IMG/VR virus record: IMGVR_UViG_3300028829_007756
Location: 35,244 to 99,243 of that record
From: a virus
Strand: one strand, 5' to 3'
Length of the DNA stretch: 64,000 nt
Below, one piece after another: positions 1 through 64,000 of this stretch; within the stretch, counting starts at the first letter, position 1; every line of letters starts with the position of its first letter. Below the pieces are notes generated by a model. That model was not told the DNA's origin. It searched no databases and saw only the letters and a list, made by a program, of their open reading frames with translations. The translations under genes were made by a program, and so were the position numbers.

Positions 1-22
1 TAATATGTAAGACACTATAAAT

Positions 23-271
23 ATGGATGATTTTGACCCAAATATAACTCACAACTTCAGCATCCCTAAAGAGTTTTTAAATCAGCTTTATGATTTTACT
101 GGAGGTAAAGACGGTAATTCTGGCTTTGTATTAAGCTATGTCAACGACCAAGGCAAAGCCTTAGTTTTTTCCAAAGCTAGTTCTGAAATAGTAGAGATGG
201 GACTGAGAAAGGCTCTTGAAAAATATCTAATGCAGATGGAAGAGGGCGAGATATCAATAGATTTATCTTAA
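23..271 (+). CDS. small hypothetical protein (82 aa)
   Basis: I do not recognise a family. The protein is acidic and soluble, with a predicted beta region in the middle (SGFVLSYVNDQGKALVF) and a helical C-terminus. It lies just upstream of the helicase in the same direction, so it may belong to the replication operon whose start is outside the window. Confidence 0.6.
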   Translation: MDDFDPNITHNFSIPKEFLNQLYDFTGGKDGNSGFVLSYVNDQGKALVFSKASSEIVEMGLRKALEKYLMQMEEGEISIDLS

Positions 272-312
272 TTTAATATTGTTTTTTTTGTAAGTTTTAG
301 TTAGCATATTGA

Positions 313-1833
313 ATGCGTCTATATAATTATGAATTAGAACAGCACTTGTTGGGGGGGTTAATACAGAAGCCAGAAGAGTATTATAAAATATCATCTTTTA
401 TATCTGAGAAGGATTTTTATTCGGATTCTACATCCATCCACAAAGCTATATTTATTGTTTTAAGGTCATCTATAGAAAAGAATGAATCTATAGATGAATA
501 CCTTTTATCTGAAAAGATAAAGTCATTAGGCTTATCTTTTGAAGAGGGGATTGAGCCCTTAGAGTATTTGCAAAGCTTAACTCTTAGAAAGGTTTCGGCT
601 AAATCTATAATGGACTCTGCGAAAGAGATTAAGACACTAACTCTTAAAAGGGACATTTCAGAAATTGGGGTTAATCTTCAATCCAGCATGACTAAATCTA
701 GTCTTTCTTCCTACCAGGATATAATTGATAAGGCTGATTCTATATACAATAGTAAAATAAATTTTTATGAATCTGGTTCAGACATACCAGAAAATATTTA
801 TGAAAATATGGAGGACATGATTGAAGATAGGGGCGAAAACCCTGTAGATGATCATGGCTTAGAGGGGCCCCATCAAAGACTTCATGAAATATATGGATCT
901 CTTCTTAGGCCTGGTAACATAAGTGTTATTGTTGCTAGATCTGGAATAGGCAAAACACAATTTTGCATGGACTTCTGCACAAAAGTTTCTTCTTTGAATA
1001 ATAATGTTCCTATTTTACACTTTGATAATGGAGAAATGAGCATTGAAGAGCTGACGATGCGTCAGTGTGCGGCTCTATCTGGAGTTCCCTTGAATTTACT
1101 TGAAAGCGGTCGCTGGAGGAATGCAGGTGATGAAGTTGTCAATAAAGTTAGAAAAGTTTGGAAAAACTTAAAAGGAATGAAATTCTTTTATTATAATTGT
1201 GGCGGCATGTCTATAGATGAAATGGTAAATACTGTTAAAAGATTTTATTATTCAAATGTAGGAAGAGGGAATGAGATGATTTTTAGTTTTGATTATATAA
1301 AAACTACATTTCAACCTTCTGGAAACAAAACAGAGTGGCAGGTTGTTGGTGAAATGGTGGATAGATTTAAGCGGCTTATAGCTAAAGATTTAGTTTTTGA
1401 TAAAAAGCCAGTTGTATCTATGCTAACAAGTGTACAAATGAATAGAGTTGGAACCAGTCGAAATAGAAGTTCTGAAAATATTATTGAAGATGAAACTGTA
1501 GTTTCTTTGTCGGATAGAATCACTCAGTTTTGTTCTCATATGTTTTTGTTGAGAAATAAAGAGCCTTCAGAAATTACAGAGGATTCGAACTTTGGAACGC
1601 ATAAACTTACTAATATTAAAGCTCGGCACTTAGGTCAAGATCCAATGGGTGAAATCGAGCCAGTCAGAATGCCAGATGGATCTTTAAAAAGAAATTATTT
1701 GAACTTAGATTTTAATAATTTTAATATAACAGAAAGGGGAGACTTAAGAGATTTAGTGGAGCACCTCAGGGTCGAAGGAATGTCCCCCTCAGAAGATGGT
1801 GATAGTTCTTTACCAGATCTTTTCAATGAGTAA
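313..1833 (+). CDS. dnaB: replicative DNA helicase, DnaB/gp41-type
   Basis: A hexameric 5'-3' helicase of the RecA-like DnaB family that would unwind the phage replication fork. Residues 1-110 look like the DnaB N-terminal helical domain (MRLYNYELEQHLLGGLI). Walker A is ARSGIGKTQ at residues 208-216. A Walker B-like strand follows (MIFSFDYIKTT), then a DnaB-like VVSMLTSVQMNR motif, then SDRITQFCSHMFLL in place of the usual polymerase-associated segment. At 506 aa it is slightly longer than DnaB (about 470). The next gene (primase) starts 8 bp inside its 3' end, so helicase and primase are translationally coupled, as expected for a primosome. Confidence 0.9.
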   Translation: MRLYNYELEQHLLGGLIQKPEEYYKISSFISEKDFYSDSTSIHKAIFIVLRSSIEKNESIDEYLLSEKIKSLGLSFEEGIEPLEYLQSLTLRKVSAKSIMDSAKEIKTLTLKRDISEIGVNLQSSMTKSSLSSYQDIIDKADSIYNSKINFYESGSDIPENIYENMEDMIEDRGENPVDDHGLEGPHQRLHEIYGSLLRPGNISVIVARSGIGKTQFCMDFCTKVSSLNNNVPILHFDNGEMSIEELTMRQCAALSGVPLNLLESGRWRNAGDEVVNKVRKVWKNLKGMKFFYYNCGGMSIDEMVNTVKRFYYSNVGRGNEMIFSFDYIKTTFQPSGNKTEWQVVGEMVDRFKRLIAKDLVFDKKPVVSMLTSVQMNRVGTSRNRSSENIIEDETVVSLSDRITQFCSHMFLLRNKEPSEITEDSNFGTHKLTNIKARHLGQDPMGEIEPVRMPDGSLKRNYLNLDFNNFNITERGDLRDLVEHLRVEGMSPSEDGDSSLPDLFNE

Positions 1834-2869
1834 TATTGATTATAAAAACACCTTAGAGTCTCTGGGGTATAAACTACTAGATAGGGGAGATTACTGGCAG
1901 ACAAATGCTATATTCCGTGGAGGAGACAATAAAACCGCAATACAAATATATAAAGATTCTGGAGTATGGAAAGATTATGTAAATCAAACTCCATTTTTAT
2001 CATTTAAAAAATTAGTTCAAGCGACTATTGGATCTAATGATGATGAATTGGTGGATTCTTTATTGAAAAAAGATATTATCTTTAATAATCCTCATAGAAA
2101 CAGCAACCAACCAAGAATTTCAATGGAAAAAACTTATAAAAAAGACTGCTTAGATAGACTGCTTCCCCATTATTCTTTTTACGAAGATAGGGGTATATCC
2201 GCTGATGCTCTTAAAAAATTTAAAGGAGGGCTCTGCACAGAAGGAAAAATGTACCAAAGGTTTGTATTTCCAATATTTAATTTAAATGGAAAAATACATG
2301 GCTTCTCTGGTAGAGATATGGCTTCGCTTGAAAACAGACCCAAATGGAAACATATTGGATTGAAAAGTAAATGGATTTTCCCCCATCATATATCTTCAAA
2401 ATATATAGAAGATTCTTCTGAGGTTATTTTAGTAGAAAGTATTGGTGACGTCTTAAGCTTGTATGAAAGAGGTTTTAAAAATATTCTATGTACTTTTGGT
2501 ACCTTAATTTCCCCCACATTAATATCTTATATTGTTGGTATTAATCCTTCAAAAATAATATTAAGCCTTAATAATGATTTAAATTCTGAATTAAACGCTG
2601 GCCTAACTGGGTGTATAAAAAGTTTTTTTAAGTTAATTTCTTATGTAGATTATGAAAAAGTAATTATTTGCCTTCCTAATCAAAATGACTTTGGAGAAAT
2701 GTCCGAAAAAGATTATAATAAATGGGAATCAAAAAAAGAAAAGTTAATCAAATCATTTAATTATCAAAATATCATCAATACTGCTGAAAATATTTGCTCC
2801 AAATCAAAACAGCCTGATGTTTTTATAAAAAAAATTAAAAAATTTAAAAAAGAATTAAACAATGAGTGA
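1826..2869 (+). CDS. DNA primase, DnaG/Toprim-type
   Basis: Would synthesise RNA primers at the fork with the adjacent helicase. I placed the start at the ATG inside the helicase stop (ATGAGTAA, 8 bp overlap) rather than 30 bp earlier. The N-terminus (GDYWQTNAIFRGGDN) aligns with the zinc-binding domain of DnaG-like primases but lacks its cysteines. A GFSGRD motif and then PKWKHIG follow, typical of the primase core. The Toprim signature is ILVESIGDVLSL. The second Toprim motif is SLNNDLNSELNAG, the Asn-rich form seen in phage primases in place of DxD, and NDFGEM comes later. The assignment is firm at family level. Confidence 0.85.
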   Translation: MSNIDYKNTLESLGYKLLDRGDYWQTNAIFRGGDNKTAIQIYKDSGVWKDYVNQTPFLSFKKLVQATIGSNDDELVDSLLKKDIIFNNPHRNSNQPRISMEKTYKKDCLDRLLPHYSFYEDRGISADALKKFKGGLCTEGKMYQRFVFPIFNLNGKIHGFSGRDMASLENRPKWKHIGLKSKWIFPHHISSKYIEDSSEVILVESIGDVLSLYERGFKNILCTFGTLISPTLISYIVGINPSKIILSLNNDLNSELNAGLTGCIKSFFKLISYVDYEKVIICLPNQNDFGEMSEKDYNKWESKKEKLIKSFNYQNIINTAENICSKSKQPDVFIKKIKKFKKELNNE

Positions 2870-3926
2870 TGTCATATTATCTGCAAGTAAAATAAAGACA
2901 GCACAAAGTTGTTCCTGGAAATATTGGACATCTTATGTTCTTAAATTGCCTCAATCTACAAACGATGGTGCTAGCAGGGGTTGGATATGCCATTTGGTTT
3001 GCGAGCTTCTTGGCTTTAAAAAGCATAAAAAGCATTACAATCTAATTATTAAATCTGGTTCGATTCATGCCTCTAAGGCTGTGTCTAAATTAGTCTCACA
3101 TCATGCTCGAAAGCTAGAAGTATCTGATGATGATAATATGGAATTGATTGATATGATGACCGTAAAAGCTCTCTTACATGATTTTTTTGGAAAAGAAAAG
3201 GGTAGAACTACAGATTCTATATCCGAACATGAATTTAATATTTCTGTGGATGAAGGTGGAAAGAATTATAAAATTAGAGGTTTTATAGATAAGCTTTTTT
3301 TATACGATAGAGGTAAAGATGCTTTAATTAGAGATTTTAAAACAAGTAAACAAGTTTTTAAAGGCAAAGAAATCACAGACAATCTCCAAAATTTGATGTA
3401 TTGCCTAGCCGTCAAAAAAACATTTCCCAAAGTTAAAAATGTAGAGGTTGAATTTCTATTTTTAAAATTTGATTTAAGTTCTGATTTGCTTGGTCAAAAA
3501 GGAAGTGGAGTGCTGTCTATGGAGGTTATAAGCAAAGAAGAATTAGAGGGTTTTGAGTATCAACTTACATCCATACAAGAATATCTAGAAAATTTTGATG
3601 AAGAATGTGCAAAAAGTGATTTTGCTGCAAACAGAAACTATCCTTCTGATGGTACTTTTGGCGGACCATTAATGTGTGGCAAAGAGGGGTATAAAAAATC
3701 AAGAGGTGAATTAGTTTTAGACTCTCAAGGAAACAAGATAAAGAACTTTATATGTGAACATAGACTTCCCTTTGATTACTATGAACATAGAGATTGTGAT
3801 GGTAAAATTATAAAATGCTATAAAGACAAACCCTCTTTTGTTTTAAATGATGGGGAAGAATTAACTCTTAAACATTACTCTGGTTGCCCTCATTTTGACA
3901 AAGGCAATTCTTCTTTTTTGGTGTAA
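2862..3926 (+). CDS. PD-(D/E)XK nuclease, Cas4/RecB-like
   Basis: A DNA exonuclease of the RecB/Cas4 superfamily, probably acting in replication-coupled recombination. The N-terminal LSASKIKTAQSCSWKYW matches the opening of Cas4/AddB-type nucleases, with one cysteine. The catalytic core is GFIDKLF followed by LIRDFKTSK (Asp and Lys of the D...DxK motif). Several cysteines in the C-terminal part (MCGKEG, FICEHR, YEHRDCDG, IIKCYKD) could complete an iron-sulfur cluster. The start overlaps the primase stop by 8 bp, so the three genes form one coupled operon. Whether it is Cas4-like (5'-3') or AddB-like cannot be decided from sequence alone. Confidence 0.75.
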   Translation: MSDVILSASKIKTAQSCSWKYWTSYVLKLPQSTNDGASRGWICHLVCELLGFKKHKKHYNLIIKSGSIHASKAVSKLVSHHARKLEVSDDDNMELIDMMTVKALLHDFFGKEKGRTTDSISEHEFNISVDEGGKNYKIRGFIDKLFLYDRGKDALIRDFKTSKQVFKGKEITDNLQNLMYCLAVKKTFPKVKNVEVEFLFLKFDLSSDLLGQKGSGVLSMEVISKEELEGFEYQLTSIQEYLENFDEECAKSDFAANRNYPSDGTFGGPLMCGKEGYKKSRGELVLDSQGNKIKNFICEHRLPFDYYEHRDCDGKIIKCYKDKPSFVLNDGEELTLKHYSGCPHFDKGNSSFLV

Positions 3927-3934
3927 ATTAAATT

Positions 3935-4069
3935 ATGGCGATCCTGAAAAATAAAAAAACAAACGAACTGGTATTTGTAAAAGGTCAATTATTGTTGAAA
4001 AAAAAGAATAGAAAAATAGATTTTTACGCAAAAGAAAAGGGAGCTAACCCACGCGAAACAGGAGGTTGA
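3935..4069 (+). CDS. small basic hypothetical protein (44 aa)
   Basis: A 44-codon reading frame beginning MAILKNKKTNELVF, rich in Lys, fills the gap between the nuclease and the next large gene. It starts 8 nt after the nuclease stop and ends 1 nt before the next ATG. Its last codons contain AGGAGG, a strong ribosome binding site for the downstream gene. The exact fit into the gap supports it. The function is unknown. Confidence 0.5.
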   Translation: MAILKNKKTNELVFVKGQLLLKKKNRKIDFYAKEKGANPRETGG

Positions 4070-4070
4070 T

Positions 4071-5909
4071 ATGGGTAGACCTATTTGGCCAAAACAGTTC
4101 TCTCCGAGTAAAGCCAAGGTCTTTGGTGAAAGGCCTGGTCGTGCCATATGGCAAGGTAGAGCTCAAGTAATAGAGTCATCTTCTCCTTTCAGTAACTCTT
4201 ACACATCAAGAGTTTTTGTAAATAAATACGGTCAAAAAAGATATGAGAATTCAGATAGGTTAAGCTTTCCAGTAGATTCAAATATAATGACACCGACATT
4301 GGTTCGTTATCCAGCTAAAGACTTTAATGATTTTGGATTTTTCAATGGCTTCCCTTTTCTACTAAACGAAACCTGCGAGCACTTAAATTTTGGCAATAAT
4401 TTTGTTATAGATGATAAAGGAGCCGTAACAGATTTAGGAAAGGGCTTTTCTGATAGATCCTTGACTGGCATACCAGTTGACGACTATTCTGCTGTAAGTG
4501 TACTTGGAGGGGGTTATGATTTAAATAAGAATAAAGGATATTTTTCTCCTAATCTTAAAGGTGTGCATAGAAGGGCTGCAGCTGTAAATCATTATTGGAA
4601 TTTAGCAGCTATAGAGACTGATTTCATCATACAAACTAGAAGAATTCCAGATGGCTATGTAACTGGTTACTCTAAAAACGTAGACTATGACAGTGATGAA
4701 GGGATTCAATATGTTACAGAAGATTATGAAGTGGTAGAGTCTTATACTGATAAAGCCTATTTACCACAATTAAGACAATATATAGATCCAAGCGGCTCTT
4801 TTGACCAAACAGATGGAGTCAATAATTGTACGATAGATCCTGAAACTAGATTATTTCAAGGTAGTGGAGAAAATTATTCTTCAATGTTTTTTCTTGGTCA
4901 AGACACTGGGCATTATGCAGACTTTTTTATACCCTTTAGTATTCAGCCAAATAATACTGGAGCTTATACAATATGTTTTGACGAAGATGTCGCCACCCAT
5001 CTCGAATCTCAACCCGAATGGGGTCCAGCAAAAGCATTTAATTGTAATGTTTCTCTAGATTTTAATACTAAAGATCGTGACCACGAAGGTTTTGCAGGAT
5101 CGAATGTAGAGTATCATTGTTTTCCTCATAGAGCTTATATCGTTCCAGCGAAAGATTGGGAATTCACCGTTCTTGGTTCAAAAGTCAAAGGGGTCTACTA
5201 CACATATGCCCAATCTGAGCTTCTCAGATATCCTGGAGATCAATCTATAACACTAAATTATAGGCCTTGGTATCAAGACATTCATTTCACTTACTCAAAC
5301 TATGCTCCTGATAGGCTAGGGGGTGGACCTATTGAATATAACTTATTGCCCACCACTCATATTCCTTTTGATTCTGCTGCTGGAGGTCCAGAAGATAAAA
5401 CCTATTGCTATAAGTTTTCCTGTAATTCAAGGTTCAGCTTTTTAACTCCTACCATTAGTCAAGATGCAGGATTATCTGAGTTTAGGCAAACCTATAATGG
5501 AGCTGGAAAATATTCAATTTTTGGAACGGATCTTGAGTTTTATTGTGGTGGTCCGAGGCCAGAATTAGTTCTTGAAGACAGTTTAATATCAAGATTTTAC
5601 GATAGTAAATATGATAATTTAGTTTATAGACAAGAGAATAAATCTGTTTATCATTCATCAGAAATAGCAAAACTTTATTATAATTTAAGGAACACAGAAA
5701 CAGCTGATAATAAAAATTTAAGAAAGTTAAAAAACCAATCAAACACACTCATCACAAAAGAAGTTGTTAGCAGAACTATAAAAAGAAAAACTAGAGATTA
5801 TACATTTTTTAGTGATTCTTTAGCTAATAGTGCTACAACAAAACGCATTCCATTACAAGCTAGTTTTCTTGATTTCCCTGATGCAGATAGTGTTGTTTAT
5901 GCGGATTAA
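4071..5909 (+). CDS. large hypothetical protein, possible virion component (612 aa)
   Basis: I recognise no domain. The protein is soluble, has no signal peptide or membrane helix, and is rich in aromatic residues, Gly and Asn with many short predicted strands, as is common in phage tail or decoration proteins. The N-terminus is MGRPIWPKQFSPSKAKVFG. It has one of the best ribosome binding sites in the window (AGGAGG, 5 nt before ATG), which suggests abundant product. It is followed by a low-complexity protein and a membrane protein in the same direction. The structural role is inferred only from size, composition and context. Confidence 0.65.
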   Translation: MGRPIWPKQFSPSKAKVFGERPGRAIWQGRAQVIESSSPFSNSYTSRVFVNKYGQKRYENSDRLSFPVDSNIMTPTLVRYPAKDFNDFGFFNGFPFLLNETCEHLNFGNNFVIDDKGAVTDLGKGFSDRSLTGIPVDDYSAVSVLGGGYDLNKNKGYFSPNLKGVHRRAAAVNHYWNLAAIETDFIIQTRRIPDGYVTGYSKNVDYDSDEGIQYVTEDYEVVESYTDKAYLPQLRQYIDPSGSFDQTDGVNNCTIDPETRLFQGSGENYSSMFFLGQDTGHYADFFIPFSIQPNNTGAYTICFDEDVATHLESQPEWGPAKAFNCNVSLDFNTKDRDHEGFAGSNVEYHCFPHRAYIVPAKDWEFTVLGSKVKGVYYTYAQSELLRYPGDQSITLNYRPWYQDIHFTYSNYAPDRLGGGPIEYNLLPTTHIPFDSAAGGPEDKTYCYKFSCNSRFSFLTPTISQDAGLSEFRQTYNGAGKYSIFGTDLEFYCGGPRPELVLEDSLISRFYDSKYDNLVYRQENKSVYHSSEIAKLYYNLRNTETADNKNLRKLKNQSNTLITKEVVSRTIKRKTRDYTFFSDSLANSATTKRIPLQASFLDFPDADSVVYAD

Positions 5910-5926
5910 AAGAAAGGCTTAAAAAA

Positions 5927-7891
5927 ATGGTTAGTAATATTTATCCTCCAAGTAGCGGTTATCCAAGGCCTAGCTTTAGCCCTAAATCTCCTTCTTCTCC
6001 AGGTAGTATCCCTTCTTCCTTTGGTGGAGCTGGAACTGGTTCTGGTGGAGTTTCTACTCCTAGTGGAGATACAGCTATTGGCGCTGGAGGCTCTGATATG
6101 TCTAGTGGGTCCCCTTCCAATATGGGCACTCCTCGCCCCCCATCCGTTGGCGGTGAGGGCTTTACATCTTTTGGTGGGGGTGGGTCTATAGGAAGTCCTG
6201 TCTCAGGAACAGAAAGTGGTTCTAGTTCTCCTATCAATCGTCCATCCACATCTCCTAGTTCTACCCAGAATTCTGGCGGGCCACCACCTTCTCAAAATAG
6301 TGAGCCGCCACCCAAGTTCCCTGGCTCAAGAGCTACCCCAGGGAAACCTAGTGGCACTTCTAAAGGTCCTGGTGCTACACCTTCTTCCAACGGATTAGGT
6401 CAAAACATGGGCTCTAATATAGGTGTTCCTCCACCACCCTCAGGTTCAACAAGCGGTACTGGTGTAGGTAATGGTAATAGCAGCTCAACAACTCCCACTC
6501 CAGGCTCAAACACTGGCACTGGAGGCGGTTTACAACAGAAACAAAGAACTGGAGCTGGTACAGGATCAGTCTACGTTCCCCCAAAAGAAACACAAGAAAC
6601 TAGTTCAAAACAGGAACAGGAAAATTCGGGCAAAAAAAGTGCGGAAGAAATCCAAAAATCAGTTCCGTCACCTAATGGCAACTCAACTAATCCGCCAAAA
6701 ATAATTAAGCCCCCTAATAAGACGGGAAATACAAATACAGACGATCAAATCAATAATGCCACAAAGAATTCTAAAGGTTCTACAGAAGGTTCTGACGGCG
6801 CTGATTCAGAACAAGGAAGATCGAGAGGTGATATAGAGAATATAAATAACGCTGCAAATGAAGCTCAAAAAGATGCTAAAAATAACCCAAAAACAGATTG
6901 CAAAGATTGTGGCACACCGAAAGGTCCTGGAGAGATAGATGAAGAAGTTGTAGATGGTGTCAATGATATTGCAGATGGAGATCAAGATATAAACACCGAC
7001 TCTGAATCAGGAGAAATTATCGTTCCTGGAACAGATCAATTAGATGATGAAAATTCAGATGGAGTAACGACTCCAGAAGAAACTCCAGATTTTATTGAGC
7101 CATGGGAGTCTTTGGAGTCTAACGAGGATCTTAAGAATTTAAGCTTTACTTATGGAAACAATTATAGTAAGAAAAAAAAGAATCCAGAGGATGTTTATGG
7201 GGGTTATTTTAGCGAATATGCCGATACAGTGGATTCTGTAGCAGATACTGCCCTTGGCGCAGGTAGTGATTTTAGACAAAATCCAAACGAATCTTTGGCA
7301 GATTCTCTTTTTAGATGGCAGCAAGACCCTAACAGAGATTATGATCCAAGTGGGAAAGCCGATTGGGTCGTCACAGGAAGGGGTAGTATGCAGAGTTATT
7401 TGCACACTAAAGGTTATAATACTTATGGCGCGCAGAATGATTTTGGAAATGATAGTGCTACTGGGCCAGCTTTCGGACTCAAAGATAGCAAAACAACTTC
7501 TAGTAACAATGTTAATCTGATAAATGCAGAGCTAGCGTTTGGTGCCAGAAATATGGGGGATAATGGGGACCTGCAAGGTATGAGTGCTAGTTTAGCATAC
7601 GCAGGTCCTATTGGGGCAGGTTCCAGTGATTTTAGTGACTTTGCAGGAATTCAGCCTAGTTACAGTGCTTCTGTAGCATTCAGTGTTAGCTCGAAAGATC
7701 TCAGCCCCTTAAATGCACCAGGAAAGTTAATTGATGCTGCTGTTGATCTCACCACTCAATTGGGAAGTCAAGTATCCAGTAATTTTAGAAACAAAGGGGC
7801 TATTGAAGCAGCGGGAGACTTAGCAAAAGGATCTCTTAAAGCCGCAGGGAAAATAGGTCTGGGTCTTTTGGCTGGAGGCTGGGAGTTTTAA
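5927..7891 (+). CDS. low-complexity Pro/Gly/Ser/Thr-rich protein (654 aa)
   Basis: Residues 1 to about 220 are almost entirely Pro, Ser, Gly and Thr in irregular short repeats (GSGG, PPPS and TGTG types). Residues 220-390 are Asn/Lys/Asp/Glu-rich. The last 250 residues are a more ordered Gly/Ser/Ala-rich part ending in a hydrophobic LAAGWEF-like tail (GLGLLAGGWEF). No catalytic motif is visible. Such disordered plus ordered architecture is typical of phage structural or fibre-associated proteins. A GAAAGG ribosome binding site precedes the ATG. The function is unknown. Confidence 0.6.
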   Translation: MVSNIYPPSSGYPRPSFSPKSPSSPGSIPSSFGGAGTGSGGVSTPSGDTAIGAGGSDMSSGSPSNMGTPRPPSVGGEGFTSFGGGGSIGSPVSGTESGSSSPINRPSTSPSSTQNSGGPPPSQNSEPPPKFPGSRATPGKPSGTSKGPGATPSSNGLGQNMGSNIGVPPPPSGSTSGTGVGNGNSSSTTPTPGSNTGTGGGLQQKQRTGAGTGSVYVPPKETQETSSKQEQENSGKKSAEEIQKSVPSPNGNSTNPPKIIKPPNKTGNTNTDDQINNATKNSKGSTEGSDGADSEQGRSRGDIENINNAANEAQKDAKNNPKTDCKDCGTPKGPGEIDEEVVDGVNDIADGDQDINTDSESGEIIVPGTDQLDDENSDGVTTPEETPDFIEPWESLESNEDLKNLSFTYGNNYSKKKKNPEDVYGGYFSEYADTVDSVADTALGAGSDFRQNPNESLADSLFRWQQDPNRDYDPSGKADWVVTGRGSMQSYLHTKGYNTYGAQNDFGNDSATGPAFGLKDSKTTSSNNVNLINAELAFGARNMGDNGDLQGMSASLAYAGPIGAGSSDFSDFAGIQPSYSASVAFSVSSKDLSPLNAPGKLIDAAVDLTTQLGSQVSSNFRNKGAIEAAGDLAKGSLKAAGKIGLGLLAGGWEF

Positions 7892-7901
7892 TCTAGCAAG
7901 T

Positions 7902-8165
7902 ATGCGCAAAAGGGTTAAAGCTTCTATTGATCTAAGGTTAAATTCAGATTCTATTAGCTCTGTAGATTTATTAGAAAAATTTCTTGATCCAGAAAATAGG
8001 TTTAATTCTTTTATACCTTTTAATTGTAATGGTAGGTCAAATCCCCCTCAGAAAATAGATGTTGGCTCAGAGCTTCCTATAGACACGGATGTAAATACTA
8101 ATTTTGAAAATAGTTTTAGGATATTTGAAAGATATAAGATAAAGAAAAAGAAGAAAGAAGAATAA
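7902..8165 (+). CDS. small hypothetical protein (87 aa)
   Basis: Begins MRKRVKASIDLRLN and ends in a strongly basic tail (YKIKKKKKEE). It sits 10 nt after the low-complexity protein and 1 nt before the membrane protein, in one transcription unit. No family recognised. Confidence 0.6.
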   Translation: MRKRVKASIDLRLNSDSISSVDLLEKFLDPENRFNSFIPFNCNGRSNPPQKIDVGSELPIDTDVNTNFENSFRIFERYKIKKKKKEE

Positions 8166-8166
8166 A

Positions 8167-9393
8167 ATGAAATATTTTTTACTTAGCTCTGCATTGTCTC
8201 TTTCAGCGATAGCTGCTTATTTTAGCATAATTGGTTTGTCTACTATTTTTCCAGGTTCAATAGTTTCTATTGTGGTGATGGCTGTAGCATTAGAGGTTGC
8301 TAAAATAGTTGTCGCTGTCTGGGCTCACCAAAATTGGAAAAAGATATCAATCTTAACTAGGGCTTATTTGTCTTTTTCGGTCTTTATTCTTATGGCAATA
8401 ACGAGTGCAGGAATCTTTGGTTTCTTAAGTAAATCTCACATTGAACATTCTTCAAGTGTTTCTTTTGCAGAGCAAAACATAAAAGAAATAGATAGAAAAA
8501 TATTACTAGAAGAAGAGTCTATAGATCGTCAAAAATCTTTTATAATAGAAAAAAAGTCAGTACAAAAATTTTCAGAAGATAAAAATTCAAAAATTATAGA
8601 ACAGCTTTCGGCAAATATTGAGTTGATATATTCTAGGTTAGATGAAGATATAAAAGAATTAAATTCAAAAATTGATAAGCATCAGTCTAGATTAATTTTT
8701 ATGGATGAGCAGCTTCAAGATCTAAGAAATCAAAAAACAGGCTTTTTCTCTAGTAACTCAAAAAAAATAAAAGACTTAGAGGTTTCTCAGTTAGAGGAAA
8801 GAGAATACATTAGCTCTCAACTAAAAATTTTAAATGATTCTATTATTGAATTAAGGAGATCTTCAACTATCAAAGTTGACGATATTAATAACGAAATAAG
8901 ATCTTTACAAAACTCAAAAATAGAAATCGATCAAACAGATCTTGATTTAATATCGACGTATGAGTCTAAGATTAAAGATAGCCTGTCTAATATAGAAGTT
9001 TTAAATTTAGAAAAATTTAAATTAGAAAGTGACAACCTCAAAATAGAGAACGAACTTGGTCCAGTTAAATATATAGCTGAATTAATTAAAGACTTTGGTG
9101 GGCCAAATTTAAATACTGCTGGATCTATAAGGCTTGTTATAATCTTTATAGTTTGTGTTTTTGACCCTTTAGCTATTGTAATGGTTATATGTGCTTCTAA
9201 TTCTTTTAAAAAGAAAAATAAAACCAAAGAGGTTGAGGTGAAAAAAGAAAGCCTTGAAGAAGAAATGTTAAGGCTTGTGCCTGAGACAGCAAAGGAACCT
9301 AAAGCCACAGAGAAACCTAAAGCCACAGAGAAACCTGATGATTTTATTGAGAAAAACGGCTTTATATACAAAGTCCCTAAAAATAAAAAATAA
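8167..9393 (+). CDS. membrane protein with long coiled coil (408 aa)
   Basis: Hydrophobic segments at about residues 3-27, 30-52 and 66-88 are followed by about 200 residues of charged heptad-like sequence (coiled coil, roughly 100-300). A fourth hydrophobic segment lies at about 318-342 (IIFIVCVFDPLAIVMVICA), then a basic cytoplasmic tail. The tail contains a perfect tandem repeat of 18 nt (PKATEK twice, 9298-9333). The topology suggests an inner-membrane protein with a large coiled-coil domain. No family with known function recognised. Confidence 0.7.
   Translation: MKYFLLSSALSLSAIAAYFSIIGLSTIFPGSIVSIVVMAVALEVAKIVVAVWAHQNWKKISILTRAYLSFSVFILMAITSAGIFGFLSKSHIEHSSSVSFAEQNIKEIDRKILLEEESIDRQKSFIIEKKSVQKFSEDKNSKIIEQLSANIELIYSRLDEDIKELNSKIDKHQSRLIFMDEQLQDLRNQKTGFFSSNSKKIKDLEVSQLEEREYISSQLKILNDSIIELRRSSTIKVDDINNEIRSLQNSKIEIDQTDLDLISTYESKIKDSLSNIEVLNLEKFKLESDNLKIENELGPVKYIAELIKDFGGPNLNTAGSIRLVIIFIVCVFDPLAIVMVICASNSFKKKNKTKEVEVKKESLEEEMLRLVPETAKEPKATEKPKATEKPDDFIEKNGFIYKVPKNKK
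9298..9333 (+). repeat. tandem 18-bp repeat in coding sequence
   Basis: Two perfect head-to-tail copies of an 18-nt unit encode Pro-Lys-Ala-Thr-Glu-Lys twice near the C-terminus of the membrane protein. It is probably a slippage-prone linker. Confidence 0.85.
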
Positions 9394-9431
9394 AACTTGT
9401 TTTTTCGGCCTACCGATGCATGCTATAATGC

Positions 9432-10172
9432 ATGATACCTTTATTTAAGTCTGATTTTTCAATAGGCAAAAGTATACTTAGGTTAGATAAAAGATCTTTC
9501 GAGGAGGAGTCTGATTCAAATATATTTAAAATTTTATCAGATAGTAAAGAGAAAAACCTTGTTTTAGTAGAGGATACTATGATAGGCTTTTTGGAAGCTT
9601 ATAATAATTCATTAGAACTTGGTTTTAATTTAATATTTGGAGTGAATATTCTTTGTAATTCTTCGATTAACCCTCAAGAAAAAGATAAATATATAATTTT
9701 TGCGAGAAATGAGCATGGATGTAAAATTTTAAATAAAATATATAGCTTTATACATTCAGAGAGGAATGGCTCTATAGATTTACCTGATTTAAAAAAGTTC
9801 TGGACTGAAGATTTAGTTTTATATGTGCCTTTTTATGATTCGTTTATCTATAATAACTTCATGTATTTTTCTGAAAGTGCTCCAGATTTAAGCTTCTTTA
9901 ATCCTTGTTTTTTTATACAAGATAACGGTTTACCTTTTGATTTAATGTTAAAAGAGATGGTGGAAAATTATATAAATTTTAATAATTACAAATCTATTTT
10001 GAGCAAAAGTATTTATTATAATAAAAAAAATGATTTTTCGGCATATCAAGTTTATAAATGTTTATGCTCTAGAAATTTCTCTCAAAATTCATCTTTAGAA
10101 AAGCCCAACCTAGATCATTGTTCTAGCGATGAATTCTCTTATGAAAGTTATTTGCAGTATGAAAGCTCTTAA
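9432..10172 (+). CDS. PHP domain of DNA polymerase III alpha, encoded as a separate subunit
   Basis: This 246-aa protein aligns in order with the N-terminal PHP domain of DnaE. PLFKSDFSIGKS matches the first PHP strand, and LVLVEDTMIGFLEAYNNSLE matches the DnaE segment around ITDF/ITDH. FGVNI is followed by YIIFARNEHGCKILNKIYS, and the end (FSAYQVYKCLCSR, then EFSYESYL) matches the DnaE region before the palm domain. The metal ligands of active PHP domains (HxH near the start) are absent, so it is probably structural. The polymerase body is the separate gene at 11901. The two were one gene in known DnaE proteins. It would act in the replisome by binding the polymerase subunit. Confidence 0.75.
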   Translation: MIPLFKSDFSIGKSILRLDKRSFEEESDSNIFKILSDSKEKNLVLVEDTMIGFLEAYNNSLELGFNLIFGVNILCNSSINPQEKDKYIIFARNEHGCKILNKIYSFIHSERNGSIDLPDLKKFWTEDLVLYVPFYDSFIYNNFMYFSESAPDLSFFNPCFFIQDNGLPFDLMLKEMVENYINFNNYKSILSKSIYYNKKNDFSAYQVYKCLCSRNFSQNSSLEKPNLDHCSSDEFSYESYLQYESS

Positions 10173-11118
10173 ATATTCAGATATTTGTTTAATACCAAAT
10201 TACAGTGAAGTACACAGCAGGGTTGACTGTGATGCTTCTGTAAATCTTTTTGGAAAAAAATTTCTATTACCGATTATTCCTGCGAATATGAAATCCGTAA
10301 TAGATATGCGTACATGTGAGTGGATGAGCTCACATGGCTTTTTCTACATTATGCATCGCTTTGATCGTGATTTAGCTGAAGATGTTGCCAATGCTCAAGA
10401 GTGGGATAACATTTCATTTAGTGTCGGAGTTAAGATGCAAGATAAGATGGCTATTCAAAAAATCAGCAAGAGAGGCCATCGAGTTGATTACTTAACTATC
10501 GATATTGCTCACGGTTATTGCCAGCGAATGAAGTCAACTATTGAATGTATAAAAAAACATCTCCCAGATACAAAAATTATTGCTGGGAATGTTGCTACTT
10601 CTGATGCGGTAAGGCAATTATCTAATTGGGGAGCTGACATTGTAAAAGTTGGAATTGGTCAAGGCTCTCCATGTACCACTAAAGATAAGACGGGATTCAC
10701 TATGCCTATGTTCACTTGCGTTCAACAATGCTCTCAAATTTCCTCGAATCACATAGATAGTGTTCCAATCATTGCTGATGGTGGTATTCGCTGTAATGGT
10801 GATGTAGCTAAAGCTTTAGTTGCTGGAGCTACCATGGCAATGGCTGGCAGCTTGTTTGCTGCTTGCACCGATAGTCCTGCTTCAGTTATTACTATTAACG
10901 GTCTTGAGCATAAAGCTTATTTTGGCTCTGCTAGTATTGAAAACAAAGGACACAACAACAATGTAGAGGGTAAATTAAATCAAATACCAAACAGTGGAAT
11001 GACTTATGGTGAAAAATTAAACGAAATCACCCAAGACCTCCAGAGTTCTATTAGTTATGCTGGTGGTCAAACACTATCTTGCTTGGCTCCACGTGAAGTT
11101 AAATATTATGAAGTATGA
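10159..11118 (+). CDS. guaC: GMP reductase
   Basis: Converts GMP to IMP and ammonia with NADPH (purine salvage). The 319-aa sequence follows type-2 bacterial GuaC end to end: LTIDIAHG, AGNVATSDAV, VGIGQGSPCTT with the catalytic Cys at about 172, IIADGGIRCNGDVAKAL, GSLFA, YFGSAS and the terminal DLQSSISYAGG. I chose the start at MKALKYSD, overlapping the PHP gene by 14 bp. Codon use differs from its neighbours: about 7 of 10 Arg codons are CGN where adjacent genes use AGA/AGG. This suggests recent acquisition or selection for expression. It lies between the two halves of the split polymerase. Confidence 0.93.
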   Translation: MKALKYSDICLIPNYSEVHSRVDCDASVNLFGKKFLLPIIPANMKSVIDMRTCEWMSSHGFFYIMHRFDRDLAEDVANAQEWDNISFSVGVKMQDKMAIQKISKRGHRVDYLTIDIAHGYCQRMKSTIECIKKHLPDTKIIAGNVATSDAVRQLSNWGADIVKVGIGQGSPCTTKDKTGFTMPMFTCVQQCSQISSNHIDSVPIIADGGIRCNGDVAKALVAGATMAMAGSLFAACTDSPASVITINGLEHKAYFGSASIENKGHNNNVEGKLNQIPNSGMTYGEKLNEITQDLQSSISYAGGQTLSCLAPREVKYYEV

Positions 11119-11285
11119 ATAAGAAAAAATTAAAATTAATTAAAAGTATAATCTCCTATGATGAGTCTATAGAAGAGCATAAGAGAGCACTTAGGGTGAT
11201 TAAGAAGGCTTACGATAAAACCCCATCTAATCTAAAGTCTCAATTCATAGCAGAAGTTAAGGAAACTTTTAAAATCGATGAATGA
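11115..11285 (+). CDS. small basic hypothetical protein (56 aa)
   Basis: A 56-codon frame beginning MNKKKLKLIKS, highly charged and predicted helical. Its ATG overlaps the guaC stop (ATGA), and its end overlaps the exonuclease start by 8 bp. Both overlaps are the spacing used throughout this genome, which supports it as a real gene. Function unknown. Confidence 0.6.
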   Translation: MNKKKLKLIKSIISYDESIEEHKRALRVIKKAYDKTPSNLKSQFIAEVKETFKIDE

Positions 11286-11919
11286 AAATTTACTTAGATT
11301 CAAAAAAGATCAAAAATTTCTTGTCTTTGATTATGAAACTTGCAACTTAAACTTAAGTAGTTTTGAAAATAAACCTTGGCAAATTGGTTTCATTTTGTTA
11401 AAAGGGTCGAATGTAATAAATAAATATAATTTACTTATTGGTTGGGATGATTTAAATATTTCTTCAGATGCTGCGAGAATAACTAATTTTTCCAAATCAA
11501 AATATGAAAAAGAAAAAAAGGATGCTTCTTATTGTTTAGATCTTTTCGATAAATATCTTTATGACGAAAGTTATCTTGTAGTGGGTCACAACATTCTCGG
11601 TTTTGACATTTTCATGCATAATATACATCGGAAACTTTGCGGTAAACCTACGGATTATTCTTATATTGATAGGGCCATTGATACTAACTGCCTAGCCCGT
11701 GCTGTCAAGAATGACATTCATTACAATGATTCAATTAATTTAATATCCTGGCAATACAAATTGCTTAATTACAGAAAAAGAGGTGTTAAAACTAATTTAA
11801 AACAATTATGTAAGGATTATTCTATTGATTTTGATGACTCAATGTTGCATGATGCTCTTTATGATGTCGAAAAAACTTCAGAAGTTCTACAAAAAATGTT
11901 ATGGCAGCTAGAAATATAG
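11278..11919 (+). CDS. 3'-5' exonuclease, DnaQ/epsilon-like (DEDDh)
   Basis: A proofreading exonuclease. The three Exo motifs are visible: VFDYETC (DxE), VGHNILGFDIF (second Asp), and MLHDALYDVEKT (the DEDDh His plus the final Asp). It is 213 aa, the size of an isolated epsilon domain. It lies immediately upstream of the polymerase gene and overlaps it by 19 bp, so it most likely proofreads for that polymerase. Confidence 0.88.
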   Translation: MNENLLRFKKDQKFLVFDYETCNLNLSSFENKPWQIGFILLKGSNVINKYNLLIGWDDLNISSDAARITNFSKSKYEKEKKDASYCLDLFDKYLYDESYLVVGHNILGFDIFMHNIHRKLCGKPTDYSYIDRAIDTNCLARAVKNDIHYNDSINLISWQYKLLNYRKRGVKTNLKQLCKDYSIDFDDSMLHDALYDVEKTSEVLQKMLWQLEI

Positions 11920-14468
11920 ATCTTAATTTCCTTAATCAATTTTCTTCTTACGAAGGTTGCATACCTCCAGGGGTTAGACTTCCAGAGATTAAAATTGAAT
12001 CAAAATATTATAAGAAACTAAATTTAAAAAATACAATATCTAATTTTGATTTCCTTAAAAATATTTGTGAAGAATCTTTGTTAAAAAAGTCTATTCAAAA
12101 AAATAAACTATCACAATACCAAGAAAGACTTGATTACGAGCTTAATACATTAAATGATTTAGGTTTCGTAGATTATATTTTGCTGAATTGGGATATAATT
12201 AATTTTTGTTACGAAAATAATATCCCTACTGGTCCAGGCAGGGGTTCTGCCGCAGGAAGTCTAATTTTATATTTAATAGGGGTGACAAAGGTTGATCCTA
12301 TTAAATATGATTTGTTTTTCGAGAGGTTTGTTTCGAAAAGTAGAGCTAGAAAGATAGAAAAAGATGGAGTAGTATATTTAGATGGAAGCCTTCTCGCTGA
12401 TATTGATAATGATATAGCTTATGAGCATAGGCAATCAGTAATATCTTATATAGAAAAAAAATACCCATCAAGAACTGCAAAAATCCTTACCCTTAATACT
12501 CTTAGTGGTAAATTATGTATTAAAGAATGTTCTAAAATAGTAGCTCAAGTATCAGAGCAGGATGCAAATTTCTTAAGTGACACTATACCAAAGCAATATG
12601 GAAATGTCGCTAAACTTTCAGATGCATATAATGAAAGTGAAAAATTCAAAAGTTTTTGTGATAAAAATCCAAAAGTTTATGATATTTCCCTAAAACTAGA
12701 AGGTCTAAAGAAAAACACGGGCATTCATCCTTCTGGAATCGCCATTTGCTTTGAGGAGATATCAAACATATGTCCAGTTCAAAAATCTAACGATGGCTCC
12801 TTGGTTACTGGGTATGACATGAATTGGGTTTCAGAACTAATGGTTAAGTTTGATATACTCGGTTTAAGAACTTTGTCTGCTATTTATTCTTCTTGCGAAA
12901 GACTTGGTATTGACCCTTCAGAAATAGATCTTGACTCTAAATATATTTATGAAAATCTAGATGACTTAAGAACTCCTCATGGCCTATTTCAAATCGAGGC
13001 TAGTGCTAATTATATGGTTTGCAAAAAAATTAGACCTACTAGTTTAGAACAGTTGAGTGCTGTTATAGCCATTGCTAGGCCTGGAGCTATGGACTTCGCA
13101 GATTCATATAAAAATTATAGAGAATCTGGAGATCATCAAAGTGTTGATGAGTTTTTTGATGATGTCCTGTCTTATACTGGTGGCATACCTCTTTACCAAG
13201 AGCAATTAATGAAGATGGCAGTAAAAGTAGGCTTTAGTTTAGAAGAATCTGAACAACTAAGAAGGATTGTTGGCAAAAAGAAGGTTAAAGAAATGCCGAA
13301 GTGGAAAAAGAAAATAGAAAAAAAAGTTAAATCAAATAAACTTTCCGAAAAAGTTGGAGATGTTTTATGGAAAGTTGCAGAGGATAGTGCTAACTATTCT
13401 TTCAATAAGAGTCATTCTATTTCATATTCAATACTAGCAGCTTGGACGATATATCTAAAGTTCAAATATCCAAAAGAATTTTTTCTTAGTCTACTTAGGA
13501 TGACTAAATATGAACCTTCTCCGCAAGACGAGATTAATAAAGTTTCTCAAGAGTTACCCCATTTCGGAATAAAACTATTAGCTCCAGACTTAGCTGTATC
13601 TGAAATGGATTTTAGTACAGAAGGCGATGATATAAGATTTGGTCTTAATAGTATAAAAGGAATTAGCGAAAAATCTTTAGAGAGATTAAAAGAGTTTAGA
13701 AGCTCTTCTAAGCCGAATAAGTACGACACTTTTCTTGCTGCAAAAGAGTCTGGCCTAAATATAGGAGTTCTTTCTGCATTGATCCAAGCTGGAGCCTTAT
13801 CATCTTTTAAAACTAATCGACCACGGCTAGTTCTAGAGGCTCAAGTTTTTAATTTACTTACAGATAGAGAGAAAAGAATATTTATAAATTCCGCAAAGAA
13901 ATATAATTATGATATCCTCAACTCTATTCATGATGCGGTACAGAATAAACTAGTAGGAGACGATAACAAACCAATTATGAAGGATAGTAGGTTTGAAACT
14001 TTAAAATCTAAATATCGCTCATATAAATCTATATACGAAAAAAATAAAAAGTATGAAGATTTTGCGAATTGGTTTTTTGAAAAAACTTTATTAGGTTTTA
14101 GTTACAGTAAGAATCTTTCAGATTGTTTCGGTCTTAATAGAAACTTTAAAAACTCCTTATTTTTTAATTCTTGTGAGCTTGGAGACAAAGGTAAATACAT
14201 AGGTGTGGTTGAAGATGTCATATCCAGAAAGAGCAAGAAAAATAATCAATATGTAAAAATGACTATAGGGGATGAATACGGAAGATACGAAGCTCTTCTT
14301 TTAGACGGAAGGGAAAAATCTCTAACTAAGTTTTTGTCTAAAAATCAGACTCCAGAAAAAAATAATATAATTATATTGCTTGGCTCAAAAGGGGAAGATA
14401 TATTATTTGTCAATGAAGCATCTATTATTGATGAAAAAATTTATATGAAACTTTCTGATATAAAATAA
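11901..14468 (+). CDS. dnaE: DNA polymerase III alpha subunit, PHP-less (C-family)
   Basis: The catalytic replicative polymerase. It begins after the PHP domain of normal DnaE. GPGRGSAAGS is at residues 111-120 and FERF at about 140. The catalytic pair DIDND is at 167-171, matching the two palm aspartates, and the third Asp is in VKFDILGLRT (D318). Fingers and thumb motifs follow (PLYQEQLMKMA, LRRIVGKKK, FNKSHSISYSILA, LLAPD). A C-terminal OB-fold-like segment (YIGVVEDVISRK ... YEALLLDG) is present. At 855 aa it is shorter than E. coli DnaE (1160) because PHP and the tau-binding tail are missing. The PHP part is the gene at 9432. The start at MAARNIDL is the first available codon and overlaps the exonuclease. 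Confidence 0.92.
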   Translation: MAARNIDLNFLNQFSSYEGCIPPGVRLPEIKIESKYYKKLNLKNTISNFDFLKNICEESLLKKSIQKNKLSQYQERLDYELNTLNDLGFVDYILLNWDIINFCYENNIPTGPGRGSAAGSLILYLIGVTKVDPIKYDLFFERFVSKSRARKIEKDGVVYLDGSLLADIDNDIAYEHRQSVISYIEKKYPSRTAKILTLNTLSGKLCIKECSKIVAQVSEQDANFLSDTIPKQYGNVAKLSDAYNESEKFKSFCDKNPKVYDISLKLEGLKKNTGIHPSGIAICFEEISNICPVQKSNDGSLVTGYDMNWVSELMVKFDILGLRTLSAIYSSCERLGIDPSEIDLDSKYIYENLDDLRTPHGLFQIEASANYMVCKKIRPTSLEQLSAVIAIARPGAMDFADSYKNYRESGDHQSVDEFFDDVLSYTGGIPLYQEQLMKMAVKVGFSLEESEQLRRIVGKKKVKEMPKWKKKIEKKVKSNKLSEKVGDVLWKVAEDSANYSFNKSHSISYSILAAWTIYLKFKYPKEFFLSLLRMTKYEPSPQDEINKVSQELPHFGIKLLAPDLAVSEMDFSTEGDDIRFGLNSIKGISEKSLERLKEFRSSSKPNKYDTFLAAKESGLNIGVLSALIQAGALSSFKTNRPRLVLEAQVFNLLTDREKRIFINSAKKYNYDILNSIHDAVQNKLVGDDNKPIMKDSRFETLKSKYRSYKSIYEKNKKYEDFANWFFEKTLLGFSYSKNLSDCFGLNRNFKNSLFFNSCELGDKGKYIGVVEDVISRKSKKNNQYVKMTIGDEYGRYEALLLDGREKSLTKFLSKNQTPEKNNIIILLGSKGEDILFVNEASIIDEKIYMKLSDIK

Positions 14469-16886
14469 ATGGAAAAATATAATCTAACTCCTAGGGTTCA
14501 AAAAATAATATCTACAGCTAAAGAGACTTCAATTAATCTAAGATGCGAGTCTATAGATTTAGATCATTTACTCTTTGCTATATTAGACAGCGGCCAATCT
14601 ACAATAGTTAATTTCTTTGAAGATCTTAATGTGTCTATTGATGATTTTAAAACTTTTGTTTTCAACAATATTGAGAACGACTTTTTTTCAACTGATAAAG
14701 GGGAATGTCCACAGCCAGATTACTCGCAAGATTTTAAAAAAATATTTAAAGATTCAAAATCTTTATCTTCTAGCTTTAAACATTCATATATAGGCGTTGA
14801 GCACGTTTTTTACACCTTAATGGTTCATCCTAACTCTCCTCTAAATGAATTTTTTGAAACATTCAAAGTAAGTCCAAAAAAATCTAGCGAAAAACTTAAA
14901 AACTTTTTTAAAACTGGAGAGTGGGACAGATCTGGTAAAAGAAAGAATCTAGAGCCTCAAGTTAAAAGACAAAAATCTCCTGTCCCTCAGGATCCAAACA
15001 ATGCGTCATCCTTGGATTTGTTTGCTAAAAATTACAATATATTAGCTCTCAAGGGTCAGTTTGATAAAGTCATTTGCAAAGAAGATCAGTTAAATAAAAT
15101 TTCTGAAATTTTATGTAGAAGAAACAAAAACAATCCGATTTTAGTTGGGCCTCCTGGAACTGGGAAGACTACCTTGGTTGAAGGTTTAGCTCAGTCCATA
15201 GTTAATGGCACATGTACCAGCTTTTTGTCGAATAAAATTATTTATGAACTTGATCTAGCTGGAATGATAGCTGGAACTAAATACAGAGGTCAGTTTGAAG
15301 AAAGGCTTAAAAATTTACTTAAAGAAATATCTGGATCTAAAAATATAATTTTATTTATAGATGAGATTCATACTATTATAGGGGCTGGTTCGGCAGAAGG
15401 CAGTCTTGATGCTGCAAATATATTAAAACCAGCCTTAGCTAGGAATAAAATAAAATGCATCGGAGCTACAACTCCAAAAGAGTTCAAAAAATTCATCAAT
15501 AAAGATGCTGCATTAGAGCGAAGGTTTGAAGAGGTTGATGTAGTTCAGCCAAGTGTTAAAGAGACTTATGAAATACTAAATGGTATTTGTCCTCAATATG
15601 AAAAATTTCACCACGTTGTTTACAGAAAAAACGCTTTAAAGTTAGCTGTTGATCTTTCTGTTAGGTACATTACGGACAGGCAACTTCCTGATAAAGCTAT
15701 TGATGTTATTGATCAAGCTGGGTCTAAGGTAAAAATGAGAAATTTTCACAAACCAAACAAAGCTTTTGATTTAGAAAAAAAAATAGAAAAACTTATGTCC
15801 TCCGATGGCCCTAACACCAGCAGTAAACTTCAAGATAAACTTATAGATGAGTATAAAAGAGTTCTAGACAGCTGGAGCTCTAATTATGAAAAAAAGAAAT
15901 TCTTCGTAACAAAAGAGGATGTTTATGATGTTATTTCCTCTAGGACAGGGATTCCAGTCGGAGCTTTAACTGAGAAAGAGTCTGAAGTCTTATTAAATTT
16001 AAATAAATCTTTAAACTCTGTCGTTTTTGGTCAGCCTGAGGCTTGCAAGCTAATATCGGACTGTATTCTTAGATCTAAAAGTGGGTTAAATGACCAAAAT
16101 AAACCGATTGGCTCTTTTCTTCTTTTGGGCAGGACTGGTGTTGGTAAAACTTTTGTGGCAAAAACTTTAGCTCAACATGTTTTTGGCAGTGATGACAACC
16201 TTATTCACATCGACATGTCTGAGTATTCCGAAAAGATAAATATATCTAGGCTTATAGGCTCTTCGCCTGGTTATGTTGGTTATGAAGATGGGGGGCAATT
16301 AACAGATAGGATAAAAGCTAAGCCTTATTCTGTTTTATTGTTTGATGAGATCGAAAAGGCTCACCCAGAAGTTCTAAATATTTTACTACAACTCCTTGAA
16401 GAAGGCAGGCTTACTGATAATTTTGGAAGGGTTTCTGATTTTTCTAATTGCATCGTTATTCTAACTGGAAATATTGGAGCGGATTTACTTAAGACCACAA
16501 CAACTCTGGGCTTTGGTCAGAATAATTCAAATGACATTTTAAAATCAGATGTAAGAAAACAGGCTGAAAAAACATTAACGCCAGAGTTAATAAATAGATT
16601 AGATGAAATTGTAGTTTTCAATCCTTTTGACATTGACGATATAAAGTCCTTCTTTGACAAAGAAATAAAGGACCTCAAACTAAAATTAAAGAAAGAATAT
16701 TCAATTATTTTAGACATTGATCAAGAAACCCTTGATTATTTTGCAGAATTAGCTTATAATAAAAAACTAGGGGCTAGACCAGTCAAAAGAATTATACAAA
16801 AAAATATTGAAAATGCAGCTTCTAAGTGGATTATAAACAAGAAAAAAGGAACCCTTAAAATAACAAAAGATAATATTAATGACTGA
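14469..16886 (+). CDS. clpC: Clp ATPase, ClpC/ClpA-like unfoldase
   Basis: A two-ring AAA+ unfoldase. Residues 1-145 resemble the Clp N domain. The first AAA+ module has Walker A GPPGTGKTT at about 227-235 and Walker B ILFIDEIHTIIGAG. A short middle segment follows (about 430-480), much smaller than the ClpB M domain. The second module has LLGRTGVGKTF, VLLFDEIEKAHPEV and LTGNIG. A TLGFGQ loop sits where ClpC and ClpA carry the ClpP-docking tripeptide, and ClpB lacks this loop. I therefore infer partnership with a ClpP, presumably the host's, since none is seen here. It starts directly at the polymerase stop with no gap. Confidence 0.88.
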   Translation: MEKYNLTPRVQKIISTAKETSINLRCESIDLDHLLFAILDSGQSTIVNFFEDLNVSIDDFKTFVFNNIENDFFSTDKGECPQPDYSQDFKKIFKDSKSLSSSFKHSYIGVEHVFYTLMVHPNSPLNEFFETFKVSPKKSSEKLKNFFKTGEWDRSGKRKNLEPQVKRQKSPVPQDPNNASSLDLFAKNYNILALKGQFDKVICKEDQLNKISEILCRRNKNNPILVGPPGTGKTTLVEGLAQSIVNGTCTSFLSNKIIYELDLAGMIAGTKYRGQFEERLKNLLKEISGSKNIILFIDEIHTIIGAGSAEGSLDAANILKPALARNKIKCIGATTPKEFKKFINKDAALERRFEEVDVVQPSVKETYEILNGICPQYEKFHHVVYRKNALKLAVDLSVRYITDRQLPDKAIDVIDQAGSKVKMRNFHKPNKAFDLEKKIEKLMSSDGPNTSSKLQDKLIDEYKRVLDSWSSNYEKKKFFVTKEDVYDVISSRTGIPVGALTEKESEVLLNLNKSLNSVVFGQPEACKLISDCILRSKSGLNDQNKPIGSFLLLGRTGVGKTFVAKTLAQHVFGSDDNLIHIDMSEYSEKINISRLIGSSPGYVGYEDGGQLTDRIKAKPYSVLLFDEIEKAHPEVLNILLQLLEEGRLTDNFGRVSDFSNCIVILTGNIGADLLKTTTTLGFGQNNSNDILKSDVRKQAEKTLTPELINRLDEIVVFNPFDIDDIKSFFDKEIKDLKLKLKKEYSIILDIDQETLDYFAELAYNKKLGARPVKRIIQKNIENAASKWIINKKKGTLKITKDNIND

Positions 16887-17415
16887 AGAAATAAACAGAG
16901 ATAGATTCCAAATAGTTTCAGCAGGTGGAAACGTAATGGAGTATAGTAAAGTCGATCAAGACTACCTGCCAAGAAATTGGCTTAGATTTAAAACTTTTGA
17001 TGAATTTAGAAAGTTTGTTAGGAGCAAAAAGTTTGAATCCATTTTTCTTTCTGATCAGCAAGAGGTTGTCTTAGTCACTCAAGATGAGACTGGCAATCTT
17101 TTACATATGGGAATAGGTCCAGCATTTAAGGAAGAAGATGATATTCAAGAATTGATTTTTGAAACTCAAGCTGATGCAAGCAAATATGTCGCTGATAATA
17201 AGCTATTGCCATCCTCTTCGCTACTCGATGATCCATCTAAAGAGCAGTTACAGAGATTTTTCAATGGAGAAAAATGCTTTTTTGATAATTCTAGAGATCT
17301 TTACGAGGAATATATTGAAAAAAAGAATTCAATAGAAGCTTCTGATCAATTAGCTCAACTTCTTCTCGGCAGAAAGTACGAACAAAAAGTCGTAGAAATT
17401 TTAATGAAATACTGA
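16879..17415 (+). CDS. hypothetical protein in replication operon (178 aa)
   Basis: No family recognised. It is soluble and acidic, predicted mixed alpha/beta with a helical C-terminus (DQLAQLLLGRKYEQKVVEIL). It overlaps the Clp gene by 8 bp and is followed 7 nt later by the SSB-like gene, so it probably works in replication, repair or proteolysis. Confidence 0.7.
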   Translation: MTEEINRDRFQIVSAGGNVMEYSKVDQDYLPRNWLRFKTFDEFRKFVRSKKFESIFLSDQQEVVLVTQDETGNLLHMGIGPAFKEEDDIQELIFETQADASKYVADNKLLPSSSLLDDPSKEQLQRFFNGEKCFFDNSRDLYEEYIEKKNSIEASDQLAQLLLGRKYEQKVVEILMKY

Positions 17416-17422
17416 AAAAATT

Positions 17423-18025
17423 ATGTCTATACAAATATATAAACCCAATAGTAAAAACACAGGTTCCGCTTTTACATTCTCAAAAAGCAAAGATAAAAAA
17501 ACAGGCAAGCCTGTCTTTTATATTAGTGCAATAGCACAATATTCATGGAATGAGGACTCAAAGACTGGATCATTCTCTGGAAACTCTAAGAATCCAGAAA
17601 AAACTATTAATGTAAAAATCAGTGAAATTGAGGCTGGATCTTTTTTAAGCTGCTTTAGTTCTAGGTATGAATATACTGCATTTCATTCTTATGATAATAG
17701 CAATACTACTATTAAATTCACACCTTGGGATAAAAAGCAAAAGATTTCAAAGTACGATTCTAATTCAAAGGGTTTCGTGGATATGGATATCGAAGTCCCA
17801 GCTTTCGGAATCACCCTATCAAAGGGAAAGGGAAATTCAATAAAAATAGCTCTAGATCCAGGCGAGGTAGAAGTTGTTAAAAAACTATTTGAAATCTTCA
17901 TAAATGATTATTTGAATTATGAGATTCATAAGGCTGAATCATATAGTTCCGCTTCTAAAAGTAAACCTAATACTGCCTCACAAGAAGAAGAGCGGGTAGA
18001 TGATTTTGAAGATGCCCCTTTCTAA
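17423..18025 (+). CDS. single-stranded DNA-binding protein-like
   Basis: The 200-aa protein has a folded N-terminal part of about 155 residues, rich in aromatic and Lys residues (YEYTAFHSY, IKFTPWDKKQ), then a Ser/Lys linker. It ends in an acidic tip, RVDDFEDAPF. That tip resembles the DFDDDIPF tail with which bacterial SSB recruits partners. The fold of the N-terminal part is not a clear OB domain to me. A Whirly/MRP-like sheet is possible but weak. SSB function is inferred from the tail and from the position among replisome genes, where an SSB is otherwise missing. Confidence 0.55.
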   Translation: MSIQIYKPNSKNTGSAFTFSKSKDKKTGKPVFYISAIAQYSWNEDSKTGSFSGNSKNPEKTINVKISEIEAGSFLSCFSSRYEYTAFHSYDNSNTTIKFTPWDKKQKISKYDSNSKGFVDMDIEVPAFGITLSKGKGNSIKIALDPGEVEVVKKLFEIFINDYLNYEIHKAESYSSASKSKPNTASQEEERVDDFEDAPF

Positions 18026-18027
18026 AG

Positions 18028-19944
18028 ATGGTTAAAAAACGGAAAATACTTTTCCATAGCAATTACTCTAAGATATTAACTGGCTTTGGTAAAAATTCTA
18101 AAAATATACTTAGATATTTAAGCCTTACAGGGAAATATGAAATTGTAGAGCTGAGTAATGGAGTAGCTAAAGATCAACCAGAACTTCAGAAACTTCCATG
18201 GAGGGCTATAGGAGGAATCCCCGCTGACCAATCTGTAATTGATAAGATCAACAAAGATCCTAACCTTTCAAGGCAAGCTCAATATGGAATGCTTGGCATA
18301 GATGATGTAATTAAACAAGAAGAACCAGATGTCTATATTGGAGTAGAGGATATATGGGGCCTAGCTCCTTTTAGTAAAAAACCTTGGTGGAATAAAATCA
18401 ACTGCATGATTTGGACGACTCTAGATAGTTTACCCTTACTCCCAGAGGCTGTTAAAGTAGCTCCTAAAATTAAAAATTATTTTGTTTGGGCTACATTTGC
18501 CGAAAAAGCAATGCATAAGTTAGGGCATTCTCATGTCAAAACTCTTCATGGAGCCATTAATTGCTCAAATTTCTTTAATGTTGGCCCTAATGGAAAATCA
18601 GCATTAAGATCTGCGTTTAATATAGATCAGGATACTTTTATAATAGGTTTTGTATTTAGGAATCAACTCCGAAAAAGTGTTCCAAACTTATTAGAAGGCT
18701 TTAAATTGTTTCAATCTAAAAACCCTAATTCAAAATCGAAGCTTCTATTACATACCAATTTCTCAGAAGGTTGGAATATAAACTCCTTAATAGAAGAAAA
18801 AGGGCTTGACCCAAAAGATATACTTTGTACCTACTATTGTTCTGCATGCAAACGCTACGAAGTTAAACCTTTCTCTGGTCAAAAACAAAACTGTAGGTTC
18901 TGCGGCTCTAAGGAAACTGTTAACACTGTTTCTATACTTCATGGCGTAGATGAAAACCAGCTAAATGAAATTTATAATTTAATGGATGTATATTGCCACC
19001 CATTTACTAGTGGAGGTCAAGAAATTCCGATACAAGAGGCTAAGCTTTGTGAACTTGTGACTCTCACCACGAATTATTCCTGTGGAGAAGACATGTGTGA
19101 AGATAACACTGGTGGATTTCCATTAGATTGGTCTGAGTATAGGGAGCCTGGAACTCAGTTTATTAAAGCTAGTACAAATCCAAATAGCATTTGCAACAAA
19201 CTCTCCAAGGTTTATAAAATGGATGCCCTTAAAAGATCTTCTTTGGGAAAAAAGTCTAGAGATTTTATTTTAAATAATTACTCAATTGAGGTTATAGGAA
19301 AACAAATTGAAAACATTATAGATTCGATGCCAGATCATAATTATAATTTTTCATTTGAACCTGAAAAAAGAGATCCTAATTATGTTCCTCCAGATATAGA
19401 AGATGATTCAGAGTGGTTGATTGATATATATAAAAACATACTCAAGGTTGATCTAGATCACAATGACGAAGGACACAAACACTGGATGCAATCATTTAAA
19501 AATGGAGCAACAAGAGCTTCCGTTCTTGATTATTTTAGATCCGTTGCAGTGCAAGAGAATAGCAAAATCGGATCTAATAAATTGGTTGATTTAAATGATG
19601 TAATAAAAAATTCTGGGAATAAAAAAGCTTTGTTTTGTTGCAGTACTAGTGAAGAGGATGTGCTATTAGTTTCATCTTTATTGAAATCTTTCAAATCTCA
19701 GCATAAAAATTATGATATTTTCTTTGCTACTGAAGTTGAGTATTTTTCTATAGTAGATTGCAATCCTTATGTGTACAAATGCATTCCTTATCAAGATGGT
19801 CTTGAGGATGAAAGAGCTATGCTGGGCTGCAACCTTAAAGAAGATCAAAAATATTTTGATTGTTGCTATAATTTTAATTCAGCTTTATCTGAATCAAATT
19901 TAAAATCCTCAATCCAAAACAAGTTATACAATATACATGAATAA
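18028..19944 (+). CDS. GT-B glycosyltransferase with zinc ribbon and DUF4214-like C-terminal domain
   Basis: The N-terminal half resembles GT4-type glycosyltransferases. KILFHSNYSKILTGFGKN opens a Rossmann domain, and the nucleotide-sugar side follows (FIIGFVFRNQLRKSVPNLLE ... MDVYCHPFTSGGQEIPIQEA). Between strands of that domain sits a CxxC...CxxC zinc ribbon (CSACKRYEV, CRFCG). At about 468-515 a DUF4214-like repeat appears (LIDIYKNILKVD ... SFKNGATRASVLDYF). The last 110 residues start another Rossmann-like fold. It probably transfers a sugar in the cytoplasm, to DNA, protein or a surface glycan. The acceptor is unknown. The next gene overlaps by 8 bp. Confidence 0.75.
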   Translation: MVKKRKILFHSNYSKILTGFGKNSKNILRYLSLTGKYEIVELSNGVAKDQPELQKLPWRAIGGIPADQSVIDKINKDPNLSRQAQYGMLGIDDVIKQEEPDVYIGVEDIWGLAPFSKKPWWNKINCMIWTTLDSLPLLPEAVKVAPKIKNYFVWATFAEKAMHKLGHSHVKTLHGAINCSNFFNVGPNGKSALRSAFNIDQDTFIIGFVFRNQLRKSVPNLLEGFKLFQSKNPNSKSKLLLHTNFSEGWNINSLIEEKGLDPKDILCTYYCSACKRYEVKPFSGQKQNCRFCGSKETVNTVSILHGVDENQLNEIYNLMDVYCHPFTSGGQEIPIQEAKLCELVTLTTNYSCGEDMCEDNTGGFPLDWSEYREPGTQFIKASTNPNSICNKLSKVYKMDALKRSSLGKKSRDFILNNYSIEVIGKQIENIIDSMPDHNYNFSFEPEKRDPNYVPPDIEDDSEWLIDIYKNILKVDLDHNDEGHKHWMQSFKNGATRASVLDYFRSVAVQENSKIGSNKLVDLNDVIKNSGNKKALFCCSTSEEDVLLVSSLLKSFKSQHKNYDIFFATEVEYFSIVDCNPYVYKCIPYQDGLEDERAMLGCNLKEDQKYFDCCYNFNSALSESNLKSSIQNKLYNIHE

Positions 19945-21097
19945 GCTTGAAAAAATAAGTTTGCATTCTGCTTTAAAATCTTCAGATTTTATTGTTAATA
20001 AATGTTTTTACCCTTTGCTTTTTGACAGATTTATTACGATTGACTTTTCTAAATCTGTTCAATCTTTGTATTATGAATACTGGCAAGAGGTTATAGATAT
20101 GATAAAGCCTTATCTCGATAAGGAGAATATTAAAATATTAAGAGTTGGATCTAGCAAAGGTTATGAGTTGGATGGAACCCATAATTACACCAATAAAACC
20201 TTCAATCAAAATGCATACATATTGAGCAACTCAATGCTCCATGTCAGTTCTAGCGGTGTCTTGTCTTTCCTTGCTTATCAGTTTAATACTCCGATAGTTT
20301 GTTTATTTTCAGGTAAAGATTCTTCTTTATTTCCTTTTGACAGAAGAGAGAATACAGTTTTAATAGATTCTCCTAAGTCTGGCAAAAATAAAAGCCTTTC
20401 TGATTTCGAGAATCCTAAAACCATAAATTTAATAGATCCATGTATAGTTGCTAAATCTATACTTTCCAACCTTAATATAAATCATAATTTAGATAATAGA
20501 AAAAGAGTTTTTAATGGGGACATGTCTTTTATAAAAACAATAGAAATTGTCCCAGATTTTCCTGCCCCCAAATCTCTTCTTCCAAATGCATTAATTAATA
20601 TTCGGGCAGATCTTCATTTTAATGAAGCGAACATAGCTTCTCTTTGTTCTAACAATAGAAGAGCTGGAATAATAACCAACAAACCTTTGTCTGAACCCCT
20701 TTTACTTGCTATCAGAAATAGCATTCAAAGAATATCTATCAATGCAGACGATGGTCTTGATGAGAATTTTTTAAAATTATTAAAAAAATTAAATATCACA
20801 TATGAAATTTTTATTTCTGACAAATCAAAACTCTATGAGCTTAGATTAGCTTATATAGACGAGCCAATTGATTACTTAGAAAAAAAATCGAAACCTCTTG
20901 ATTTCAATTATGATTCTAGTCATAGTATAAGTATGACTTCGTCAAAAATTTTAATTTCCAAAAATGGATCTTTTCCCACTAAAGCTCACTGGATCATTGG
21001 AGAGAATTGTAAAGAAGGATTTCAGTCCTACATAGACACCGATGATTTTTGGGAGGATTTGGATTTTATTAACATATACAAAATAATACAGTTTTAA
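19937..21097 (+). CDS. GT9/heptosyltransferase-like protein
   Basis: The segment YILSNSMLHVSSSGVLSF followed by QFNTPIVCLFSGKDSSLFPF matches the C-terminal half of GT9 glycosyltransferases (the DSG...HLA...TPVVALFG pattern). An acceptor-side N-terminal domain is not obvious here. The end of the preceding gene has a Rossmann-like start, so the two proteins may together form one GT9 enzyme. The C-terminal 180 residues are unrecognised. It overlaps the upstream gene by 8 bp. Confidence 0.6.
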   Translation: MNKLEKISLHSALKSSDFIVNKCFYPLLFDRFITIDFSKSVQSLYYEYWQEVIDMIKPYLDKENIKILRVGSSKGYELDGTHNYTNKTFNQNAYILSNSMLHVSSSGVLSFLAYQFNTPIVCLFSGKDSSLFPFDRRENTVLIDSPKSGKNKSLSDFENPKTINLIDPCIVAKSILSNLNINHNLDNRKRVFNGDMSFIKTIEIVPDFPAPKSLLPNALINIRADLHFNEANIASLCSNNRRAGIITNKPLSEPLLLAIRNSIQRISINADDGLDENFLKLLKKLNITYEIFISDKSKLYELRLAYIDEPIDYLEKKSKPLDFNYDSSHSISMTSSKILISKNGSFPTKAHWIIGENCKEGFQSYIDTDDFWEDLDFINIYKIIQF

Positions 21098-21099
21098 AG

Positions 21100-21849
21100 A
21101 TGGAAAAAAATACAAAAGGACCTCTTCTATATAAAAGAGATGAGAATGGCTTACTTGAAAATGTGAGCTATATTTTTAATGAAGACGGCTCTATAGATTG
21201 GAGATTAATGATAAAAGAAGAGCATCTTTTTCCTAATAAACTCTGGTTTGAGTCTAGAAAAAAGCCAGTTCCAAAAACCATCGAAGGATTAAAAGACCAC
21301 CAACTTCTTATAAAACTTAGCGGAATTAAAGAGCTGGCAAAACTAAGAGGATTCTCTGACTTATCGTATAACATACTTAAGTGTGAGCAAGACCATGTTG
21401 CAGTCACTTGCTCTATAAAATTTATACCTAATTATGAAACAGATGGTTCTCCAGTTCATTTTGAGGACATGGCAAATGCCACATTAAATAACACAAGTAG
21501 TTTCGCTACAAAATTTCTTGAAACAATTGCCTGTAATAGAGCTTTCGTCAGGGCTGTTAGAAATTTTCTTAATATCCACATCGTTGGTGATGATGAGATA
21601 GATAAGTCTGAAAATTCTACTCCATCAACTATTTCTAAATCGAGTTCACTTTCGCCTCAAGGTATTTTAAAAAATACATGTATTGATTCTGGGCATAAAT
21701 CATTCGATGAGTTCATGGATGTTTTGAGAACATGGCACACTACTGGAGTTTATAAAGTTCCAAAAGAATTAGATCCAAAGTCATGGTCAGGTTTTGAAGA
21801 TGTTCCAGCTAAGCAGGCTAGAGAATTCTTAAAATTAATAAAGAACTAA
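21100..21849 (+). CDS. hypothetical protein, possible recombination/annealing protein (249 aa)
   Basis: No firm family. The central part (AVTCSIKFIPNYE ... ANATLNNTS ... ETIACNRAFVRAVRNFLNI) carries the pattern of a conserved basic helix after a small beta sheet, reminiscent of Rad52/ERF-type annealing proteins (KRA..RAL). A Ser-rich linker leads to a C-terminal domain of about 65 residues. Such an annealing protein would fit with the Cas4/RecB-like nuclease and SSB, but the resemblance is weak and I do not assert it. Confidence 0.6.
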   Translation: MEKNTKGPLLYKRDENGLLENVSYIFNEDGSIDWRLMIKEEHLFPNKLWFESRKKPVPKTIEGLKDHQLLIKLSGIKELAKLRGFSDLSYNILKCEQDHVAVTCSIKFIPNYETDGSPVHFEDMANATLNNTSSFATKFLETIACNRAFVRAVRNFLNIHIVGDDEIDKSENSTPSTISKSSSLSPQGILKNTCIDSGHKSFDEFMDVLRTWHTTGVYKVPKELDPKSWSGFEDVPAKQAREFLKLIKN

Positions 21850-21855
21850 ATAAAA

Positions 21856-22659
21856 ATGAAAAGGAAAATTCTAATCATGGGCCTTCCAGGTTCTGGTAAG
21901 ACGACTTTAGCTGAAAATTTAGTTCCTAGACTTAATGCAGCTTGGTTTAATGCTGATGCCGTAAGGCAGGATATTTATTCAGAACTTGGATTTTCTCCAG
22001 AAGATAGGTTGGCACATGCCACTCGCATGGGTAAACTTTGCGACTGGGCTAAACTCGGAGGATGTTATGTTATTGCTGATTTTGTTTGCCCCACCGAAGA
22101 TACTAGAGAAGCATTTGGTCCAGACTTTACTATATGGGTAAACAGAATTGAAGAAGGTAGATTTGCAGACACAAATAAACTTTTTCAAAAACCTAAAAAT
22201 TATGATATTGAATTAAACGAAGGCGATCCTGAGGAATGGTGCGAAATGGTTGTCTCGAAATTAAATGAAACAGAAGCGTGGGACAATCAAGCTCCGACCT
22301 CTTTATTAATTGGTAGATACCAACCATTTCATATCGGTCATAAAAATTTAGTAGCAGAATCCATAAGGAGAACTGGCCAATGTTGCATTGCTATAAGAGA
22401 TGTTGGAGGTTCTGGAGATAAAAACCCATATGATTTTGAAAAAGTCAAAGAAGAAATTCATTCAGCATGTGTTGAATTCGGGAATAAAATTAAAGTTGTA
22501 GAGCTTCCTAATATTACTGATATCTTCTATGGAAGGGGTGTGGGGTACAATATAGAAGAGCTTGAACTTAGTAAAGAATTGCAATCTGTTTCTGCGACTA
22601 AAATCAGAGAAGGTCATATAGATCAGGAAGGTAATTTACTTGGCAAAAGGCCAGAGTAA
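21856..22659 (+). CDS. APS kinase-like domain fused to NMNAT/cytidylyltransferase-like domain
   Basis: Residues 1-145 form a P-loop kinase resembling adenylylsulfate kinase (CysC): GLPGSGKTT at 9-17, ADAVRQDIYSELGFSPEDR, and IADFVCPTEDTREAF. Residues 147-267 form an HIGH nucleotidyltransferase fold: GRYQPFHIGHKNLV with HIGH at 159-162, and SATKIREG near the end, as in NadM/NadR-type enzymes. The order is the reverse of NadR. The substrate of neither domain can be read from sequence. Options are nicotinamide riboside/NMN salvage, or making an activated small molecule for the neighbouring transferases. Codon use is like its neighbours. Confidence 0.82.
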   Translation: MKRKILIMGLPGSGKTTLAENLVPRLNAAWFNADAVRQDIYSELGFSPEDRLAHATRMGKLCDWAKLGGCYVIADFVCPTEDTREAFGPDFTIWVNRIEEGRFADTNKLFQKPKNYDIELNEGDPEEWCEMVVSKLNETEAWDNQAPTSLLIGRYQPFHIGHKNLVAESIRRTGQCCIAIRDVGGSGDKNPYDFEKVKEEIHSACVEFGNKIKVVELPNITDIFYGRGVGYNIEELELSKELQSVSATKIREGHIDQEGNLLGKRPE

Positions 22660-22672
22660 AGATCTCTCATAA

Positions 22673-23209
22673 GTGAATATATTAAATAAAACCAAAACAT
22701 ATTTGGTTGGCCATATGCAGTATTTAAGTGGTCGAAATTGGCGCCAAGAAGTTTCGCTAAAATTAAAGCCTTTGGGTATAACTTGTTTTGATCCTTATAA
22801 AAAGCCTTTTGTAAAAGATATAAGTGAGGATGAAAATGCAAGGCAATTGATGGATAAGTGGTTAAAAAATGGAGATTATGATAAACTTTCAGACAAAATG
22901 AAGACAATAAGATCCTACGATCTTAATTTAGTTGATAGGAGTGACTTCATTATAGCGCATCTGGTTCCTGAGGTCGCTTCTTGGGGCAGTGCTGAAGAAA
23001 TAGTTACTGCGGTTAGGATGAAAAAACCTATTTTCATAAGTATGGAGGGAGGGAAATCAAAAACTCCCCTTTGGATGTTCGGCATGTTGCCCCATAAATA
23101 CATTTATAATAGTGTGGAAGAGATTATAGATATGATAAAATCTATAGATTCTGGAAAAAAACCCATAGATTCTGAAAGATGGAGGCTTCTTCGGGAAAAA
23201 TTTAGATAG
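22673..23209 (+). CDS. nucleoside 2-deoxyribosyltransferase-like protein
   Basis: TYLVGHMQYLSGRNWRQEV with FDPYKKPF and DRSDFIIAHLVPEVASWGSAEEIVTAVRMKKPIFI follows the Rossmann-like fold of nucleoside 2-deoxyribosyltransferase family proteins. These cleave or exchange N-glycosidic bonds of deoxynucleosides. The GSAEE segment corresponds to the catalytic-Glu region. The best start is a GTG, because the first ATG would remove the conserved first strand. It lies next to the kinase/nucleotidyltransferase fusion, which suggests joint action in nucleotide or NAD metabolism. Confidence 0.7.
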   Translation: MNILNKTKTYLVGHMQYLSGRNWRQEVSLKLKPLGITCFDPYKKPFVKDISEDENARQLMDKWLKNGDYDKLSDKMKTIRSYDLNLVDRSDFIIAHLVPEVASWGSAEEIVTAVRMKKPIFISMEGGKSKTPLWMFGMLPHKYIYNSVEEIIDMIKSIDSGKKPIDSERWRLLREKFR

Positions 23210-23258
23210 ATTTTAATAAGATTTTTGGCAGGCTGCTTAAAATTTGTGTAACTTTCCT

Positions 23259-23672
23259 ATGAAAGAACATTCAAATAAAAATCTCATGCCATTACTATTA
23301 ATACCACCTTTAGTCGCTGCAGCAAAATTTGTTGCAGCTAGATTAGCCACGAGCGCAGCTGTAAGTGCTCTCAAATTTGCTATTTCACCTCCAGGGAGGA
23401 ACTTAATTAAACATGCAGGGGGAGCGGCACTGGGAGTTCAGCTATCAACCAGTAGAAGTAAAGCTGGTCGGTTGATTGAAAACGGATGGAACTTAGGAGA
23501 AAAAGCTTACAGTAAAGCTGATCAACTTGGCCTTATACCAGAATTTGGATCAGGTGGGGGTAAGAGCGTCAGTAGTGGAAGACAAGGCAGGGGTAATAAT
23601 CAAGGAACTAAGACACCGCAAGGAAAGAAAGCACCAACTCCTCAAACGAGACCGAACAGAAGAACGGGTTAG
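23259..23672 (+). CDS. small protein with hydrophobic N-terminus and basic, Gly-rich tail
   Basis: Residues 10-45 form one or two Ala/Leu-rich helices (LLLIPPLVAAAKFVAARLA) that could insert in a membrane or assemble in a virion. The last 45 residues are Gly/Gln/Lys/Arg-rich and disordered. I chose ATG at 23259 over GTG at 23244. It precedes the large LamG protein in the same direction. Unknown function; a minor virion protein is possible. Confidence 0.55.
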   Translation: MKEHSNKNLMPLLLIPPLVAAAKFVAARLATSAAVSALKFAISPPGRNLIKHAGGAALGVQLSTSRSKAGRLIENGWNLGEKAYSKADQLGLIPEFGSGGGKSVSSGRQGRGNNQGTKTPQGKKAPTPQTRPNRRTG

Positions 23673-23712
23673 TATAAAATTTAACATTAACTAAAATTAT
23701 TAGTAAAATAAA

Positions 23713-26418
23713 ATGAGCGCAGACGATCAATATATAGCATGGACGGCACAGCCACCTTTAGACACAGACATAACACTTTTTGACACGCCTCCTTATGAAG
23801 TAATGTTAAATAAAAACGGTGAAATAACACAAGGTCAATTTGAAAATTTCACACCAGACCAGAAGATGGATTCAATTTATTTAACAATGGCTGCTAATAA
23901 AGCCAGAAAGACATTGGGCCTTCCTTCGCTAAGAGAGCTGAGGTTTTCAAAAAATCAAGAAGCATATGATCTTGCTGGTTCAAACTCTAGTGGATATACT
24001 ACTGACGGAGGAACTACTCGTAAGCCAAACATAGAACTTTTACAAGGAAAATCTTATAAATTTACCTTTCCTCAATTTCATCCTATTAAATTTTCCGAAA
24101 CTGAAGATGGAACTCATCAAGAAGGAACAGAATACACAGATTTTATTGTCGAATCTACTTCTACATCCGTCACAATAAATGTAAAGAAAAAAATCCCTTA
24201 TACATTATATTATTATTGTGGAGCCCATTCTGGAATGGGCGCAAAATTAAGATTAATGCAGCCATATAGACAAGAGGAGGTGGAAACGTTTCATGCATCT
24301 ACGAAAGAAAAGATTACTGAAAAAATCTTAAAATTTCAAACAAATCTTTTTCAAAAATTAACTGTTGATGAAGTTGCTATAGATCTTGGTGCAATCCCAG
24401 GTAAGGATACTGAAGCAGTTCAGAATAAAATAAATTCTCTTTATTATATTCCTGAAAAAGATGAACAAACCAACAGGTTAACATCAGACCTTACTCTATT
24501 TAAAGAAAAAGCTAGACAAGGACTTGTGTTTATTGATGAAGAGGATGCTATTGATGCTTATGGAAATATACTTGATGAAGACGAGTCTAATGACTTTCCA
24601 GAGCTTTGGCCTTCTTTTTATGCTCATGCATTTGGAGCTAATGCATGTCCAGTTAATCTTGATAAAGAGTTAAGACCTCTTGTAAATCAGTCAAGAAGAT
24701 GGTTTTGGTTAAAAACTACAAGGAAAAAAATTGATAGTAGAATTTTGTTTCAACCTCCTACGGTAAAAGATATTGCTCTACATCTGGATGGTCATGAAGA
24801 AAGTATTGATGTTGTTAGTCAGAAAGCAATCAAAACCGTTCAACCCATGCTTGCTATCGCCGATCTTACAGATCTTGACGACCCTAAAGAAGAAACACAG
24901 AATGGAATCTTTTTTGATGACATGTATTGTCTAATGAATATTAAAGATCCAGGAATGGGAATTAATTCAAATGGCGGTGGTGGTCAAGACTTGAGCAGGC
25001 TACAAAGAGTAAGAAAAGCTTTTATCGTAGATGATGATGGTCTAATGTCAGAAATTAACAGTGCTGAATTTGCCGCTACTGATCAACCAAGGGGGGGAGT
25101 ATATATAGGTGGATGTGTTATCGCCCCACCTAATCAATACCTTCTCCCGATTTATGATGATATTCCTAGGCTTGATTTCTTTACTTTTGGCGCTGAAAAT
25201 CAATCATTATCAACCAATAAAAATCTCTTCTGGAGAATCTTCAATGATTTTGCTCGCCCCACATATGCCGACGATGAAACTTTTGATCTTGATAGTAGTG
25301 TTGTTACTACTCCCTTAACAAGTGTTACTCCAGAGGATGTATTAGGCTTAAACCTTGTATGGAGTGAGCCTCAAAACTTTCCACCTTATATTTCAGATGA
25401 CCACTTCCTTCTTCGTGGTGCTGACGGAAAAACAAAAGGAGCCGCATTCCAAAATGTAGACATAGAAGTTTGGACGCCAAGTTTAATATCAACAGAACTT
25501 TGGCTTGATTCCGATGACCTAAGCACAATCACGAAAGACTCTTCTACGAATCTAGTCAGCACTTGGTCAGATAAAAGTGGGAACGAAAATAACGCAACGC
25601 AGTCGAGCAACGCTCTTCAACCTTCTGATGTCAACCTTGGAGATGGCATTGAATTTGACGGTACAAATGAAGGATTTATTTTAACCAATAATATTAGCGA
25701 AAACGACATAAGCGTTTTTGTCGTGATGAAAGGTGATGGTTATATATTTGCAAATAACCATACTGACCGACTTTTATTTCATAAAATGCCCGCCGACGAA
25801 GATTATCGTATGTGGTGGAGACTTGAAGACACACACGAGTTCGAAAGAGTGTCTGTTCCAAATCTAAACACTTCGAATGTTCAGATTTTTGAATTTAGCA
25901 ATCACGGAACAAGTTTAGATGCTCGAATAAATGGAGCGAGTGGGGTCAATGATAGTAGTGATAAAAAAATAAACATTGATCGCATAGGGATGAAGTGGGA
26001 CGCAAATACCAATGTCCCATCGTGGGGCGGAAATATTTTAGAAATTATTGCAGTAACATCCACGACAGACCGAGAAAAAATCGAAGGATATCTCGCTCAC
26101 AAATGGGGACTTGAAGGAGACCTCCCGTTAAATCATAATTTTAAATCATCTGCTCCTTACACTTCTACCTCAACACCTAGTCCGACACCTAAGCCAAAAT
26201 TTTTAGAAACTACCGTTACTAGTACTGATTTAGGTCTTGAAGGTGATGTTATAACTAGAAAATATAGGGTGCTAGAGTCGAATGCTCTATTGAATATAAA
26301 TCAATTCAATTTGGTTAGAAATAGATGGTTCATCTTAGATGAATATGGTTATGATCTTAATTTTACTGCATTTACTGGGCCTAGAGCATATTCAAATGTA
26401 TTTCTTTACAACGAATAA
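23713..26418 (+). CDS. virion protein with cupredoxin-like and LamG domains (901 aa)
   Basis: At about residues 105-183 a cupredoxin-like domain is visible (GKSYKFTFPQFHPIKFS ... YYYCGAHSGMGAKL). Candidate copper ligands are H123, C169, H172 and M175, the C-x2-H-x2-M spacing of amicyanin-type loops. At about 592-815 lies a LamG/concanavalin-like domain (TELWLDSDDLSTI, VSTWSDKSGNENNATQ, IEFDGTNEG, EGYLAHKWGLEGDLPLNHNF), a form common in Planctomycetota/Verrucomicrobiota and in phage adhesins. Flanking regions are unrecognised. The LamG part has a different codon flavour (more CGA/GAC/ACG), as if inserted. A receptor-binding or surface-decoration role is inferred. Confidence 0.75.
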   Translation: MSADDQYIAWTAQPPLDTDITLFDTPPYEVMLNKNGEITQGQFENFTPDQKMDSIYLTMAANKARKTLGLPSLRELRFSKNQEAYDLAGSNSSGYTTDGGTTRKPNIELLQGKSYKFTFPQFHPIKFSETEDGTHQEGTEYTDFIVESTSTSVTINVKKKIPYTLYYYCGAHSGMGAKLRLMQPYRQEEVETFHASTKEKITEKILKFQTNLFQKLTVDEVAIDLGAIPGKDTEAVQNKINSLYYIPEKDEQTNRLTSDLTLFKEKARQGLVFIDEEDAIDAYGNILDEDESNDFPELWPSFYAHAFGANACPVNLDKELRPLVNQSRRWFWLKTTRKKIDSRILFQPPTVKDIALHLDGHEESIDVVSQKAIKTVQPMLAIADLTDLDDPKEETQNGIFFDDMYCLMNIKDPGMGINSNGGGGQDLSRLQRVRKAFIVDDDGLMSEINSAEFAATDQPRGGVYIGGCVIAPPNQYLLPIYDDIPRLDFFTFGAENQSLSTNKNLFWRIFNDFARPTYADDETFDLDSSVVTTPLTSVTPEDVLGLNLVWSEPQNFPPYISDDHFLLRGADGKTKGAAFQNVDIEVWTPSLISTELWLDSDDLSTITKDSSTNLVSTWSDKSGNENNATQSSNALQPSDVNLGDGIEFDGTNEGFILTNNISENDISVFVVMKGDGYIFANNHTDRLLFHKMPADEDYRMWWRLEDTHEFERVSVPNLNTSNVQIFEFSNHGTSLDARINGASGVNDSSDKKINIDRIGMKWDANTNVPSWGGNILEIIAVTSTTDREKIEGYLAHKWGLEGDLPLNHNFKSSAPYTSTSTPSPTPKPKFLETTVTSTDLGLEGDVITRKYRVLESNALLNINQFNLVRNRWFILDEYGYDLNFTAFTGPRAYSNVFLYNE

Positions 26419-26454
26419 TATAAAAACTATTTCACAAATTTTAAAATCCAGGTG

Positions 26455-26518
26455 TATATATAATGTATACGAGTTATTAATTATAATTTATTTTAAAAAA
26501 AACACAATAAAATAGGAG
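26455..26518 (+). promoter_or_regulatory. possible late promoter and strong ribosome binding site
   Basis: The 107-bp gap before the 668-aa gene holds TATAAT at 26459-26464 inside an A/T-only run with no convincing -35, as in phage late promoters. An AGGAG at 26514-26518 lies 7 nt before the ATG, one of the clearest ribosome binding sites in the window. With the terminator after the gene, this suggests an independently and highly expressed gene. Confidence 0.4.
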
Positions 26519-26525
26519 AAATAAT

Positions 26526-28532
26526 ATGGCAAAACAAAACGCAATATTTGGGGTCAATGCAGGGGTTCAAAACAACGTTGAAAAAGTGGCCGTAGCGGCT
26601 CAACCCTCAAAGGAAGAATCTATAGCAAACGCAAAAAAACTTTTAAACCATGCTAAGAATATTCTTAAGCAACTTCAGGATGGGAATACAAAAGCCCCTT
26701 CTAGTGGTAGCGCTGCTGCTGTTAAAGGAATGTTTCATGCTCCTTTAACTGGGCCTTCAAATAAAATTCATGGTGTAATGATGAATAATGAGCCCTTCAA
26801 AAGAGAAGATATGAAGCATTTCAATAAGCCACCCATAGATCCTATGGTGGATAGGAGAGGTAAAAAAATTACCCAAACCCGATGGGACCAAATGAGTGAT
26901 TGGGATAAGCATGATGCTTATACACATACTAAAGGTGCTAATGAGACTCTTGCACAGCAAGGTAAGCCACCTATCAATGATGCCATGATAGCTGATGCTA
27001 ATACTCCTAATGACAATGCAGCCGCAGGGCGAATGCAAGATTTAATCGAAGGCAAACAGAAAGATGGAGCCGCTATTCCAGTTGGTGATCCTAAAGCTCC
27101 TGTGAATGCTAATAATAAGCCGCTTACTGCATTACAGCACGCAGCAAAGCTTGAAGCTCTTAAGGCAGAGGGTATTGTTCCTACTTTTAACAATAACGAT
27201 GTGCCGCAAAATGATAATGATGTTGATAGAAATAATTTAGCCAATGCATTGAACAAAAAGGCTATCAGGGGAGAATCTGTTGAGGGACCTGATGCTATTG
27301 ATTGGAGTGGATTTGAGCCTAATGGAGATGTTCGTAAAAGCATGGACAAAGGTATTTCATCTAAAACCTTTGCGGGTATGGACAATGATATCAAAAATGC
27401 TTTAAGGAATGGTAATTGTGGCATAGTTATGCCAGATAACTTTGATGTAGACACTAAAAATCGACTGAATCAAGAGGCGGTAGCAGGTAGAAAATTATAC
27501 AGAAAGCTTGTGACTCAAGGTCATATTCCCGAAGAAATAGGTTTCGATCCTAAAAAGTCTAATAACGGCAAAGGTGTAGACGCAAGAGCTATTAATACTG
27601 CATCGAAAGTTCCCATGGTTTTAAATGTTGGCCCTCAAGATCATAATGATCTTTCAGCTGGAGCAGCAAAGGAAGGGCTTATGTTTGATGATGTTAATAA
27701 ATTAATAAACATTAAAGATCCTTTTAGCGACGTTGATAGAGAAAGCGGTCTAGGGGGACAGCAATTTGATAAACCGCAAAAGATCAGATTTGGTAAAGTT
27801 GTCAAACACGTAGGGGAAAACAAAGAAGTTCCTATGCTTAAAAACGCCAAAGACATCAGTCTCGGTATAAATGATCAACCTACAGGAGCTGTTTTCCTTG
27901 GAAAACAAAAAGGCCCAAATCAGGGAGGTATAACTGATCGTTCTGTAATTATGGCTCCTCCTCAAATGACACTGCCAGAGGGTCAAAAGGATACTCCTAG
28001 AGTTAGTCTTCAAACTGGGGAAGGAAGAGATGATCCAAAAGTTAACAAAGGCTTATTTCAAAGAATTAAAACTGACTTTAACAATGTTTCAGAAAATGGT
28101 AAGAAAATGAGTACCGCTAAGATCGAAAGTTCTATTAAGGCTGGGGATTGGACATCATTAGAACTTCCAACGACTGATGTTCATCCTGATGCATTTAAAC
28201 TCAGAAAAAGTAATTATAACACTGAAACTGCTGTGGATGAAAAAATTCCTGTTTTCAGAGACACCAATGGTCCAATACAGGATAATCCTCCAATGAAAAA
28301 GCAAACCGTCACATTTGGGGGTCAAAGTAGAACCTATGCGGTCCTTGATGATGATGTATCGTATATTCCTGAAGTGGTACAATCAACAGAAAAACCTGGC
28401 AAAAAAGCAGTTAAACCTGTTATCTCTCATGGCGAGGTTATTAGCGACAATCAAGTAACAAGATCTGCTAGTAGTTCACATATGCGAACACCCTCTAACT
28501 TTGACATATCGAACCTTCAGCAAAGTGCTTGA
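26526..28532 (+). CDS. probable abundant structural protein (668 aa)
   Basis: The sequence is hydrophilic with no signal peptide. It has a predicted helical N-terminus (about 30-60), many Asn/Asp/Gly-rich loops, and a repeated theme also seen in the 901-aa protein: VGPQDHNDLSAGAAKEGLMFDDVNKLINIKDPF and TGAVFLG here, against FFDDMYCLMNIKDPG and GGVYIGG there. The two are therefore probably related virion proteins. It has its own possible promoter, a strong AGGAG site and a strong terminator, which indicates high expression. The exact role is unknown. Confidence 0.65.
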   Translation: MAKQNAIFGVNAGVQNNVEKVAVAAQPSKEESIANAKKLLNHAKNILKQLQDGNTKAPSSGSAAAVKGMFHAPLTGPSNKIHGVMMNNEPFKREDMKHFNKPPIDPMVDRRGKKITQTRWDQMSDWDKHDAYTHTKGANETLAQQGKPPINDAMIADANTPNDNAAAGRMQDLIEGKQKDGAAIPVGDPKAPVNANNKPLTALQHAAKLEALKAEGIVPTFNNNDVPQNDNDVDRNNLANALNKKAIRGESVEGPDAIDWSGFEPNGDVRKSMDKGISSKTFAGMDNDIKNALRNGNCGIVMPDNFDVDTKNRLNQEAVAGRKLYRKLVTQGHIPEEIGFDPKKSNNGKGVDARAINTASKVPMVLNVGPQDHNDLSAGAAKEGLMFDDVNKLINIKDPFSDVDRESGLGGQQFDKPQKIRFGKVVKHVGENKEVPMLKNAKDISLGINDQPTGAVFLGKQKGPNQGGITDRSVIMAPPQMTLPEGQKDTPRVSLQTGEGRDDPKVNKGLFQRIKTDFNNVSENGKKMSTAKIESSIKAGDWTSLELPTTDVHPDAFKLRKSNYNTETAVDEKIPVFRDTNGPIQDNPPMKKQTVTFGGQSRTYAVLDDDVSYIPEVVQSTEKPGKKAVKPVISHGEVISDNQVTRSASSSHMRTPSNFDISNLQQSA

Positions 28533-28551
28533 TAAATAACAATTAACATTT

Positions 28552-28585
28552 AAAAAAGGCGAGGTAAAACCCTCGCCTTTTTTTT
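28552..28585 (+). terminator. rho-independent terminator
   Basis: Perfect 7-bp stem GGCGAGG/CCTCGCC (28558-28564 with 28571-28577), 6-nt loop, flanked by six A and eight T so that the stem can extend. It lies 20 nt after the 668-aa gene. Confidence 0.92.
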
Positions 28586-28588
28586 GCT

Positions 28589-28616
28589 TTGCTTTGCTTT
28601 GTTTTTTTGTTATAAT
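28589..28616 (+). promoter_or_regulatory. candidate sigma70-type promoter
   Basis: TTGCTT, 16-bp spacer, TATAAT, directly behind the terminator and about 95 bp before the glycosyltransferase gene. A GCTTT repeat (four copies) fills the -35 side. The untranslated region 28617-28710 shows nothing else I can identify. Confidence 0.5.
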
Positions 28617-28710
28617 ACTATTATTATTTTTTTTGTATTCTTAAAATTTTTTTTTGAAAGATTTCCTATAAAGTTCGAATACCAACACTAAACCATTTTT
28701 TAGAACCTTT

Positions 28711-29580
28711 ATGTCGGCTCTTACAATATCCATATGCACTAATAATAGTTTTTCCTATTTGAGGAAGTGTTTAATTAGTTTAGTAAAACAAACTAATAAA
28801 GAGTTTAATTTAATAATTCAAGATAATTATTCTAATAATCTCAATAAAAAAAAGGTGAAAGAAGTTTTAGGTGAGATCCTTGATTATAAATATATTTATA
28901 AACAATGTTCTGGGTTGTCAGAATCTAGAAATATTTGTATTAAAAATTGCGAAACAGAATATATACATTTTTTAGACGACGATGTTTTTTGCCCAAATAA
29001 TTTTGTTGACAATTTAAAAGTCTTTTTGTCAGAAAATAAACCTGTCTGTGTTGGTGGTAAAGTTTTGCCTGATTGGGGGGGGATAGTTAAACCAGACTGG
29101 CTTACTAATAATTGTTTACCATTTCTGTCTATTGTAGATTTTGGTTACACTAACCTAGTTGACCCCCCTTTCCTTGCTGGAGCAAATTTGTGCTTTAAAT
29201 TGGAGGTCTTAAAAGATCTCGGCGGGTTTTCTCAAAACTTAGGAAGAATCCAAGATAAAAATTGTTTACTTAGCGGAGAAGAAACTAAAGTTATTAGTTT
29301 GCTAAAAGAGCAAGGTTTAAATCATTTCTATTGTCCAAGTTTTCCTGTTTTTCATGCTATGAAAAAAGATAGACTAACAAAAAAATGGCTAATTAAACGT
29401 GCCGCCTGGCAAGCTGTCTCGGATTTTATTTCAAACAATTACGAGGCATATGAATTTAAAAACGAATCGATTAAAAATCATATCTACAGAATTTTTTCCG
29501 CTAATTCCTCAAATATGGATGAGGTTCTTTTTTCTGTGAGAATTATTGTTTACAAACTTTTATTTGGTCTTTATGAATAA
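28711..29580 (+). CDS. GT2-family glycosyltransferase (GT-A fold)
   Basis: TISICTNNSFSYLRKCL opens a GT-A domain. The metal-binding DxD is FLDDDVF at about residue 90-96, after SGLSESRNICIKNC. FLAGANLCFKLEVLKDLGGF and GEETKVISLL match the acceptor-side motifs of GT2 enzymes. It would transfer a sugar from a nucleotide-sugar donor in the cytoplasm. Two-gene operon with the next gene (8-bp overlap ATGAATAA). Confidence 0.85.
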   Translation: MSALTISICTNNSFSYLRKCLISLVKQTNKEFNLIIQDNYSNNLNKKKVKEVLGEILDYKYIYKQCSGLSESRNICIKNCETEYIHFLDDDVFCPNNFVDNLKVFLSENKPVCVGGKVLPDWGGIVKPDWLTNNCLPFLSIVDFGYTNLVDPPFLAGANLCFKLEVLKDLGGFSQNLGRIQDKNCLLSGEETKVISLLKEQGLNHFYCPSFPVFHAMKKDRLTKKWLIKRAAWQAVSDFISNNYEAYEFKNESIKNHIYRIFSANSSNMDEVLFSVRIIVYKLLFGLYE

Positions 29581-30487
29581 TAAAAATATAATTTTGTGCT
29601 TTAGGCATCAAGCATTATTTCAAGGCAGGACAATGTCAACATTTTGTGGGTTAGGAGATATATTAAAAAGCTTTGTTAATGTTTATATATTTTGCAAGCA
29701 AAATGGAATTGGATTTTATTTAAATTTTGACCATCATTGCATTAAGAAATTTTTAAATTTTAAAAAATTTGATTTTACTAAAACTTTTAAAGACATAGAG
29801 GTTCCAAAGGTAGTAGATTTCGTTAGTGGTTCTAATTTTTATTCTTATTTATGTGAATCTAATGAAGAGAACATTTTTTTAATGACAGATGGTAACAATA
29901 TATCTAATTTCTCTTATGTAGAAAACCTTGAAGCTGATTTTAAAGAAGTTTTTTTAAGCAATGAAAAAATAGCCGACAATATTAAGAATCAATATTCGGA
30001 ACCTTATAATGTTTTTCATGCTAGACTGGGAGACGGAAATATGGTATCAAAGGATTTCCTAGATGATTATTATCTAAGAGACTTCTCTCATCAATATTCT
30101 GCATATGATTGGTACAATTCTATCGATTTTAACTTTTCTTACGATTTTTTGTATAAGAATTTTAGCGAAGAAATAGCTTCTTCTGATTTCATATGTTCAG
30201 ACCACCTTTCTTTTAAAAAATTTATTTCAGAAAGAAGCGAAGTCAGATATGTAGATTTTGAAACAGTGCATTTAGGGCTTAAAAATTCCATGAAAAATAT
30301 AGAGAAAACTCTTTATGATTTTTACATTTTATATTATTGCGACAATGCTTTTTCTGTATCCCATTATCCTTTTGGAAAAAGAGCTAGTGGTTTTGCATAC
30401 TGGATAGATAAAATTTTTATAAAAGATTTTAAATATTTTTCTTTTGATTGGCTTTATCAAAATATAAAACCATTAAAAGTCTATTAA
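29573..30487 (+). CDS. fucosyltransferase-like glycosyltransferase (GT11/NodZ-like)
   Basis: The middle of the protein has VFHARLGDGN, matching the HxRRGD donor-binding motif of alpha-1,2/1,6-fucosyltransferases. FICSDHLSFKKFI and YYCDNAFSVSHYPFGKRAS follow, as in the C-terminal nucleotide-binding half of these enzymes. I placed the start at MNNKNI, overlapping the GT2 stop. The last 15 bp overlap the convergent sigma-like gene. Sugar specificity is not certain. Confidence 0.6.
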   Translation: MNNKNIILCFRHQALFQGRTMSTFCGLGDILKSFVNVYIFCKQNGIGFYLNFDHHCIKKFLNFKKFDFTKTFKDIEVPKVVDFVSGSNFYSYLCESNEENIFLMTDGNNISNFSYVENLEADFKEVFLSNEKIADNIKNQYSEPYNVFHARLGDGNMVSKDFLDDYYLRDFSHQYSAYDWYNSIDFNFSYDFLYKNFSEEIASSDFICSDHLSFKKFISERSEVRYVDFETVHLGLKNSMKNIEKTLYDFYILYYCDNAFSVSHYPFGKRASGFAYWIDKIFIKDFKYFSFDWLYQNIKPLKVY

Positions 30488-31618
30488 ATTTTTTCTTTTT
30501 AAGTGTCCTATTCTAGCCCTTAAAGAGTTTATTGATATGCCCATCATTTTAGATATTTCTTTTTGAGGTGTTTTATTTTTTAGCATTTTAGCTAATTTTT
30601 GGCTATCAATTTTAATTTGATTTCTAATCTTTTTTAATAAAGGATACCAACCTTGTTTCACACAAAGAGAAACTATTTGCTTATAGTTATATTTATTTCC
30701 AAAGAAATGTTCGCATAAATCTTTTGATGTGTATTTTTTAGGATTTAAAATTAGGATTTTTCCTATTTTATCTCTGTCTTTTTTTTCTATTGAGCATCTT
30801 GGGGTATTAAAAAAATCCTCGATTGCATTATTACCCTTCGTTACTTTATCGTAAGATTCATCTTTGAGGCTAAATCCATTAAAATGAGCTCTTACTTTAT
30901 TTTTTATTTCTATAAAAGATGCGGATACTGCTTGTCTTGTTATGTTCAATTTAATTGCAATTTCATCGTGAGAAAATCCAGACTCTAAATATGCAAAAAC
31001 TTTTCTTTGCTCATTCGTCAGTATAGATGAATAATCTTTTATTATTTTTAATATTTTTTTTTGTTTTTCTTTTTCGTCAAAATTATATCCAGCATCTTCA
31101 ACACCCTCTTTTTCCATTATAGCCTCATAAGTACTCTTAAGACCATTTTCTTCATCATAAACGGTTCCATCAACTCTTCTCTTAATATAAGATTTATTAA
31201 TTAATGTCCCTTGGCTCCATTTTATTAGATTTCTAGCATATATAAAAGCACAATGCTTAAAACTCTTTTGATTAAAAATTTTATTATTTTTGATGTATAA
31301 AATTAAGTTATTTCTTTTTTTTAATAAAGATAAATTAATTTCGCTTGCCAATTCTTCTGCTGACAACAAATGAGTATTATATCTATATTTTGCTATTATC
31401 CTTTCGATGTCTTCCTGAAAATCTTCCAACCATATATTATATTTTTTTATTTGCAATTTCGTAGCCTTGAACTCCTTTTTTTCTAGCCTTTTTTGTGGAA
31501 TTTTATATGAGCTTTTATCTACAGCTTCTGTTTTAAAAGTTTCTTTGCTTTTTGGTTTTCCATCTACATCAAAATAATCGTATAAAGTGCCTGGAATGTA
31601 TGATTTTTCTCTTTTCAT
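30473..31618 (-). CDS. sigma-factor-like transcription regulator (381 aa)
   Basis: Residues 201-245 (LTNEQRKVFAYLESGFSHDE then IAIKLNITRQAVSASF) are a sigma region 4-like helix-turn-helix. The preceding part (DFQEDIERIIAKYRY ... SAEELASEINLSLLKKR) aligns with the paralogue at 32632 and looks like a degenerate sigma region 2. A second helix-turn-helix is at the C-terminus (PQKEISKMMGISINSLRARI). It could direct host RNA polymerase to phage promoters. It is the last gene of the minus-strand block, and its ATG overlaps the stop of the frameshifted upstream gene. Confidence 0.65.
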   Translation of the reverse strand: MKREKSYIPGTLYDYFDVDGKPKSKETFKTEAVDKSSYKIPQKRLEKKEFKATKLQIKKYNIWLEDFQEDIERIIAKYRYNTHLLSAEELASEINLSLLKKRNNLILYIKNNKIFNQKSFKHCAFIYARNLIKWSQGTLINKSYIKRRVDGTVYDEENGLKSTYEAIMEKEGVEDAGYNFDEKEKQKKILKIIKDYSSILTNEQRKVFAYLESGFSHDEIAIKLNITRQAVSASFIEIKNKVRAHFNGFSLKDESYDKVTKGNNAIEDFFNTPRCSIEKKDRDKIGKILILNPKKYTSKDLCEHFFGNKYNYKQIVSLCVKQGWYPLLKKIRNQIKIDSQKLAKMLKNKTPQKEISKMMGISINSLRARIGHLKRKNLIDF

Positions 31619-31850
31619 GGGTTAAACGGGGTTTTGAAAGGACTTGGGTATTCTTTTCTCCAATCCACTTCTCCTTTAGTTTCTCTCATCATTTTTTTAA
31701 GGTGAGAATATTTAATATTTAAAATCTTAGCGGCATCAGATCTTACATTGTTAGATTTGGCTAAAGCTTCTTTTATTCTTGGCTTCCAGTATTCTAACCT
31801 TTTATTCCTTCTGGATAGCCCTGTGTTTTTTATATTTTCGTTTTTTTTTT
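31615..31850 (-). other. out-of-frame continuation of the upstream gene (second HTH domain)
   Basis: After a run of ten A (coding strand, 31841-31850) the shifted frame stays open for about 75 codons. It encodes a sensible domain: NTGLSRRNKRLEYWKPRIKE, a Fis-like helix-turn-helix VRSDAAKILNIKYSHLKKMM, then DWRKEYPSPFKTPF. It ends in a TGA that overlaps the next gene's ATG (ATGA). The helix-turn-helix and the W..KEYP motif repeat those of the preceding in-frame part. One extra A or a -1 slip joins them. Confidence 0.75.
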
Positions 31851-32645
31851 AATTTGTTCTTTTGTTAGATTGAAAGGTACAAATCCATTATCCATCATTC
31901 TTTTTATTACAACTTTTTGGGTTGCAGACCTCTCTTCTTTGGAAACTCTGGGCGGCGGATGTTTTTCATAAGGGTATTCTTTATTCCACCAATCAAGCCC
32001 GTTGATTCTTTTCATCAACTTGTATAATTGGGTTCTACCCATGTTTAGGTATTCAGCTGTCTTTTTTCTATTATTGCCTGATTTTATAAACCCCTCTATT
32101 ATTCTTGATTTCGTTTGTGCCATTTCTTTTTTATCCCATTCAACCCATTCTGTACCATTCCATTTCTTACCAATCCTTTTTTCTATTGGTAAATGCTTTC
32201 CTTTTCTATGTAAAGTTGAATAGCTATTTGGACCAGACTTAAATCCAATAGTTTTTAAATGATTATAATTTGTTTTATTGAATCTATTGGTGTATCCATC
32301 AGGTCTTTTTATTTCGAATTTAAATATGTGGTCATTCTCATTTGGATATGCTGCTAATTTTATTTGATCCCAATTTGCAAAAGTTAATTTTTTATTTTCT
32401 ATTTTATATCCAGAGTGAAACATAAACCCTTGAATTGATTTTATTTTTATTTTATCTTCTTGTAATCTGAGCTTTAATATTTTTTTTGCATTTTTATATG
32501 AATTTGATTTTAAAAATGTTTTAAAATCTTTTTCTGATCCATCTTCATATACCTCTGTATACGCAATATTCCAATATTGGTCGAAAGGATAATCAGTTTT
32601 CCTAAAAACCTTTTGGCAGCATGTTTTTTTCCTACCCCTTTTCAC
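31830..32645 (-). CDS. DNA-binding protein with shared N-terminal module and Fis-like HTH; apparently frameshifted at its 3' end
   Basis: Residues 18-115 (FDQYWNIAYTEVYEDG ... IKSIQGFMFHSGY ... AYPNENDHIFKFEI) form a module also found at 33303. The middle has a Fis-type helix-turn-helix (NNRKKTAEYLNMGRTQLYKL) and LDWWNKEYPYEKHPPP. The reading frame stops 8 codons after an A10 tract, while the alternative frame continues with another helix-turn-helix (31615-31850). I read this as one gene of about 345 codons broken or regulated at the A tract. No enzymatic motif is visible. A regulator role is likely. Confidence 0.65.
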   Translation of the reverse strand: MKRGRKKTCCQKVFRKTDYPFDQYWNIAYTEVYEDGSEKDFKTFLKSNSYKNAKKILKLRLQEDKIKIKSIQGFMFHSGYKIENKKLTFANWDQIKLAAYPNENDHIFKFEIKRPDGYTNRFNKTNYNHLKTIGFKSGPNSYSTLHRKGKHLPIEKRIGKKWNGTEWVEWDKKEMAQTKSRIIEGFIKSGNNRKKTAEYLNMGRTQLYKLMKRINGLDWWNKEYPYEKHPPPRVSKEERSATQKVVIKRMMDNGFVPFNLTKEQIKKKTKI

Positions 32646-33306
32646 TTTGAAATAATCTCTCCATAGATTTATAACCTTCTGAAATTTTCTCCCAACATTC
32701 GTCGTTTAAGAAATTATTCTTAATTCTACATTTTAATTTTTCCTCTAACCTTATGACGTTAAAACTTATCGCCTGATGAGTTACTCCCATTTCTTTAGCC
32801 ATATCTTTTTGCTTTTTTCCTTGTAGTAGCATGTCAATTAACTGAACTTCATTTTTAGTCAAATGGTCCGAGTAATTTTTAATTAATTTTAAAAAATATT
32901 TATGTTTTTGGTTTTTGTCAAAATCGAAGTCATGATTAACCCCCTCAGTATATTCCATCATTTCAAATGAACTTTTCTCCCCCTCTCTTGTTTTGATGAC
33001 ACAATCCAATCTCCTTGAATTATATTTATCCTCAACTTTTCTGCACTGATACCAGACAACAGCATTTTTTATAAAACTACAAATTTGGAACCTAAAACAT
33101 TCAAAATTGAACTCATCAAACATATCGTTTCTAAAGTTTATAATCTTATCTTTTCTCTTTAAAATGTTGAAGTTTAAATCACTAGCGATTTCTTCAACAC
33201 TCATTAAGTGGTTATCTCTTCTCTTTGACCCTATTATTCTCATTATATCAGGTTGAAATTCTGATAAATATTTGTAAAACTTTTCTTCTTCTTCTTCTTT
33301 ATTCAT
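32632..33306 (-). CDS. sigma-factor-like protein (224 aa)
   Basis: Paralogue of the 381-aa protein. EFQPDIMRIIGSKRRDNHLM with SVEEIASDLNFNILKRK matches its region 2-like part. LTKNEVQLIDMLLQGKKQKD then MAKEMGVTHQAISFNVIRLE is the region 4-like helix-turn-helix. It starts with an acidic MNKEEEEEK. It overlaps both neighbours by 4-14 bp and so is co-translated with them. Confidence 0.65.
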   Translation of the reverse strand: MNKEEEEEKFYKYLSEFQPDIMRIIGSKRRDNHLMSVEEIASDLNFNILKRKDKIINFRNDMFDEFNFECFRFQICSFIKNAVVWYQCRKVEDKYNSRRLDCVIKTREGEKSSFEMMEYTEGVNHDFDFDKNQKHKYFLKLIKNYSDHLTKNEVQLIDMLLQGKKQKDMAKEMGVTHQAISFNVIRLEEKLKCRIKNNFLNDECWEKISEGYKSMERLFQSEKG

Positions 33307-33914
33307 ACTAAATTTTTTAATTTTTCTTGGTTTTTCTTGAATGCTTGTTCTGCTAATAGATGGTTAATTTTATACTTGAATAAGTAATTATTTTCATTAG
33401 GAAAGCTGCAGTTTCTAATATTGTACCAATCTTCTATGGACAATCTAGCTCCATCTTTTTGCAAAAAACTAGAATGAAACATGAACCCTTGAATTGATTT
33501 TATTTGAGAACAATCAGAGTCTTCGTTGAATTTTTCTTCCAATATTCTTTTTGCGAACATTAAAGATCTCGCCTTAATCACTGAAATGTATTTAGTTTCA
33601 GATTTATCTAAATTTACCACTTCGTAGTACATCTTCCAATATTGGTCGTAACCAAATTTTTTATTTTTAAATTTATTTTGCATATTTATTTTTTTCTTTT
33701 TGGTAAAGCATTTCCTGCATCCCTTCGTTGCCTCTGGCGTGTTTTTGCATGTTCTTAAGTGTTCTCTGGGTAATATAAAGAAATCCCCATGAGTTTTGCA
33801 TTTTAATTTTACTTTTGTTTGATTGTTAATATAGACTATGTCATCATAATTGTATCTATCTCCATGAATACTTATAGCTTGTTTAATAAATTCTTCTCTA
33901 GTTTTTTTTTTCAT
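33303..33914 (-). CDS. DUF723-type zinc-binding domain joined to the shared SIQGFMFHS module
   Basis: Residues 5-70 (EEFIKQAISIHGDRYNYDD, VKLKCKTHGDFFILPREHL, GCRKC) match the DUF723-like domain found with phage homing nucleases and regulators. Residues 85-200 (FGYDQYWKMYYEVV ... IKSIQGFMFHSSF ... SFPNENNYLFKYKI) are the module shared with 31830. A 30-nt stretch of the two genes (33476-33505 and 32417-32446) differs at one base. No nuclease active site is visible. Confidence 0.65.
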   Translation of the reverse strand: MKKKTREEFIKQAISIHGDRYNYDDIVYINNQTKVKLKCKTHGDFFILPREHLRTCKNTPEATKGCRKCFTKKKKINMQNKFKNKKFGYDQYWKMYYEVVNLDKSETKYISVIKARSLMFAKRILEEKFNEDSDCSQIKSIQGFMFHSSFLQKDGARLSIEDWYNIRNCSFPNENNYLFKYKINHLLAEQAFKKNQEKLKNLV

Positions 33915-34147
33915 TCTTTTTTGTCAACTTTTTTATCGACTCTTTTTCTGAATAAAATATTATTCTCATATTCGCCCACAGACCTTCCAATCTTAAAAGA
34001 AAACTTGTCTATGAATATTATTAATCCCACTATAACATATAGAAAATAATTTGTCAACTCTATATTTAATACTAAAAGATATATTAATAATCCATAAGGT
34101 AAAAATTTATTTACTAAATATTCTAACATTGCTTGATTATTACTCAT
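33911..34147 (-). CDS. small membrane protein
   Basis: Start chosen at MSNNQAML, where ATGAGTAA overlaps the stop of the ECF sigma gene. Two hydrophobic segments are visible (LPYGLLIYLLVLNI and YFLYVIVGLIIFI), followed by a basic tail ending KKVDKKE. It lies directly downstream of the sigma gene, a position often held by sigma partners. Function unknown. Confidence 0.6.
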   Translation of the reverse strand: MSNNQAMLEYLVNKFLPYGLLIYLLVLNIELTNYFLYVIVGLIIFIDKFSFKIGRSVGEYENNILFRKRVDKKVDKKE

Positions 34148-34718
34148 TTTCGAACCTCCCATAAACTTCATATTGGTTAATTTTTCTTTTTGCACATTTT
34201 GTTAAGGCTTGTCTCATCCTGTGCATTGTGGATGAAACAGCTCCGATACTTCTTCCTGTTATTTTTGATATTTCTTTCATTGTTTTCTCTTCTTTATACC
34301 ACAATTTTGCTATTATAGCCATTTGTTCTGGTAATGTTTCATAGCATAAGCTTAAAGCTTTAGATTCTAAATCAAGGTCTTGTTTAGACATGTTTTTGGA
34401 TTGATCCATCATATCCTCTAAAAATTCACTATTAAATGACAATTTATTCCTTTTTGATTTTTGCAAAAATGCCATTATTTGAAATCTCGCTATTCTAAAA
34501 GCCCATGTTTTTAATCCTCCTTTTTTGGGGTCAAACTCTTTTTTCTTCTTGCAAACAATTAAATTTGTTTCTTGTAAAACGTCTAAAGCATTTGGTTTTG
34601 ATATTAAAATAGAAAAAATAAATGAAAATAAATTCTTTTGTATTCTTTCTAATTCGAAATCGAAATCAAAATTATCATCAACCTTTTTCTGTTTATTCTT
34701 TTTTAAAGCTTTTATCAT
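34140..34718 (-). CDS. ECF-type RNA polymerase sigma factor
   Basis: A clear sigma-70 family protein with regions 2 and 4. Region 2 is LDVLQETNLIVCKKKKEFDP then WAFRIARFQIMAFLQKSKRN. Region 4 is LSLCYETLPEQMAIIAKLWY then KTMKEISKITGRSIGAVSST. The QETN...EFDP...AWAF.IAR pattern is the type abundant in Planctomycetota and Verrucomicrobiota. It would redirect host RNA polymerase. It is the clearest sigma factor in the block, and its stop overlaps the small membrane protein gene. Confidence 0.85.
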   Translation of the reverse strand: MIKALKKNKQKKVDDNFDFDFELERIQKNLFSFIFSILISKPNALDVLQETNLIVCKKKKEFDPKKGGLKTWAFRIARFQIMAFLQKSKRNKLSFNSEFLEDMMDQSKNMSKQDLDLESKALSLCYETLPEQMAIIAKLWYKEEKTMKEISKITGRSIGAVSSTMHRMRQALTKCAKRKINQYEVYGRFENE

Positions 34719-34950
34719 TTATGAATAGTCTATCCTCCCATTTCTGGGAGTAAGGGTTAAATTTTTCTATAGAAATGTCTTGAGCACACAACCTGCGCCT
34801 TAAAAGCATTGATTTGTGGGCTCTTAGAGCTTCGCTTGCACTTTTAGCCATAAAATAATGGTAACTATCTTGGGCAATATGATCTTGGCCAGCGTTGTAT
34901 CTTACCCTATATTCAAATAACTTGTATTCTTTATACTTTTTATTCTTCAT
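34693..34950 (-). CDS. small protein, possible diverged member of the shared module family
   Basis: Start chosen at MKNKKYKEYK, overlapping the upstream small gene. The pattern YRVRYNAGQDH ... YHYFMAKSASEALRAHKSML ... QDISIEKFNP resembles the first half of the module in 31830 and 33303 (strand, strand, 'KS-Ala' helix, then I.SI). The similarity is faint. It ends in the first codons of the sigma gene. Confidence 0.55.
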   Translation of the reverse strand: MKNKKYKEYKLFEYRVRYNAGQDHIAQDSYHYFMAKSASEALRAHKSMLLRRRLCAQDISIEKFNPYSQKWEDRLFINDKSFKKE

Positions 34951-35119
34951 TCCCTTTCCAATATATATCATCAAATAAAATAAATTTAATTTCATCTTCA
35001 AATTCTACATCAACCCCTACAGGGTCACCTTCTACGACAGGCATATCAGAATCTTTGTAAAAAAATTCTTCTTCTTCTGAAGCTTTTACTAATTGACAGG
35101 ACATTGATTCTATATTCAT
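34940..35119 (-). CDS. small acidic protein (59 aa)
   Basis: A 59-codon frame beginning MNIESMSCQLVKASEEEE and ending DDIYWKGNEE. It overlaps the upstream gene by an ATGA and the downstream gene by 11 bp, the junction style of this block. Strongly acidic. Function unknown. Confidence 0.6.
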   Translation of the reverse strand: MNIESMSCQLVKASEEEEFFYKDSDMPVVEGDPVGVDVEFEDEIKFILFDDIYWKGNEE

Positions 35120-35376
35120 ATTTTTATTTCTAATTGTTTCTGATTGTTTTTTGATGATAACACTTTTTTTTGGATATTGTCAATGTTTTTTTTATTTTTT
35201 TTGAAATTCTTTTGTGCTATCCTCACCATGAACCTCATCAAGGAGAAAGAATAAGCTTTGCTGAAACTTATGGTTTGAGCTTCTTCTGTTTCTTTATTTT
35301 TGATAGTTACTTGAAATTGTTTTAATTCAGAATCGTACTCAAATTCTCCAAATTTTAGTTCTTTTATTATTTTCAT
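35116..35376 (-). CDS. small hypothetical protein (86 aa)
   Basis: A beta-rich start (LKFGEFEYDSELKQFQVTI) followed by a basic helical C-terminus. It is separated by 1 nt from the methyltransferase stop and overlaps the next small gene by 4 bp. No family recognised. Confidence 0.6.
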   Translation of the reverse strand: MKIIKELKFGEFEYDSELKQFQVTIKNKETEEAQTISFSKAYSFSLMRFMVRIAQKNFKKNKKNIDNIQKKVLSSKNNQKQLEIKI

Positions 35377-35377
35377 G

Positions 35378-36427
35378 TCAATCGTTCGGAATTGTTTTAA
35401 TTATTTCTCTTGCCATTGTTGGTGGAAAACATTCTCCTAGGACTTTTCTAATAAATCCTTCTGAATATTTATTTTTAAATTTATTTAACAAATCACATGG
35501 AATCCCACATAAAATAGCCAACTCCATGACCGATAAAACCCTGGCATCAGAATAAGTTCCATCTAACAATAGTCTTCCAGGGTGAACATTGTTTTGGCTT
35601 GATATTGCCCCATTGCACATGGTTACAGTAGGTGATGGCTTATCCCAATCTATCCTCTTGTATGTTGTCATAAAGCCTTTAATCCTTCTTCCATCTTTTT
35701 TTGGATAATGAATTTTATTATTAAATGCTGTTTGCCCTGTTGGGGTATTCTTCATCCAAGTTACGTGATTGGAGTTATGTTTTTTTGCATAATGCCAAGG
35801 CATGTTAGTTTTACCCCCAGATTCCAAGGAAGGCAAATGTCCTATTGCATCTCTTACGGTTACTAATTTTTTACTAGGAGCAGGATGTTCCCATTTCCCA
35901 TCTTTAGAAATCAAACCTATAAATCTTTTTCTTGATTGCGGGGTGTTATAGTTTTCAGCGTTTAGTGCTTTGTAATTCATTAACCAAGGCTTTGAAAGCC
36001 TTGATTCTATATATTTAATTATATTTATAACTTCACCATCTACCTTAATCCATGTGTTTGCCATCCCTGCTACATTTTCTATCAACATGTAATCAGGCTT
36101 TATTTCATTAAATACATCCATAGCATGTACTATTAAAGAATTTCTAGGGTCGCTACCCGACCTTTTTGCATTAGCCACACTCATTCCTTGGCAGGGGGGC
36201 GTTGCTATTATCAAATTGATATTTTTACTTAACGATTTTTGGCAAATTTCTTTTTTTATATCTTTTTTTGTTACATCTCCAACTATAACATCGGTTTCTG
36301 GATGAAGTTTTTTGTAAAACATGCACCTACTCTCTTCAATTTCATTTGCTAGGACTATATTAATCCCCGCAGGCTTTAAAAGTACTTCGCCGAACCCAAC
36401 ATTTGCAAAAAGAGATAATCCGTTCAT
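35378..36427 (-). CDS. DNA (cytosine-5) methyltransferase
   Basis: Transfers a methyl group from SAM to C5 of cytosine. The motifs are in order: LSLFANVGFGEVLL (I), ATPPCQGMS with the catalytic Cys (IV), LIENVAGM (VI), NTPQSRKRF (VIII), and a C-terminal VLGECFPPTMA (X). The target-recognition region lies between VIII and X (PSPTVTM and VHPGRLL are seen). At 349 aa it is a normal length. No partner restriction enzyme is visible, so self-protection of phage DNA is the likely role. Confidence 0.92.
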   Translation of the reverse strand: MNGLSLFANVGFGEVLLKPAGINIVLANEIEESRCMFYKKLHPETDVIVGDVTKKDIKKEICQKSLSKNINLIIATPPCQGMSVANAKRSGSDPRNSLIVHAMDVFNEIKPDYMLIENVAGMANTWIKVDGEVINIIKYIESRLSKPWLMNYKALNAENYNTPQSRKRFIGLISKDGKWEHPAPSKKLVTVRDAIGHLPSLESGGKTNMPWHYAKKHNSNHVTWMKNTPTGQTAFNNKIHYPKKDGRRIKGFMTTYKRIDWDKPSPTVTMCNGAISSQNNVHPGRLLLDGTYSDARVLSVMELAILCGIPCDLLNKFKNKYSEGFIRKVLGECFPPTMAREIIKTIPND

Positions 36428-36458
36428 TTAGCAAAATATACTTTAATTTTCAAACTTA

Positions 36459-36851
36459 TCAAGAAAAAGTTTCCCAATATTTTAGAACATTAGCTTTACT
36501 AGAATTAACGGAAAATAGATTGAACAAGAATTTGCCCTCCCCTATGTGGTATTTTGAAACAAAAAATACATCATCAAATATTTGCTTCATGGAATTTTCA
36601 AAAATTTTTTCATTTTTTTCCAAATATAGGATTTTCATAAACGAATCTTCGTCCATTAAATCTTCTATAAAGTCTTCCTGGAGAAGTAGTAATAAAATAT
36701 CTTGACATTTCTTGACTGAGATTTTCTTCCCGTCAAAACCGCCAGACAATAAAAGTTTTAATTTAAATTTTTTAAAAAAAAATTCTATTTTTTTGTCAAA
36801 AAAGTCTCTACAATCTTTAAAGATGTAATTCTCGACTTTACTTTTTGACAT
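36459..36851 (-). CDS. hypothetical protein (130 aa)
   Basis: Start chosen at MSKSKVENYIF, 4 nt after the upstream stop. Rich in Phe, Lys and Asp, predicted helical. It follows the direction of all its neighbours. The plus-strand frame across the same bases is therefore taken as a shadow. No family recognised. Confidence 0.55.
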   Translation of the reverse strand: MSKSKVENYIFKDCRDFFDKKIEFFFKKFKLKLLLSGGFDGKKISVKKCQDILLLLLQEDFIEDLMDEDSFMKILYLEKNEKIFENSMKQIFDDVFFVSKYHIGEGKFLFNLFSVNSSKANVLKYWETFS

Positions 36852-36855
36852 TTGC

Positions 36856-37053
36856 TTACAGCTTTTCGTCACCCTGCTTCCATTTTGAACACCATCTGTA
36901 GCTTTGCACATTGACTACTTTTCCTTTGTCTTCCTCGGATAGATAGTTTACTGCGCTTCTGAGGTTCACTTGCAATGTGTCTATTAAAGCATAAAGATCG
37001 GCTATTTGCTTTTCTTGATTATGTATTTGTAGTTTTAATTGTCTTTCGTTCAT
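36856..37053 (-). CDS. small coiled-coil protein (65 aa)
   Basis: MNERQLKLQIHNQEKQIADL begins an uninterrupted heptad-like helix of about 40 residues, followed by a short polar tail. A small phage coiled-coil protein of unknown role, 5 nt after the WcbI-like gene. Confidence 0.6.
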   Translation of the reverse strand: MNERQLKLQIHNQEKQIADLYALIDTLQVNLRSAVNYLSEEDKGKVVNVQSYRWCSKWKQGDEKL

Positions 37054-37058
37054 TTTTT

Positions 37059-37736
37059 TTATCCAAAAGGAAATTTAATTTTGTTAAAATAAGAAATTTG
37101 ATCTTCAGAAAAGAATTCCCAACCATTGATTTCGCATATTATTTTTACGACCTCAAGAAAATAGAGATAATTCGGATGGTTTGTTTGGTCTAGGCTTTTT
37201 ATTTCGCTATTTCTTTTTAATATGTAGTCTCCAGTCACCCTAACTCCAAGGTCTTTATCGTGTTTATCCATTTCCCTTTTAAATCTTTTGGCTTTGTCAT
37301 GATGGTGAAATGATGGGATAGATATTAATTGAGCAGAATCTTTTGCTAACCATTTTACTCTACCAAAGTTTAAAATACTAGAGGTTTCGGGTTTAATTTT
37401 TTGAAATATTATCACATCCGATAGTTGTATCATCTTTTTTATCTTGACAGCTTCATGAATGTTGTATTTCACATCTCTTTTATTATTCTCAACTAGTCTA
37501 TGTCTATTTTTTCTGTTGGCGTGAAGAAACATTTTGCTTTTAAATTCATCTTTATATAACTCTTTCATATGGTTAGAAAATCTTTCTGCTACCAAAAAGT
37601 TACAAACTGCCTCTCTGTTTTTTGATGCCGAACTTACTTGTGGAAGCCTTCTTAGATACCATGCTATAGCTTCAGCTTGGCAATTTCCGATGACTGAAAT
37701 CCTCGCATTAAATGAGCTTTTTTCTTCTTTCTCCAT
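37059..37736 (-). CDS. WcbI-like polysaccharide-related protein
   Basis: The N-terminus ISVIGNCQAEAIAWYLRRLP matches the GNCQ signature of the WcbI family, linked to capsule or surface polysaccharide modification (SGNH-like fold, possibly acetyl transfer). IPSFHHHD is in the middle. First gene of the minus-strand block, and divergent from 37806. A second, longer WcbI-like protein is at 46666. Confidence 0.65.
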   Translation of the reverse strand: MEKEEKSSFNARISVIGNCQAEAIAWYLRRLPQVSSASKNREAVCNFLVAERFSNHMKELYKDEFKSKMFLHANRKNRHRLVENNKRDVKYNIHEAVKIKKMIQLSDVIIFQKIKPETSSILNFGRVKWLAKDSAQLISIPSFHHHDKAKRFKREMDKHDKDLGVRVTGDYILKRNSEIKSLDQTNHPNYLYFLEVVKIICEINGWEFFSEDQISYFNKIKFPFG

Positions 37737-37805
37737 AAATATATTTTATTTTTGTTTTGATTTTTTTAAACTTTAATTTATGTTTACTTAAACAAAATCA
37801 AAAAT
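37737..37805. promoter_or_regulatory. divergent intergenic region
   Basis: This 69-bp A/T-rich gap separates the minus-strand block from plus-strand genes and should hold promoters for both. I see no strong -35/-10 pair. TAAAC and GTTTA arms (37768-37787) form a short inverted repeat that could be an operator. Confidence 0.3.
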
Positions 37806-38093
37806 ATGTCAGATAATACACATAGCACAGAAAACGAAAGCACTTCAGAGTGGCGTAAAAGAGAGCTTGGCGCTCTTTGGAAAAAAGAGGGTAAATCCCA
37901 GAGGTTTTATTCTGGGTTTGTCAAAATGAACAAAGGTAGCCCAGAAGAAAAAGAAGTCAGATTAGTGATTTTCGTCAATAAAGTAAAATCAAACGAGCGA
38001 GCGCCAGACTTAGTTATTTATGAGTCAACAGATTCAAACTCTACGACCCAAGATAAGAATCATGACGACATCCCAGACAGCTTCATAGATTAA
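37806..38093 (+). CDS. small hypothetical protein, DUF736-like (95 aa)
   Basis: ELGALWKKEGKSQRFYSGFV and VRLVIFVNKVKSNERAPDLV give the pattern of small beta proteins like DUF736, common in phages and plasmids. A polar, acidic C-terminus follows. Function unknown; nucleic acid binding is sometimes suggested for such proteins. Confidence 0.6.
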   Translation: MSDNTHSTENESTSEWRKRELGALWKKEGKSQRFYSGFVKMNKGSPEEKEVRLVIFVNKVKSNERAPDLVIYESTDSNSTTQDKNHDDIPDSFID

Positions 38094-38127
38094 TTTTTTT
38101 TAAATTTTTTATTTTTTTTAAAAAAAC

Positions 38128-38156
38128 TTGACTAAGTTGTTTTTCTATGTCATAGT
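38128..38156 (+). promoter_or_regulatory. leaderless-type promoter
   Basis: TTGACT (38128-38133), 17-bp spacer, CATAGT (38151-38156), then 6 nt to the ATG at 38163. It has the same geometry as six other promoters in this window. Confidence 0.65.
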
Positions 38157-38162
38157 TATGGC

Positions 38163-38438
38163 ATGATTAATAAAAAAGTAACATACAATAAAGATGGTAC
38201 TCCACGAAAAAGTGGGAGCGGAAGAAAAGCTGGATCAAATTCTTTTGTAAGAGTAACCTTTTCGGATTTGTCTAATTATATTGGAGAAAACACTCCGATT
38301 TTAGTTAGTAGGGTTTGGTTAGAGAATCTAGGCATTTCCCTTGCTTCTAATAAAGCTGAAAAACCAAAAATAGAGTTGACAGACTCGCAAGAGTCTGATA
38401 CAGTTCTATATAAAATTAAAAAATTCGACAAGGAGTAA
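38163..38438 (+). CDS. small basic hypothetical protein (91 aa)
   Basis: MINKKVTYNKDGTPRKSGSG is a disordered basic start, followed by a short fold (FVRVTFSDLSNYI, ILVSRVWLENLGI). It could bind nucleic acid, but no family is recognised. Transcription probably starts at or next to its ATG. First gene of a run with the RuvB-like ATPase (2-nt gap). Confidence 0.6.
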   Translation: MINKKVTYNKDGTPRKSGSGRKAGSNSFVRVTFSDLSNYIGENTPILVSRVWLENLGISLASNKAEKPKIELTDSQESDTVLYKIKKFDKE

Positions 38439-38440
38439 TT

Positions 38441-39367
38441 ATGAAGGATATATTTTCACATCTAGTAGGGCAAAAAAACGTAAAGAAAAAGCTTAGTTTT
38501 TATTTAAAGGCTTTTAATAAAACAGGAATCAGTCCTTTTTTAGGTTTTTTTGGAGCTAAGGGTTTAGGTAAAACAGAGTTTGCTAATGCTTATGCTAGAA
38601 ATTTGCAAAATGCAGATGGGTCAAAAAGACCATTGTTAGAATTAAATTGTTCAACGATCAAGAATAACGATAGTTTTTTCGAGCAAATCTTTATCCCTCT
38701 TATTCTTGATAACGAAATCACAGTTTTATTTGATGAAGCTCATGAGTTACCAAATGACTTGACTATGGCTTTATTATCAATTTTGGACACAAGAACCTCT
38801 CATGTTAGAGAGTTTACTTGGAAAGAAACTCGTTTTCCATTTAATTTTAAAAAGCAAACTTTCTTATTTGCAACAACTGAAAGTGACAAACTCTTTCCAC
38901 CTTTAAAAGATAGATTAACCTCTGTTGACTTCGATCCCTATTCTGAGGAAGAATTGGGCAAGATATTATCTTTTGCCATCGAGTGTCCTGTGCATAAAAA
39001 TGTACTTTCTCAACTAAGCTCTGTTGTTAGGGGTAATGCAAGGAATGCAATAATGAGAGCTAAAGATATAAATCTTTATATTGCCTCTGAAGATTTAGAC
39101 TCTTTTTCTTTAGCGGATTATCATAGTTTTTGTGACATTTTAGGTATATTGCCTTTTGGAATTACATGCACGGAGAGGCAAATCTTAGAGGTATTGCAAG
39201 AGAAAGGGTCTTGTACCCTCGGAATGTTGGCTGCGAAAACAGGTTTAAGCTCAACTTCATTAAGGGGAGATCATGAAAAATACCTTCTTAAGAAGAATCT
39301 AATGGAGATTGATGTCAAAAGAAAAATCACTCCACTTGGTAGGAAAGTTGTTAAATCTTTAATTTGA
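38441..39367 (+). CDS. RuvB-like AAA+ ATPase
   Basis: A branch-migration motor type ATPase. Walker A is GAKGLGKTEF at about 38-47 and Walker B is VLFDEAHELP at about 94-103. Sensor 1 is LFATTESDKLFPPLKDRL with the arginine-finger region, and sensor 2 is VVRGNARNAIMRA. A winged-helix C-terminus follows (LGMLAAKTGLSSTSLRGDHE, YLLKKNLMEI, TPLGRKV). This order is that of RuvB. RuvA is not seen. The next gene encodes a PD-(D/E)XK nuclease, so the pair could process Holliday junctions. Confidence 0.82.
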   Translation: MKDIFSHLVGQKNVKKKLSFYLKAFNKTGISPFLGFFGAKGLGKTEFANAYARNLQNADGSKRPLLELNCSTIKNNDSFFEQIFIPLILDNEITVLFDEAHELPNDLTMALLSILDTRTSHVREFTWKETRFPFNFKKQTFLFATTESDKLFPPLKDRLTSVDFDPYSEEELGKILSFAIECPVHKNVLSQLSSVVRGNARNAIMRAKDINLYIASEDLDSFSLADYHSFCDILGILPFGITCTERQILEVLQEKGSCTLGMLAAKTGLSSTSLRGDHEKYLLKKNLMEIDVKRKITPLGRKVVKSLI

Positions 39368-39368
39368 T

Positions 39369-39878
39369 ATGTTCGTCCATAAGTACGACAAAAGAAACGC
39401 TGCCTCTATAGGGAATAGGGCAGAAAGGATTTTTGTATCTATTGCGGGTAGAAGGGGTTACAAGATAAAGCCATCTACAAATCAAGAAAACAAGGTAAAA
39501 AGAGTTGATTTTTATTTAGAGAAAAATTCTCAAATTAAAGGTTTTGATGTAAAATCAAGGAAGAAAATATGTTATTACGATGAAGATTATAATGATGATT
39601 GGACTTGGGTTGAATTTAAAAATGCAGATGGATTTGATGGATGGATGTATGGAGAAGCAGACTACATCGCATTCGAAAAGTTGAAATATTTTATTGTTGT
39701 GGATAGAATATCATTAAAAAATCTAGCAGAAAAAATAATAGATAGAGATAAAGAATTTGTAAAAGATTGTCACAATGCAAAATACAGAATATATCAAAGG
39801 AGAGATCAAGAACAAATATCTCTAATTAAAAACTCGGATATAAAAACTATAAAAAGAAAAGCTATTTGGGAAAAATGA
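39369..39878 (+). CDS. PD-(D/E)XK nuclease-like protein
   Basis: IGNRAERIFVSIAGRRGYKI ... KRVDFYLEK ... KGFDVKSRK gives the E (19), D (47) and DxK (60-62) arrangement of PD-(D/E)XK nucleases such as archaeal Holliday junction resolvases. It begins 1 nt after the RuvB-like gene, suggesting branch migration and resolution in one unit. Specificity cannot be determined by eye. Confidence 0.65.
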   Translation: MFVHKYDKRNAASIGNRAERIFVSIAGRRGYKIKPSTNQENKVKRVDFYLEKNSQIKGFDVKSRKKICYYDEDYNDDWTWVEFKNADGFDGWMYGEADYIAFEKLKYFIVVDRISLKNLAEKIIDRDKEFVKDCHNAKYRIYQRRDQEQISLIKNSDIKTIKRKAIWEK

Positions 39879-40093
39879 AATTTGACGAGCAAACAGACGC
39901 TTTTAGATTCGACCTAGACGACCTTTGCGAAAGGTATTTAGAAGAATTTGATATTAACGTTTTTACAGAAGTTGGAGCTTTGGAAGAAAAAAAACTTGAA
40001 CTCTGTAGGATAATAGATATTATAGAGGAAAAAAAGATAGAACTCTTAGGGGAAGATATAGAATTTGAAGTAGATGAAGACTTCTTTGATTAA
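39875..40093 (+). CDS. small acidic protein (72 aa)
   Basis: ATG chosen at 39875 (ATGA overlap with the nuclease stop); an upstream TTG is the alternative. The protein is very acidic and helical (LDDLCERYLEEFDINVF ... IEEKKIELLGEDIEFEVDED). Function unknown. The acidity is compatible with a DNA-mimic or protein-protein role, but that is speculation. Confidence 0.55.
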   Translation: MKFDEQTDAFRFDLDDLCERYLEEFDINVFTEVGALEEKKLELCRIIDIIEEKKIELLGEDIEFEVDEDFFD

Positions 40094-40124
40094 TATAATT
40101 TTCTTAGTAACAAACAAACTAAAA

Positions 40125-40766
40125 ATGAAAACAAAAACATATATTACGGCACTTTTGTGTCTTATTTCTAACGTCGCTATTGCTGGTTCAGCAAGCATTG
40201 GATATACTTCTGATTATTTTCGCAGAGGTGCATTGCTTTCTGAAGAAGCATTGCAAACCTCCGTAAGTTTAGAAAAAGAAGTTGCAGGATTTTCTCTTTC
40301 CGCAGGGGCTTCAACAAATCAAGCCGTTTCTGTTGGTGAAGATTCTTACATCATTGAAGGTGGAGCATCAGCTCAAGTAGGAGAATTGCTTGATCTTTAT
40401 GTTGGTCTTCAGCATTTTGAACAGCGCTCTGATGATGCGACTCTTGAAGTTAATCTAGTCGCTTCATTGAATTCTGTCTTGAGCCCTAGTCTTTCTATAT
40501 TTAGAGATACAGATGATGAGCTTTACACTTATGAATTAGGTGTTTCTCATTCTTTTGATGCTAAATTAGCTGATTTAGAACTTTCCGCATTGTATGGAAA
40601 TACTGATCTTACGGAGTCAACAGATGAAGATTATTATGTCCTTGGAGCTAAAGCCTCTAAGAGTTTATCTGAAAGTGCTTCCCTTGAATTGGGGTACAAT
40701 TATGTAGACTCGGACTTGATTAACGATGAATCTATTGTATCTGCATCAGTAGTGTTCTCTTTCTAA
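40125..40766 (+). CDS. outer-membrane porin-like protein (TorF/Gcw_chp type) with signal peptide
   Basis: The start is placed at MKTKTYITALLCLISNVAIA, a classic Sec signal peptide with cleavage after AIA. The mature part opens with GYTSDYFRRG, matching the TSDYxFRG motif of the TorF/Gcw_chp family of putative porins. Alternating polar and aromatic strands follow. The last residues are VVFSF, and a C-terminal Phe is the BAM recognition signal of outer-membrane barrels. It would be exported to the host outer membrane. This is unusual for a phage gene. Codon use is also more CGN/GCN-like than its neighbours. TATAAT at 40094-40099 may be its -10. Confidence 0.75.
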   Translation: MKTKTYITALLCLISNVAIAGSASIGYTSDYFRRGALLSEEALQTSVSLEKEVAGFSLSAGASTNQAVSVGEDSYIIEGGASAQVGELLDLYVGLQHFEQRSDDATLEVNLVASLNSVLSPSLSIFRDTDDELYTYELGVSHSFDAKLADLELSALYGNTDLTESTDEDYYVLGAKASKSLSESASLELGYNYVDSDLINDESIVSASVVFSF

Positions 40767-40792
40767 CGAAAACAATTAACCATAATAATAAC

Positions 40793-41047
40793 ATGAGTGA
40801 AGTAGTAAATAAAATCAAATGTGCCGTTTGTGGCATTAGCGCCGTACTATTGTCCGTAATTGGACTTCTAGTGCTTTCCCAAGTAGTTTTTGGGGCAAAT
40901 GCTGGCATCGATGTCATCGGTAACCTTCAGGGCATTGTTAATGGCTTTGTCGGTCCAGGAGCTAGTCTTGCGGGTGTTATCACGCTTGTATTGATTGTCG
41001 CTATTCTTGGCAAGCAAACTGATAGTGCTTGTGTAAATAAGAAGTAA
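40793..41047 (+). CDS. small two-helix membrane protein (84 aa)
   Basis: Two hydrophobic helices (VCGISAVLLSVIGLLVLSQV and GASLAGVITLVLIVAILGK) are separated by a Gly/Asn-rich loop. The size and layout recall VirB2/TrbC-type pilins or holins, but no signature proves either. CATAAT lies 6 nt before the ATG. A strong terminator follows, so it closes the unit begun by the porin-like gene. Confidence 0.6.
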   Translation: MSEVVNKIKCAVCGISAVLLSVIGLLVLSQVVFGANAGIDVIGNLQGIVNGFVGPGASLAGVITLVLIVAILGKQTDSACVNKK

Positions 41048-41072
41048 TATTCTCTTACATCGCATTAGACTT

Positions 41073-41100
41073 AACCCCCCTCAATAGAGGGGGGTTTTTT
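41073..41100 (+). terminator. rho-independent terminator
   Basis: Perfect 10-bp stem AACCCCCCTC/GAGGGGGGTT with an AATA loop (41073-41096), followed by a T run. It is located 26 nt after the two-helix membrane protein. Confidence 0.93.
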
Positions 41101-41101
41101 A

Positions 41102-41129
41102 TTGTTTTTTTTGTTTTTCTTGTTAAAAT
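41102..41129 (+). promoter_or_regulatory. candidate promoter, leaderless-type spacing
   Basis: TTGTTT, 16-bp spacer, TAAAAT (41124-41129), then exactly 6 nt to the ATG at 41136. The -35 is poor, but the -10 to ATG distance equals that of the stronger sites. Confidence 0.4.
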
Positions 41130-41135
41130 AATTTT

Positions 41136-41648
41136 ATGGATTATTCAGAAAAATATCTATTTATAGTGTATTATACAATATATGTAGATAAGTCCAGAGA
41201 CTACAAAACTTTTATAAAATCTAAAGATAGGGATTCAGCTAAAGATGTTTTTACAAAAAAAATCAAAAAAGATTGCAAGGGGCTTTTAATTAAAAATTTG
41301 AGGATTGTAAAAGTCAACAGAAGTAAATACAGAGGAGTTTCAATATCAGATAAGCAATGGGAGTCCTTAAAAAAAATATCTTACCCTAATTCAAAACATG
41401 TATTATCAAAATTACCTAAAGATTGTTGGTTCAGAAGACCTGTTTCTAAAAACAGAAATGCAGATGGAACATTTAAGATGGGTAATACTCCTTGGAATAA
41501 AAATTTTAAAATTAAATTTATTAAAAAAAATAAAAAAGGATGTTTTTCAAGACCTAGAGATGGTATGGGCAGGTTCAGAAAAGGCTGTAAGTGTTTAATG
41601 GTTGGTGTTAAAGATGAAACCTTTAAAAAATTACATTCAAAAAAATAG
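41136..41648 (+). CDS. shared-module protein with basic NUMOD-like tail (170 aa)
   Basis: Residues 5-100 follow the pattern of the modules at 31830 and 33303: FIVYYTIYVDKSRDYKTFIK, KNLRIVKV, SISDKQWESLKKISYPNSKH. The C-terminal third is very basic with two 'DG.F..G' motifs (NADGTFKMGNTPWNK, DGMGRFRKG), which resemble NUMOD DNA-binding motifs of homing endonucleases. It is followed by an HNH gene two positions downstream. It is likely a DNA-binding accessory protein. Confidence 0.6.
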   Translation: MDYSEKYLFIVYYTIYVDKSRDYKTFIKSKDRDSAKDVFTKKIKKDCKGLLIKNLRIVKVNRSKYRGVSISDKQWESLKKISYPNSKHVLSKLPKDCWFRRPVSKNRNADGTFKMGNTPWNKNFKIKFIKKNKKGCFSRPRDGMGRFRKGCKCLMVGVKDETFKKLHSKK

Positions 41649-42003
41649 CTATAAATCTATATTCAATAAAATATATTCAAATTTTTTAAGCCAAGACTAC
41701 AAAGAAGATGAAGTTATTAAATTTTCTTTATCTTTTAGAATTTTTTATGAAAAATATAAAAATTTCGAAAAAAAAGTTCAAACTTCTATTTGGGTTGAAA
41801 AAAACGAGCATAATTTAATTGAAATTTCTTATGGCAAAAAGTATAATATGTTCAAGACTCGTAAACCTCTGGAAGGAAAATTTTCAGAAGACTATGTATT
41901 CTCAGAAATAATAAATAAAGACAAATTATCTCAAGATATTATTTATTGCTTAATAATCATTAAAATTATTAGTTTATTAGATGAGAAAAAAAAACAACAC
42001 TAG
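41614..42003 (+). CDS. hypothetical protein (129 aa)
   Basis: ATG at 41614 (MKPLKNYIQKNS), overlapping the upstream gene by 35 bp; a TTG at 41602 is possible. Lys/Tyr/Phe-rich, predicted alpha/beta. No family recognised. It overlaps the HNH gene at its 3' end. Confidence 0.55.
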   Translation: MKPLKNYIQKNSYKSIFNKIYSNFLSQDYKEDEVIKFSLSFRIFYEKYKNFEKKVQTSIWVEKNEHNLIEISYGKKYNMFKTRKPLEGKFSEDYVFSEIINKDKLSQDIIYCLIIIKIISLLDEKKKQH

Positions 42004-42541
42004 AAGGAAAGAAAAAATTTTACTTTTAAGGTCTGAAGGTAAAAGCTATAATGAAATACGAGATATTCTAGGTTGTTCAAAATCTGTTATTTCTTATCAT
42101 TGCGGAGAGTATCAAACGGAAAAAAAACGAGTACTAAATCGGAACAAAAGCAAAGACCACAAGTTATCCAGAAAAATAGGAGCATTTAAAAGCAGGATAG
42201 CTAAGGATGGATTCAGAGCGAAATTAAAAACATTTAAGCGTAGAAATCCCAAAAACAGAACTCATACTATTGTTAATAATATTTCTAAAAACTTTACAAC
42301 AAAGGATGTTATTGATAAATTAGGTGATGAGCCTAAATGCTATCTTACTGGAACTCCGATAAATCTTCACAATACCGAAACTTATCATTTTGACCATATA
42401 ATACCTACTTCAAAAGGTGGAACTAATGATCTTTCCAATCTTGGTATATGTATCAAAGAAGCTAACAGAGCTAAAGACGATCTTTCCATAAAAGAGCTTA
42501 TATTTCTTTGTCAAAAAATTTTAAATCATTTAACTAAATAA
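41981..42541 (+). CDS. HNH endonuclease with N-terminal HTH
   Basis: Residues 1-45 are a resolvase/Fis-like helix-turn-helix (EKILLLRSEGKSYNEIRDIL then GCSKSVISYHCG). The C-terminal 80 residues carry the HNH fold: CYLTGTPINL, FDHIIPTSKGGTNDLSNLGI, and EANRAKDDLS. A DNA-cleaving, probably homing-type enzyme. The basic middle probably binds DNA. Confidence 0.85.
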   Translation: MRKKNNTRRKEKILLLRSEGKSYNEIRDILGCSKSVISYHCGEYQTEKKRVLNRNKSKDHKLSRKIGAFKSRIAKDGFRAKLKTFKRRNPKNRTHTIVNNISKNFTTKDVIDKLGDEPKCYLTGTPINLHNTETYHFDHIIPTSKGGTNDLSNLGICIKEANRAKDDLSIKELIFLCQKILNHLTK

Positions 42542-42545
42542 TAAA

Positions 42546-43283
42546 ATGACCAAACAAGAATCTAAACCTGTATTGTATTGCGAAATACATTTTAATAAAG
42601 TAATAGATATAATTGAAAAACATTATATAAATCAGAAATGTTCCGATGGTATTTTTATGGAATCTGGAGCTTTTGATGGGGTGAGCCAAAGTTTAAGCTT
42701 GTTTCTTGAAGAAAAATATGACTTTAATGGCGTCTTAGTGGAGCCAATGGTAAGGGAGTACAGAAAACTTCCAATAAATAGACCTAAATGTTTTAATTTC
42801 AACCTTTGCCTTTCAAATGAAAATGGCAAAAAAGAGTTTTTAGAAATGGGAATGCGTTCGTCAATTAAAGACACCGAATTTAATGTTTCAACATTGCAGT
42901 ATCTGAAATCAGGCAGACGCGCTAAATCTACTAAAATTGTCACTCAAAAAGCTTCAACTCTTTTTGATAGCTTAAATCTTAATTATTTAGATATTTGGAT
43001 TTTAGATGTTGAGGGTCACGAACTGCAAGCCTTGCAAGGTTACAATTTTAAAGATCATCCAGTTTATTTGATCATAGTAGAGGTTCAGAGACGTAGGCAA
43101 TTCCCAAAAGAATACGAAAAAATTGAAACATTATTGAAAAGTAAAGGATTTTCCCTAAAGCATCATCCAGATATAACAGAAGATGAATTTTGGGTTAATG
43201 AAAATTACTTTAGAAAAGATAAGCTTTATAAAAAAAATAATTTACTTACAAAAGTAAAAACTTTTTTAAAAAAAAATGACTAA
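42546..43283 (+). CDS. FkbM-family methyltransferase
   Basis: SAM-dependent methyltransferase fold. FMESGAFDGVSQSLSLFLE is the SAM loop. GVLVEPMVREYRKL is the acidic strand 2. LDIWILDVEGHELQALQG is the FkbM signature. VYLIIVEVQ and the C-terminal GF..KHH complete it. FkbM enzymes commonly O-methylate sugars or lipids, so modification of glycans fits with the cupin gene after it and the glycosyltransferases elsewhere. The 3' end overlaps the cupin gene by 8 bp. Confidence 0.85.
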   Translation: MTKQESKPVLYCEIHFNKVIDIIEKHYINQKCSDGIFMESGAFDGVSQSLSLFLEEKYDFNGVLVEPMVREYRKLPINRPKCFNFNLCLSNENGKKEFLEMGMRSSIKDTEFNVSTLQYLKSGRRAKSTKIVTQKASTLFDSLNLNYLDIWILDVEGHELQALQGYNFKDHPVYLIIVEVQRRRQFPKEYEKIETLLKSKGFSLKHHPDITEDEFWVNENYFRKDKLYKKNNLLTKVKTFLKKND

Positions 43284-43650
43284 AGAGCATAAAATCCGAC
43301 CTAATTTTGTAAAAAAAAGATGGGGGCATGAAATATGGTTCGCCAATAACGAATCTGAAAATTATTGCGGTAAAGAGTTGTTGATTAATGAGGGTAAGCA
43401 TACTTCAATGCACTTTCATTTAGTCAAGCATGAAGTTTTTTATATACTAGATGGCGTCTTATTACTAAGACTAATAAATACTAAAAGCGGAGACACTAGC
43501 GATATTCTTTTAAAAAGTGGTTCTAAATTTGAAGTTGTCCAAGGTCAACCGCATCAATTAATAGCTTATGAAGGCTCTGTTAAATTAATTGAAGCAAGTA
43601 CCTTTCATAGGAATTCTGATTCTTACAGAGTATATGACGAAATAAGATGA
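43276..43650 (+). CDS. cupin, mannose-6-phosphate isomerase type II-like
   Basis: KRWGHEIWFANNESENYCGK is followed by the cupin metal motif SMHFHLVKHEVFYILDGVL (H.H, E) and the second motif GQPHQL. The WGxE start is typical of the C-terminal domain of ManC/PMI-type sugar enzymes. It may epimerise or isomerise a sugar nucleotide, or act as an oxygenase. It is coupled to the FkbM gene. Confidence 0.75.
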   Translation: MTKEHKIRPNFVKKRWGHEIWFANNESENYCGKELLINEGKHTSMHFHLVKHEVFYILDGVLLLRLINTKSGDTSDILLKSGSKFEVVQGQPHQLIAYEGSVKLIEASTFHRNSDSYRVYDEIR

Positions 43651-43838
43651 AGAAGTTATGGTTAATTTGGTCTAGAACGCTAGATCATCGAGTTGGCAGA
43701 ACAGACGATGATCAGCCAGATATACCTATCTTGTCATTGAAGGATGCTCAATTTAGTTTAATCCTACGAACTATCATAGTCGTCCTAAATATGATAACTT
43801 GTGGTTTTATTATAGCAAACGTTATAAAACATTGGTAA
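43647..43838 (+). CDS. small membrane protein (63 aa)
   Basis: KKLWLIWSRTLDHRVGRTDD then a hydrophobic helix (ILRTIIVVLNMITCGFIIANV). This LWLIWS...LRT pattern is familiar from hypothetical membrane proteins of marine myophages. ATGA overlap with the cupin gene and TAATG overlap with the next. Confidence 0.6.
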   Translation: MKKLWLIWSRTLDHRVGRTDDDQPDIPILSLKDAQFSLILRTIIVVLNMITCGFIIANVIKHW

Positions 43839-44263
43839 TGAAAAAATACGATCAAATTAATAAAGGAATATTAAAACCTTTGCCTAACCCAAGCAAGGAT
43901 GCTTACGAAATTAAAGTAAAAATCCCAGAATTTACTTTTTTGGGGGTAAAGAATCAGCCTGATTTTGCTAATGCTTATCTTAGTTTTTATCCAAAAAACA
44001 AGATCATAGAGCTTAAAAGCCTTAAAGAATATGTTTTTCATTTAAGAGATATAGTCGTATCTTATGAAAGATTAATTAACATTTTTTATGAAGATTTAAT
44101 GGATGTTTATGAACCCGAAAGACTTCGTTTGGTTATGATATTTAACCCTAGAGGAGGCATATCGTCTAAATTAACTATTGATTCGGATTGGTCTGCGAGA
44201 GGAGGTTATGAGAAATTTAAAGATTGGGTCGAAAAAGAAGAGGAGTGGAACATCACGATGTGA
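43838..44263 (+). CDS. QueF-like protein lacking the catalytic cysteine
   Basis: KIPEFTFLGVKNQPDFANAY ... IIELKSLKEYVFHLRD ... RLVMIFNPRGGI follows QueF (preQ0 reductase). Canonical QueF reads PEFTSLC at the active site and forms a thioimide with that Cys. Here the position is Gly (about residue 36). The QPDF Asp, the ELKSLK Glu and the RGGI motif are kept. It is therefore unlikely to be an ordinary preQ0 reductase. A role in phage 7-deazaguanine DNA modification, or binding only, is possible. Start at 43838 overlaps the previous stop by 1 bp. No queC/D/E or dpdA is in this window. Confidence 0.8.
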   Translation: MKKYDQINKGILKPLPNPSKDAYEIKVKIPEFTFLGVKNQPDFANAYLSFYPKNKIIELKSLKEYVFHLRDIVVSYERLINIFYEDLMDVYEPERLRLVMIFNPRGGISSKLTIDSDWSARGGYEKFKDWVEKEEEWNITM

Positions 44264-44670
44264 TGGATGAAAAAGATTTGCCAGACAACGTTGCTCTAAA
44301 CCCTCACTCTTTGCCTTATGGTAGCAATTTGGGGGCTCCTGTTATTAAGCCCAACTATAGTTTAGGTAGTTGGAAAACTAGTGCGGTTCATAGAGCGAAC
44401 CAGCACTATGATGAAAGATTTAATAAATTAAAAAAAGATTTAGAAAATCTTTATAATGAATTTCGTTGGAATGAAATATTATACAATGCTGAAATGAAAT
44501 TCAAACCAGTTGTAGGAAAAGAATATTACCTTTACGAAAAAGATGATAAAAAATTCTTTCTAAGTTTGTTTGCTCCAAATGAATGCAGTTGGGGGGAGAA
44601 ATATAAAGGAACTTTTAGGTTGAATTATGACAATAGATGGGATATTATAAACTTAAATGTGGAATTATAG
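44263..44670 (+). CDS. DUF2452-like phage protein (135 aa)
   Basis: NPHSLPYGSNLGAPVIKPN, AVHRANQHYDERFNKLKKDL and FRWNEILYNAEMKFKPVVG match the DUF2452-type proteins widespread in marine phages and bacteria. Function unknown. The start overlaps the QueF-like stop by 1 bp (TGATG). Confidence 0.7.
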   Translation: MDEKDLPDNVALNPHSLPYGSNLGAPVIKPNYSLGSWKTSAVHRANQHYDERFNKLKKDLENLYNEFRWNEILYNAEMKFKPVVGKEYYLYEKDDKKFFLSLFAPNECSWGEKYKGTFRLNYDNRWDIINLNVEL

Positions 44671-45043
44671 AATAATTCATTACGATTCCGAACACGGAAT
44701 GGGAGCTAAAAATTTTTATGGTCTTTACGAAGTTATTTATAATGATAAGGGTGAAATATCAGCCCATACAGAAAATCCTGAATTTATAGAGGATACTCCT
44801 GAAAGGCTAATTGCCAAAATCAATTCTATGCTTGTAGAAGCCGAAAAAGGTAATGTAAATAATTACGAACATTTATCTGAAAGTTCAGAAGAACTAGTCG
44901 AAACTTTCAAGATCATGATAAATGATGCGGAAAAATGCAAAGATAATATACTTACTTATGGAAAAATAGAATTTTCGGATTTGACCGATGATAATGAAGA
45001 AGATTATACAGATTATACTTTTGATATTTTTGAAGATGAGTGA
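44657..45043 (+). CDS. hypothetical acidic protein (128 aa)
   Basis: MWNYRIIHYDSEHGMGAKNF then FYGLYEVIYNDKGEI suggests a small alpha/beta fold with a strongly acidic tail. Overlaps the previous gene by 14 bp. Similar-looking small proteins occur in T4-like phages, but the function is unknown. Confidence 0.6.
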   Translation: MWNYRIIHYDSEHGMGAKNFYGLYEVIYNDKGEISAHTENPEFIEDTPERLIAKINSMLVEAEKGNVNNYEHLSESSEELVETFKIMINDAEKCKDNILTYGKIEFSDLTDDNEEDYTDYTFDIFEDE

Positions 45044-45182
45044 AAAAAATAAAAAAAATAATACCAAACAAAGCAATATAAAAAAAAACAAAAATCAAAA
45101 TGGAAAAGGGGACGCTCCTAGAAATATATCAGCTCAATTTAAAAAAAACTATGATCAAATAAATTGGGGTAAAAATAAATAA
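45036..45182 (+). CDS. small basic phage protein (48 aa)
   Basis: Start at MSEKNKKNNTK, within the previous stop (8-bp overlap). The C-terminal GKGDAPRNISAQFKKNYDQI is a motif seen in many short phage proteins of unknown function. The rest is Asn/Lys-rich and disordered. Confidence 0.6.
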   Translation: MSEKNKKNNTKQSNIKKNKNQNGKGDAPRNISAQFKKNYDQINWGKNK

Positions 45183-45427
45183 TGAACCATGATGGGTTAA
45201 ATAATGATTTTGAGTATGCGCATCAGAGAGGCTTAACAAGAGGGTTTGATTTAGGTTGGAGCTACAAGGGGAGGTTTGATAGACAAATAATTTTAGATAT
45301 AATAAAAGAATTAGAGCTTTCTAAAAAAATCGGAAGCAAGTCTCAAATTTTAATTTTAAAAAAAGTTCTTGAAAAATTAAAGAATCATCCGCATAATAGA
45401 GAAAATATAACTTTAAATTTTTGGTAA
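45182..45427 (+). CDS. small hypothetical protein (81 aa)
   Basis: HQRGLTRGFDLGWSYKGRF then a helical Lys/Leu-rich C-terminus. TAATG junction with the previous gene. No family recognised. Confidence 0.55.
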   Translation: MNHDGLNNDFEYAHQRGLTRGFDLGWSYKGRFDRQIILDIIKELELSKKIGSKSQILILKKVLEKLKNHPHNRENITLNFW

Positions 45428-45428
45428 A

Positions 45429-45770
45429 ATGAAATTATCTCTTACATTACATAATAAAACTTATAGCGTCGAATCAGACGAATCTTTTGATGGTTCAAAT
45501 GTCTACGATCTCGCAGAACAATTTAAAGGATTGCTCGTTTGTGCGGGATTTCATCCATCTAATGTTGATAGTATCTTTGATTTAGACTATCAATGGTTTA
45601 CTGACGAGGAAAATGAAGGTAATATGCAAGGGCATATCAGAGAACACTCAAGAGCATATGAATATCACGAACAACTAGAAAAAGACAAAAAGATACAAGA
45701 ATTTCAAGATAATTTATATAAGTCCGATCACATTGATATGGAAAACAACAAAATAGAAGATTCTGAATAA
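45429..45770 (+). CDS. small hypothetical phage protein (113 aa)
   Basis: Beta-hairpin start (MKLSLTLHNKTYSVESDE), then VYDLAEQFKGLLVCAGFHPS, a pattern common in cyanophage and pelagiphage hypotheticals. Acidic, helical C-terminus. Function unknown. Confidence 0.6.
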   Translation: MKLSLTLHNKTYSVESDESFDGSNVYDLAEQFKGLLVCAGFHPSNVDSIFDLDYQWFTDEENEGNMQGHIREHSRAYEYHEQLEKDKKIQEFQDNLYKSDHIDMENNKIEDSE

Positions 45771-45958
45771 TGATACAAATAGAAGATGCTAATAATGAAA
45801 AATATTTCATTAACCCTAAAAACGTCGTTTATGTAAAAGAGAGGCTTGACCCTGTAAAAGGAGGTAAATGGTGGAAAATTACATTTGTAAACGGAGAGCA
45901 GTTACACACAAAGAATGAACAAGGGGTTTGTTCTATAATTAATGCAATTAGAAAGTAA
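45770..45958 (+). CDS. small hypothetical protein (62 aa)
   Basis: A short beta protein (YFINPKNVVYVKERL, KWWKITFVNGEQLHTKN) with an SH3/PH-like hairpin pattern. TAATG junction with the previous gene. It is followed at once by the tRNA gene. Confidence 0.6.
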   Translation: MIQIEDANNEKYFINPKNVVYVKERLDPVKGGKWWKITFVNGEQLHTKNEQGVCSIINAIRK

Positions 45959-45962
45959 TTTT

Positions 45963-46039
45963 GCAGGAGTAGCTCAGTTGGATAGAGCATCTGCCTTCTA
46001 AGCAGAATGTCGTGAGTTCAAGTCTCACCTCCTGTGCCA
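45963..46039 (+). tRNA. tRNA-Arg (anticodon UCU)
   Basis: 77 nt with encoded CCA. Acceptor stem GCAGGAG/CTCCTGT, D arm around AGCTCAGTTGGATAGAGC, anticodon stem TCTGC/GCAGA with loop CTTCTAA (anticodon TCT at 45997-45999), T arm GTGAG-TTCAAGT-CTCAC. It decodes AGA, the main Arg codon of this genome, so it probably supports phage translation. Confidence 0.95.
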
Positions 46040-46041
46040 TT

Positions 46042-46644
46042 TTATAATATAATAAATTTAATATACTCTTGGTTTGGGTAATTTTCTAACTCTATATATT
46101 CACCTGTTTGCGGTTCAAATATATACCAAGCTTTAGTTGAGAAAACCAAATTAAGCATATGTAATCCGCCTGATGGAATACCCCCAAATGGATTTTCTTG
46201 CATCACGACTACTGAAGCTACTGCAAATTCTTGAGAATTATTAGAGGCATATGCTCCGACGCTAAATAAAGACTTGTATAACATTGCAAAGTTATCACAA
46301 TCAATTATTTCGTTTTGGTTTATGGGCATAATTCCATTTTGAAAAACTATTTTTTTAAACCATTTATTAAATTTTTTAAAATAAAAGTAATCAACAGATT
46401 GGTACTTGCTATCAAGTATTAACATTCCAACATCTTTTGGTACTTTTATTTGAACAGAATTATGACCTTTTTGATAGTTAAAATGATAGCCCAATCTTTT
46501 TCTATCAAATATTGTATAAGATTGTTCGTCCCCTATTTTTGGTATATCATTTATCTCGTCAAAATCTCTATTCAAACAAGAGGGTGTTAAAAATAATGTT
46601 AAAATTAATAAAAAACGAAAGCAAATAAAAAGACCATCCCACAT
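46042..46644 (-). CDS. secreted/lipoprotein with transglutaminase-like cysteine domain
   Basis: The N-terminus (FICFRFLLILTLFLTPSC) is a signal peptide with a lipobox-like Cys at about residue 23. The C-terminal half shows a Cys-His-Asp arrangement like transglutaminase-type peptidases: IDCDNFAMLYKSLF, SGGLHMLNLVF, and WYIFEPQTGEY. It could act on the cell envelope of the host. It is the last gene of a short minus-strand unit facing the tRNA. Confidence 0.6.
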   Translation of the reverse strand: MWDGLFICFRFLLILTLFLTPSCLNRDFDEINDIPKIGDEQSYTIFDRKRLGYHFNYQKGHNSVQIKVPKDVGMLILDSKYQSVDYFYFKKFNKWFKKIVFQNGIMPINQNEIIDCDNFAMLYKSLFSVGAYASNNSQEFAVASVVVMQENPFGGIPSGGLHMLNLVFSTKAWYIFEPQTGEYIELENYPNQEYIKFIIL

Positions 46645-46665
46645 TTGTATTTTTTGGTTATAATT

Positions 46666-47514
46666 TTAAATTAAAGCTTTTTCTCTTATGAAACGATCTA
46701 TTTGCTCAAGAGAAAGGTCTGCATTTTCCACACATGAATAATTTACAATATCGGGGAAGGCTTTATTGAAAAAGTCATATTCTTTTGCTTTCCCAAAGTA
46801 AGCTGGTTGCTCAAATCCGCAAATTGTATTTTCGTCAAATTTTAAATTAAATTTATTTAAAATTCTAGTAGTAAATTCTGCGAAATAATGTTCAGTTGGA
46901 TGAAGGTGATTATGGCTTAATATCTTTTTATTGTATTTTTCTGCAATAAAGTCATTCATGGAAATATAATCATCGTACGTACTATTCGCCCTATCTTTCC
47001 ATTTTTTATTCTGAATTCTTGATTTCTTAAAAGAATCATTCATGTATTCTGCAAAATAAGAATCATTACTTTCACGTAGGAAGGAGTCAATTTCTTTTGA
47101 TTTGGTAATTCCTTTTGAAATTGCATATTTTATCATCCAAACTGGTTCGGGATAAATATCTGTTTCATTATAATTGTGTACTGCTATACATCTAGTATTA
47201 TTTTTTTTTGCTATTTCATCTTGGAGATACTTAGTCATTAGACTATTTTCTGTATTATTCCCGCCATGATCATGAAATACAAAAACATCTGCTTCTTTAA
47301 TTTTTCTGTGAATACGATTAGCATATTCGAGTTGCGAGTTCCTGTTATGTCCACGCTTCCAAACACAAAAAGTCTTAGACCTTCTCGTAAAATATTCCAA
47401 ACCACAACTTTTGCACGATATTACATCAAATTGGTCGGGGAAAAATTTTTCAATATAATTACTAACAACACAAAGTTGGCAATTTCCATAAAAAATAATT
47501 TTAATTTTATTCAC
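46666..47514 (-). CDS. WcbI-like polysaccharide-related protein (282 aa)
   Basis: KIIFYGNCQLCVVSNYIEKF is the GNCQ opening of WcbI-like proteins. VFVFHDHGG and the C-terminal HNHLHPTEHYF, with several His and Asp, are consistent with an SGNH-like active site. It shares the GNCQ start with the protein at 37059 but is otherwise diverged. Probable role in surface glycan modification. Confidence 0.65.
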   Translation of the reverse strand: MNKIKIIFYGNCQLCVVSNYIEKFFPDQFDVISCKSCGLEYFTRRSKTFCVWKRGHNRNSQLEYANRIHRKIKEADVFVFHDHGGNNTENSLMTKYLQDEIAKKNNTRCIAVHNYNETDIYPEPVWMIKYAISKGITKSKEIDSFLRESNDSYFAEYMNDSFKKSRIQNKKWKDRANSTYDDYISMNDFIAEKYNKKILSHNHLHPTEHYFAEFTTRILNKFNLKFDENTICGFEQPAYFGKAKEYDFFNKAFPDIVNYSCVENADLSLEQIDRFIREKALI

Positions 47515-47526
47515 GCTTTTTGATCT

Positions 47527-47655
47527 TTATTCAAATAAAGGCTTTAGATGTTCAAATTTTAAACCTCCCAAAGTATTTATTGTGTTTATATTTAGAGATT
47601 TTGCTTCATTTAAGGAGTTGTCTAACAATACAATTTTCTGCTTTTCATCCCTCAT
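47527..47655 (-). CDS. small hypothetical protein (42 aa)
   Basis: A 42-codon frame MRDEKQKIVLLDNSLNEAKS ... LKPLFE. It ends 12 nt before the WcbI-like start and begins next to the divergent promoter region. The clean fit supports it. Function unknown. Confidence 0.45.
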   Translation of the reverse strand: MRDEKQKIVLLDNSLNEAKSLNINTINTLGGLKFEHLKPLFE

Positions 47656-47676
47656 ATACTATATATTACACAAAAA

Positions 47677-47707
47677 ACTTGACAAGTTTTATCGATTCTG
47701 TTAGCCT
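47677..47707 (+). promoter_or_regulatory. leaderless-type promoter of uvsE, with palindromic -35
   Basis: TTGACA (47679-47684), 17-bp spacer, TAGCCT (47702-47707), then 6 nt to the ATG at 47714. The -35 sits in a near-perfect palindrome AACTTGACAAGTT (47677-47689), so a dimeric regulator or a divergent -35 could use the same bases. Confidence 0.7.
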
Positions 47708-47713
47708 ACACTC

Positions 47714-48742
47714 ATGACAGATAAAATATTAGGGCTTACTTGTATTAGCGAAGAACTCAAGGAGAAAGATAAGAAAAAGTATTCTTTCAGAACTATGACT
47801 CGCAAAAGATTTAATGATTTGTGTAATACAGAAGGTAGAGATGAAGCAATTAAAGAGTTATCTAATAGAATTTTGCATAATGTTAGTGTTAGTGAACACA
47901 TTATCCATCATTGTGCTAAGTCAAACATTGGGCATTATCGTGTTAGTAGCTCTCTTTTTCCTCTTGTTACCGATGAAACTTTGGAAATTTCTCTTGACGA
48001 ATTGCCCGATATTGAGGAAATCAACCAAGGATTGCGACAAGTAGGTATCGTTGCCAAGACTCTTGGCATAAGCATGGGTTCGCATCCCGATCAATTCAAT
48101 GTTCTCGCATCAACAAATACTGATGCGGTTCGTAGAACTATTGGAGAATTAAATATGCAAGCTAGTGTGCTTGATAAAATGGGATTACCTCAAGATCATA
48201 CTGCCCCAATGAACATTCATGTTAATTACACTCCAAAGATGGATGAAAGTTTAGAAATTGTTGCGACTAGATTCTTTCGTAATCTAGCTACGTGCAATAG
48301 TGGTGTTTATAATCGCCTTACTATCGAGAACGAAGATAAAGGTTTCTTTAATGTAGATAATTGCATTAAGTTTAGTGACTATTTATTTGAAACACATAAA
48401 GTAAATATTCCTGTTTGCTACGACAACCTTCATGATTTTTGCAATCCATCAGAAGGCAATCCAAGTGTTACATTTAATGCTGAAAGATGTGCATATACAT
48501 GGGTGAAACAAACAGAAAAATTACATCTTAATGAAGATAATTTCATTGCCCCTGTCTTTCATTGGTCAGAAGGTAAACCCGAAAACCCTCGCGCTCATGC
48601 CGACTATTTTGCTCTCGGAAATTTTCCACCCCATATTGCTATTGAAACAGATAAACCTGCTAAGTGGGAATGTGAAGTTAAAGGCAAAGACAAAGCTATT
48701 GCATTGTTAATTCAGAATCATCTTAAAACAGCTTATGCTTGA
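47714..48742 (+). CDS. uvsE: UV damage endonuclease UvsE/UvdE
   Basis: A TIM-barrel nuclease that nicks 5' of UV photoproducts. YRVSSSLFPLVTDE, MGSHPDQFNVLAST, MNIHVNYTP, LTIENEDKGF and FHWSEGKPE are the conserved metal-binding and barrel motifs of the UVDE family. Arg is often CGT, unlike the left-hand genes. The last 57 bp have a partial copy in the micro-gene at 49497. Confidence 0.93.
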   Translation: MTDKILGLTCISEELKEKDKKKYSFRTMTRKRFNDLCNTEGRDEAIKELSNRILHNVSVSEHIIHHCAKSNIGHYRVSSSLFPLVTDETLEISLDELPDIEEINQGLRQVGIVAKTLGISMGSHPDQFNVLASTNTDAVRRTIGELNMQASVLDKMGLPQDHTAPMNIHVNYTPKMDESLEIVATRFFRNLATCNSGVYNRLTIENEDKGFFNVDNCIKFSDYLFETHKVNIPVCYDNLHDFCNPSEGNPSVTFNAERCAYTWVKQTEKLHLNEDNFIAPVFHWSEGKPENPRAHADYFALGNFPPHIAIETDKPAKWECEVKGKDKAIALLIQNHLKTAYA

Positions 48743-48745
48743 GTT

Positions 48746-49495
48746 ATGAACCCAAGAGTTCATTGCATTTCTTATTTTAATGATAGGTTTGAAAAATCTA
48801 GTGCAAGACTTCGTTCTGAAGCTAGTGAATTTAAAGAATTTTTAAATTTCAAGTTATTACAAAGTAAAAATTTACCCGAAAGTTTCCGAAAAGAATTTAA
48901 AAAAATTTTAAATAAAAAAAAGGGAGCGGGATTTTGGATATGGAAACCTTTCATAATAAAATATCAGCTAGATTTAATAAAAAATGGTGAATACTTATTA
49001 TATTTAGACGCAGGTTGTACTATAAACAAAAGAGGCAAAGGCAGATATTTTGAATATTTGAATATGTTAAATAGTTCAGATATTGGTTGTATATCTTTTA
49101 AGTTCAATAACTCTTGGCGTCCCGAAAAACATTGGACTACAAATGAAATATTTAAATATTTTGGAGTCAAAGATGCTTCTATAAAAAATACAGGTCAGTT
49201 TATAAGTGGAATCCACATTCTTCAAAAAAAAGAGCATAGTGTTTTTTTAGTTGACAAATGGATTCAGAGCCTCTACGATGATAGAGAATTATTTACAGAT
49301 CATTATGCAAACAACCAAAAACTATTTTTTAAAAAAAATAGACATGACCAAAGTGTTTTTTCCGTTTTACGAAAAATACATGGCTCTTTGGTTTTATCTG
49401 ATGAATCTAAATTTTTAAACAATACTGAATCTATGTTAGATGATGGCAAAAAATACAAATACCCATTTTGGGCTACTAAAATAAAAGATTATTAA
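48746..49495 (+). CDS. glycosyltransferase-like protein (capsular type, GT-A)
   Basis: GAGFWIWKPFIIKYQLDLI then YLLYLDAGCTIN is the signature of a family of capsular-polysaccharide glycosyltransferases (GxWxWKP ... YxDAG, with Asp for metal binding). TGQFISGIHILQKK and KKNRHDQSVFSVLRK (HDQS) complete the pattern. Probably transfers a sugar to a surface glycan. It starts 3 nt after uvsE. Confidence 0.75.
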   Translation: MNPRVHCISYFNDRFEKSSARLRSEASEFKEFLNFKLLQSKNLPESFRKEFKKILNKKKGAGFWIWKPFIIKYQLDLIKNGEYLLYLDAGCTINKRGKGRYFEYLNMLNSSDIGCISFKFNNSWRPEKHWTTNEIFKYFGVKDASIKNTGQFISGIHILQKKEHSVFLVDKWIQSLYDDRELFTDHYANNQKLFFKKNRHDQSVFSVLRKIHGSLVLSDESKFLNNTESMLDDGKKYKYPFWATKIKDY

Positions 49496-49496
49496 A

Positions 49497-49631
49497 ATGG
49501 ATACTATAACAAAAAATATTGAAATAATTGATGGCAACTTGTTAAAGATGCACCCTGCCAAGTGGGAATGTGAAGTAAAAGGTAAAGACAAAGCTATTGA
49601 ATTGTTGAGTAAAAATGAAGCATTTGTTTAA
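49497..49631 (+). CDS. chimeric micro-gene: start of macro-domain gene fused to end of uvsE
   Basis: A 44-codon frame. Residues 1-19 (MDTITKNIEIIDGNLLKMH) match the start of the macro-domain protein at 50594 (MNTLTDNIEIIEGNLLKMH). Residues 20-37 (PAKWECEVKGKDKAIELL) match the end of UvsE (PAKWECEVKGKDKAIALL). DNA identity is high in both parts. It is probably a recombination scar that kept an open frame and may not be functional. Confidence 0.7.
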   Translation: MDTITKNIEIIDGNLLKMHPAKWECEVKGKDKAIELLSKNEAFV

Positions 49632-50130
49632 AATTGGAGATCATATCAAAGAAAAATCACTTCGCCTTAAAAAGCGAATTGGTGAGATTCTAAATATTAG
49701 AGGGGATAGTAAAACTAATCCTACATTTGAATGTATGCTTGTTCACTATAAGACACTAGAACCTATTGAAGATGCTTTCGGTGGACATAAAATTTTCAAT
49801 GTGAAAAAAGATAAGTGCAAATACTACATTCCTCGCAATAAATTATTCGCAAAGAAACCTTTTGATATTAGTTCTTACATTTCTTACAAAAATAAATACG
49901 GCAGAATTATTTGCTATTTAAATAGAGAAGATGGATTGTATCCACATTCTTATGATATGCGCCGACATAATGGAAAAGATTTACTAGAATGTATTGAGGT
50001 TAATCCTATTGGTTTAGCTAGAGTCACATATGATTCGGGTGATCCAAAAATTTTCATTGCTGATCCAAATAATAGCAAGGTGCTAGATGTTATCATTGAC
50101 GAAGAAGATGGAAAAACTAAATTAAAATAG
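49615..50130 (+). CDS. hypothetical protein (171 aa)
   Basis: Basic and beta-rich (KIGDHIKEKSLRLKKRIGEI, ARVTYDSGDPKIFIADP). No family recognised. Overlaps the chimeric micro-gene by 17 bp. Confidence 0.65.
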   Translation: MKHLFKIGDHIKEKSLRLKKRIGEILNIRGDSKTNPTFECMLVHYKTLEPIEDAFGGHKIFNVKKDKCKYYIPRNKLFAKKPFDISSYISYKNKYGRIICYLNREDGLYPHSYDMRRHNGKDLLECIEVNPIGLARVTYDSGDPKIFIADPNNSKVLDVIIDEEDGKTKLK

Positions 50131-50132
50131 AA

Positions 50133-50162
50133 TTGTCTTAGCAGGGAACTAGATAGTATAAT
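50133..50162 (+). promoter_or_regulatory. candidate sigma70-type promoter
   Basis: TTGTCT, 18-bp spacer, consensus TATAAT (50157-50162), 10 nt before the ATG at 50173. The short distance leaves at most about 4 nt of leader. Confidence 0.5.
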
Positions 50163-50172
50163 AATAGCTATT

Positions 50173-50613
50173 ATGGATATAAATAAATTAATACAAAAAC
50201 GAATCAAAATTAGTGTCGATGAATATCTTGAACGCAATGGCTTTGAACATCATCCAATTATGAATGAAGAAAATGGTTGGATGCACGATTGGAGTGAAGT
50301 CTCCAAACTTATGGGTGAAGAAATTGTTGGTGAATATATTGATTCATATAATATTACTTTAGAGCATTATGAATCTTATATGGCTGATCTTATAAATGCT
50401 AGACATGAAGATGAAAAAATGAAACTTGATTCTACAATTAAAAAATTAATAGATAAAATTTACAAACAAGGCTTGACAAAAGAGAGTATGCAAGACATTA
50501 TGCTAATCATGTACAATGCAAAACTTGTTGATAAAATTGGAACAATTAATTATTGCTTAGACAAGCATGGTGTTTGGCTAGAAGATCAAAAAAATGAACA
50601 CATTAACAGATAA
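50173..50613 (+). CDS. hypothetical protein (146 aa)
   Basis: Mostly helical, with an acidic-basic mix (ISVDEYLERNGFEHHPIMNE, YESYMADLINARHEDEKMKL). No family recognised. The 3' end overlaps the macro-domain gene by 20 bp. Confidence 0.6.
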   Translation: MDINKLIQKRIKISVDEYLERNGFEHHPIMNEENGWMHDWSEVSKLMGEEIVGEYIDSYNITLEHYESYMADLINARHEDEKMKLDSTIKKLIDKIYKQGLTKESMQDIMLIMYNAKLVDKIGTINYCLDKHGVWLEDQKNEHINR

Positions 50614-51109
50614 TATAGAAATCATTGAAGGTAACTTGCTCAAGATGCACTTTCATGGGTTTGACTACATTGCTCATTCTTGTAATACCCATAATGTAAT
50701 GGGTGCAGGTATTGCATTAGATATAAAACACACTTATCCCGAAGCATATAGTGTCGATTGTCATGCAATGATGGAAGGTAAAAATATTTTGGGGAATTTT
50801 AGTTTTGCATGGACTGATGCTACCCAAACGAAAGGGGTATATAATATGTATACCCAAGATAAAATTGGGGGCAAACGAGCAGTTAATTACGAGGCATTCT
50901 ATGTTGCGCTAGAAAACGTTGCAGATCATATCGAATGGCAAAGTAAGCACGATGACGAAGAGAAAGTTCTAGGCTTACCCTACGGCATCTCTTGCGGTCT
51001 TGCGGGTGGAAGTAAAAGGATCATCAATACAATGATCCACGACATTTTAGTTGACAGATCATTTAAAACATATATAGTTATTAGAAGAAGCAATAGGCAA
51101 CCTAAATAA
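50594..51109 (+). CDS. macro-domain (ADP-ribose-binding) protein
   Basis: HSCNTHNVMGAGIALDIKHT then YPEAY is the ADP-ribose-binding loop. GNFSFAW, VYNMYTQ, AVNYEAF and VLGLPYGISCGLAGG complete a full-length macro domain. It may hydrolyse ADP-ribose-1''-phosphate or protein-linked ADP-ribose. In phages such proteins can limit NAD-based signalling or aid tRNA repair, but this is inference. Confidence 0.88.
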   Translation: MNTLTDNIEIIEGNLLKMHFHGFDYIAHSCNTHNVMGAGIALDIKHTYPEAYSVDCHAMMEGKNILGNFSFAWTDATQTKGVYNMYTQDKIGGKRAVNYEAFYVALENVADHIEWQSKHDDEEKVLGLPYGISCGLAGGSKRIINTMIHDILVDRSFKTYIVIRRSNRQPK

Positions 51110-51179
51110 CATTCAAGAAAACATTGATGCAGTCATCTATGCGATTGGAGATTCTCCTCAAAAATATACAGAAGACGAG

Positions 51180-51392
51180 TTGCTAAATATGTTGATGGGC
51201 ATGAGCCAACTTCATCAAACTTGGTACGACAAATTATGGGTTGAAGTCGAAAACTTTAAAAGAAAGCATAATGTTTTTGATGAAGATGATATTTTTGATC
51301 AAAATTCCTTAAAACAAAAATCTAAAGACTGCACTTACCCTTATTGTAAAGTTACTCTTGCAGATTCAGAAGGCTCTATTGATGAAGGGTAG
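51180..51392 (+). CDS. hypothetical protein; true start unclear
   Basis: The frame is open from 51078. It reads a protein-like N-terminus (EEAIGNLNNIQENIDAVIYA then IGDSPQKYTEDELL) before the first plausible start, a TTG at 51180. No ATG exists in the upstream part. Either a rare start (ATA/ATT) is used or the original start was lost. The body MSQLHQTWYDKLWVEVENFK is typical of small phage proteins. The coordinates give the minimal version. Confidence 0.5.
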   Translation: MLNMLMGMSQLHQTWYDKLWVEVENFKRKHNVFDEDDIFDQNSLKQKSKDCTYPYCKVTLADSEGSIDEG

Positions 51393-51465
51393 AATTGGAG
51401 TTTTAATTGAAATTATTATAATTTTATTCTTGACGATAATGATGATTTATGCTAGTTTTTACTAA
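51382..51465 (+). CDS. micro membrane peptide (27 aa)
   Basis: MKGRIGVLIE then an unbroken hydrophobic helix (IIIILFLTIMMIYASFY). It overlaps the previous stop by 11 bp and the next ATG by 1 bp (TAATG). The tight junctions support translation. A small single-pass membrane peptide of unknown role. Confidence 0.5.
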   Translation: MKGRIGVLIEIIIILFLTIMMIYASFY

Positions 51466-51536
51466 TGCAAGTTTTTTATAAACTATTTTACATAAACCTT
51501 TTAATTTTATTTTTAATAATGTTATATTCAATATGA
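51465..51536 (+). CDS. micro membrane peptide (23 aa)
   Basis: MQVFYKLFYINLLILFLIML then YSI. Starts in the previous stop (TAATG) and ends in the next start (ATGA). A single hydrophobic helix, the second in tandem. Confidence 0.45.
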   Translation: MQVFYKLFYINLLILFLIMLYSI

Positions 51537-51814
51537 GTGCGAAAAATAGCCATTTAACAATTAGAGAAGAGTTAGTTGAAGACGAATTGTCTGTACCTGT
51601 TAGGTTTCTTGATTATCAAGAAGATGATTGGATTGCAGATAGTGATGCTTTAAATATAGATGTAGAATATTCTACTGATGGCGAGCAGTTAGACGATATG
51701 TCGGGCTATAATATAATTGTTAGGATTACCGATCCAAATAAATTAGATAAATACGGCAATCCTTGGAAAAATAGATTAGCTTTTGCAATTTCATCAGATT
51801 TTGATTGGAACTAA
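51533..51814 (+). CDS. small acidic hypothetical protein (93 aa)
   Basis: Acidic, beta-rich (LSVPVRFLDYQEDDWIADSD, YNIIVRITDPNKLD). ATGA overlap with the upstream peptide. No family recognised. Confidence 0.6.
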   Translation: MSAKNSHLTIREELVEDELSVPVRFLDYQEDDWIADSDALNIDVEYSTDGEQLDDMSGYNIIVRITDPNKLDKYGNPWKNRLAFAISSDFDWN

Positions 51815-51831
51815 ATAGAGAGGAAACAAAT

Positions 51832-52068
51832 ATGGGTTACGATTTATCAAACAGAGAAAGAGGCTTCAGATGGAATATTTGGGGTTGGGGAAATGTTATT
51901 AATTTAGGTTTGGCTTATGATTGGCAACCAAAAGGCACAGAGCTAGATAAAAATGCCTATGAGCATTACGAAGACTACGAAGAACACTCTAAACACTTTG
52001 AAGGCGGTTATTTCGGCAATGATGGTCAAATAGTTCACGCAGAAGATGCTAAAGCACTTAGTGATTAA
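51832..52068 (+). CDS. conserved phage protein, N-terminal part before an in-frame TAA
   Basis: Start at MGYDLSNRERGFRWNIWGWG with a GAGAGGAAA site 8 nt upstream. The text GNVINLGLAYDWQPKGTELD ... GYFGNDGQIVHAEDAKALSD is the usual N-terminal part of a phage family. Normal members continue with an ALE.AL.DIPD segment. Here a single TAA (52066-52068) precedes exactly that continuation. See the next entry. Confidence 0.7.
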   Translation: MGYDLSNRERGFRWNIWGWGNVINLGLAYDWQPKGTELDKNAYEHYEDYEEHSKHFEGGYFGNDGQIVHAEDAKALSD

Positions 52069-52281
52069 CTAGAATCTGCATTGGATGATATCCCTGATGA
52101 AGATTTAAACAATTATCCCGAAGGTGGAGTTCCTATCAATAAGGATTTCTTTGAGAAAAGGTCTAAGATTTGGAATCAAGAAAAAGCTACACTAGTAACT
52201 GCTTTTTCGGGTGAGAAAAGCAAGGGTTACTTGAGGGATTTTATTTCCTTTTTAAGAGAAGGAGCTTTTGCAATTTACTAA
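52069..52281 (+). pseudogene. in-frame continuation after TAA (70 codons)
   Basis: Directly after the TAA the same frame reads LESALDDIPDEDLNNYPEGG ... SKGYLRDFISFLREGAFAIY, the expected rest of the protein. No ATG starts it; an inner TTG at 52081 is the only candidate. The stop context is TAA CTA G. Explanations: nonsense mutation, sequencing error, or stop-codon readthrough. Confidence 0.6.
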
Positions 52282-52294
52282 TAAATATAATAAT

Positions 52295-52513
52295 ATGAAA
52301 GAAAATGAACAAGTAAAGAGGTTAAAATCTCTATTAACTATAAATAAAATTAATAATGATTATAACCCTATGACCGAAGAAGAAATATCTAATTCAACAG
52401 GAATACCTCTCAAAGATATTCAAGATAGCTTACAAGGCGCATACTCAAAATTAATGAGTAGCGGGATTTCGCAAGAAGACTTAAAGAAATTCTCTCAAAA
52501 AGAGAGGATTTAA
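52295..52513 (+). CDS. small protein with HTH-like segment (72 aa)
   Basis: Start at MKENEQVKRLKSLLT. MTEEEISNSTGIPLKDIQDS could form a helix-turn-helix. It might be a small regulator, but the match is only general. Converges with the minus-strand gene by 4 bp. Confidence 0.5.
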   Translation: MKENEQVKRLKSLLTINKINNDYNPMTEEEISNSTGIPLKDIQDSLQGAYSKLMSSGISQEDLKKFSQKERI

Positions 52514-52773
52514 ATTTTGTTGTCTATTTTTTGGTGAATTTTCTCAATTTTATCGTAGAGTGAAATGACATCTGTCCTTCTATCTTCTAATAATTTTTGG
52601 GCTTGTTCCCAACGTTCGCAGTCTCTAGCTCCATTTCTAGCTAGTTCTACTTCTATTTGTCTTAATTTAGTTGATAGTTTTTCTACTCTCAAGTTCTCTT
52701 TTTTTAAGAAAAAAGCTACAACAGATAACATTATACCTAATGCTACGAATACTATTTCCATTAATTCCATCAA
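52510..52773 (-). CDS. small membrane-anchored coiled-coil protein (87 aa)
   Basis: One N-terminal transmembrane helix (IVFVALGIMLSVVAFFLKKE) followed by a coiled coil with CERWEQAQKLLEDRRTDVIS, a pattern recurring in hypothetical proteins of large myophages. It is the only minus-strand gene in the 47.7-64 kb arm. Confidence 0.65.
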   Translation of the reverse strand: MMELMEIVFVALGIMLSVVAFFLKKENLRVEKLSTKLRQIEVELARNGARDCERWEQAQKLLEDRRTDVISLYDKIEKIHQKIDNKI

Positions 52774-52790
52774 ATAACATTACACTTTAA

Positions 52791-52958
52791 ATGAAATTAA
52801 TTTTAAGTAAACTATTCTTTTACATTGGAGATACCATCAGTAATTTATTATATTTTGAATGGATGGGGATAGTTTTATATCCTGTTTATAAAAAGTTGAT
52901 GTTGTGGAGTTCTGAGCTTGACAAAGAAGGAAAAATATGGCATAATATTGACGAATGA
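52791..52958 (+). CDS. small membrane-associated protein (55 aa)
   Basis: MKLILSKLFFYIGDTISNLL then GIVLYPVYKKLMLWSSELD, matching the YxxGDxxS...LYPxYxxLMxWSxxLD pattern of small phage proteins. ATGA overlap with the next gene. Function unknown. Confidence 0.65.
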   Translation: MKLILSKLFFYIGDTISNLLYFEWMGIVLYPVYKKLMLWSSELDKEGKIWHNIDE

Positions 52959-53236
52959 ATGGGAAATGGGATCACTCAACCAAACCATCTACATATAAAT
53001 TACTTGACAAAGATGGAAAAGTCTTTTATAGTGGATCATTTAAAGATTGCATGGAGAAAAAAGAAGAGATGAATAAACTTATTATGGATGATTGTGATGC
53101 AGGTTACGATCAAGGCATTAAAGATTGTTATAAAATTTTAAAAGAACAATTAGATGAAATGATTGAAAATTGTAGATTTCAAGACGAATATGCTCTAAAA
53201 TTAGTTAGAGAGAAATTATTTAGCAAAAATGATTAA
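52955..53236 (+). CDS. small hypothetical protein (93 aa)
   Basis: A beta-hairpin start (TYKLLDKDGKVFYSGSFKDC) and then acidic helices. Overlaps both neighbours by 4-8 bp. No family recognised. Confidence 0.55.
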   Translation: MNGKWDHSTKPSTYKLLDKDGKVFYSGSFKDCMEKKEEMNKLIMDDCDAGYDQGIKDCYKILKEQLDEMIENCRFQDEYALKLVREKLFSKND

Positions 53237-53345
53237 CGCAATTCTACAATCTGACATAAAATGGGATGCGGTTATTGCAATTATAATAATCATCGTATGT
53301 CTCGTAGTTAGTATTTATAACCTTTGGAATGATAAAATAGATTAA
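53229..53345 (+). CDS. micro membrane peptide (38 aa)
   Basis: A single hydrophobic helix (AVIAIIIIIVCLVVSIYNLW) flanked by polar ends. Overlaps the previous gene by 8 bp and joins the next by TAATG. Confidence 0.55.
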   Translation: MINAILQSDIKWDAVIAIIIIIVCLVVSIYNLWNDKID

Positions 53346-53992
53346 TGATCCTAAGTAAAACAAAAACAATACTTTATAAGCCCAAATATAATCATTATTA
53401 CTTTTATAGTAGCAGACCAAAGCTCGATAAAAAAGGTTTAGTTAAAAAACGAGGAAATAATATTGTATTGTGCGATTTAGCTCATTGTAGGTCAATCTAT
53501 CCCGAATTACCCAATGGCAGATATTATGAATATCTTATCCGTGATGATTCTTTTTTAAAGAATAAACAATGTAAAGAATATTCTTTTTATGACAAAAAAG
53601 CAGACCACAAGCAATTAGTTGGAGTTCAAATATTTGAAGATATTGACCCTAAATATATTAATTCTCAAGGTTTATATTTTGATGTCAAAGGGGGGTGTGT
53701 TCAGTTTAAAGACCTTCAATCAATAAATAAAAACCCCACTAAAAATCTCCAACCCGCTAATAAAAAATTCATGGACATGATTGAAGGTCATCGAAGAATG
53801 AAGCATTTAGATGTAAGGTCTTATTTTTATTTTGTTGAACTATACAACCGATGCCAACAATTAAATATTGGTATTCCCTACAAGGCAAAGGATTTAATTA
53901 GTAAAGTTTATAGCAATCACCATAATAAGAAGTTGCAAAAATTAGCATCAGATAATTTCGTCTCATATAAAAAGAATCATTTTAAAGAATAA
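53345..53992 (+). CDS. hypothetical protein (215 aa)
   Basis: Basic, Tyr-rich, alpha/beta. It has no recognisable catalytic motif. C-terminal helices (FYFVELYNRCQQLNIGIPYK). TAATG junction with the upstream micro-gene. Function unknown. Confidence 0.65.
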   Translation: MILSKTKTILYKPKYNHYYFYSSRPKLDKKGLVKKRGNNIVLCDLAHCRSIYPELPNGRYYEYLIRDDSFLKNKQCKEYSFYDKKADHKQLVGVQIFEDIDPKYINSQGLYFDVKGGCVQFKDLQSINKNPTKNLQPANKKFMDMIEGHRRMKHLDVRSYFYFVELYNRCQQLNIGIPYKAKDLISKVYSNHHNKKLQKLASDNFVSYKKNHFKE

Positions 53993-54031
53993 TATAATTA
54001 GATTTTTTAAATTTTTTATATATTCTATAGA

Positions 54032-54100
54032 GTGCAAGATCAAGATTGGGGAATTATACTTTTTATTTTAACATTGTTAATGTGGCTACTTTGGAGATAA
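54032..54100 (+). CDS. possible micro membrane peptide, GTG start (22 aa)
   Basis: MQDQDWGIILFILTLLMWLL then WR, a single hydrophobic helix, ending 2 nt before the next ATG. TATATT lies 7 nt before the GTG. Support is only the composition and the fit into the gap. Confidence 0.35.
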   Translation: MQDQDWGIILFILTLLMWLLWR

Positions 54101-54102
54101 AT

Positions 54103-54351
54103 ATGTCTCAAAACAAAAAAAACTCAAAAATAATTAATTATATTATTATTTTTACTGATTACTTATTGGAAGAAGATTACCCCATTTCAGTTTTAGAAGA
54201 GTTAGATGAAAGATTTGGATTTCTTTTAAAAGAATTAGATTTTTGGATTTCAAGAGGCTCTTTAAAGAGATACGAAGAGTCTTTACTTAGTTTTCTTTCT
54301 TGGGCTTACGATCAAGTCTCTCCTAGATTTTATCAAAATGGTAATATCTAA
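54103..54351 (+). CDS. small hypothetical protein (82 aa)
   Basis: Start at MSQNKKNSKIIN, 2 nt after the micro-gene. Helical (IIIFTDYLLEEDYPISVLEE and SLLSFLSWAYDQV). Overlaps the sulfotransferase gene by 14 bp. No family recognised. Confidence 0.55.
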   Translation: MSQNKKNSKIINYIIIFTDYLLEEDYPISVLEELDERFGFLLKELDFWISRGSLKRYEESLLSFLSWAYDQVSPRFYQNGNI

Positions 54352-54874
54352 TAAATATAAATTTGTTTTTATAGAAATACCAAAAACCGCCACTACATCA
54401 ATTACTAATGGATTGGCAAGAGCCTTCGGGAGAAATAATTTAGAATTAATTAAAACAAATGAAAGGCATTGCACCCTAGAAAGATGCTTGAGCGTAAATC
54501 CTCATGTCGTAAATTTTAAAAAATTTTTGTTTGTTAGGAATCATTGGGATATAGCGACATCTTTTTATTTGTTTGAAAAGAGTTTAGGTAAGCATAATCT
54601 TGAATTTTGCGATTGGATAAAAGATTGGTATATAAATCAAACATCTTGGATGTACCCAAGTGTCAATTTTATAGGAAGGTATGAAAACCTTCAAGAAGAT
54701 TTTAATTTAATAGTGGAAAGGCTAGGGGGAAAGCAAACTTTTTTAAAAAAAATAAACACTTCTGAAAATCGAGATCGAAATTACAAAGAATTCTATACAG
54801 AGAATACAAAAGAAATCTTATTTAATAATTGCAATGCCGACATAAATAGGTTGGGGTATAATTTTAATTTTTAA
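54338..54874 (+). CDS. sulfotransferase family protein
   Basis: KFVFIEIPKTATTSITNGLA is the 5'-phosphosulfate loop of PAPS-dependent sulfotransferases, and FLFVRNHWDIATSFYLF is the 3'-phosphate motif (R...S). It is 178 aa, at the short end for the family. It may sulfate a glycan made by the other transferases. An APS kinase-like domain elsewhere in the window (21856) could be related. Confidence 0.8.
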   Translation: MVISNKYKFVFIEIPKTATTSITNGLARAFGRNNLELIKTNERHCTLERCLSVNPHVVNFKKFLFVRNHWDIATSFYLFEKSLGKHNLEFCDWIKDWYINQTSWMYPSVNFIGRYENLQEDFNLIVERLGGKQTFLKKINTSENRDRNYKEFYTENTKEILFNNCNADINRLGYNFNF

Positions 54875-54892
54875 AAATTTATAAAAATATCA

Positions 54893-54921
54893 TTGACAGG
54901 ATTAAAATTTTTTAGTATCGT
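54893..54921 (+). promoter_or_regulatory. leaderless-type promoter
   Basis: TTGACA (54893-54898), 17-bp spacer, TATCGT (54916-54921), then 6 nt to the ATG at 54928. Confidence 0.72.
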
Positions 54922-54927
54922 TAGGGT

Positions 54928-55131
54928 ATGAAGCAAATTAAAACATACGAGATAGAGTTAGCGGGTACAACCTGTCGCACTTATTATATAGATGCCGAGT
55001 CTCAAGAAGATGCCGAGTTAAGAGTTTTTCAAGAAGTTGATGCTGATTGGGAATTAAGTAAGGAATGGAAACAAAATGCAGAAATAATCCATATAGAAGA
55101 GAGGGAAAAAGAATCATTGACAGATACTTAA
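54928..55131 (+). CDS. DpnD/PcfM-like small protein (67 aa)
   Basis: KTYEIELAGTTCRTYYIDAE then SQEDAELRVFQEV is the beta-beta-alpha pattern of DpnD/PcfM-like proteins. It is a close paralogue of the protein at 58296 (same DW..SK.WKQ.AE segment). Probably transcribed from the leaderless promoter just upstream. Function unknown. Confidence 0.65.
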   Translation: MKQIKTYEIELAGTTCRTYYIDAESQEDAELRVFQEVDADWELSKEWKQNAEIIHIEEREKESLTDT

Positions 55132-55145
55132 TATTTTGCTAAAGT
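55117..55145 (+). promoter_or_regulatory. leaderless-type promoter
   Basis: TTGACA (55117-55122, inside the previous gene's 3' end), 17-bp spacer, TAAAGT (55140-55145), then 6 nt to the ATG at 55152. Confidence 0.72.
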
Positions 55146-55151
55146 TGTATT

Positions 55152-55445
55152 ATGAATCAAAAATTGTTAGATCAAATAGATAAAGATAACCCTATCGAGC
55201 TTGAGGATGAGGAAAGGTCAATAGTGCTTGCTCCTAGAGAAATATTTGATTCAGCGATTATTGGTTATGAGAATAAAAGAGTCGTATATAGCGAAGAGGC
55301 TATCATACAAATATACATTGAAGAAGATGGGATGACAGAAGAAGAAGCAATAGATTTTTATCAATTTAATACCAAGTGTGCTTACATGGGTAAGTACAAT
55401 CCAATATATAAAAGCGAAAACTATGAGGAAGAATTATGGAATTAA
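55152..55445 (+). CDS. small acidic phage protein (97 aa)
   Basis: PIELEDEERSIVLAPREIFD, YSEEAIIQIYIEEDGMTEEE then AIDFYQFNTKCAYMG is a pattern I know from phage hypotheticals of unknown function. The 3' end overlaps the next gene by 10 bp. Confidence 0.65.
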   Translation: MNQKLLDQIDKDNPIELEDEERSIVLAPREIFDSAIIGYENKRVVYSEEAIIQIYIEEDGMTEEEAIDFYQFNTKCAYMGKYNPIYKSENYEEELWN

Positions 55446-55804
55446 ATCAAATAAGTAAAGAAGTAAAGTTGAAGATTGCAGATTTAGCATTAGCTCATAT
55501 CAAAAAGGTTATAGCTAACCCCGAAGTTAAAACGGATGGGGATAACTTTGACTATTGGAATAGTTTTAAATTAGAAGATGGGAATTTTGTAGACTATAAC
55601 ATTTATTGTGGAGATGATTGGTGTCAAGTAAAACAAGATGGATCGGATGAATATGAATATACTGACCCTAGCACATGGTCTTTCGGTCTTGAGATTTATG
55701 CAGTTGATCCACCGACAGAAGATAATAAATATCATCAAATAAATACTGATGATGCAGAATATTTATTTACATATCAAAATGGAGAGGTAACTTGGGAGAA
55801 ATAA
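55436..55804 (+). CDS. hypothetical protein (122 aa)
   Basis: Acidic alpha/beta protein (FKLEDGNFVDYNIYCGDDW, TDPSTWSFGLEIYAVDP). No family recognised. Part of the small-gene run from the promoter at 55117. Confidence 0.6.
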   Translation: MELNQISKEVKLKIADLALAHIKKVIANPEVKTDGDNFDYWNSFKLEDGNFVDYNIYCGDDWCQVKQDGSDEYEYTDPSTWSFGLEIYAVDPPTEDNKYHQINTDDAEYLFTYQNGEVTWEK

Positions 55805-55808
55805 TATT

Positions 55809-56099
55809 ATGCAAGTTGTATCAAAACAAATAAGCAGAACAATAGAATGGTCAGAAGGTAGGACTAAAAAAGAATTATCTAAACAAACTACATGGTCTAG
55901 CTCGAAAGATTGTAGTGGACTTAGTGGTCTTGAAGTCAAGGCTTATGATTTTAATGTTCATGTTGGTTGTACCGCAATTACTAGCCAAGGAAGAAGTCAT
56001 AATAAATATTTTCAGATTCCTGTTGACAAGATTCAAGAATTTTGCGATGCTCTTATGCAAGCAAAACAATTAATGGAAAGTAATAATGAAAAAATTTAG
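55809..56099 (+). CDS. hypothetical protein (96 aa)
   Basis: A beta-rich middle (GLEVKAYDFNVHVGCTAITS) and a C-terminal helix (VDKIQEFCDALMQAKQLMES). No family recognised. Overlaps the next gene by 14 bp. Confidence 0.55.
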   Translation: MQVVSKQISRTIEWSEGRTKKELSKQTTWSSSKDCSGLSGLEVKAYDFNVHVGCTAITSQGRSHNKYFQIPVDKIQEFCDALMQAKQLMESNNEKI

Positions 56100-56310
56100 A
56101 TTATCAATAACAGAAGAGATTGGTGGATATATTGAAGTAAATGCACAGGATGCAATTCATGCGGAAACTCTTGTAGAAGATTTGCTAGATGAATATGGAG
56201 CAGATAGACTATTTTACCCAATCCCCGAAGACAAACAAGTTTTAAGTAAATATCACACTCGTCACACTCATGGCGACAGGGGAGTGTTCAGTTGTAAGGA
56301 GATAAAATAA
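56086..56310 (+). CDS. DpnD/PcfM-like small protein (74 aa)
   Basis: MKKFRLSITEEIGGYIEVNA then QDAIHAETLVEDLLDEYG, the beta-beta-alpha pattern shared with four other small proteins in this arm. Function unknown. Confidence 0.55.
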   Translation: MKKFRLSITEEIGGYIEVNAQDAIHAETLVEDLLDEYGADRLFYPIPEDKQVLSKYHTRHTHGDRGVFSCKEIK

Positions 56311-56311
56311 T

Positions 56312-56605
56312 ATGACAAAATACGAAGAAATAAGAAAATTAAAAAGTTTATTTGATGTTGAAAGTTCATTGGATACTCAAATATATGAATTAGCAGGGTA
56401 TGATTTGATTGAAGATATTGCAGAAGATATGTTTCAATTAAAAGAAGAAATGAACAAAAGATTAAATAAAAGAATTAAAGAACTTGAATTAAACGGAGAA
56501 ATGGGAGTTAAACCTATTGATACTTCTCACTTGGACAATGATGACTTTGGAGCATTTATTAGAGGTGAAATGACAAAAGAAGAAGTAGAACAAAAAAGAG
56601 TATAA
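56312..56605 (+). CDS. small helical acidic protein (97 aa)
   Basis: Almost entirely helical (EEIRKLKSLFDVES, DLIEDIAEDMFQLKEEMNKR). 1 nt after the previous stop. No family recognised. Confidence 0.55.
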   Translation: MTKYEEIRKLKSLFDVESSLDTQIYELAGYDLIEDIAEDMFQLKEEMNKRLNKRIKELELNGEMGVKPIDTSHLDNDDFGAFIRGEMTKEEVEQKRV

Positions 56606-56609
56606 AATT

Positions 56610-56822
56610 ATGAAAAAAACATACAGAGTTCCATGCTCATGGGAAGTCTATGCACACGCTAAAGTTGAAGCAGAATCTTGGGATGAAGCAATAGCTAAAG
56701 TAGAAGATGATAGTTTTCCATTACCAACAGACCCCGATTATGTAGATGCTTCTTTTGGAGTTGACTTTCAAATAATTGAAGAAGAAAAGGCTCATCCAAA
56801 TACCTTTGGATTGGTTGATTAA
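56610..56822 (+). CDS. DpnD/PcfM-like small protein (70 aa)
   Basis: MKKTYRVPCSWEVYAHAKVE then AESWDEAIAKVEDDSFPLP. Member of the same small-protein family (strand, strand, 'EA...A' helix). Function unknown. Confidence 0.55.
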   Translation: MKKTYRVPCSWEVYAHAKVEAESWDEAIAKVEDDSFPLPTDPDYVDASFGVDFQIIEEEKAHPNTFGLVD

Positions 56823-56827
56823 TTTTC

Positions 56828-56856
56828 TTGACAATATTTTAAATATATGTCATCAT
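56828..56856 (+). promoter_or_regulatory. leaderless-type promoter
   Basis: TTGACA (56828-56833), 17-bp spacer, CATCAT (56851-56856), then 7 nt to the ATG at 56864. Read with an 18-bp spacer (ATCATA) the gap is 6 nt. Confidence 0.6.
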
Positions 56857-56863
56857 ATTTCCT

Positions 56864-57421
56864 ATGAGCGGAGAAGGAAAGTCAGTAAGTTTTAGAAGAA
56901 CTAAAAGAACTACAAAAAGTAATCAAGAATTGCTTGAAGAGTTTAAGGATTTAGTTTATTCTAATAAAAAGATAATGTCTCACATGAAATGGTATGGTTA
57001 TGCCCATAGCGTTTATATGGAAGAGCATGGTGATGAAGAATTGGAAACATGGCAAAAAGAATATGTTGCAATTAAAGATACTTTTAATTTCTGCATTAGT
57101 GTTTATGATTCTTGGTATGAAGATGCCGACCTTTATGAGTCGCATGAGAGAGAAGATAGTTTCGTCTCTATTGCTAGAAAGTTTGCAAATGACAATGCTC
57201 TTATGTATTTTCCTTGTGGTTTCACTCCCGAATGGTATGCGAAAAACGAAGAAGGAAAGTATGAACATTTTCAAGTTCAACCCGATGATAAAAATATTGA
57301 CAAAATATGTAATTTGTGGCATAATTATGGAATTATGGTATTACAAGCATTTGACGAAGAACTTGAATCTCAACTATGGTCTGAAGCTAAAGATAAAATT
57401 AAACAATTAATGGTAGCATGA
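56864..57421 (+). CDS. hypothetical protein (185 aa)
   Basis: A basic Ser/Thr/Arg-rich start (SVSFRRTKRTTKSNQELLEE), then a helical and aromatic-rich body (MKWYGYAHSVYMEEHGDEEL, YFPCGFTPEWYAKN). No family recognised. A second TTGACA-N17-CATAAT match lies inside it (57298-57326) and might serve the next gene. Confidence 0.6.
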   Translation: MSGEGKSVSFRRTKRTTKSNQELLEEFKDLVYSNKKIMSHMKWYGYAHSVYMEEHGDEELETWQKEYVAIKDTFNFCISVYDSWYEDADLYESHEREDSFVSIARKFANDNALMYFPCGFTPEWYAKNEEGKYEHFQVQPDDKNIDKICNLWHNYGIMVLQAFDEELESQLWSEAKDKIKQLMVA

Positions 57422-57702
57422 ACGAATTAAAATTAAAAGAAACAGAAGATGGTGAATTATTTTTCAACATTCCCGATGATGTACTCGAAAAATTAGGTTG
57501 GGAAGAAGGTGATGAAATAAATTTTGTCGAGCAGGATGGCGGATTTTTATTAAAAAAAGTTAAATATGAAACGATTTCTCTTGACATTGATGATGAAGAT
57601 TTGTTAAAATACATGATGTTCGCACATGAACAAGATATAACATTTAATCAATTATGCCAAAATGCAATAAAAGAAAAACTAAAGGAATTAGATAATGAAT
57701 GA
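57418..57702 (+). CDS. AbrB/MazE-type (SpoVT-AbrB) DNA-binding protein
   Basis: GELFFNIPDDVLEKLGWEEG then DEINFVEQDGGFLLKK is the swapped-hairpin AbrB fold. The C-terminal 45 residues are an acidic helical part. Such proteins bind DNA as dimers and act as repressors or antitoxins. No toxin is evident beside it, so a transcription regulator is likelier. ATGA overlap with the previous gene. Confidence 0.75.
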   Translation: MNELKLKETEDGELFFNIPDDVLEKLGWEEGDEINFVEQDGGFLLKKVKYETISLDIDDEDLLKYMMFAHEQDITFNQLCQNAIKEKLKELDNE

Positions 57703-58144
57703 AATTACAGGAGATGATTGCCCAACTTACGAAGATTCAGTAAAACTTACTCTCGCAGAAAGAGAAGTTCATAAAGATAACTTTGAAAGATTATTGGAAG
57801 AAAACTTTCAACTAAAACATCGTTTAGCTTGCATTGCTGATGATATAGAAATTATTGATAGGCATATTGCGTCTTATAAAAAGTCTCGCAAATGGTTTAA
57901 GCAACCAAGCCTTAATGCTGATGGAACTATCTATGCAGACCAAGCATGGCATAATGTTACTAATATACAAATTGCTTGCGATTTAAATGACGATGAGCCA
58001 TTGGAGTGGGGTAGTAAAGTTAAACACGAAGCAGAACTTGACAACCTCAATAAAGATTTAGGTGAAGACCCTGTTTTTCAAGGTCATTTAAAACACATGG
58101 AATCAGAAGGTGAGTTTTTTAGCAAATATAAAGCAACAAAATGA
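57695..58144 (+). CDS. hypothetical protein (149 aa)
   Basis: Helical, with a central coiled-coil segment (FERLLEENFQLKHRLACIAD), then a polar half. No family recognised. Overlaps neighbours by 4-8 bp. Confidence 0.55.
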   Translation: MNEITGDDCPTYEDSVKLTLAEREVHKDNFERLLEENFQLKHRLACIADDIEIIDRHIASYKKSRKWFKQPSLNADGTIYADQAWHNVTNIQIACDLNDDEPLEWGSKVKHEAELDNLNKDLGEDPVFQGHLKHMESEGEFFSKYKATK

Positions 58145-58299
58145 AAATGCAAATGTTAAGAGTTAAAGTCCCTGTTTCACAATGTATAGATGAAGTTTTG
58201 TTATATATTTCAAATATGCAAGGCGAGGAAGATTCTTGGCAATCAGTTTGTAAACCATTAAAACAATTAAAAAAGAAAGCGTTAAAAGAAGAAGAATGA
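58141..58299 (+). CDS. small hypothetical protein (52 aa)
   Basis: MKMQMLRVKVPVSQCIDEVL ... KKKALKEEE. Joined to both neighbours by ATGA overlaps, which supports it. Function unknown. Confidence 0.55.
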   Translation: MKMQMLRVKVPVSQCIDEVLLYISNMQGEEDSWQSVCKPLKQLKKKALKEEE

Positions 58300-58490
58300 A
58301 AAAGAAATTTTATGATGTAGAGTTTGTTGCAACTACTTACCGCACTTACGAGGTAGAAGCAAGTTCACAAGAGGAAGCAGAAGAGATTGCCCTTGCTGAA
58401 CTTGATGAAGATTGGGAAGTGAGCAAAGCATGGAAGCAAGATGCAGAAGTTAGTCACGTAGAAGAATTAAAATCTGAACCAAATGGATAA
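58296..58490 (+). CDS. DpnD/PcfM-like small protein (64 aa)
   Basis: KKFYDVEFVATTYRTYEVEA then SSQEEAEEIALAEL. It is close to the 54928 protein over its whole length, including DW.VSKAWKQDAEV. A duplicated gene pair 3.4 kb apart. Confidence 0.65.
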   Translation: MKKKFYDVEFVATTYRTYEVEASSQEEAEEIALAELDEDWEVSKAWKQDAEVSHVEELKSEPNG

Positions 58491-58501
58491 TTTAAATTAA
58501 A

Positions 58502-59017
58502 ATGATAGAAGCAAAAGTTACCGAAGAAATTCTTGAAGATGCTAAAGCAAGAAATGAAGAGTTTTTTCAAAAATTTGGAAACAGAGGAACACATAGAAAT
58601 AATAAAGAACAAAGAATGACAGGGTACATAGCTGAGTCTTGTATAAAGAAGAAGTTTGATGTTTTTCAATATAGTCAAGACATTAATGTTGATTTTAATT
58701 TAGATAATCTTACTATCGACTCCAAAGCACAAGGTTGCAACTCAAGACCTCTTGATTATTATAGTGCCACATTATATGAAGATCAGAAAGAAAGAAGCAC
58801 AGATTATTATATTTTTAGCAGAGTAAAAAAAGACTTTACAATGGCATGGATATGTGGTATTATTTCTAAAATTAAATTTTTTAAAATATCAAAATTACAA
58901 CCCAAGGGAACTATAACAAAAAACTTTAGATACGATCAATCGAGGTACGAGGTTCAGTACAAAGAATTAGCAGATATAAATGTTTTCTTAAATTGGTACG
59001 ATCAGAATAAAAAATAA
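58502..59017 (+). CDS. PD-(D/E)XK nuclease-like protein (171 aa)
   Basis: MTGYIAESCIKKKFDVFQYS then INVDFNLDNLTIDSKAQG gives the E ... D ... DxK pattern of restriction-type nucleases (TIDSKA being the D-x-K strand). It could cut host or phage DNA or be a degenerate DNA-binding relative. Specificity unknown. Starts 11 nt after the upstream stop. Confidence 0.55.
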   Translation: MIEAKVTEEILEDAKARNEEFFQKFGNRGTHRNNKEQRMTGYIAESCIKKKFDVFQYSQDINVDFNLDNLTIDSKAQGCNSRPLDYYSATLYEDQKERSTDYYIFSRVKKDFTMAWICGIISKIKFFKISKLQPKGTITKNFRYDQSRYEVQYKELADINVFLNWYDQNKK

Positions 59018-59018
59018 T

Positions 59019-59252
59019 ATGAAAAAAGAATATTGCGTAGGAGTTAAAATAATTAATTGTTTTTATGTCGAGGCAGAAAATCGAGACGAAGCAGAGCAAA
59101 TAGTGCGTGAGTATGATCCATACAAAACTCTTGATGATTGCGATTTTAGTATTGAATATGCTGATCCTACAAATGGAGAGATTGCATGGAAAATAAAATC
59201 AGATGAAATTGATTGGAGTAAACTCCACAACAAACATGATGAATGGAAATAA
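59019..59252 (+). CDS. DpnD/PcfM-like small protein (77 aa)
   Basis: MKKEYCVGVKIINCFYVEAE then NRDEAEQIVREYDPYKTLDD. Fifth member of this small-protein family in the arm. Function unknown. Confidence 0.55.
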   Translation: MKKEYCVGVKIINCFYVEAENRDEAEQIVREYDPYKTLDDCDFSIEYADPTNGEIAWKIKSDEIDWSKLHNKHDEWK

Positions 59253-59257
59253 ATAAC

Positions 59258-59464
59258 ATGAATAAAGAAACTATGGAATCTCTAAAAAAAGAAGAAGACG
59301 TTGCAAATCACATTTATGATTTAAAAAAATCTATTAGGCATTTAGAAATTGAATTGGATTATGAAGAATCTCAACGTAGAAATAATTTCAAATATATAAA
59401 AGAGTTAGAGAAAAAAATAAACGATAAATATGAAAAGCTAGATTCATTGTATGAATCAAAATGA
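59258..59464 (+). CDS. small coiled-coil protein (68 aa)
   Basis: MNKETMESLKKEEDVANHIY then a continuous charged helix (KKSIRHLEIELDYEESQRRN). An ATG 15 nt earlier is also possible. Function unknown. Confidence 0.55.
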   Translation: MNKETMESLKKEEDVANHIYDLKKSIRHLEIELDYEESQRRNNFKYIKELEKKINDKYEKLDSLYESK

Positions 59465-59474
59465 AAGGAACAAA

Positions 59475-59693
59475 ATGAGAACAACTGAAAGGCAAACTAG
59501 AGAAGGCGAACCCACTATTGATGATATGCGTTATGATCTTGCTGAACAAGAAGCAATGAACATTAAGACAGGTCAAATAATAGAGTTATTATTAAATGGA
59601 TTTGAAGGTTTGGATGAAATTTCCGACCTCGAAATCAAAGATGAATGGAAGCAATTATTTGGAGAAAATTTAAAAAAAGATTTGACAGATTAA
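59475..59693 (+). CDS. small acidic helical protein (72 aa)
   Basis: Start at MRTTERQTREGE preferred because AAAGGAA lies 6 nt upstream; ATG at 59451 is the alternative. Helical (TGQIIELLLNGFEGLDEISD). Function unknown. Confidence 0.5.
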   Translation: MRTTERQTREGEPTIDDMRYDLAEQEAMNIKTGQIIELLLNGFEGLDEISDLEIKDEWKQLFGENLKKDLTD

Positions 59694-59710
59694 ATTTCTT
59701 CTGCTAGTGT
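59682..59710 (+). promoter_or_regulatory. leaderless-type promoter
   Basis: TTGACA (59682-59687, overlapping the end of the previous gene), 17-bp spacer, TAGTGT (59705-59710), then 6 nt to the ATG at 59717. Confidence 0.7.
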
Positions 59711-59716
59711 ATGGTT

Positions 59717-59881
59717 ATGACATTAGAAGAGGCATTAGAATTAGTCGTTAATGAAGCAGAGGTTTCTGCTATTGGCGAAAGTACAGATCAAAATAAATTA
59801 GTATTAAGTGCTTGCAAAATGTTGCGAGATCATTTAAAGTTAATCAATAAAATAGAAAGCGAAAATTATGAAATTCTTTGA
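59717..59881 (+). CDS. small helical protein (54 aa), probably leaderless
   Basis: MTLEEALELVVNEAEVSAIG, then SACKMLRDHLKLINKI. The open frame begins exactly 6 nt after the promoter -10 and overlaps the next gene by 14 bp, so both promoter and gene support each other. Function unknown. Confidence 0.6.
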   Translation: MTLEEALELVVNEAEVSAIGESTDQNKLVLSACKMLRDHLKLINKIESENYEIL

Positions 59882-60494
59882 AAGAAGTAGAGTAAAATGG
59901 AATCGTTGGCAACCAACCGACCTAGTATTTAAAAGTAATGCTATGGTTAAAAAGATAGTTCCATCCGAAAACATTTTAAGTTATTCCACCAAGTCGAATC
60001 GTGATTACGAGATGGCACAACGTTCGGGTGGAGATAGCGAGCAAAGGAAACATTGGAATGGTCAAGTTTATACTTATTATAATCGAGACAAATATCGTGC
60101 GGTTCATGTTAAATTAAAAGATTTAAAAACTCCATTTCCAACTGCTGATATTGATTTTATAGATTATGTAGCTCAAAATGATAGCGTAGGCAATATGTTT
60201 TCACCAATAAATGCCCTTGTTTATGTAGGTAGCTTTCATCAAAGAACACAATGGGTGCAAGGCTCAAATGGTCATTATACCACTCAAAAAGTGGGCAAGA
60301 TTGCTCCTGTTCGTGAAGGCTACAGAATTGCTTATGGTGGACAAGGAGATTCAAATTATATGTCAGCTCAAAACTTAGAAGAAATAGCACAAATAACAGA
60401 TGCGGTCTTAAACTTTATTATTGAGGTTGTTGTCCCATTTAATAATGGTGAGTCGGTCGAACATCATCTTGAGCATAATTTGATGGTAGCATGA
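59868..60494 (+). CDS. hypothetical protein (208 aa)
   Basis: Beta-rich, aromatic (HWNGQVYTYYNRDKYRAVHV, INALVYVGSFHQRTQWVQGS). No family recognised. Overlaps neighbours by 4-14 bp. Confidence 0.6.
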   Translation: MKFFERSRVKWNRWQPTDLVFKSNAMVKKIVPSENILSYSTKSNRDYEMAQRSGGDSEQRKHWNGQVYTYYNRDKYRAVHVKLKDLKTPFPTADIDFIDYVAQNDSVGNMFSPINALVYVGSFHQRTQWVQGSNGHYTTQKVGKIAPVREGYRIAYGGQGDSNYMSAQNLEEIAQITDAVLNFIIEVVVPFNNGESVEHHLEHNLMVA

Positions 60495-60694
60495 TAGAGC
60501 ATATACATAAAAATGCTTATTTATTGTTCGATAAGTATGGTGGAAATAAATTAATCACATTAGATGATGTTTTATGTTTGAGTCCAATTATGAGATTAAT
60601 GACAAAAGATTCAGCAAAAAGAGTAGCTAAAATAAAGTTGTCAAATAAATTAATTAATTTAAAAGTCGAAGAGTTAATGCAGTATTGCAAATGA
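60491..60694 (+). CDS. small basic helical protein (67 aa)
   Basis: MIEHIHKNAYLLFDKYGGNK ... DSAKRVAKIKLSNKLINLKV. ATGA junctions on both sides. Function unknown. Confidence 0.55.
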   Translation: MIEHIHKNAYLLFDKYGGNKLITLDDVLCLSPIMRLMTKDSAKRVAKIKLSNKLINLKVEELMQYCK

Positions 60695-60891
60695 TTAATA
60701 AATTTAATCCAAGCGAGAAAGAGTATTTTCTATATCAAATAATTAGTTCGGCAGAATTAATTCTTGATGAATTAAATAATGGCGCTGAGATTAGCGAGCG
60801 CAATTATGACCAAATTAAATTAGCAGATCAGATTTTACTTGACATAGAACAGGAATTGACATCAAAAAATAAACCATCCCATTTAAAATGA
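60691..60891 (+). CDS. small helical protein (66 aa)
   Basis: ATG at 60691 (ATGA overlap) rather than the upstream TTG. MINKFNPSEKEYFLYQIISS then AELILDELNNGAEISE. Function unknown. Confidence 0.55.
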   Translation: MINKFNPSEKEYFLYQIISSAELILDELNNGAEISERNYDQIKLADQILLDIEQELTSKNKPSHLK

Positions 60892-60983
60892 ATATAATAG
60901 ATTTAATTGAGCTTTTCTGCTTTTTGCTTGGTAGTCTAGCGTTTGTTTTGTTTTTAGCCTTTGTAGTGTTTAGTGGAGAATGA
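60888..60983 (+). CDS. micro membrane peptide (31 aa)
   Basis: MNIIDLIELFCFLLGSLAFV then LFLAFVVFSGE, one hydrophobic helix. ATGA overlaps on both sides, a strong positional argument for translation. Confidence 0.55.
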   Translation: MNIIDLIELFCFLLGSLAFVLFLAFVVFSGE

Positions 60984-61387
60984 CTAAAAAAGGTTATACC
61001 ATATCTAAATATTCTAATTGTTGTTATTGCGGAAATAAACTGATTGGAAGGCAAAGAATTTATTGTTCAAAAAAATGCAAAGACAAGCAAGAGAGAAAAA
61101 ATAACCCATCCTACATAAGACAAAGAAAAAGAGGAATAAATAGAAAACTTAAACTAATTGAAGCAAAAGGTGGAAAGTGTGAAATTTGCGGTTACGATAA
61201 AAATATAGCCTCATTAACATTTCATCACATCGACCCTAAAACAAAATTTTTTAATGTAGAACTGAGAAACATAGCAAATTACAAGTGGAGTAAAGTTTTA
61301 AATGAATCCGCTAAATGTCGTTTGCTTTGTCATAATTGTCATCACGAAATTCACAATCCCGATTTTGATAAAGAAAAATGGAAATAA
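60980..61387 (+). CDS. HNH endonuclease with zinc fingers
   Basis: Two zinc-binding parts. The first is CCYCGNKLIGRQRIYCSKKC. Then the HNH core: CEICGYDKN, SLTFHHIDPKTKFF and LLCHNCHHEIHN. Metal-dependent DNA nicking or cutting is expected, possibly homing. At 135 aa it is a usual length for free-standing phage HNH proteins. Confidence 0.88.
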   Translation: MTKKGYTISKYSNCCYCGNKLIGRQRIYCSKKCKDKQERKNNPSYIRQRKRGINRKLKLIEAKGGKCEICGYDKNIASLTFHHIDPKTKFFNVELRNIANYKWSKVLNESAKCRLLCHNCHHEIHNPDFDKEKWK

Positions 61388-61638
61388 AACTAGGAGTTAG
61401 AGGTAGCGCAGATTCAATCAATCACATCTTAATTAAAATAGATGATTTGACTTTAATGACTACTGAAAATTTATTTCTTGCAGGGGAAGATTATAGAATT
61501 AAAACAGGAAAAAATTTAGCTCAATTATTAAACTCTTTGTCTAAAGATCACGAAATATCCGTTGGTCAAAATGTGGCAGAAAATATAGAAAGTGAATTGA
61601 GTTTAAAAAACAATGAAATTAAAAAATATGTAAAATAG
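61378..61638 (+). CDS. small hypothetical protein (86 aa)
   Basis: MEIKLGVRGSADSINHILIK ... LAQLLNSLSKDHEISVGQNV. No family recognised. Overlaps the HNH gene by 10 bp. Confidence 0.55.
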   Translation: MEIKLGVRGSADSINHILIKIDDLTLMTTENLFLAGEDYRIKTGKNLAQLLNSLSKDHEISVGQNVAENIESELSLKNNEIKKYVK

Positions 61639-61641
61639 TTA

Positions 61642-61670
61642 TTGACAAGTTAAAAAACATATAGTATTGT
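61642..61670 (+). promoter_or_regulatory. leaderless-type promoter of the SprT-like gene
   Basis: TTGACA (61642-61647), 17-bp spacer, TATTGT (61665-61670), then 6 nt to the ATG at 61677. Confidence 0.75.
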
Positions 61671-61676
61671 AGGGGT

Positions 61677-62183
61677 ATGAACAAAGAAAGAGCAGAAGCA
61701 TTAGTAACTTTTAATCTATATAAATACAAACTATTGCAAAATGGTTGGAGATTTAGTTGGCACAATAAAAAAGTTTCTCTAGGAACTTGTAGCTATAATA
61801 AGAAAAGAATCTATCTAGCTAAATGGTATGTTGAGCTAAATGATGAAGACGAAGTTACTGATACAATTTTACATGAAGTCGCTCATGCTTTAGCCTATCA
61901 ACGTTATGGAAGTGCAGGTCATGGACATGGTAAAATATGGAAATCTATTTGTGTAGAAATAGGGGCAAAGCCCGAAAGATTACATAAGGGTGAATTGGGC
62001 AGACCCGAAGGTCATCATAAATATATTGACACTTGTTGCGGAGTCTTTTATAAAAGACATAGATTAAGAAAAAATGCTAGATATTCCTGCCCTAAATGTC
62101 ATTCTCCTTTGTATAGAGGGGAACAAGAAAAAAAAGCAGATCAACAAATTAAAGAGTTGTTAAATGATATATTTTCTTCTTGA
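61677..62183 (+). CDS. SprT-like zinc metalloprotease
   Basis: HEVAH at residues 66-70 in DTILHEVAHALAYQRYGSAG, with the third ligand in GHGHGKIWK. The C-terminal zinc ribbon is CCGVFYKRHRL ... YSCPKCHSPLY. This is the full SprT architecture (168 aa). Relatives act on DNA-protein crosslinks or at replication forks. The phage role is unknown. It has its own leaderless-type promoter. Confidence 0.88.
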   Translation: MNKERAEALVTFNLYKYKLLQNGWRFSWHNKKVSLGTCSYNKKRIYLAKWYVELNDEDEVTDTILHEVAHALAYQRYGSAGHGHGKIWKSICVEIGAKPERLHKGELGRPEGHHKYIDTCCGVFYKRHRLRKNARYSCPKCHSPLYRGEQEKKADQQIKELLNDIFSS

Positions 62184-62216
62184 TGCAATATTTTTTAAGA
62201 AATTTTAAAAAAAAGT

Positions 62217-62245
62217 TTGACGTACAAAATCATATATGGTAAAGT
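62217..62245 (+). promoter_or_regulatory. candidate promoter of rIIA
   Basis: TTGACG (62217-62222), 17-bp spacer, TAAAGT (62240-62245). It has the same core as the leaderless set, but here the ATG is 47 nt downstream, so this mRNA has a leader. Confidence 0.6.
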
Positions 62246-62263
62246 AGTTGCATAGTTTAAATT

Positions 62264-62312
62264 TTATCACACAAAAAAGAAAGTAAAGCGAAATGATTAT
62301 CACACAAAAAAG
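62264..62312 (+). repeat. 16-nt direct repeat around the rIIA start
   Basis: TTATCACACAAAAAAG occurs at 62264-62279 (leader) and 62297-62312 (codons 2-7), 33 nt apart, with AAGTAAAG nearby in both. It looks like a local duplication and could also form a regulator site. Confidence 0.8.
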
Positions 62313-63645
62313 TAAAGAACAAGTAGTTCAATCACATGACTTTGAACAAGTCAACTGCACCATTGATGCCGAAGATATGCGCTATGTAGCATCTCTTCTT
62401 CGCAACAATTATTCTAACACTCGTCTTGCGGTAGTTCGTGAGATTAGTGCCAATGCACTTGATGCGAACAAGGAAGCAGGAGTTACTCGACAAATCGAGA
62501 TTAAGTTACCAACCACAATAAATCCAACTTTTGTAGTTCGTGACTTCGGAGGTGGACTTAGCCAAGAAAATGTATTCGGTCTTTATTCCAAGTATGGCAA
62601 GTCAACCAAACGCACATCAAACAATTATATTGGCGCATTCGGCATAGGTAAGTTTGCCCCCTTGTCTTATGGCGATAATTTTACTTGTGTTTCTTATCAT
62701 GGTGGACTCAAGACATCCTACAATGTATTTGTCAATGATGATGATGACACTAAGATCGCTAAACTACATGAAGAACCAACTAGCGAACCAACAGGTTTAT
62801 CTATCGAGGTTGCGGTTTCAGAAAGTGACATTGAAGAATTTCGTTCAGTTGTTAAAACTTTCTTCCAATTCTTTCCCGAAGATGAAATGCCAAAATTTAT
62901 TGGCGTAGAAGAAGATTTCTTACCAAAGAATAAGTTTTCATTAGAAAGTGCTACTGACGATTGGTTTATTTTAGAAAATGACTCAAATGATCGTTACAAT
63001 TATAGTTCTTCTTGCCATGTTATCATGGGTAGAGTTTCTTATCGTCTTGATCGCTCATCTGTTAATGTCAGTAATTTTATTAAAGATGAAAAAGCTAAAA
63101 GAATTGTTGAAGAATTGTTGAACGAAAGTAAGTTTTATCTTCGTATGCCAATCGGTTCTGTAAAGTTGCACCACTCACGTGAATCATTAGAATACAATCA
63201 ATCTACTCAAAAAGTATTATGCAGAGCATTATACGAAGCAAGTCAAGAAATTATTGATATTGCAAAGTTAAAACTTGCCGACTCTAAAGATTTGTGGGAA
63301 GCTAAAAGAAATCATGCGGTTATTGTAAATAGTTTAAACTATTCAATACGTAACATCTTCAACAATGCTTTTGAGTGGAATGGCATTAAGATTGAAAATG
63401 CTCATTTCTCTGTTCCTTATGACGAATCAGAGAACATCACCATCACTAGATCAATCAGAACTAAAGACAATGATGCTCGCAATGGTTACAAGGTTGTTTC
63501 TAGTAAACAAAACAAAGCATTTTGTCAAGACAATTATTTGTTCGTATATCAAGATTTAGCTCTAGAACATTGTTCAATGAAGATGAAGATTTACAAGAAA
63601 TCTTTTTCATTAATCCTGCTAATCAAGATGGTATTGATTATATGA
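62293..63645 (+). CDS. rIIA: RIIA-like GHKL ATPase, frameshifted near 63560
   Basis: A homologue of T4 RIIA, a GHKL-type ATPase linked to membrane and exclusion functions. VVREISANALDAN at 48-60 is the N box, VRDFGGGLS the G1 box and GAFGIGKFAPLSY the G2 box. The frame degenerates after YQDLA (about residue 424): the last 26 residues (LEHCSMKMKIYKKS...) do not look genuine. The next frame continues sensibly (see following entry). Arg is mostly CGT/CGC. A single-base deletion near 63561-63564 explains the break. Confidence 0.88.
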   Translation: MIITQKSKEQVVQSHDFEQVNCTIDAEDMRYVASLLRNNYSNTRLAVVREISANALDANKEAGVTRQIEIKLPTTINPTFVVRDFGGGLSQENVFGLYSKYGKSTKRTSNNYIGAFGIGKFAPLSYGDNFTCVSYHGGLKTSYNVFVNDDDDTKIAKLHEEPTSEPTGLSIEVAVSESDIEEFRSVVKTFFQFFPEDEMPKFIGVEEDFLPKNKFSLESATDDWFILENDSNDRYNYSSSCHVIMGRVSYRLDRSSVNVSNFIKDEKAKRIVEELLNESKFYLRMPIGSVKLHHSRESLEYNQSTQKVLCRALYEASQEIIDIAKLKLADSKDLWEAKRNHAVIVNSLNYSIRNIFNNAFEWNGIKIENAHFSVPYDESENITITRSIRTKDNDARNGYKVVSSKQNKAFCQDNYLFVYQDLALEHCSMKMKIYKKSFSLILLIKMVLII

Positions 63646-64000
63646 ATAACGAATGGAGTTTCAATTTAATTGACTCAAAACATATTCGTAAGGCGTCAGA
63701 AGTAGAGAAAGAAAAACCTGTCTACAATCGTGTAAGTGGAGAGAGCAGAGCATCTATACCATTATTCAAGATGGTTAAAAAGAAAGGTCACGCTTACAGA
63801 AATGCAGATTATTGGTCGAATGTAAATGATCCAATTAATTCTCTTGAAGCAGGAGATATGGAAGGTTCTGTTGATGGAAAATTAATCTATGTTCCAATCT
63901 CTCGTTATCAAATTGATTGTCCTAAAAATGAATTATGGGACTTGGATAAAGTATATACTTTATCTAGTCAAGTTCGTGCAGTTGGCAAGTCAGTAGATAA
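63564..64000 (+). other. rIIA: continuation of rIIA in another frame, open to the window end
   Basis: From 63564 the frame RTLFNEDEDLQEIFFINPAN then QDGIDYMNNEWSFNLID ... YVPISRYQIDC ... SSQVRAVGKSVD stays open for 145 codons to the last base. Joined to the upstream part it would give a RIIA of at least about 570 residues, consistent with T4 RIIA (725). Confidence 0.8.

Follow-up and report, generated by a model that had tools for sequence, protein, structure and literature searches.

Four candidate families of micro-membrane protein genes in a large AT-rich environmental phage

FixQ/CcoQ (PF05545) is a small accessory subunit of respiratory oxidases with a single helix, and CydX is another small single-helix accessory subunit of these oxidases. 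Among phages, the small-gene catalogue of Fremin et al. 2022 reportedly consists of short genes whose function is mostly unknown. The catalogue is cited in PMC11323111 and PMC11364881. In E. coli, YohP is described as a single-helix membrane protein of 27 aa (PMC12719787; PMC7549839), and making a 27-aa membrane protein is reported to lower the membrane potential and alter metabolism (PMC12719787).

The window analysed here is a stretch of 64,000 nucleotides, positions 35244-99243 of the 99,243-base IMG/VR virus record IMGVR_UViG_3300028829_007756. Its source is a large, AT-rich environmental phage. The window codes for a DnaB-like helicase, a DNA polymerase, a DNA methyltransferase and an RIIA-like protein. 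The DNA polymerase and the RIIA protein find their matches among annotated phages in very diverse phages, all at <60% identity, and the protein at 56864-57421 has no match among annotated phages. The region of 50-62 kb is made of tightly packed small genes on the + strand, mostly hypothetical. The features under study are listed below; L and G numbers denote the related viral contigs and records used for comparison.

51382..51465, + strand, family A micro-gene: 27 aa, predicted single helix with an intramembrane Glu-x7-Thr
51465..51536, + strand, orphan micro-frame B: 23 aa, hydrophobic, TAATG at the start and ATGA at the end
53229..53345, + strand, family C micro-gene: 38 aa, one helix, C-terminal SI[YF]NLWN motif (SIxNLWxNN)
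54032..54100, + strand, family D micro-gene: 22 aa, GTG start, [D/N/H]WG ... LW[K/E/R] helix
60694..60891, + strand, small gene: in 9 of the 11 records having the gene, its homologue has a family E-like peptide after it
60888..60983, + strand, family E micro-gene: 31 aa, ATGA at both ends, G-[C/S]...LF
62293-63645, RIIA-like gene, about 1.3 kb downstream of the family E frame

All five micro-frames are present where a first-pass annotation had placed them. A single hydrophobic stretch in each, as that annotation had claimed, was borne out by Kyte-Doolittle analysis, with 17-residue maxima of 2.89 (51382), 2.44 (51465), 3.30 (53229), 1.98 (54032) and 2.82 (60888). Hydropathy predicts a single helix of membrane-spanning length, and an AlphaFold helix was obtained for family C only (residues 2-37, mean pLDDT 82). 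Four of the five frames are joined to their neighbours through stop/start junctions, also in agreement with the earlier claim, such as the 11-nt overlap of 51382 with its preceding gene (with AGAAGG upstream) and the 8-nt overlap and TAATG of 53229. The exception is 54032, which begins 39 nt past the preceding gene. These junction types are shared with the larger genes, since -4 and -1 offsets were also seen among the neighbouring genes, and in an approximate tally of the junctions -4 came up more often than any other exact offset. The description of the frames as a chain is misleading, as they belong to four unrelated families and one orphan in four separate slots across 9.6 kb.

A window-wide scan of same-strand gaps of at least 50 nt yielded 12 same-strand micro-frames, of which four were hydrophobic, all four being in the first-pass list; 54032 was missed because it is masked by the longer TTG-start call of the next gene. 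The probability of such frames arising by chance was assessed by dinucleotide shuffling of the gap interiors only (4000 shuffles each), counting hydrophobic tiling frames at a threshold of 2.0. A hydrophobic tiling frame appeared in 31/4000 shuffles for 53229, in 354/4000 for 60888, in 8/4000 for 51465 alone and in 0/4000 for the pair 51382+51465. The value for 54032 was 7/4000, with the real peptide (1.98) slightly below the threshold. Tiling by itself is weak evidence for 60888.

In L088 the slot of family A, flanked by the same upstream gene and a 51533-like gene, is occupied by a 41-aa peptide; in L058 it contains two micro-frames. Alignment of these slot peptides with those of L004, L054, L071 and L072 revealed that the Glu and the Thr, separated by seven residues, are invariant. 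The window copy is a short form with the helix alone retained. Profile A3, built for this family, matches in 13 of 28 records at E<=1, with the G007 match containing internal stops and the second G018 match being weak with a stop; a clear ATG or GTG start is missing from the frame in L115 and L116. Against annotated phages family A gave nothing significant (best E 2). Weak early matches in relatives to the +1 frame that overlaps family A were discarded, because this frame is closed in the window. The pairing of family A with the preceding lipoprotein-like gene as spanins was also dropped, since its 41 aa and C-terminal helix disagree with what we take to be the mark of such pairs.

Homologues of the family C peptide at 53229, with 37-74% identity, were found in L004, L005, L054/L055, L058 and L074. 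In L005, L054/L055 and L058 they are flanked by homologues of the same two genes as in the window, in L004 by the same genes plus one additional small ORF, and in L074 by other genes on both sides. Shorter forms of 26-29 aa retain the SIxNLW ending (L096, L097, L098 and L125, the last with one residue changed to V). The slot is without this frame in L002, the closest relative by gene 53345, and both neighbours abut there. Pairwise dN/dS is about 0.1-0.5 for the pairs with estimable dS. Profile A6 matches in 11 of 28 records at E<=1, six of which are already rows of the profile. The 53229 peptide has no match in annotated phages, and no family C relative was found in cellular genome contigs.

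Family D comprises six sequences in total, with relatives of 22-28 aa in L012, L062, L063, L106 and L107. The residues WG lie near the helix start, and LW or FW with K or E (R in the window copy) forms the very end. Its profile A4 matches in 6 of 28 records, all at E <= 6e-6, including two outside the profile. Another micro-hydrophobic frame lies just upstream of family D in L012, L063 and L106, preceded by a small gene that we take to be MazG-like, and the downstream gene in L107 presumably resembles a ribonucleotide reductase subunit.

The family E peptide at 60888 is 30/31 identical (97%) in L074, where it lies between the same two genes, with five synonymous changes to one non-synonymous. 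A homologue of the upstream gene 60694 is present in 11 of 19 records. Directly after it stands a micro-hydrophobic frame in L076, L078, L080, L082, L086, L130, L132, L133 and L137, and no such frame in L081 and L083; L080 and L082 are counted among the nine by slot and eye and were not recovered by profile A5. This profile matches in 10 of 28 records at E<=1 (the G020 match being weak, with a stop), and a scan of the collection adds L141, L142, L145 and L147. Matches of family E to annotated phages were at E 5 or worse (Pseudomonas PA5oct-like phages).

Weak profile matches carry little weight, because the families are short and hydrophobic. We searched the 2,374 six-frame segments of the window with leave-window-out HMMs, the family E model being also without L076. 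For each of A, C, D and E the window frame was the top match, with E values of 6.7e-4 (next-best segment 0.21), 6.9e-19 (0.031), 6e-5 (0.37) and 5.6e-9 (0.1), respectively, although the test is not fully independent, because members were first located through the window peptides or the slot. The first-pass annotation had named a synonymous bias among relatives as a check, and this bias is present in disjoint sequence pairs of all four families. The non-synonymous share in frame 0 is 0.54 for A, 0.54 for C, 0.61 for D and 0.55 for E, against an expected 0.78-0.82 (binomial P of 0.0043, 1.6e-6, 6.6e-4 and 1.4e-5, respectively), and frames +1 and +2 have no non-synonymous deficit in any of the four (lowest P 0.062). 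These pairs were hand-picked from a larger set, those of A and D being relatives only, without the window copy; transition bias is left uncorrected, and the protein alignment of the more divergent pairs favours frame 0 slightly. In every family, members adjoin different genes in different contigs, which fits independent genes.

The coding status of A, C, D and E is therefore well supported: these four of the five frames are ORFs of fewer than 50 codons with the signature of purifying selection. Conservation is the decisive support for 51382, 53229, 54032 and 60888, and it offers none for 51465. Accordingly, the earlier proposal of genuine micro-genes stands for these four frames, which have homologues in related viral contigs and synonymous bias, and is unproven for 51465. 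A direct homologue search with 51465 found none; the best E values, 0.014-0.03, were all on the opposite strand, and two forward-strand matches (E 0.077) are both to one contig. It is a possible but unproven fifth micro-gene, its one support being the exact tiling (8 of 4000 shuffles). A second tandem frame at this position is plausible, because tandem micro-membrane frames exist in relatives (L058, L063, L012, L106 and L097).

We propose, with a probability of about 0.5, that all four families A, C, D and E encode genuine single-pass membrane microproteins, which are co-translated and act on a host or phage membrane complex. The peptides would be translated together with their neighbours from tight operons of mostly hypothetical genes, and each would probably be inserted as one helix into the host inner membrane. 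A family-specific face of the helix might then make helix-helix contact on a host or phage membrane complex, which could lead to host takeover, superinfection control or counter-defence. From these sequences we infer the inner-membrane insertion, topology, partner, timing and biological role, the single helix itself being predicted. The conserved polar and aromatic residues point to helix-helix recognition. Family C is mostly basic at its end, family E is acidic at its end and the long forms of family A are basic at their start, and these charge differences suggest different orientations and partners. Length, charge pattern and conserved residues all differ by family, so the partners are probably different. 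As a counterpoint, a hydrophobic peptide can persist even when it has no specific partner.

An unlikely alternative is a role in lysis or its timing, with the peptides serving as holin, pinholin or antiholin or partnering the RIIA protein at 62293-63645. Single hydrophobic helices would fit this role, family E lies about 1.3 kb ahead of the RIIA-like gene in the window, and both 53229 (E 0.39) and its relative in L054 (E 0.24) score against the PHROG holin family phrog_263. However, neither score reaches significance, family E in relatives has other downstream genes, and the unrelated families occupy four scattered slots among hypothetical genes. The scattered slots and the absence of a significant holin match argue against a common lysis role, and no link was found to the lysis function that had been suggested along with regulation of host membrane complexes; the latter is plausible.

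It is improbable that the frames are leader or coupling ORFs, whose translation would feed ribosomes to the next gene or regulate it while the peptide itself is functionless. The overlapping junctions are of the type used in translational coupling, and four of the five micro-frames have no Shine-Dalgarno-like site within 20 nt upstream. However, only 6 of 41 ordinary genes have such a site, and purifying selection acts on the amino acids. In addition, the downstream genes differ between contigs, and these changing neighbours argue against leader peptides.

We give a similarly low probability to the peptides being the hydrophobic toxins of type I toxin-antitoxin systems or membrane peptides that kill the host. 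Type I toxins are similar in size and hydrophobicity, but the frames lie inside operons with overlapping junctions rather than in stand-alone units with a long leader, and a search of 48000-64000 against Rfam, which covers known RNA families only, gave no match up to E 0.5; both observations argue against such toxins. Chance hydrophobic ORFs, gene-like merely through overlapping start and stop codons, are highly improbable for A, C, D and E, whose amino acids and slots are conserved and whose purifying selection is specific to the frame, even though AT-rich DNA readily encodes I, F, L and Y and the 60888 gap so often yields a hydrophobic tile when shuffled, and this explanation still stands for 51465, which has no homologue.

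Therefore, from the changing neighbours, the operon setting with no Rfam match and the scattered slots with no significant holin match, modulators of membrane complexes are favoured with moderate confidence. More tentatively, the micro-transmembrane genes of this virus group might form a modular set of interchangeable parts, frequently arranged as tandem pairs and swapped between slots, as a counter-defence or host-takeover arsenal. Each gene would then have its own intramembrane recognition motif (Glu-x7-Thr, SIxNLW, WG...LW or G-C...LLF), and swapping might proceed as for anti-CRISPR genes in islands, a parallel we draw with equal reserve. If so, this arsenal would operate at the membrane from the variable slots, concealed beneath the size limit of gene finding. 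A size of 22-41 codons is at or below the usual limit, so the membrane arm of the phage-host interaction may be systematically under-annotated. A few related contigs suffice to establish such frames as conserved proteins and to pick out residues for mutation, the conserved ones being Glu10 and Thr18 in A, W33 in C, W6 and W21 in D and G15 in E. Peptides that bind host membrane complexes would already be minimal modulators of such complexes.

Comparison with known families revealed only distant likeness. No Pfam or NCBIfam family reaches its curated cut-off, PHROGs gave nothing significant for the window peptides (lowest E 0.0097, from the relative in L106), and a PDB profile search with the four families gave no significant match (best E 0.49 over 10 residues). 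The only curated model with a hint is NF033853 KPN_two_small, a small membrane protein, which aligns to residues 15-32 of the 53229 peptide (E 0.0017) at 17.9 bits against a cut-off of 33, so that 53229 is not a member; the close homologue in L054 gave E 0.12. FixQ/CcoQ, likewise a single helix, matched the family D peptide of L106 (E 0.07) at 13.5 bits against a cut-off of 29 and did not match the window copy, and CydX gave no match among those listed at E<=10. YohP is similar to the micro-frames in size and architecture, but differs as a cellular stress protein rather than a phage gene. Relative to the databases, A, C, D and E would be new families of a known kind, some of which the catalogue of Fremin et al. 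2022 may already include. Compared with that catalogue, the window and its relatives present four families tied to slots and carrying frame-specific selection.

In related viral contigs, the frame of the micro membrane peptide family A overlaps a lipoprotein-like gene at the following positions:

L150-L153, 3001-3126: family A region overlapping the lipoprotein-like gene
L112, 1501-1626: the same overlap
L004, 2965-3090: the same overlap

Within family A of these relatives lies a second hydrophobic frame (+1), the start of which coincides with the end of the lipoprotein-like gene. Because the amino acid sequence of this +1 frame is also well conserved, dual coding of the region is possible. 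Two further micro membrane families were found in relatives:

L008 5325, L009 3682 and L012 5075: family with the pattern KKDIFLLTY..INI.T.S, upstream of the gene resembling that at 56864 in the window
L002 6776 and L004 6986: family with the C-terminal pattern LQ.WYILTG.E

The run of small plus-strand genes in the window contains additional features:

51832-52281: 149-codon frame, open apart from one stop
52510-52773, minus strand: the single minus-strand gene within this run
54338-54874: phage-borne sulfotransferase-like protein (Pfam PF03567, score above the cut-off)

The 149-codon frame is broken by an in-frame TAA at 52066-52068, where sequence comparison places an alanine in the relatives L074 and L070; the stop may be a nonsense mutation, an assembly error or a case of recoding. 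Where the 50594 gene meets its downstream neighbour (51075-51180), about 15 nt that are present in L058, L002, L088 and L004 are missing from the window, so that the downstream gene loses its usual start and the 50594 gene has a changed end. The minus-strand gene shares 50-61% identity with its counterparts in six relatives (L057, L061, L062, L063, L070 and L072), and its product has a hydrophobic N-terminus followed by charged residues.

Both ends of one contig (L086/L087, G004) carry family E, another of the micro membrane peptide families, together with a gene similar to its upstream neighbour at 60694 in the window, as expected for a terminal repeat or a circular overlap.
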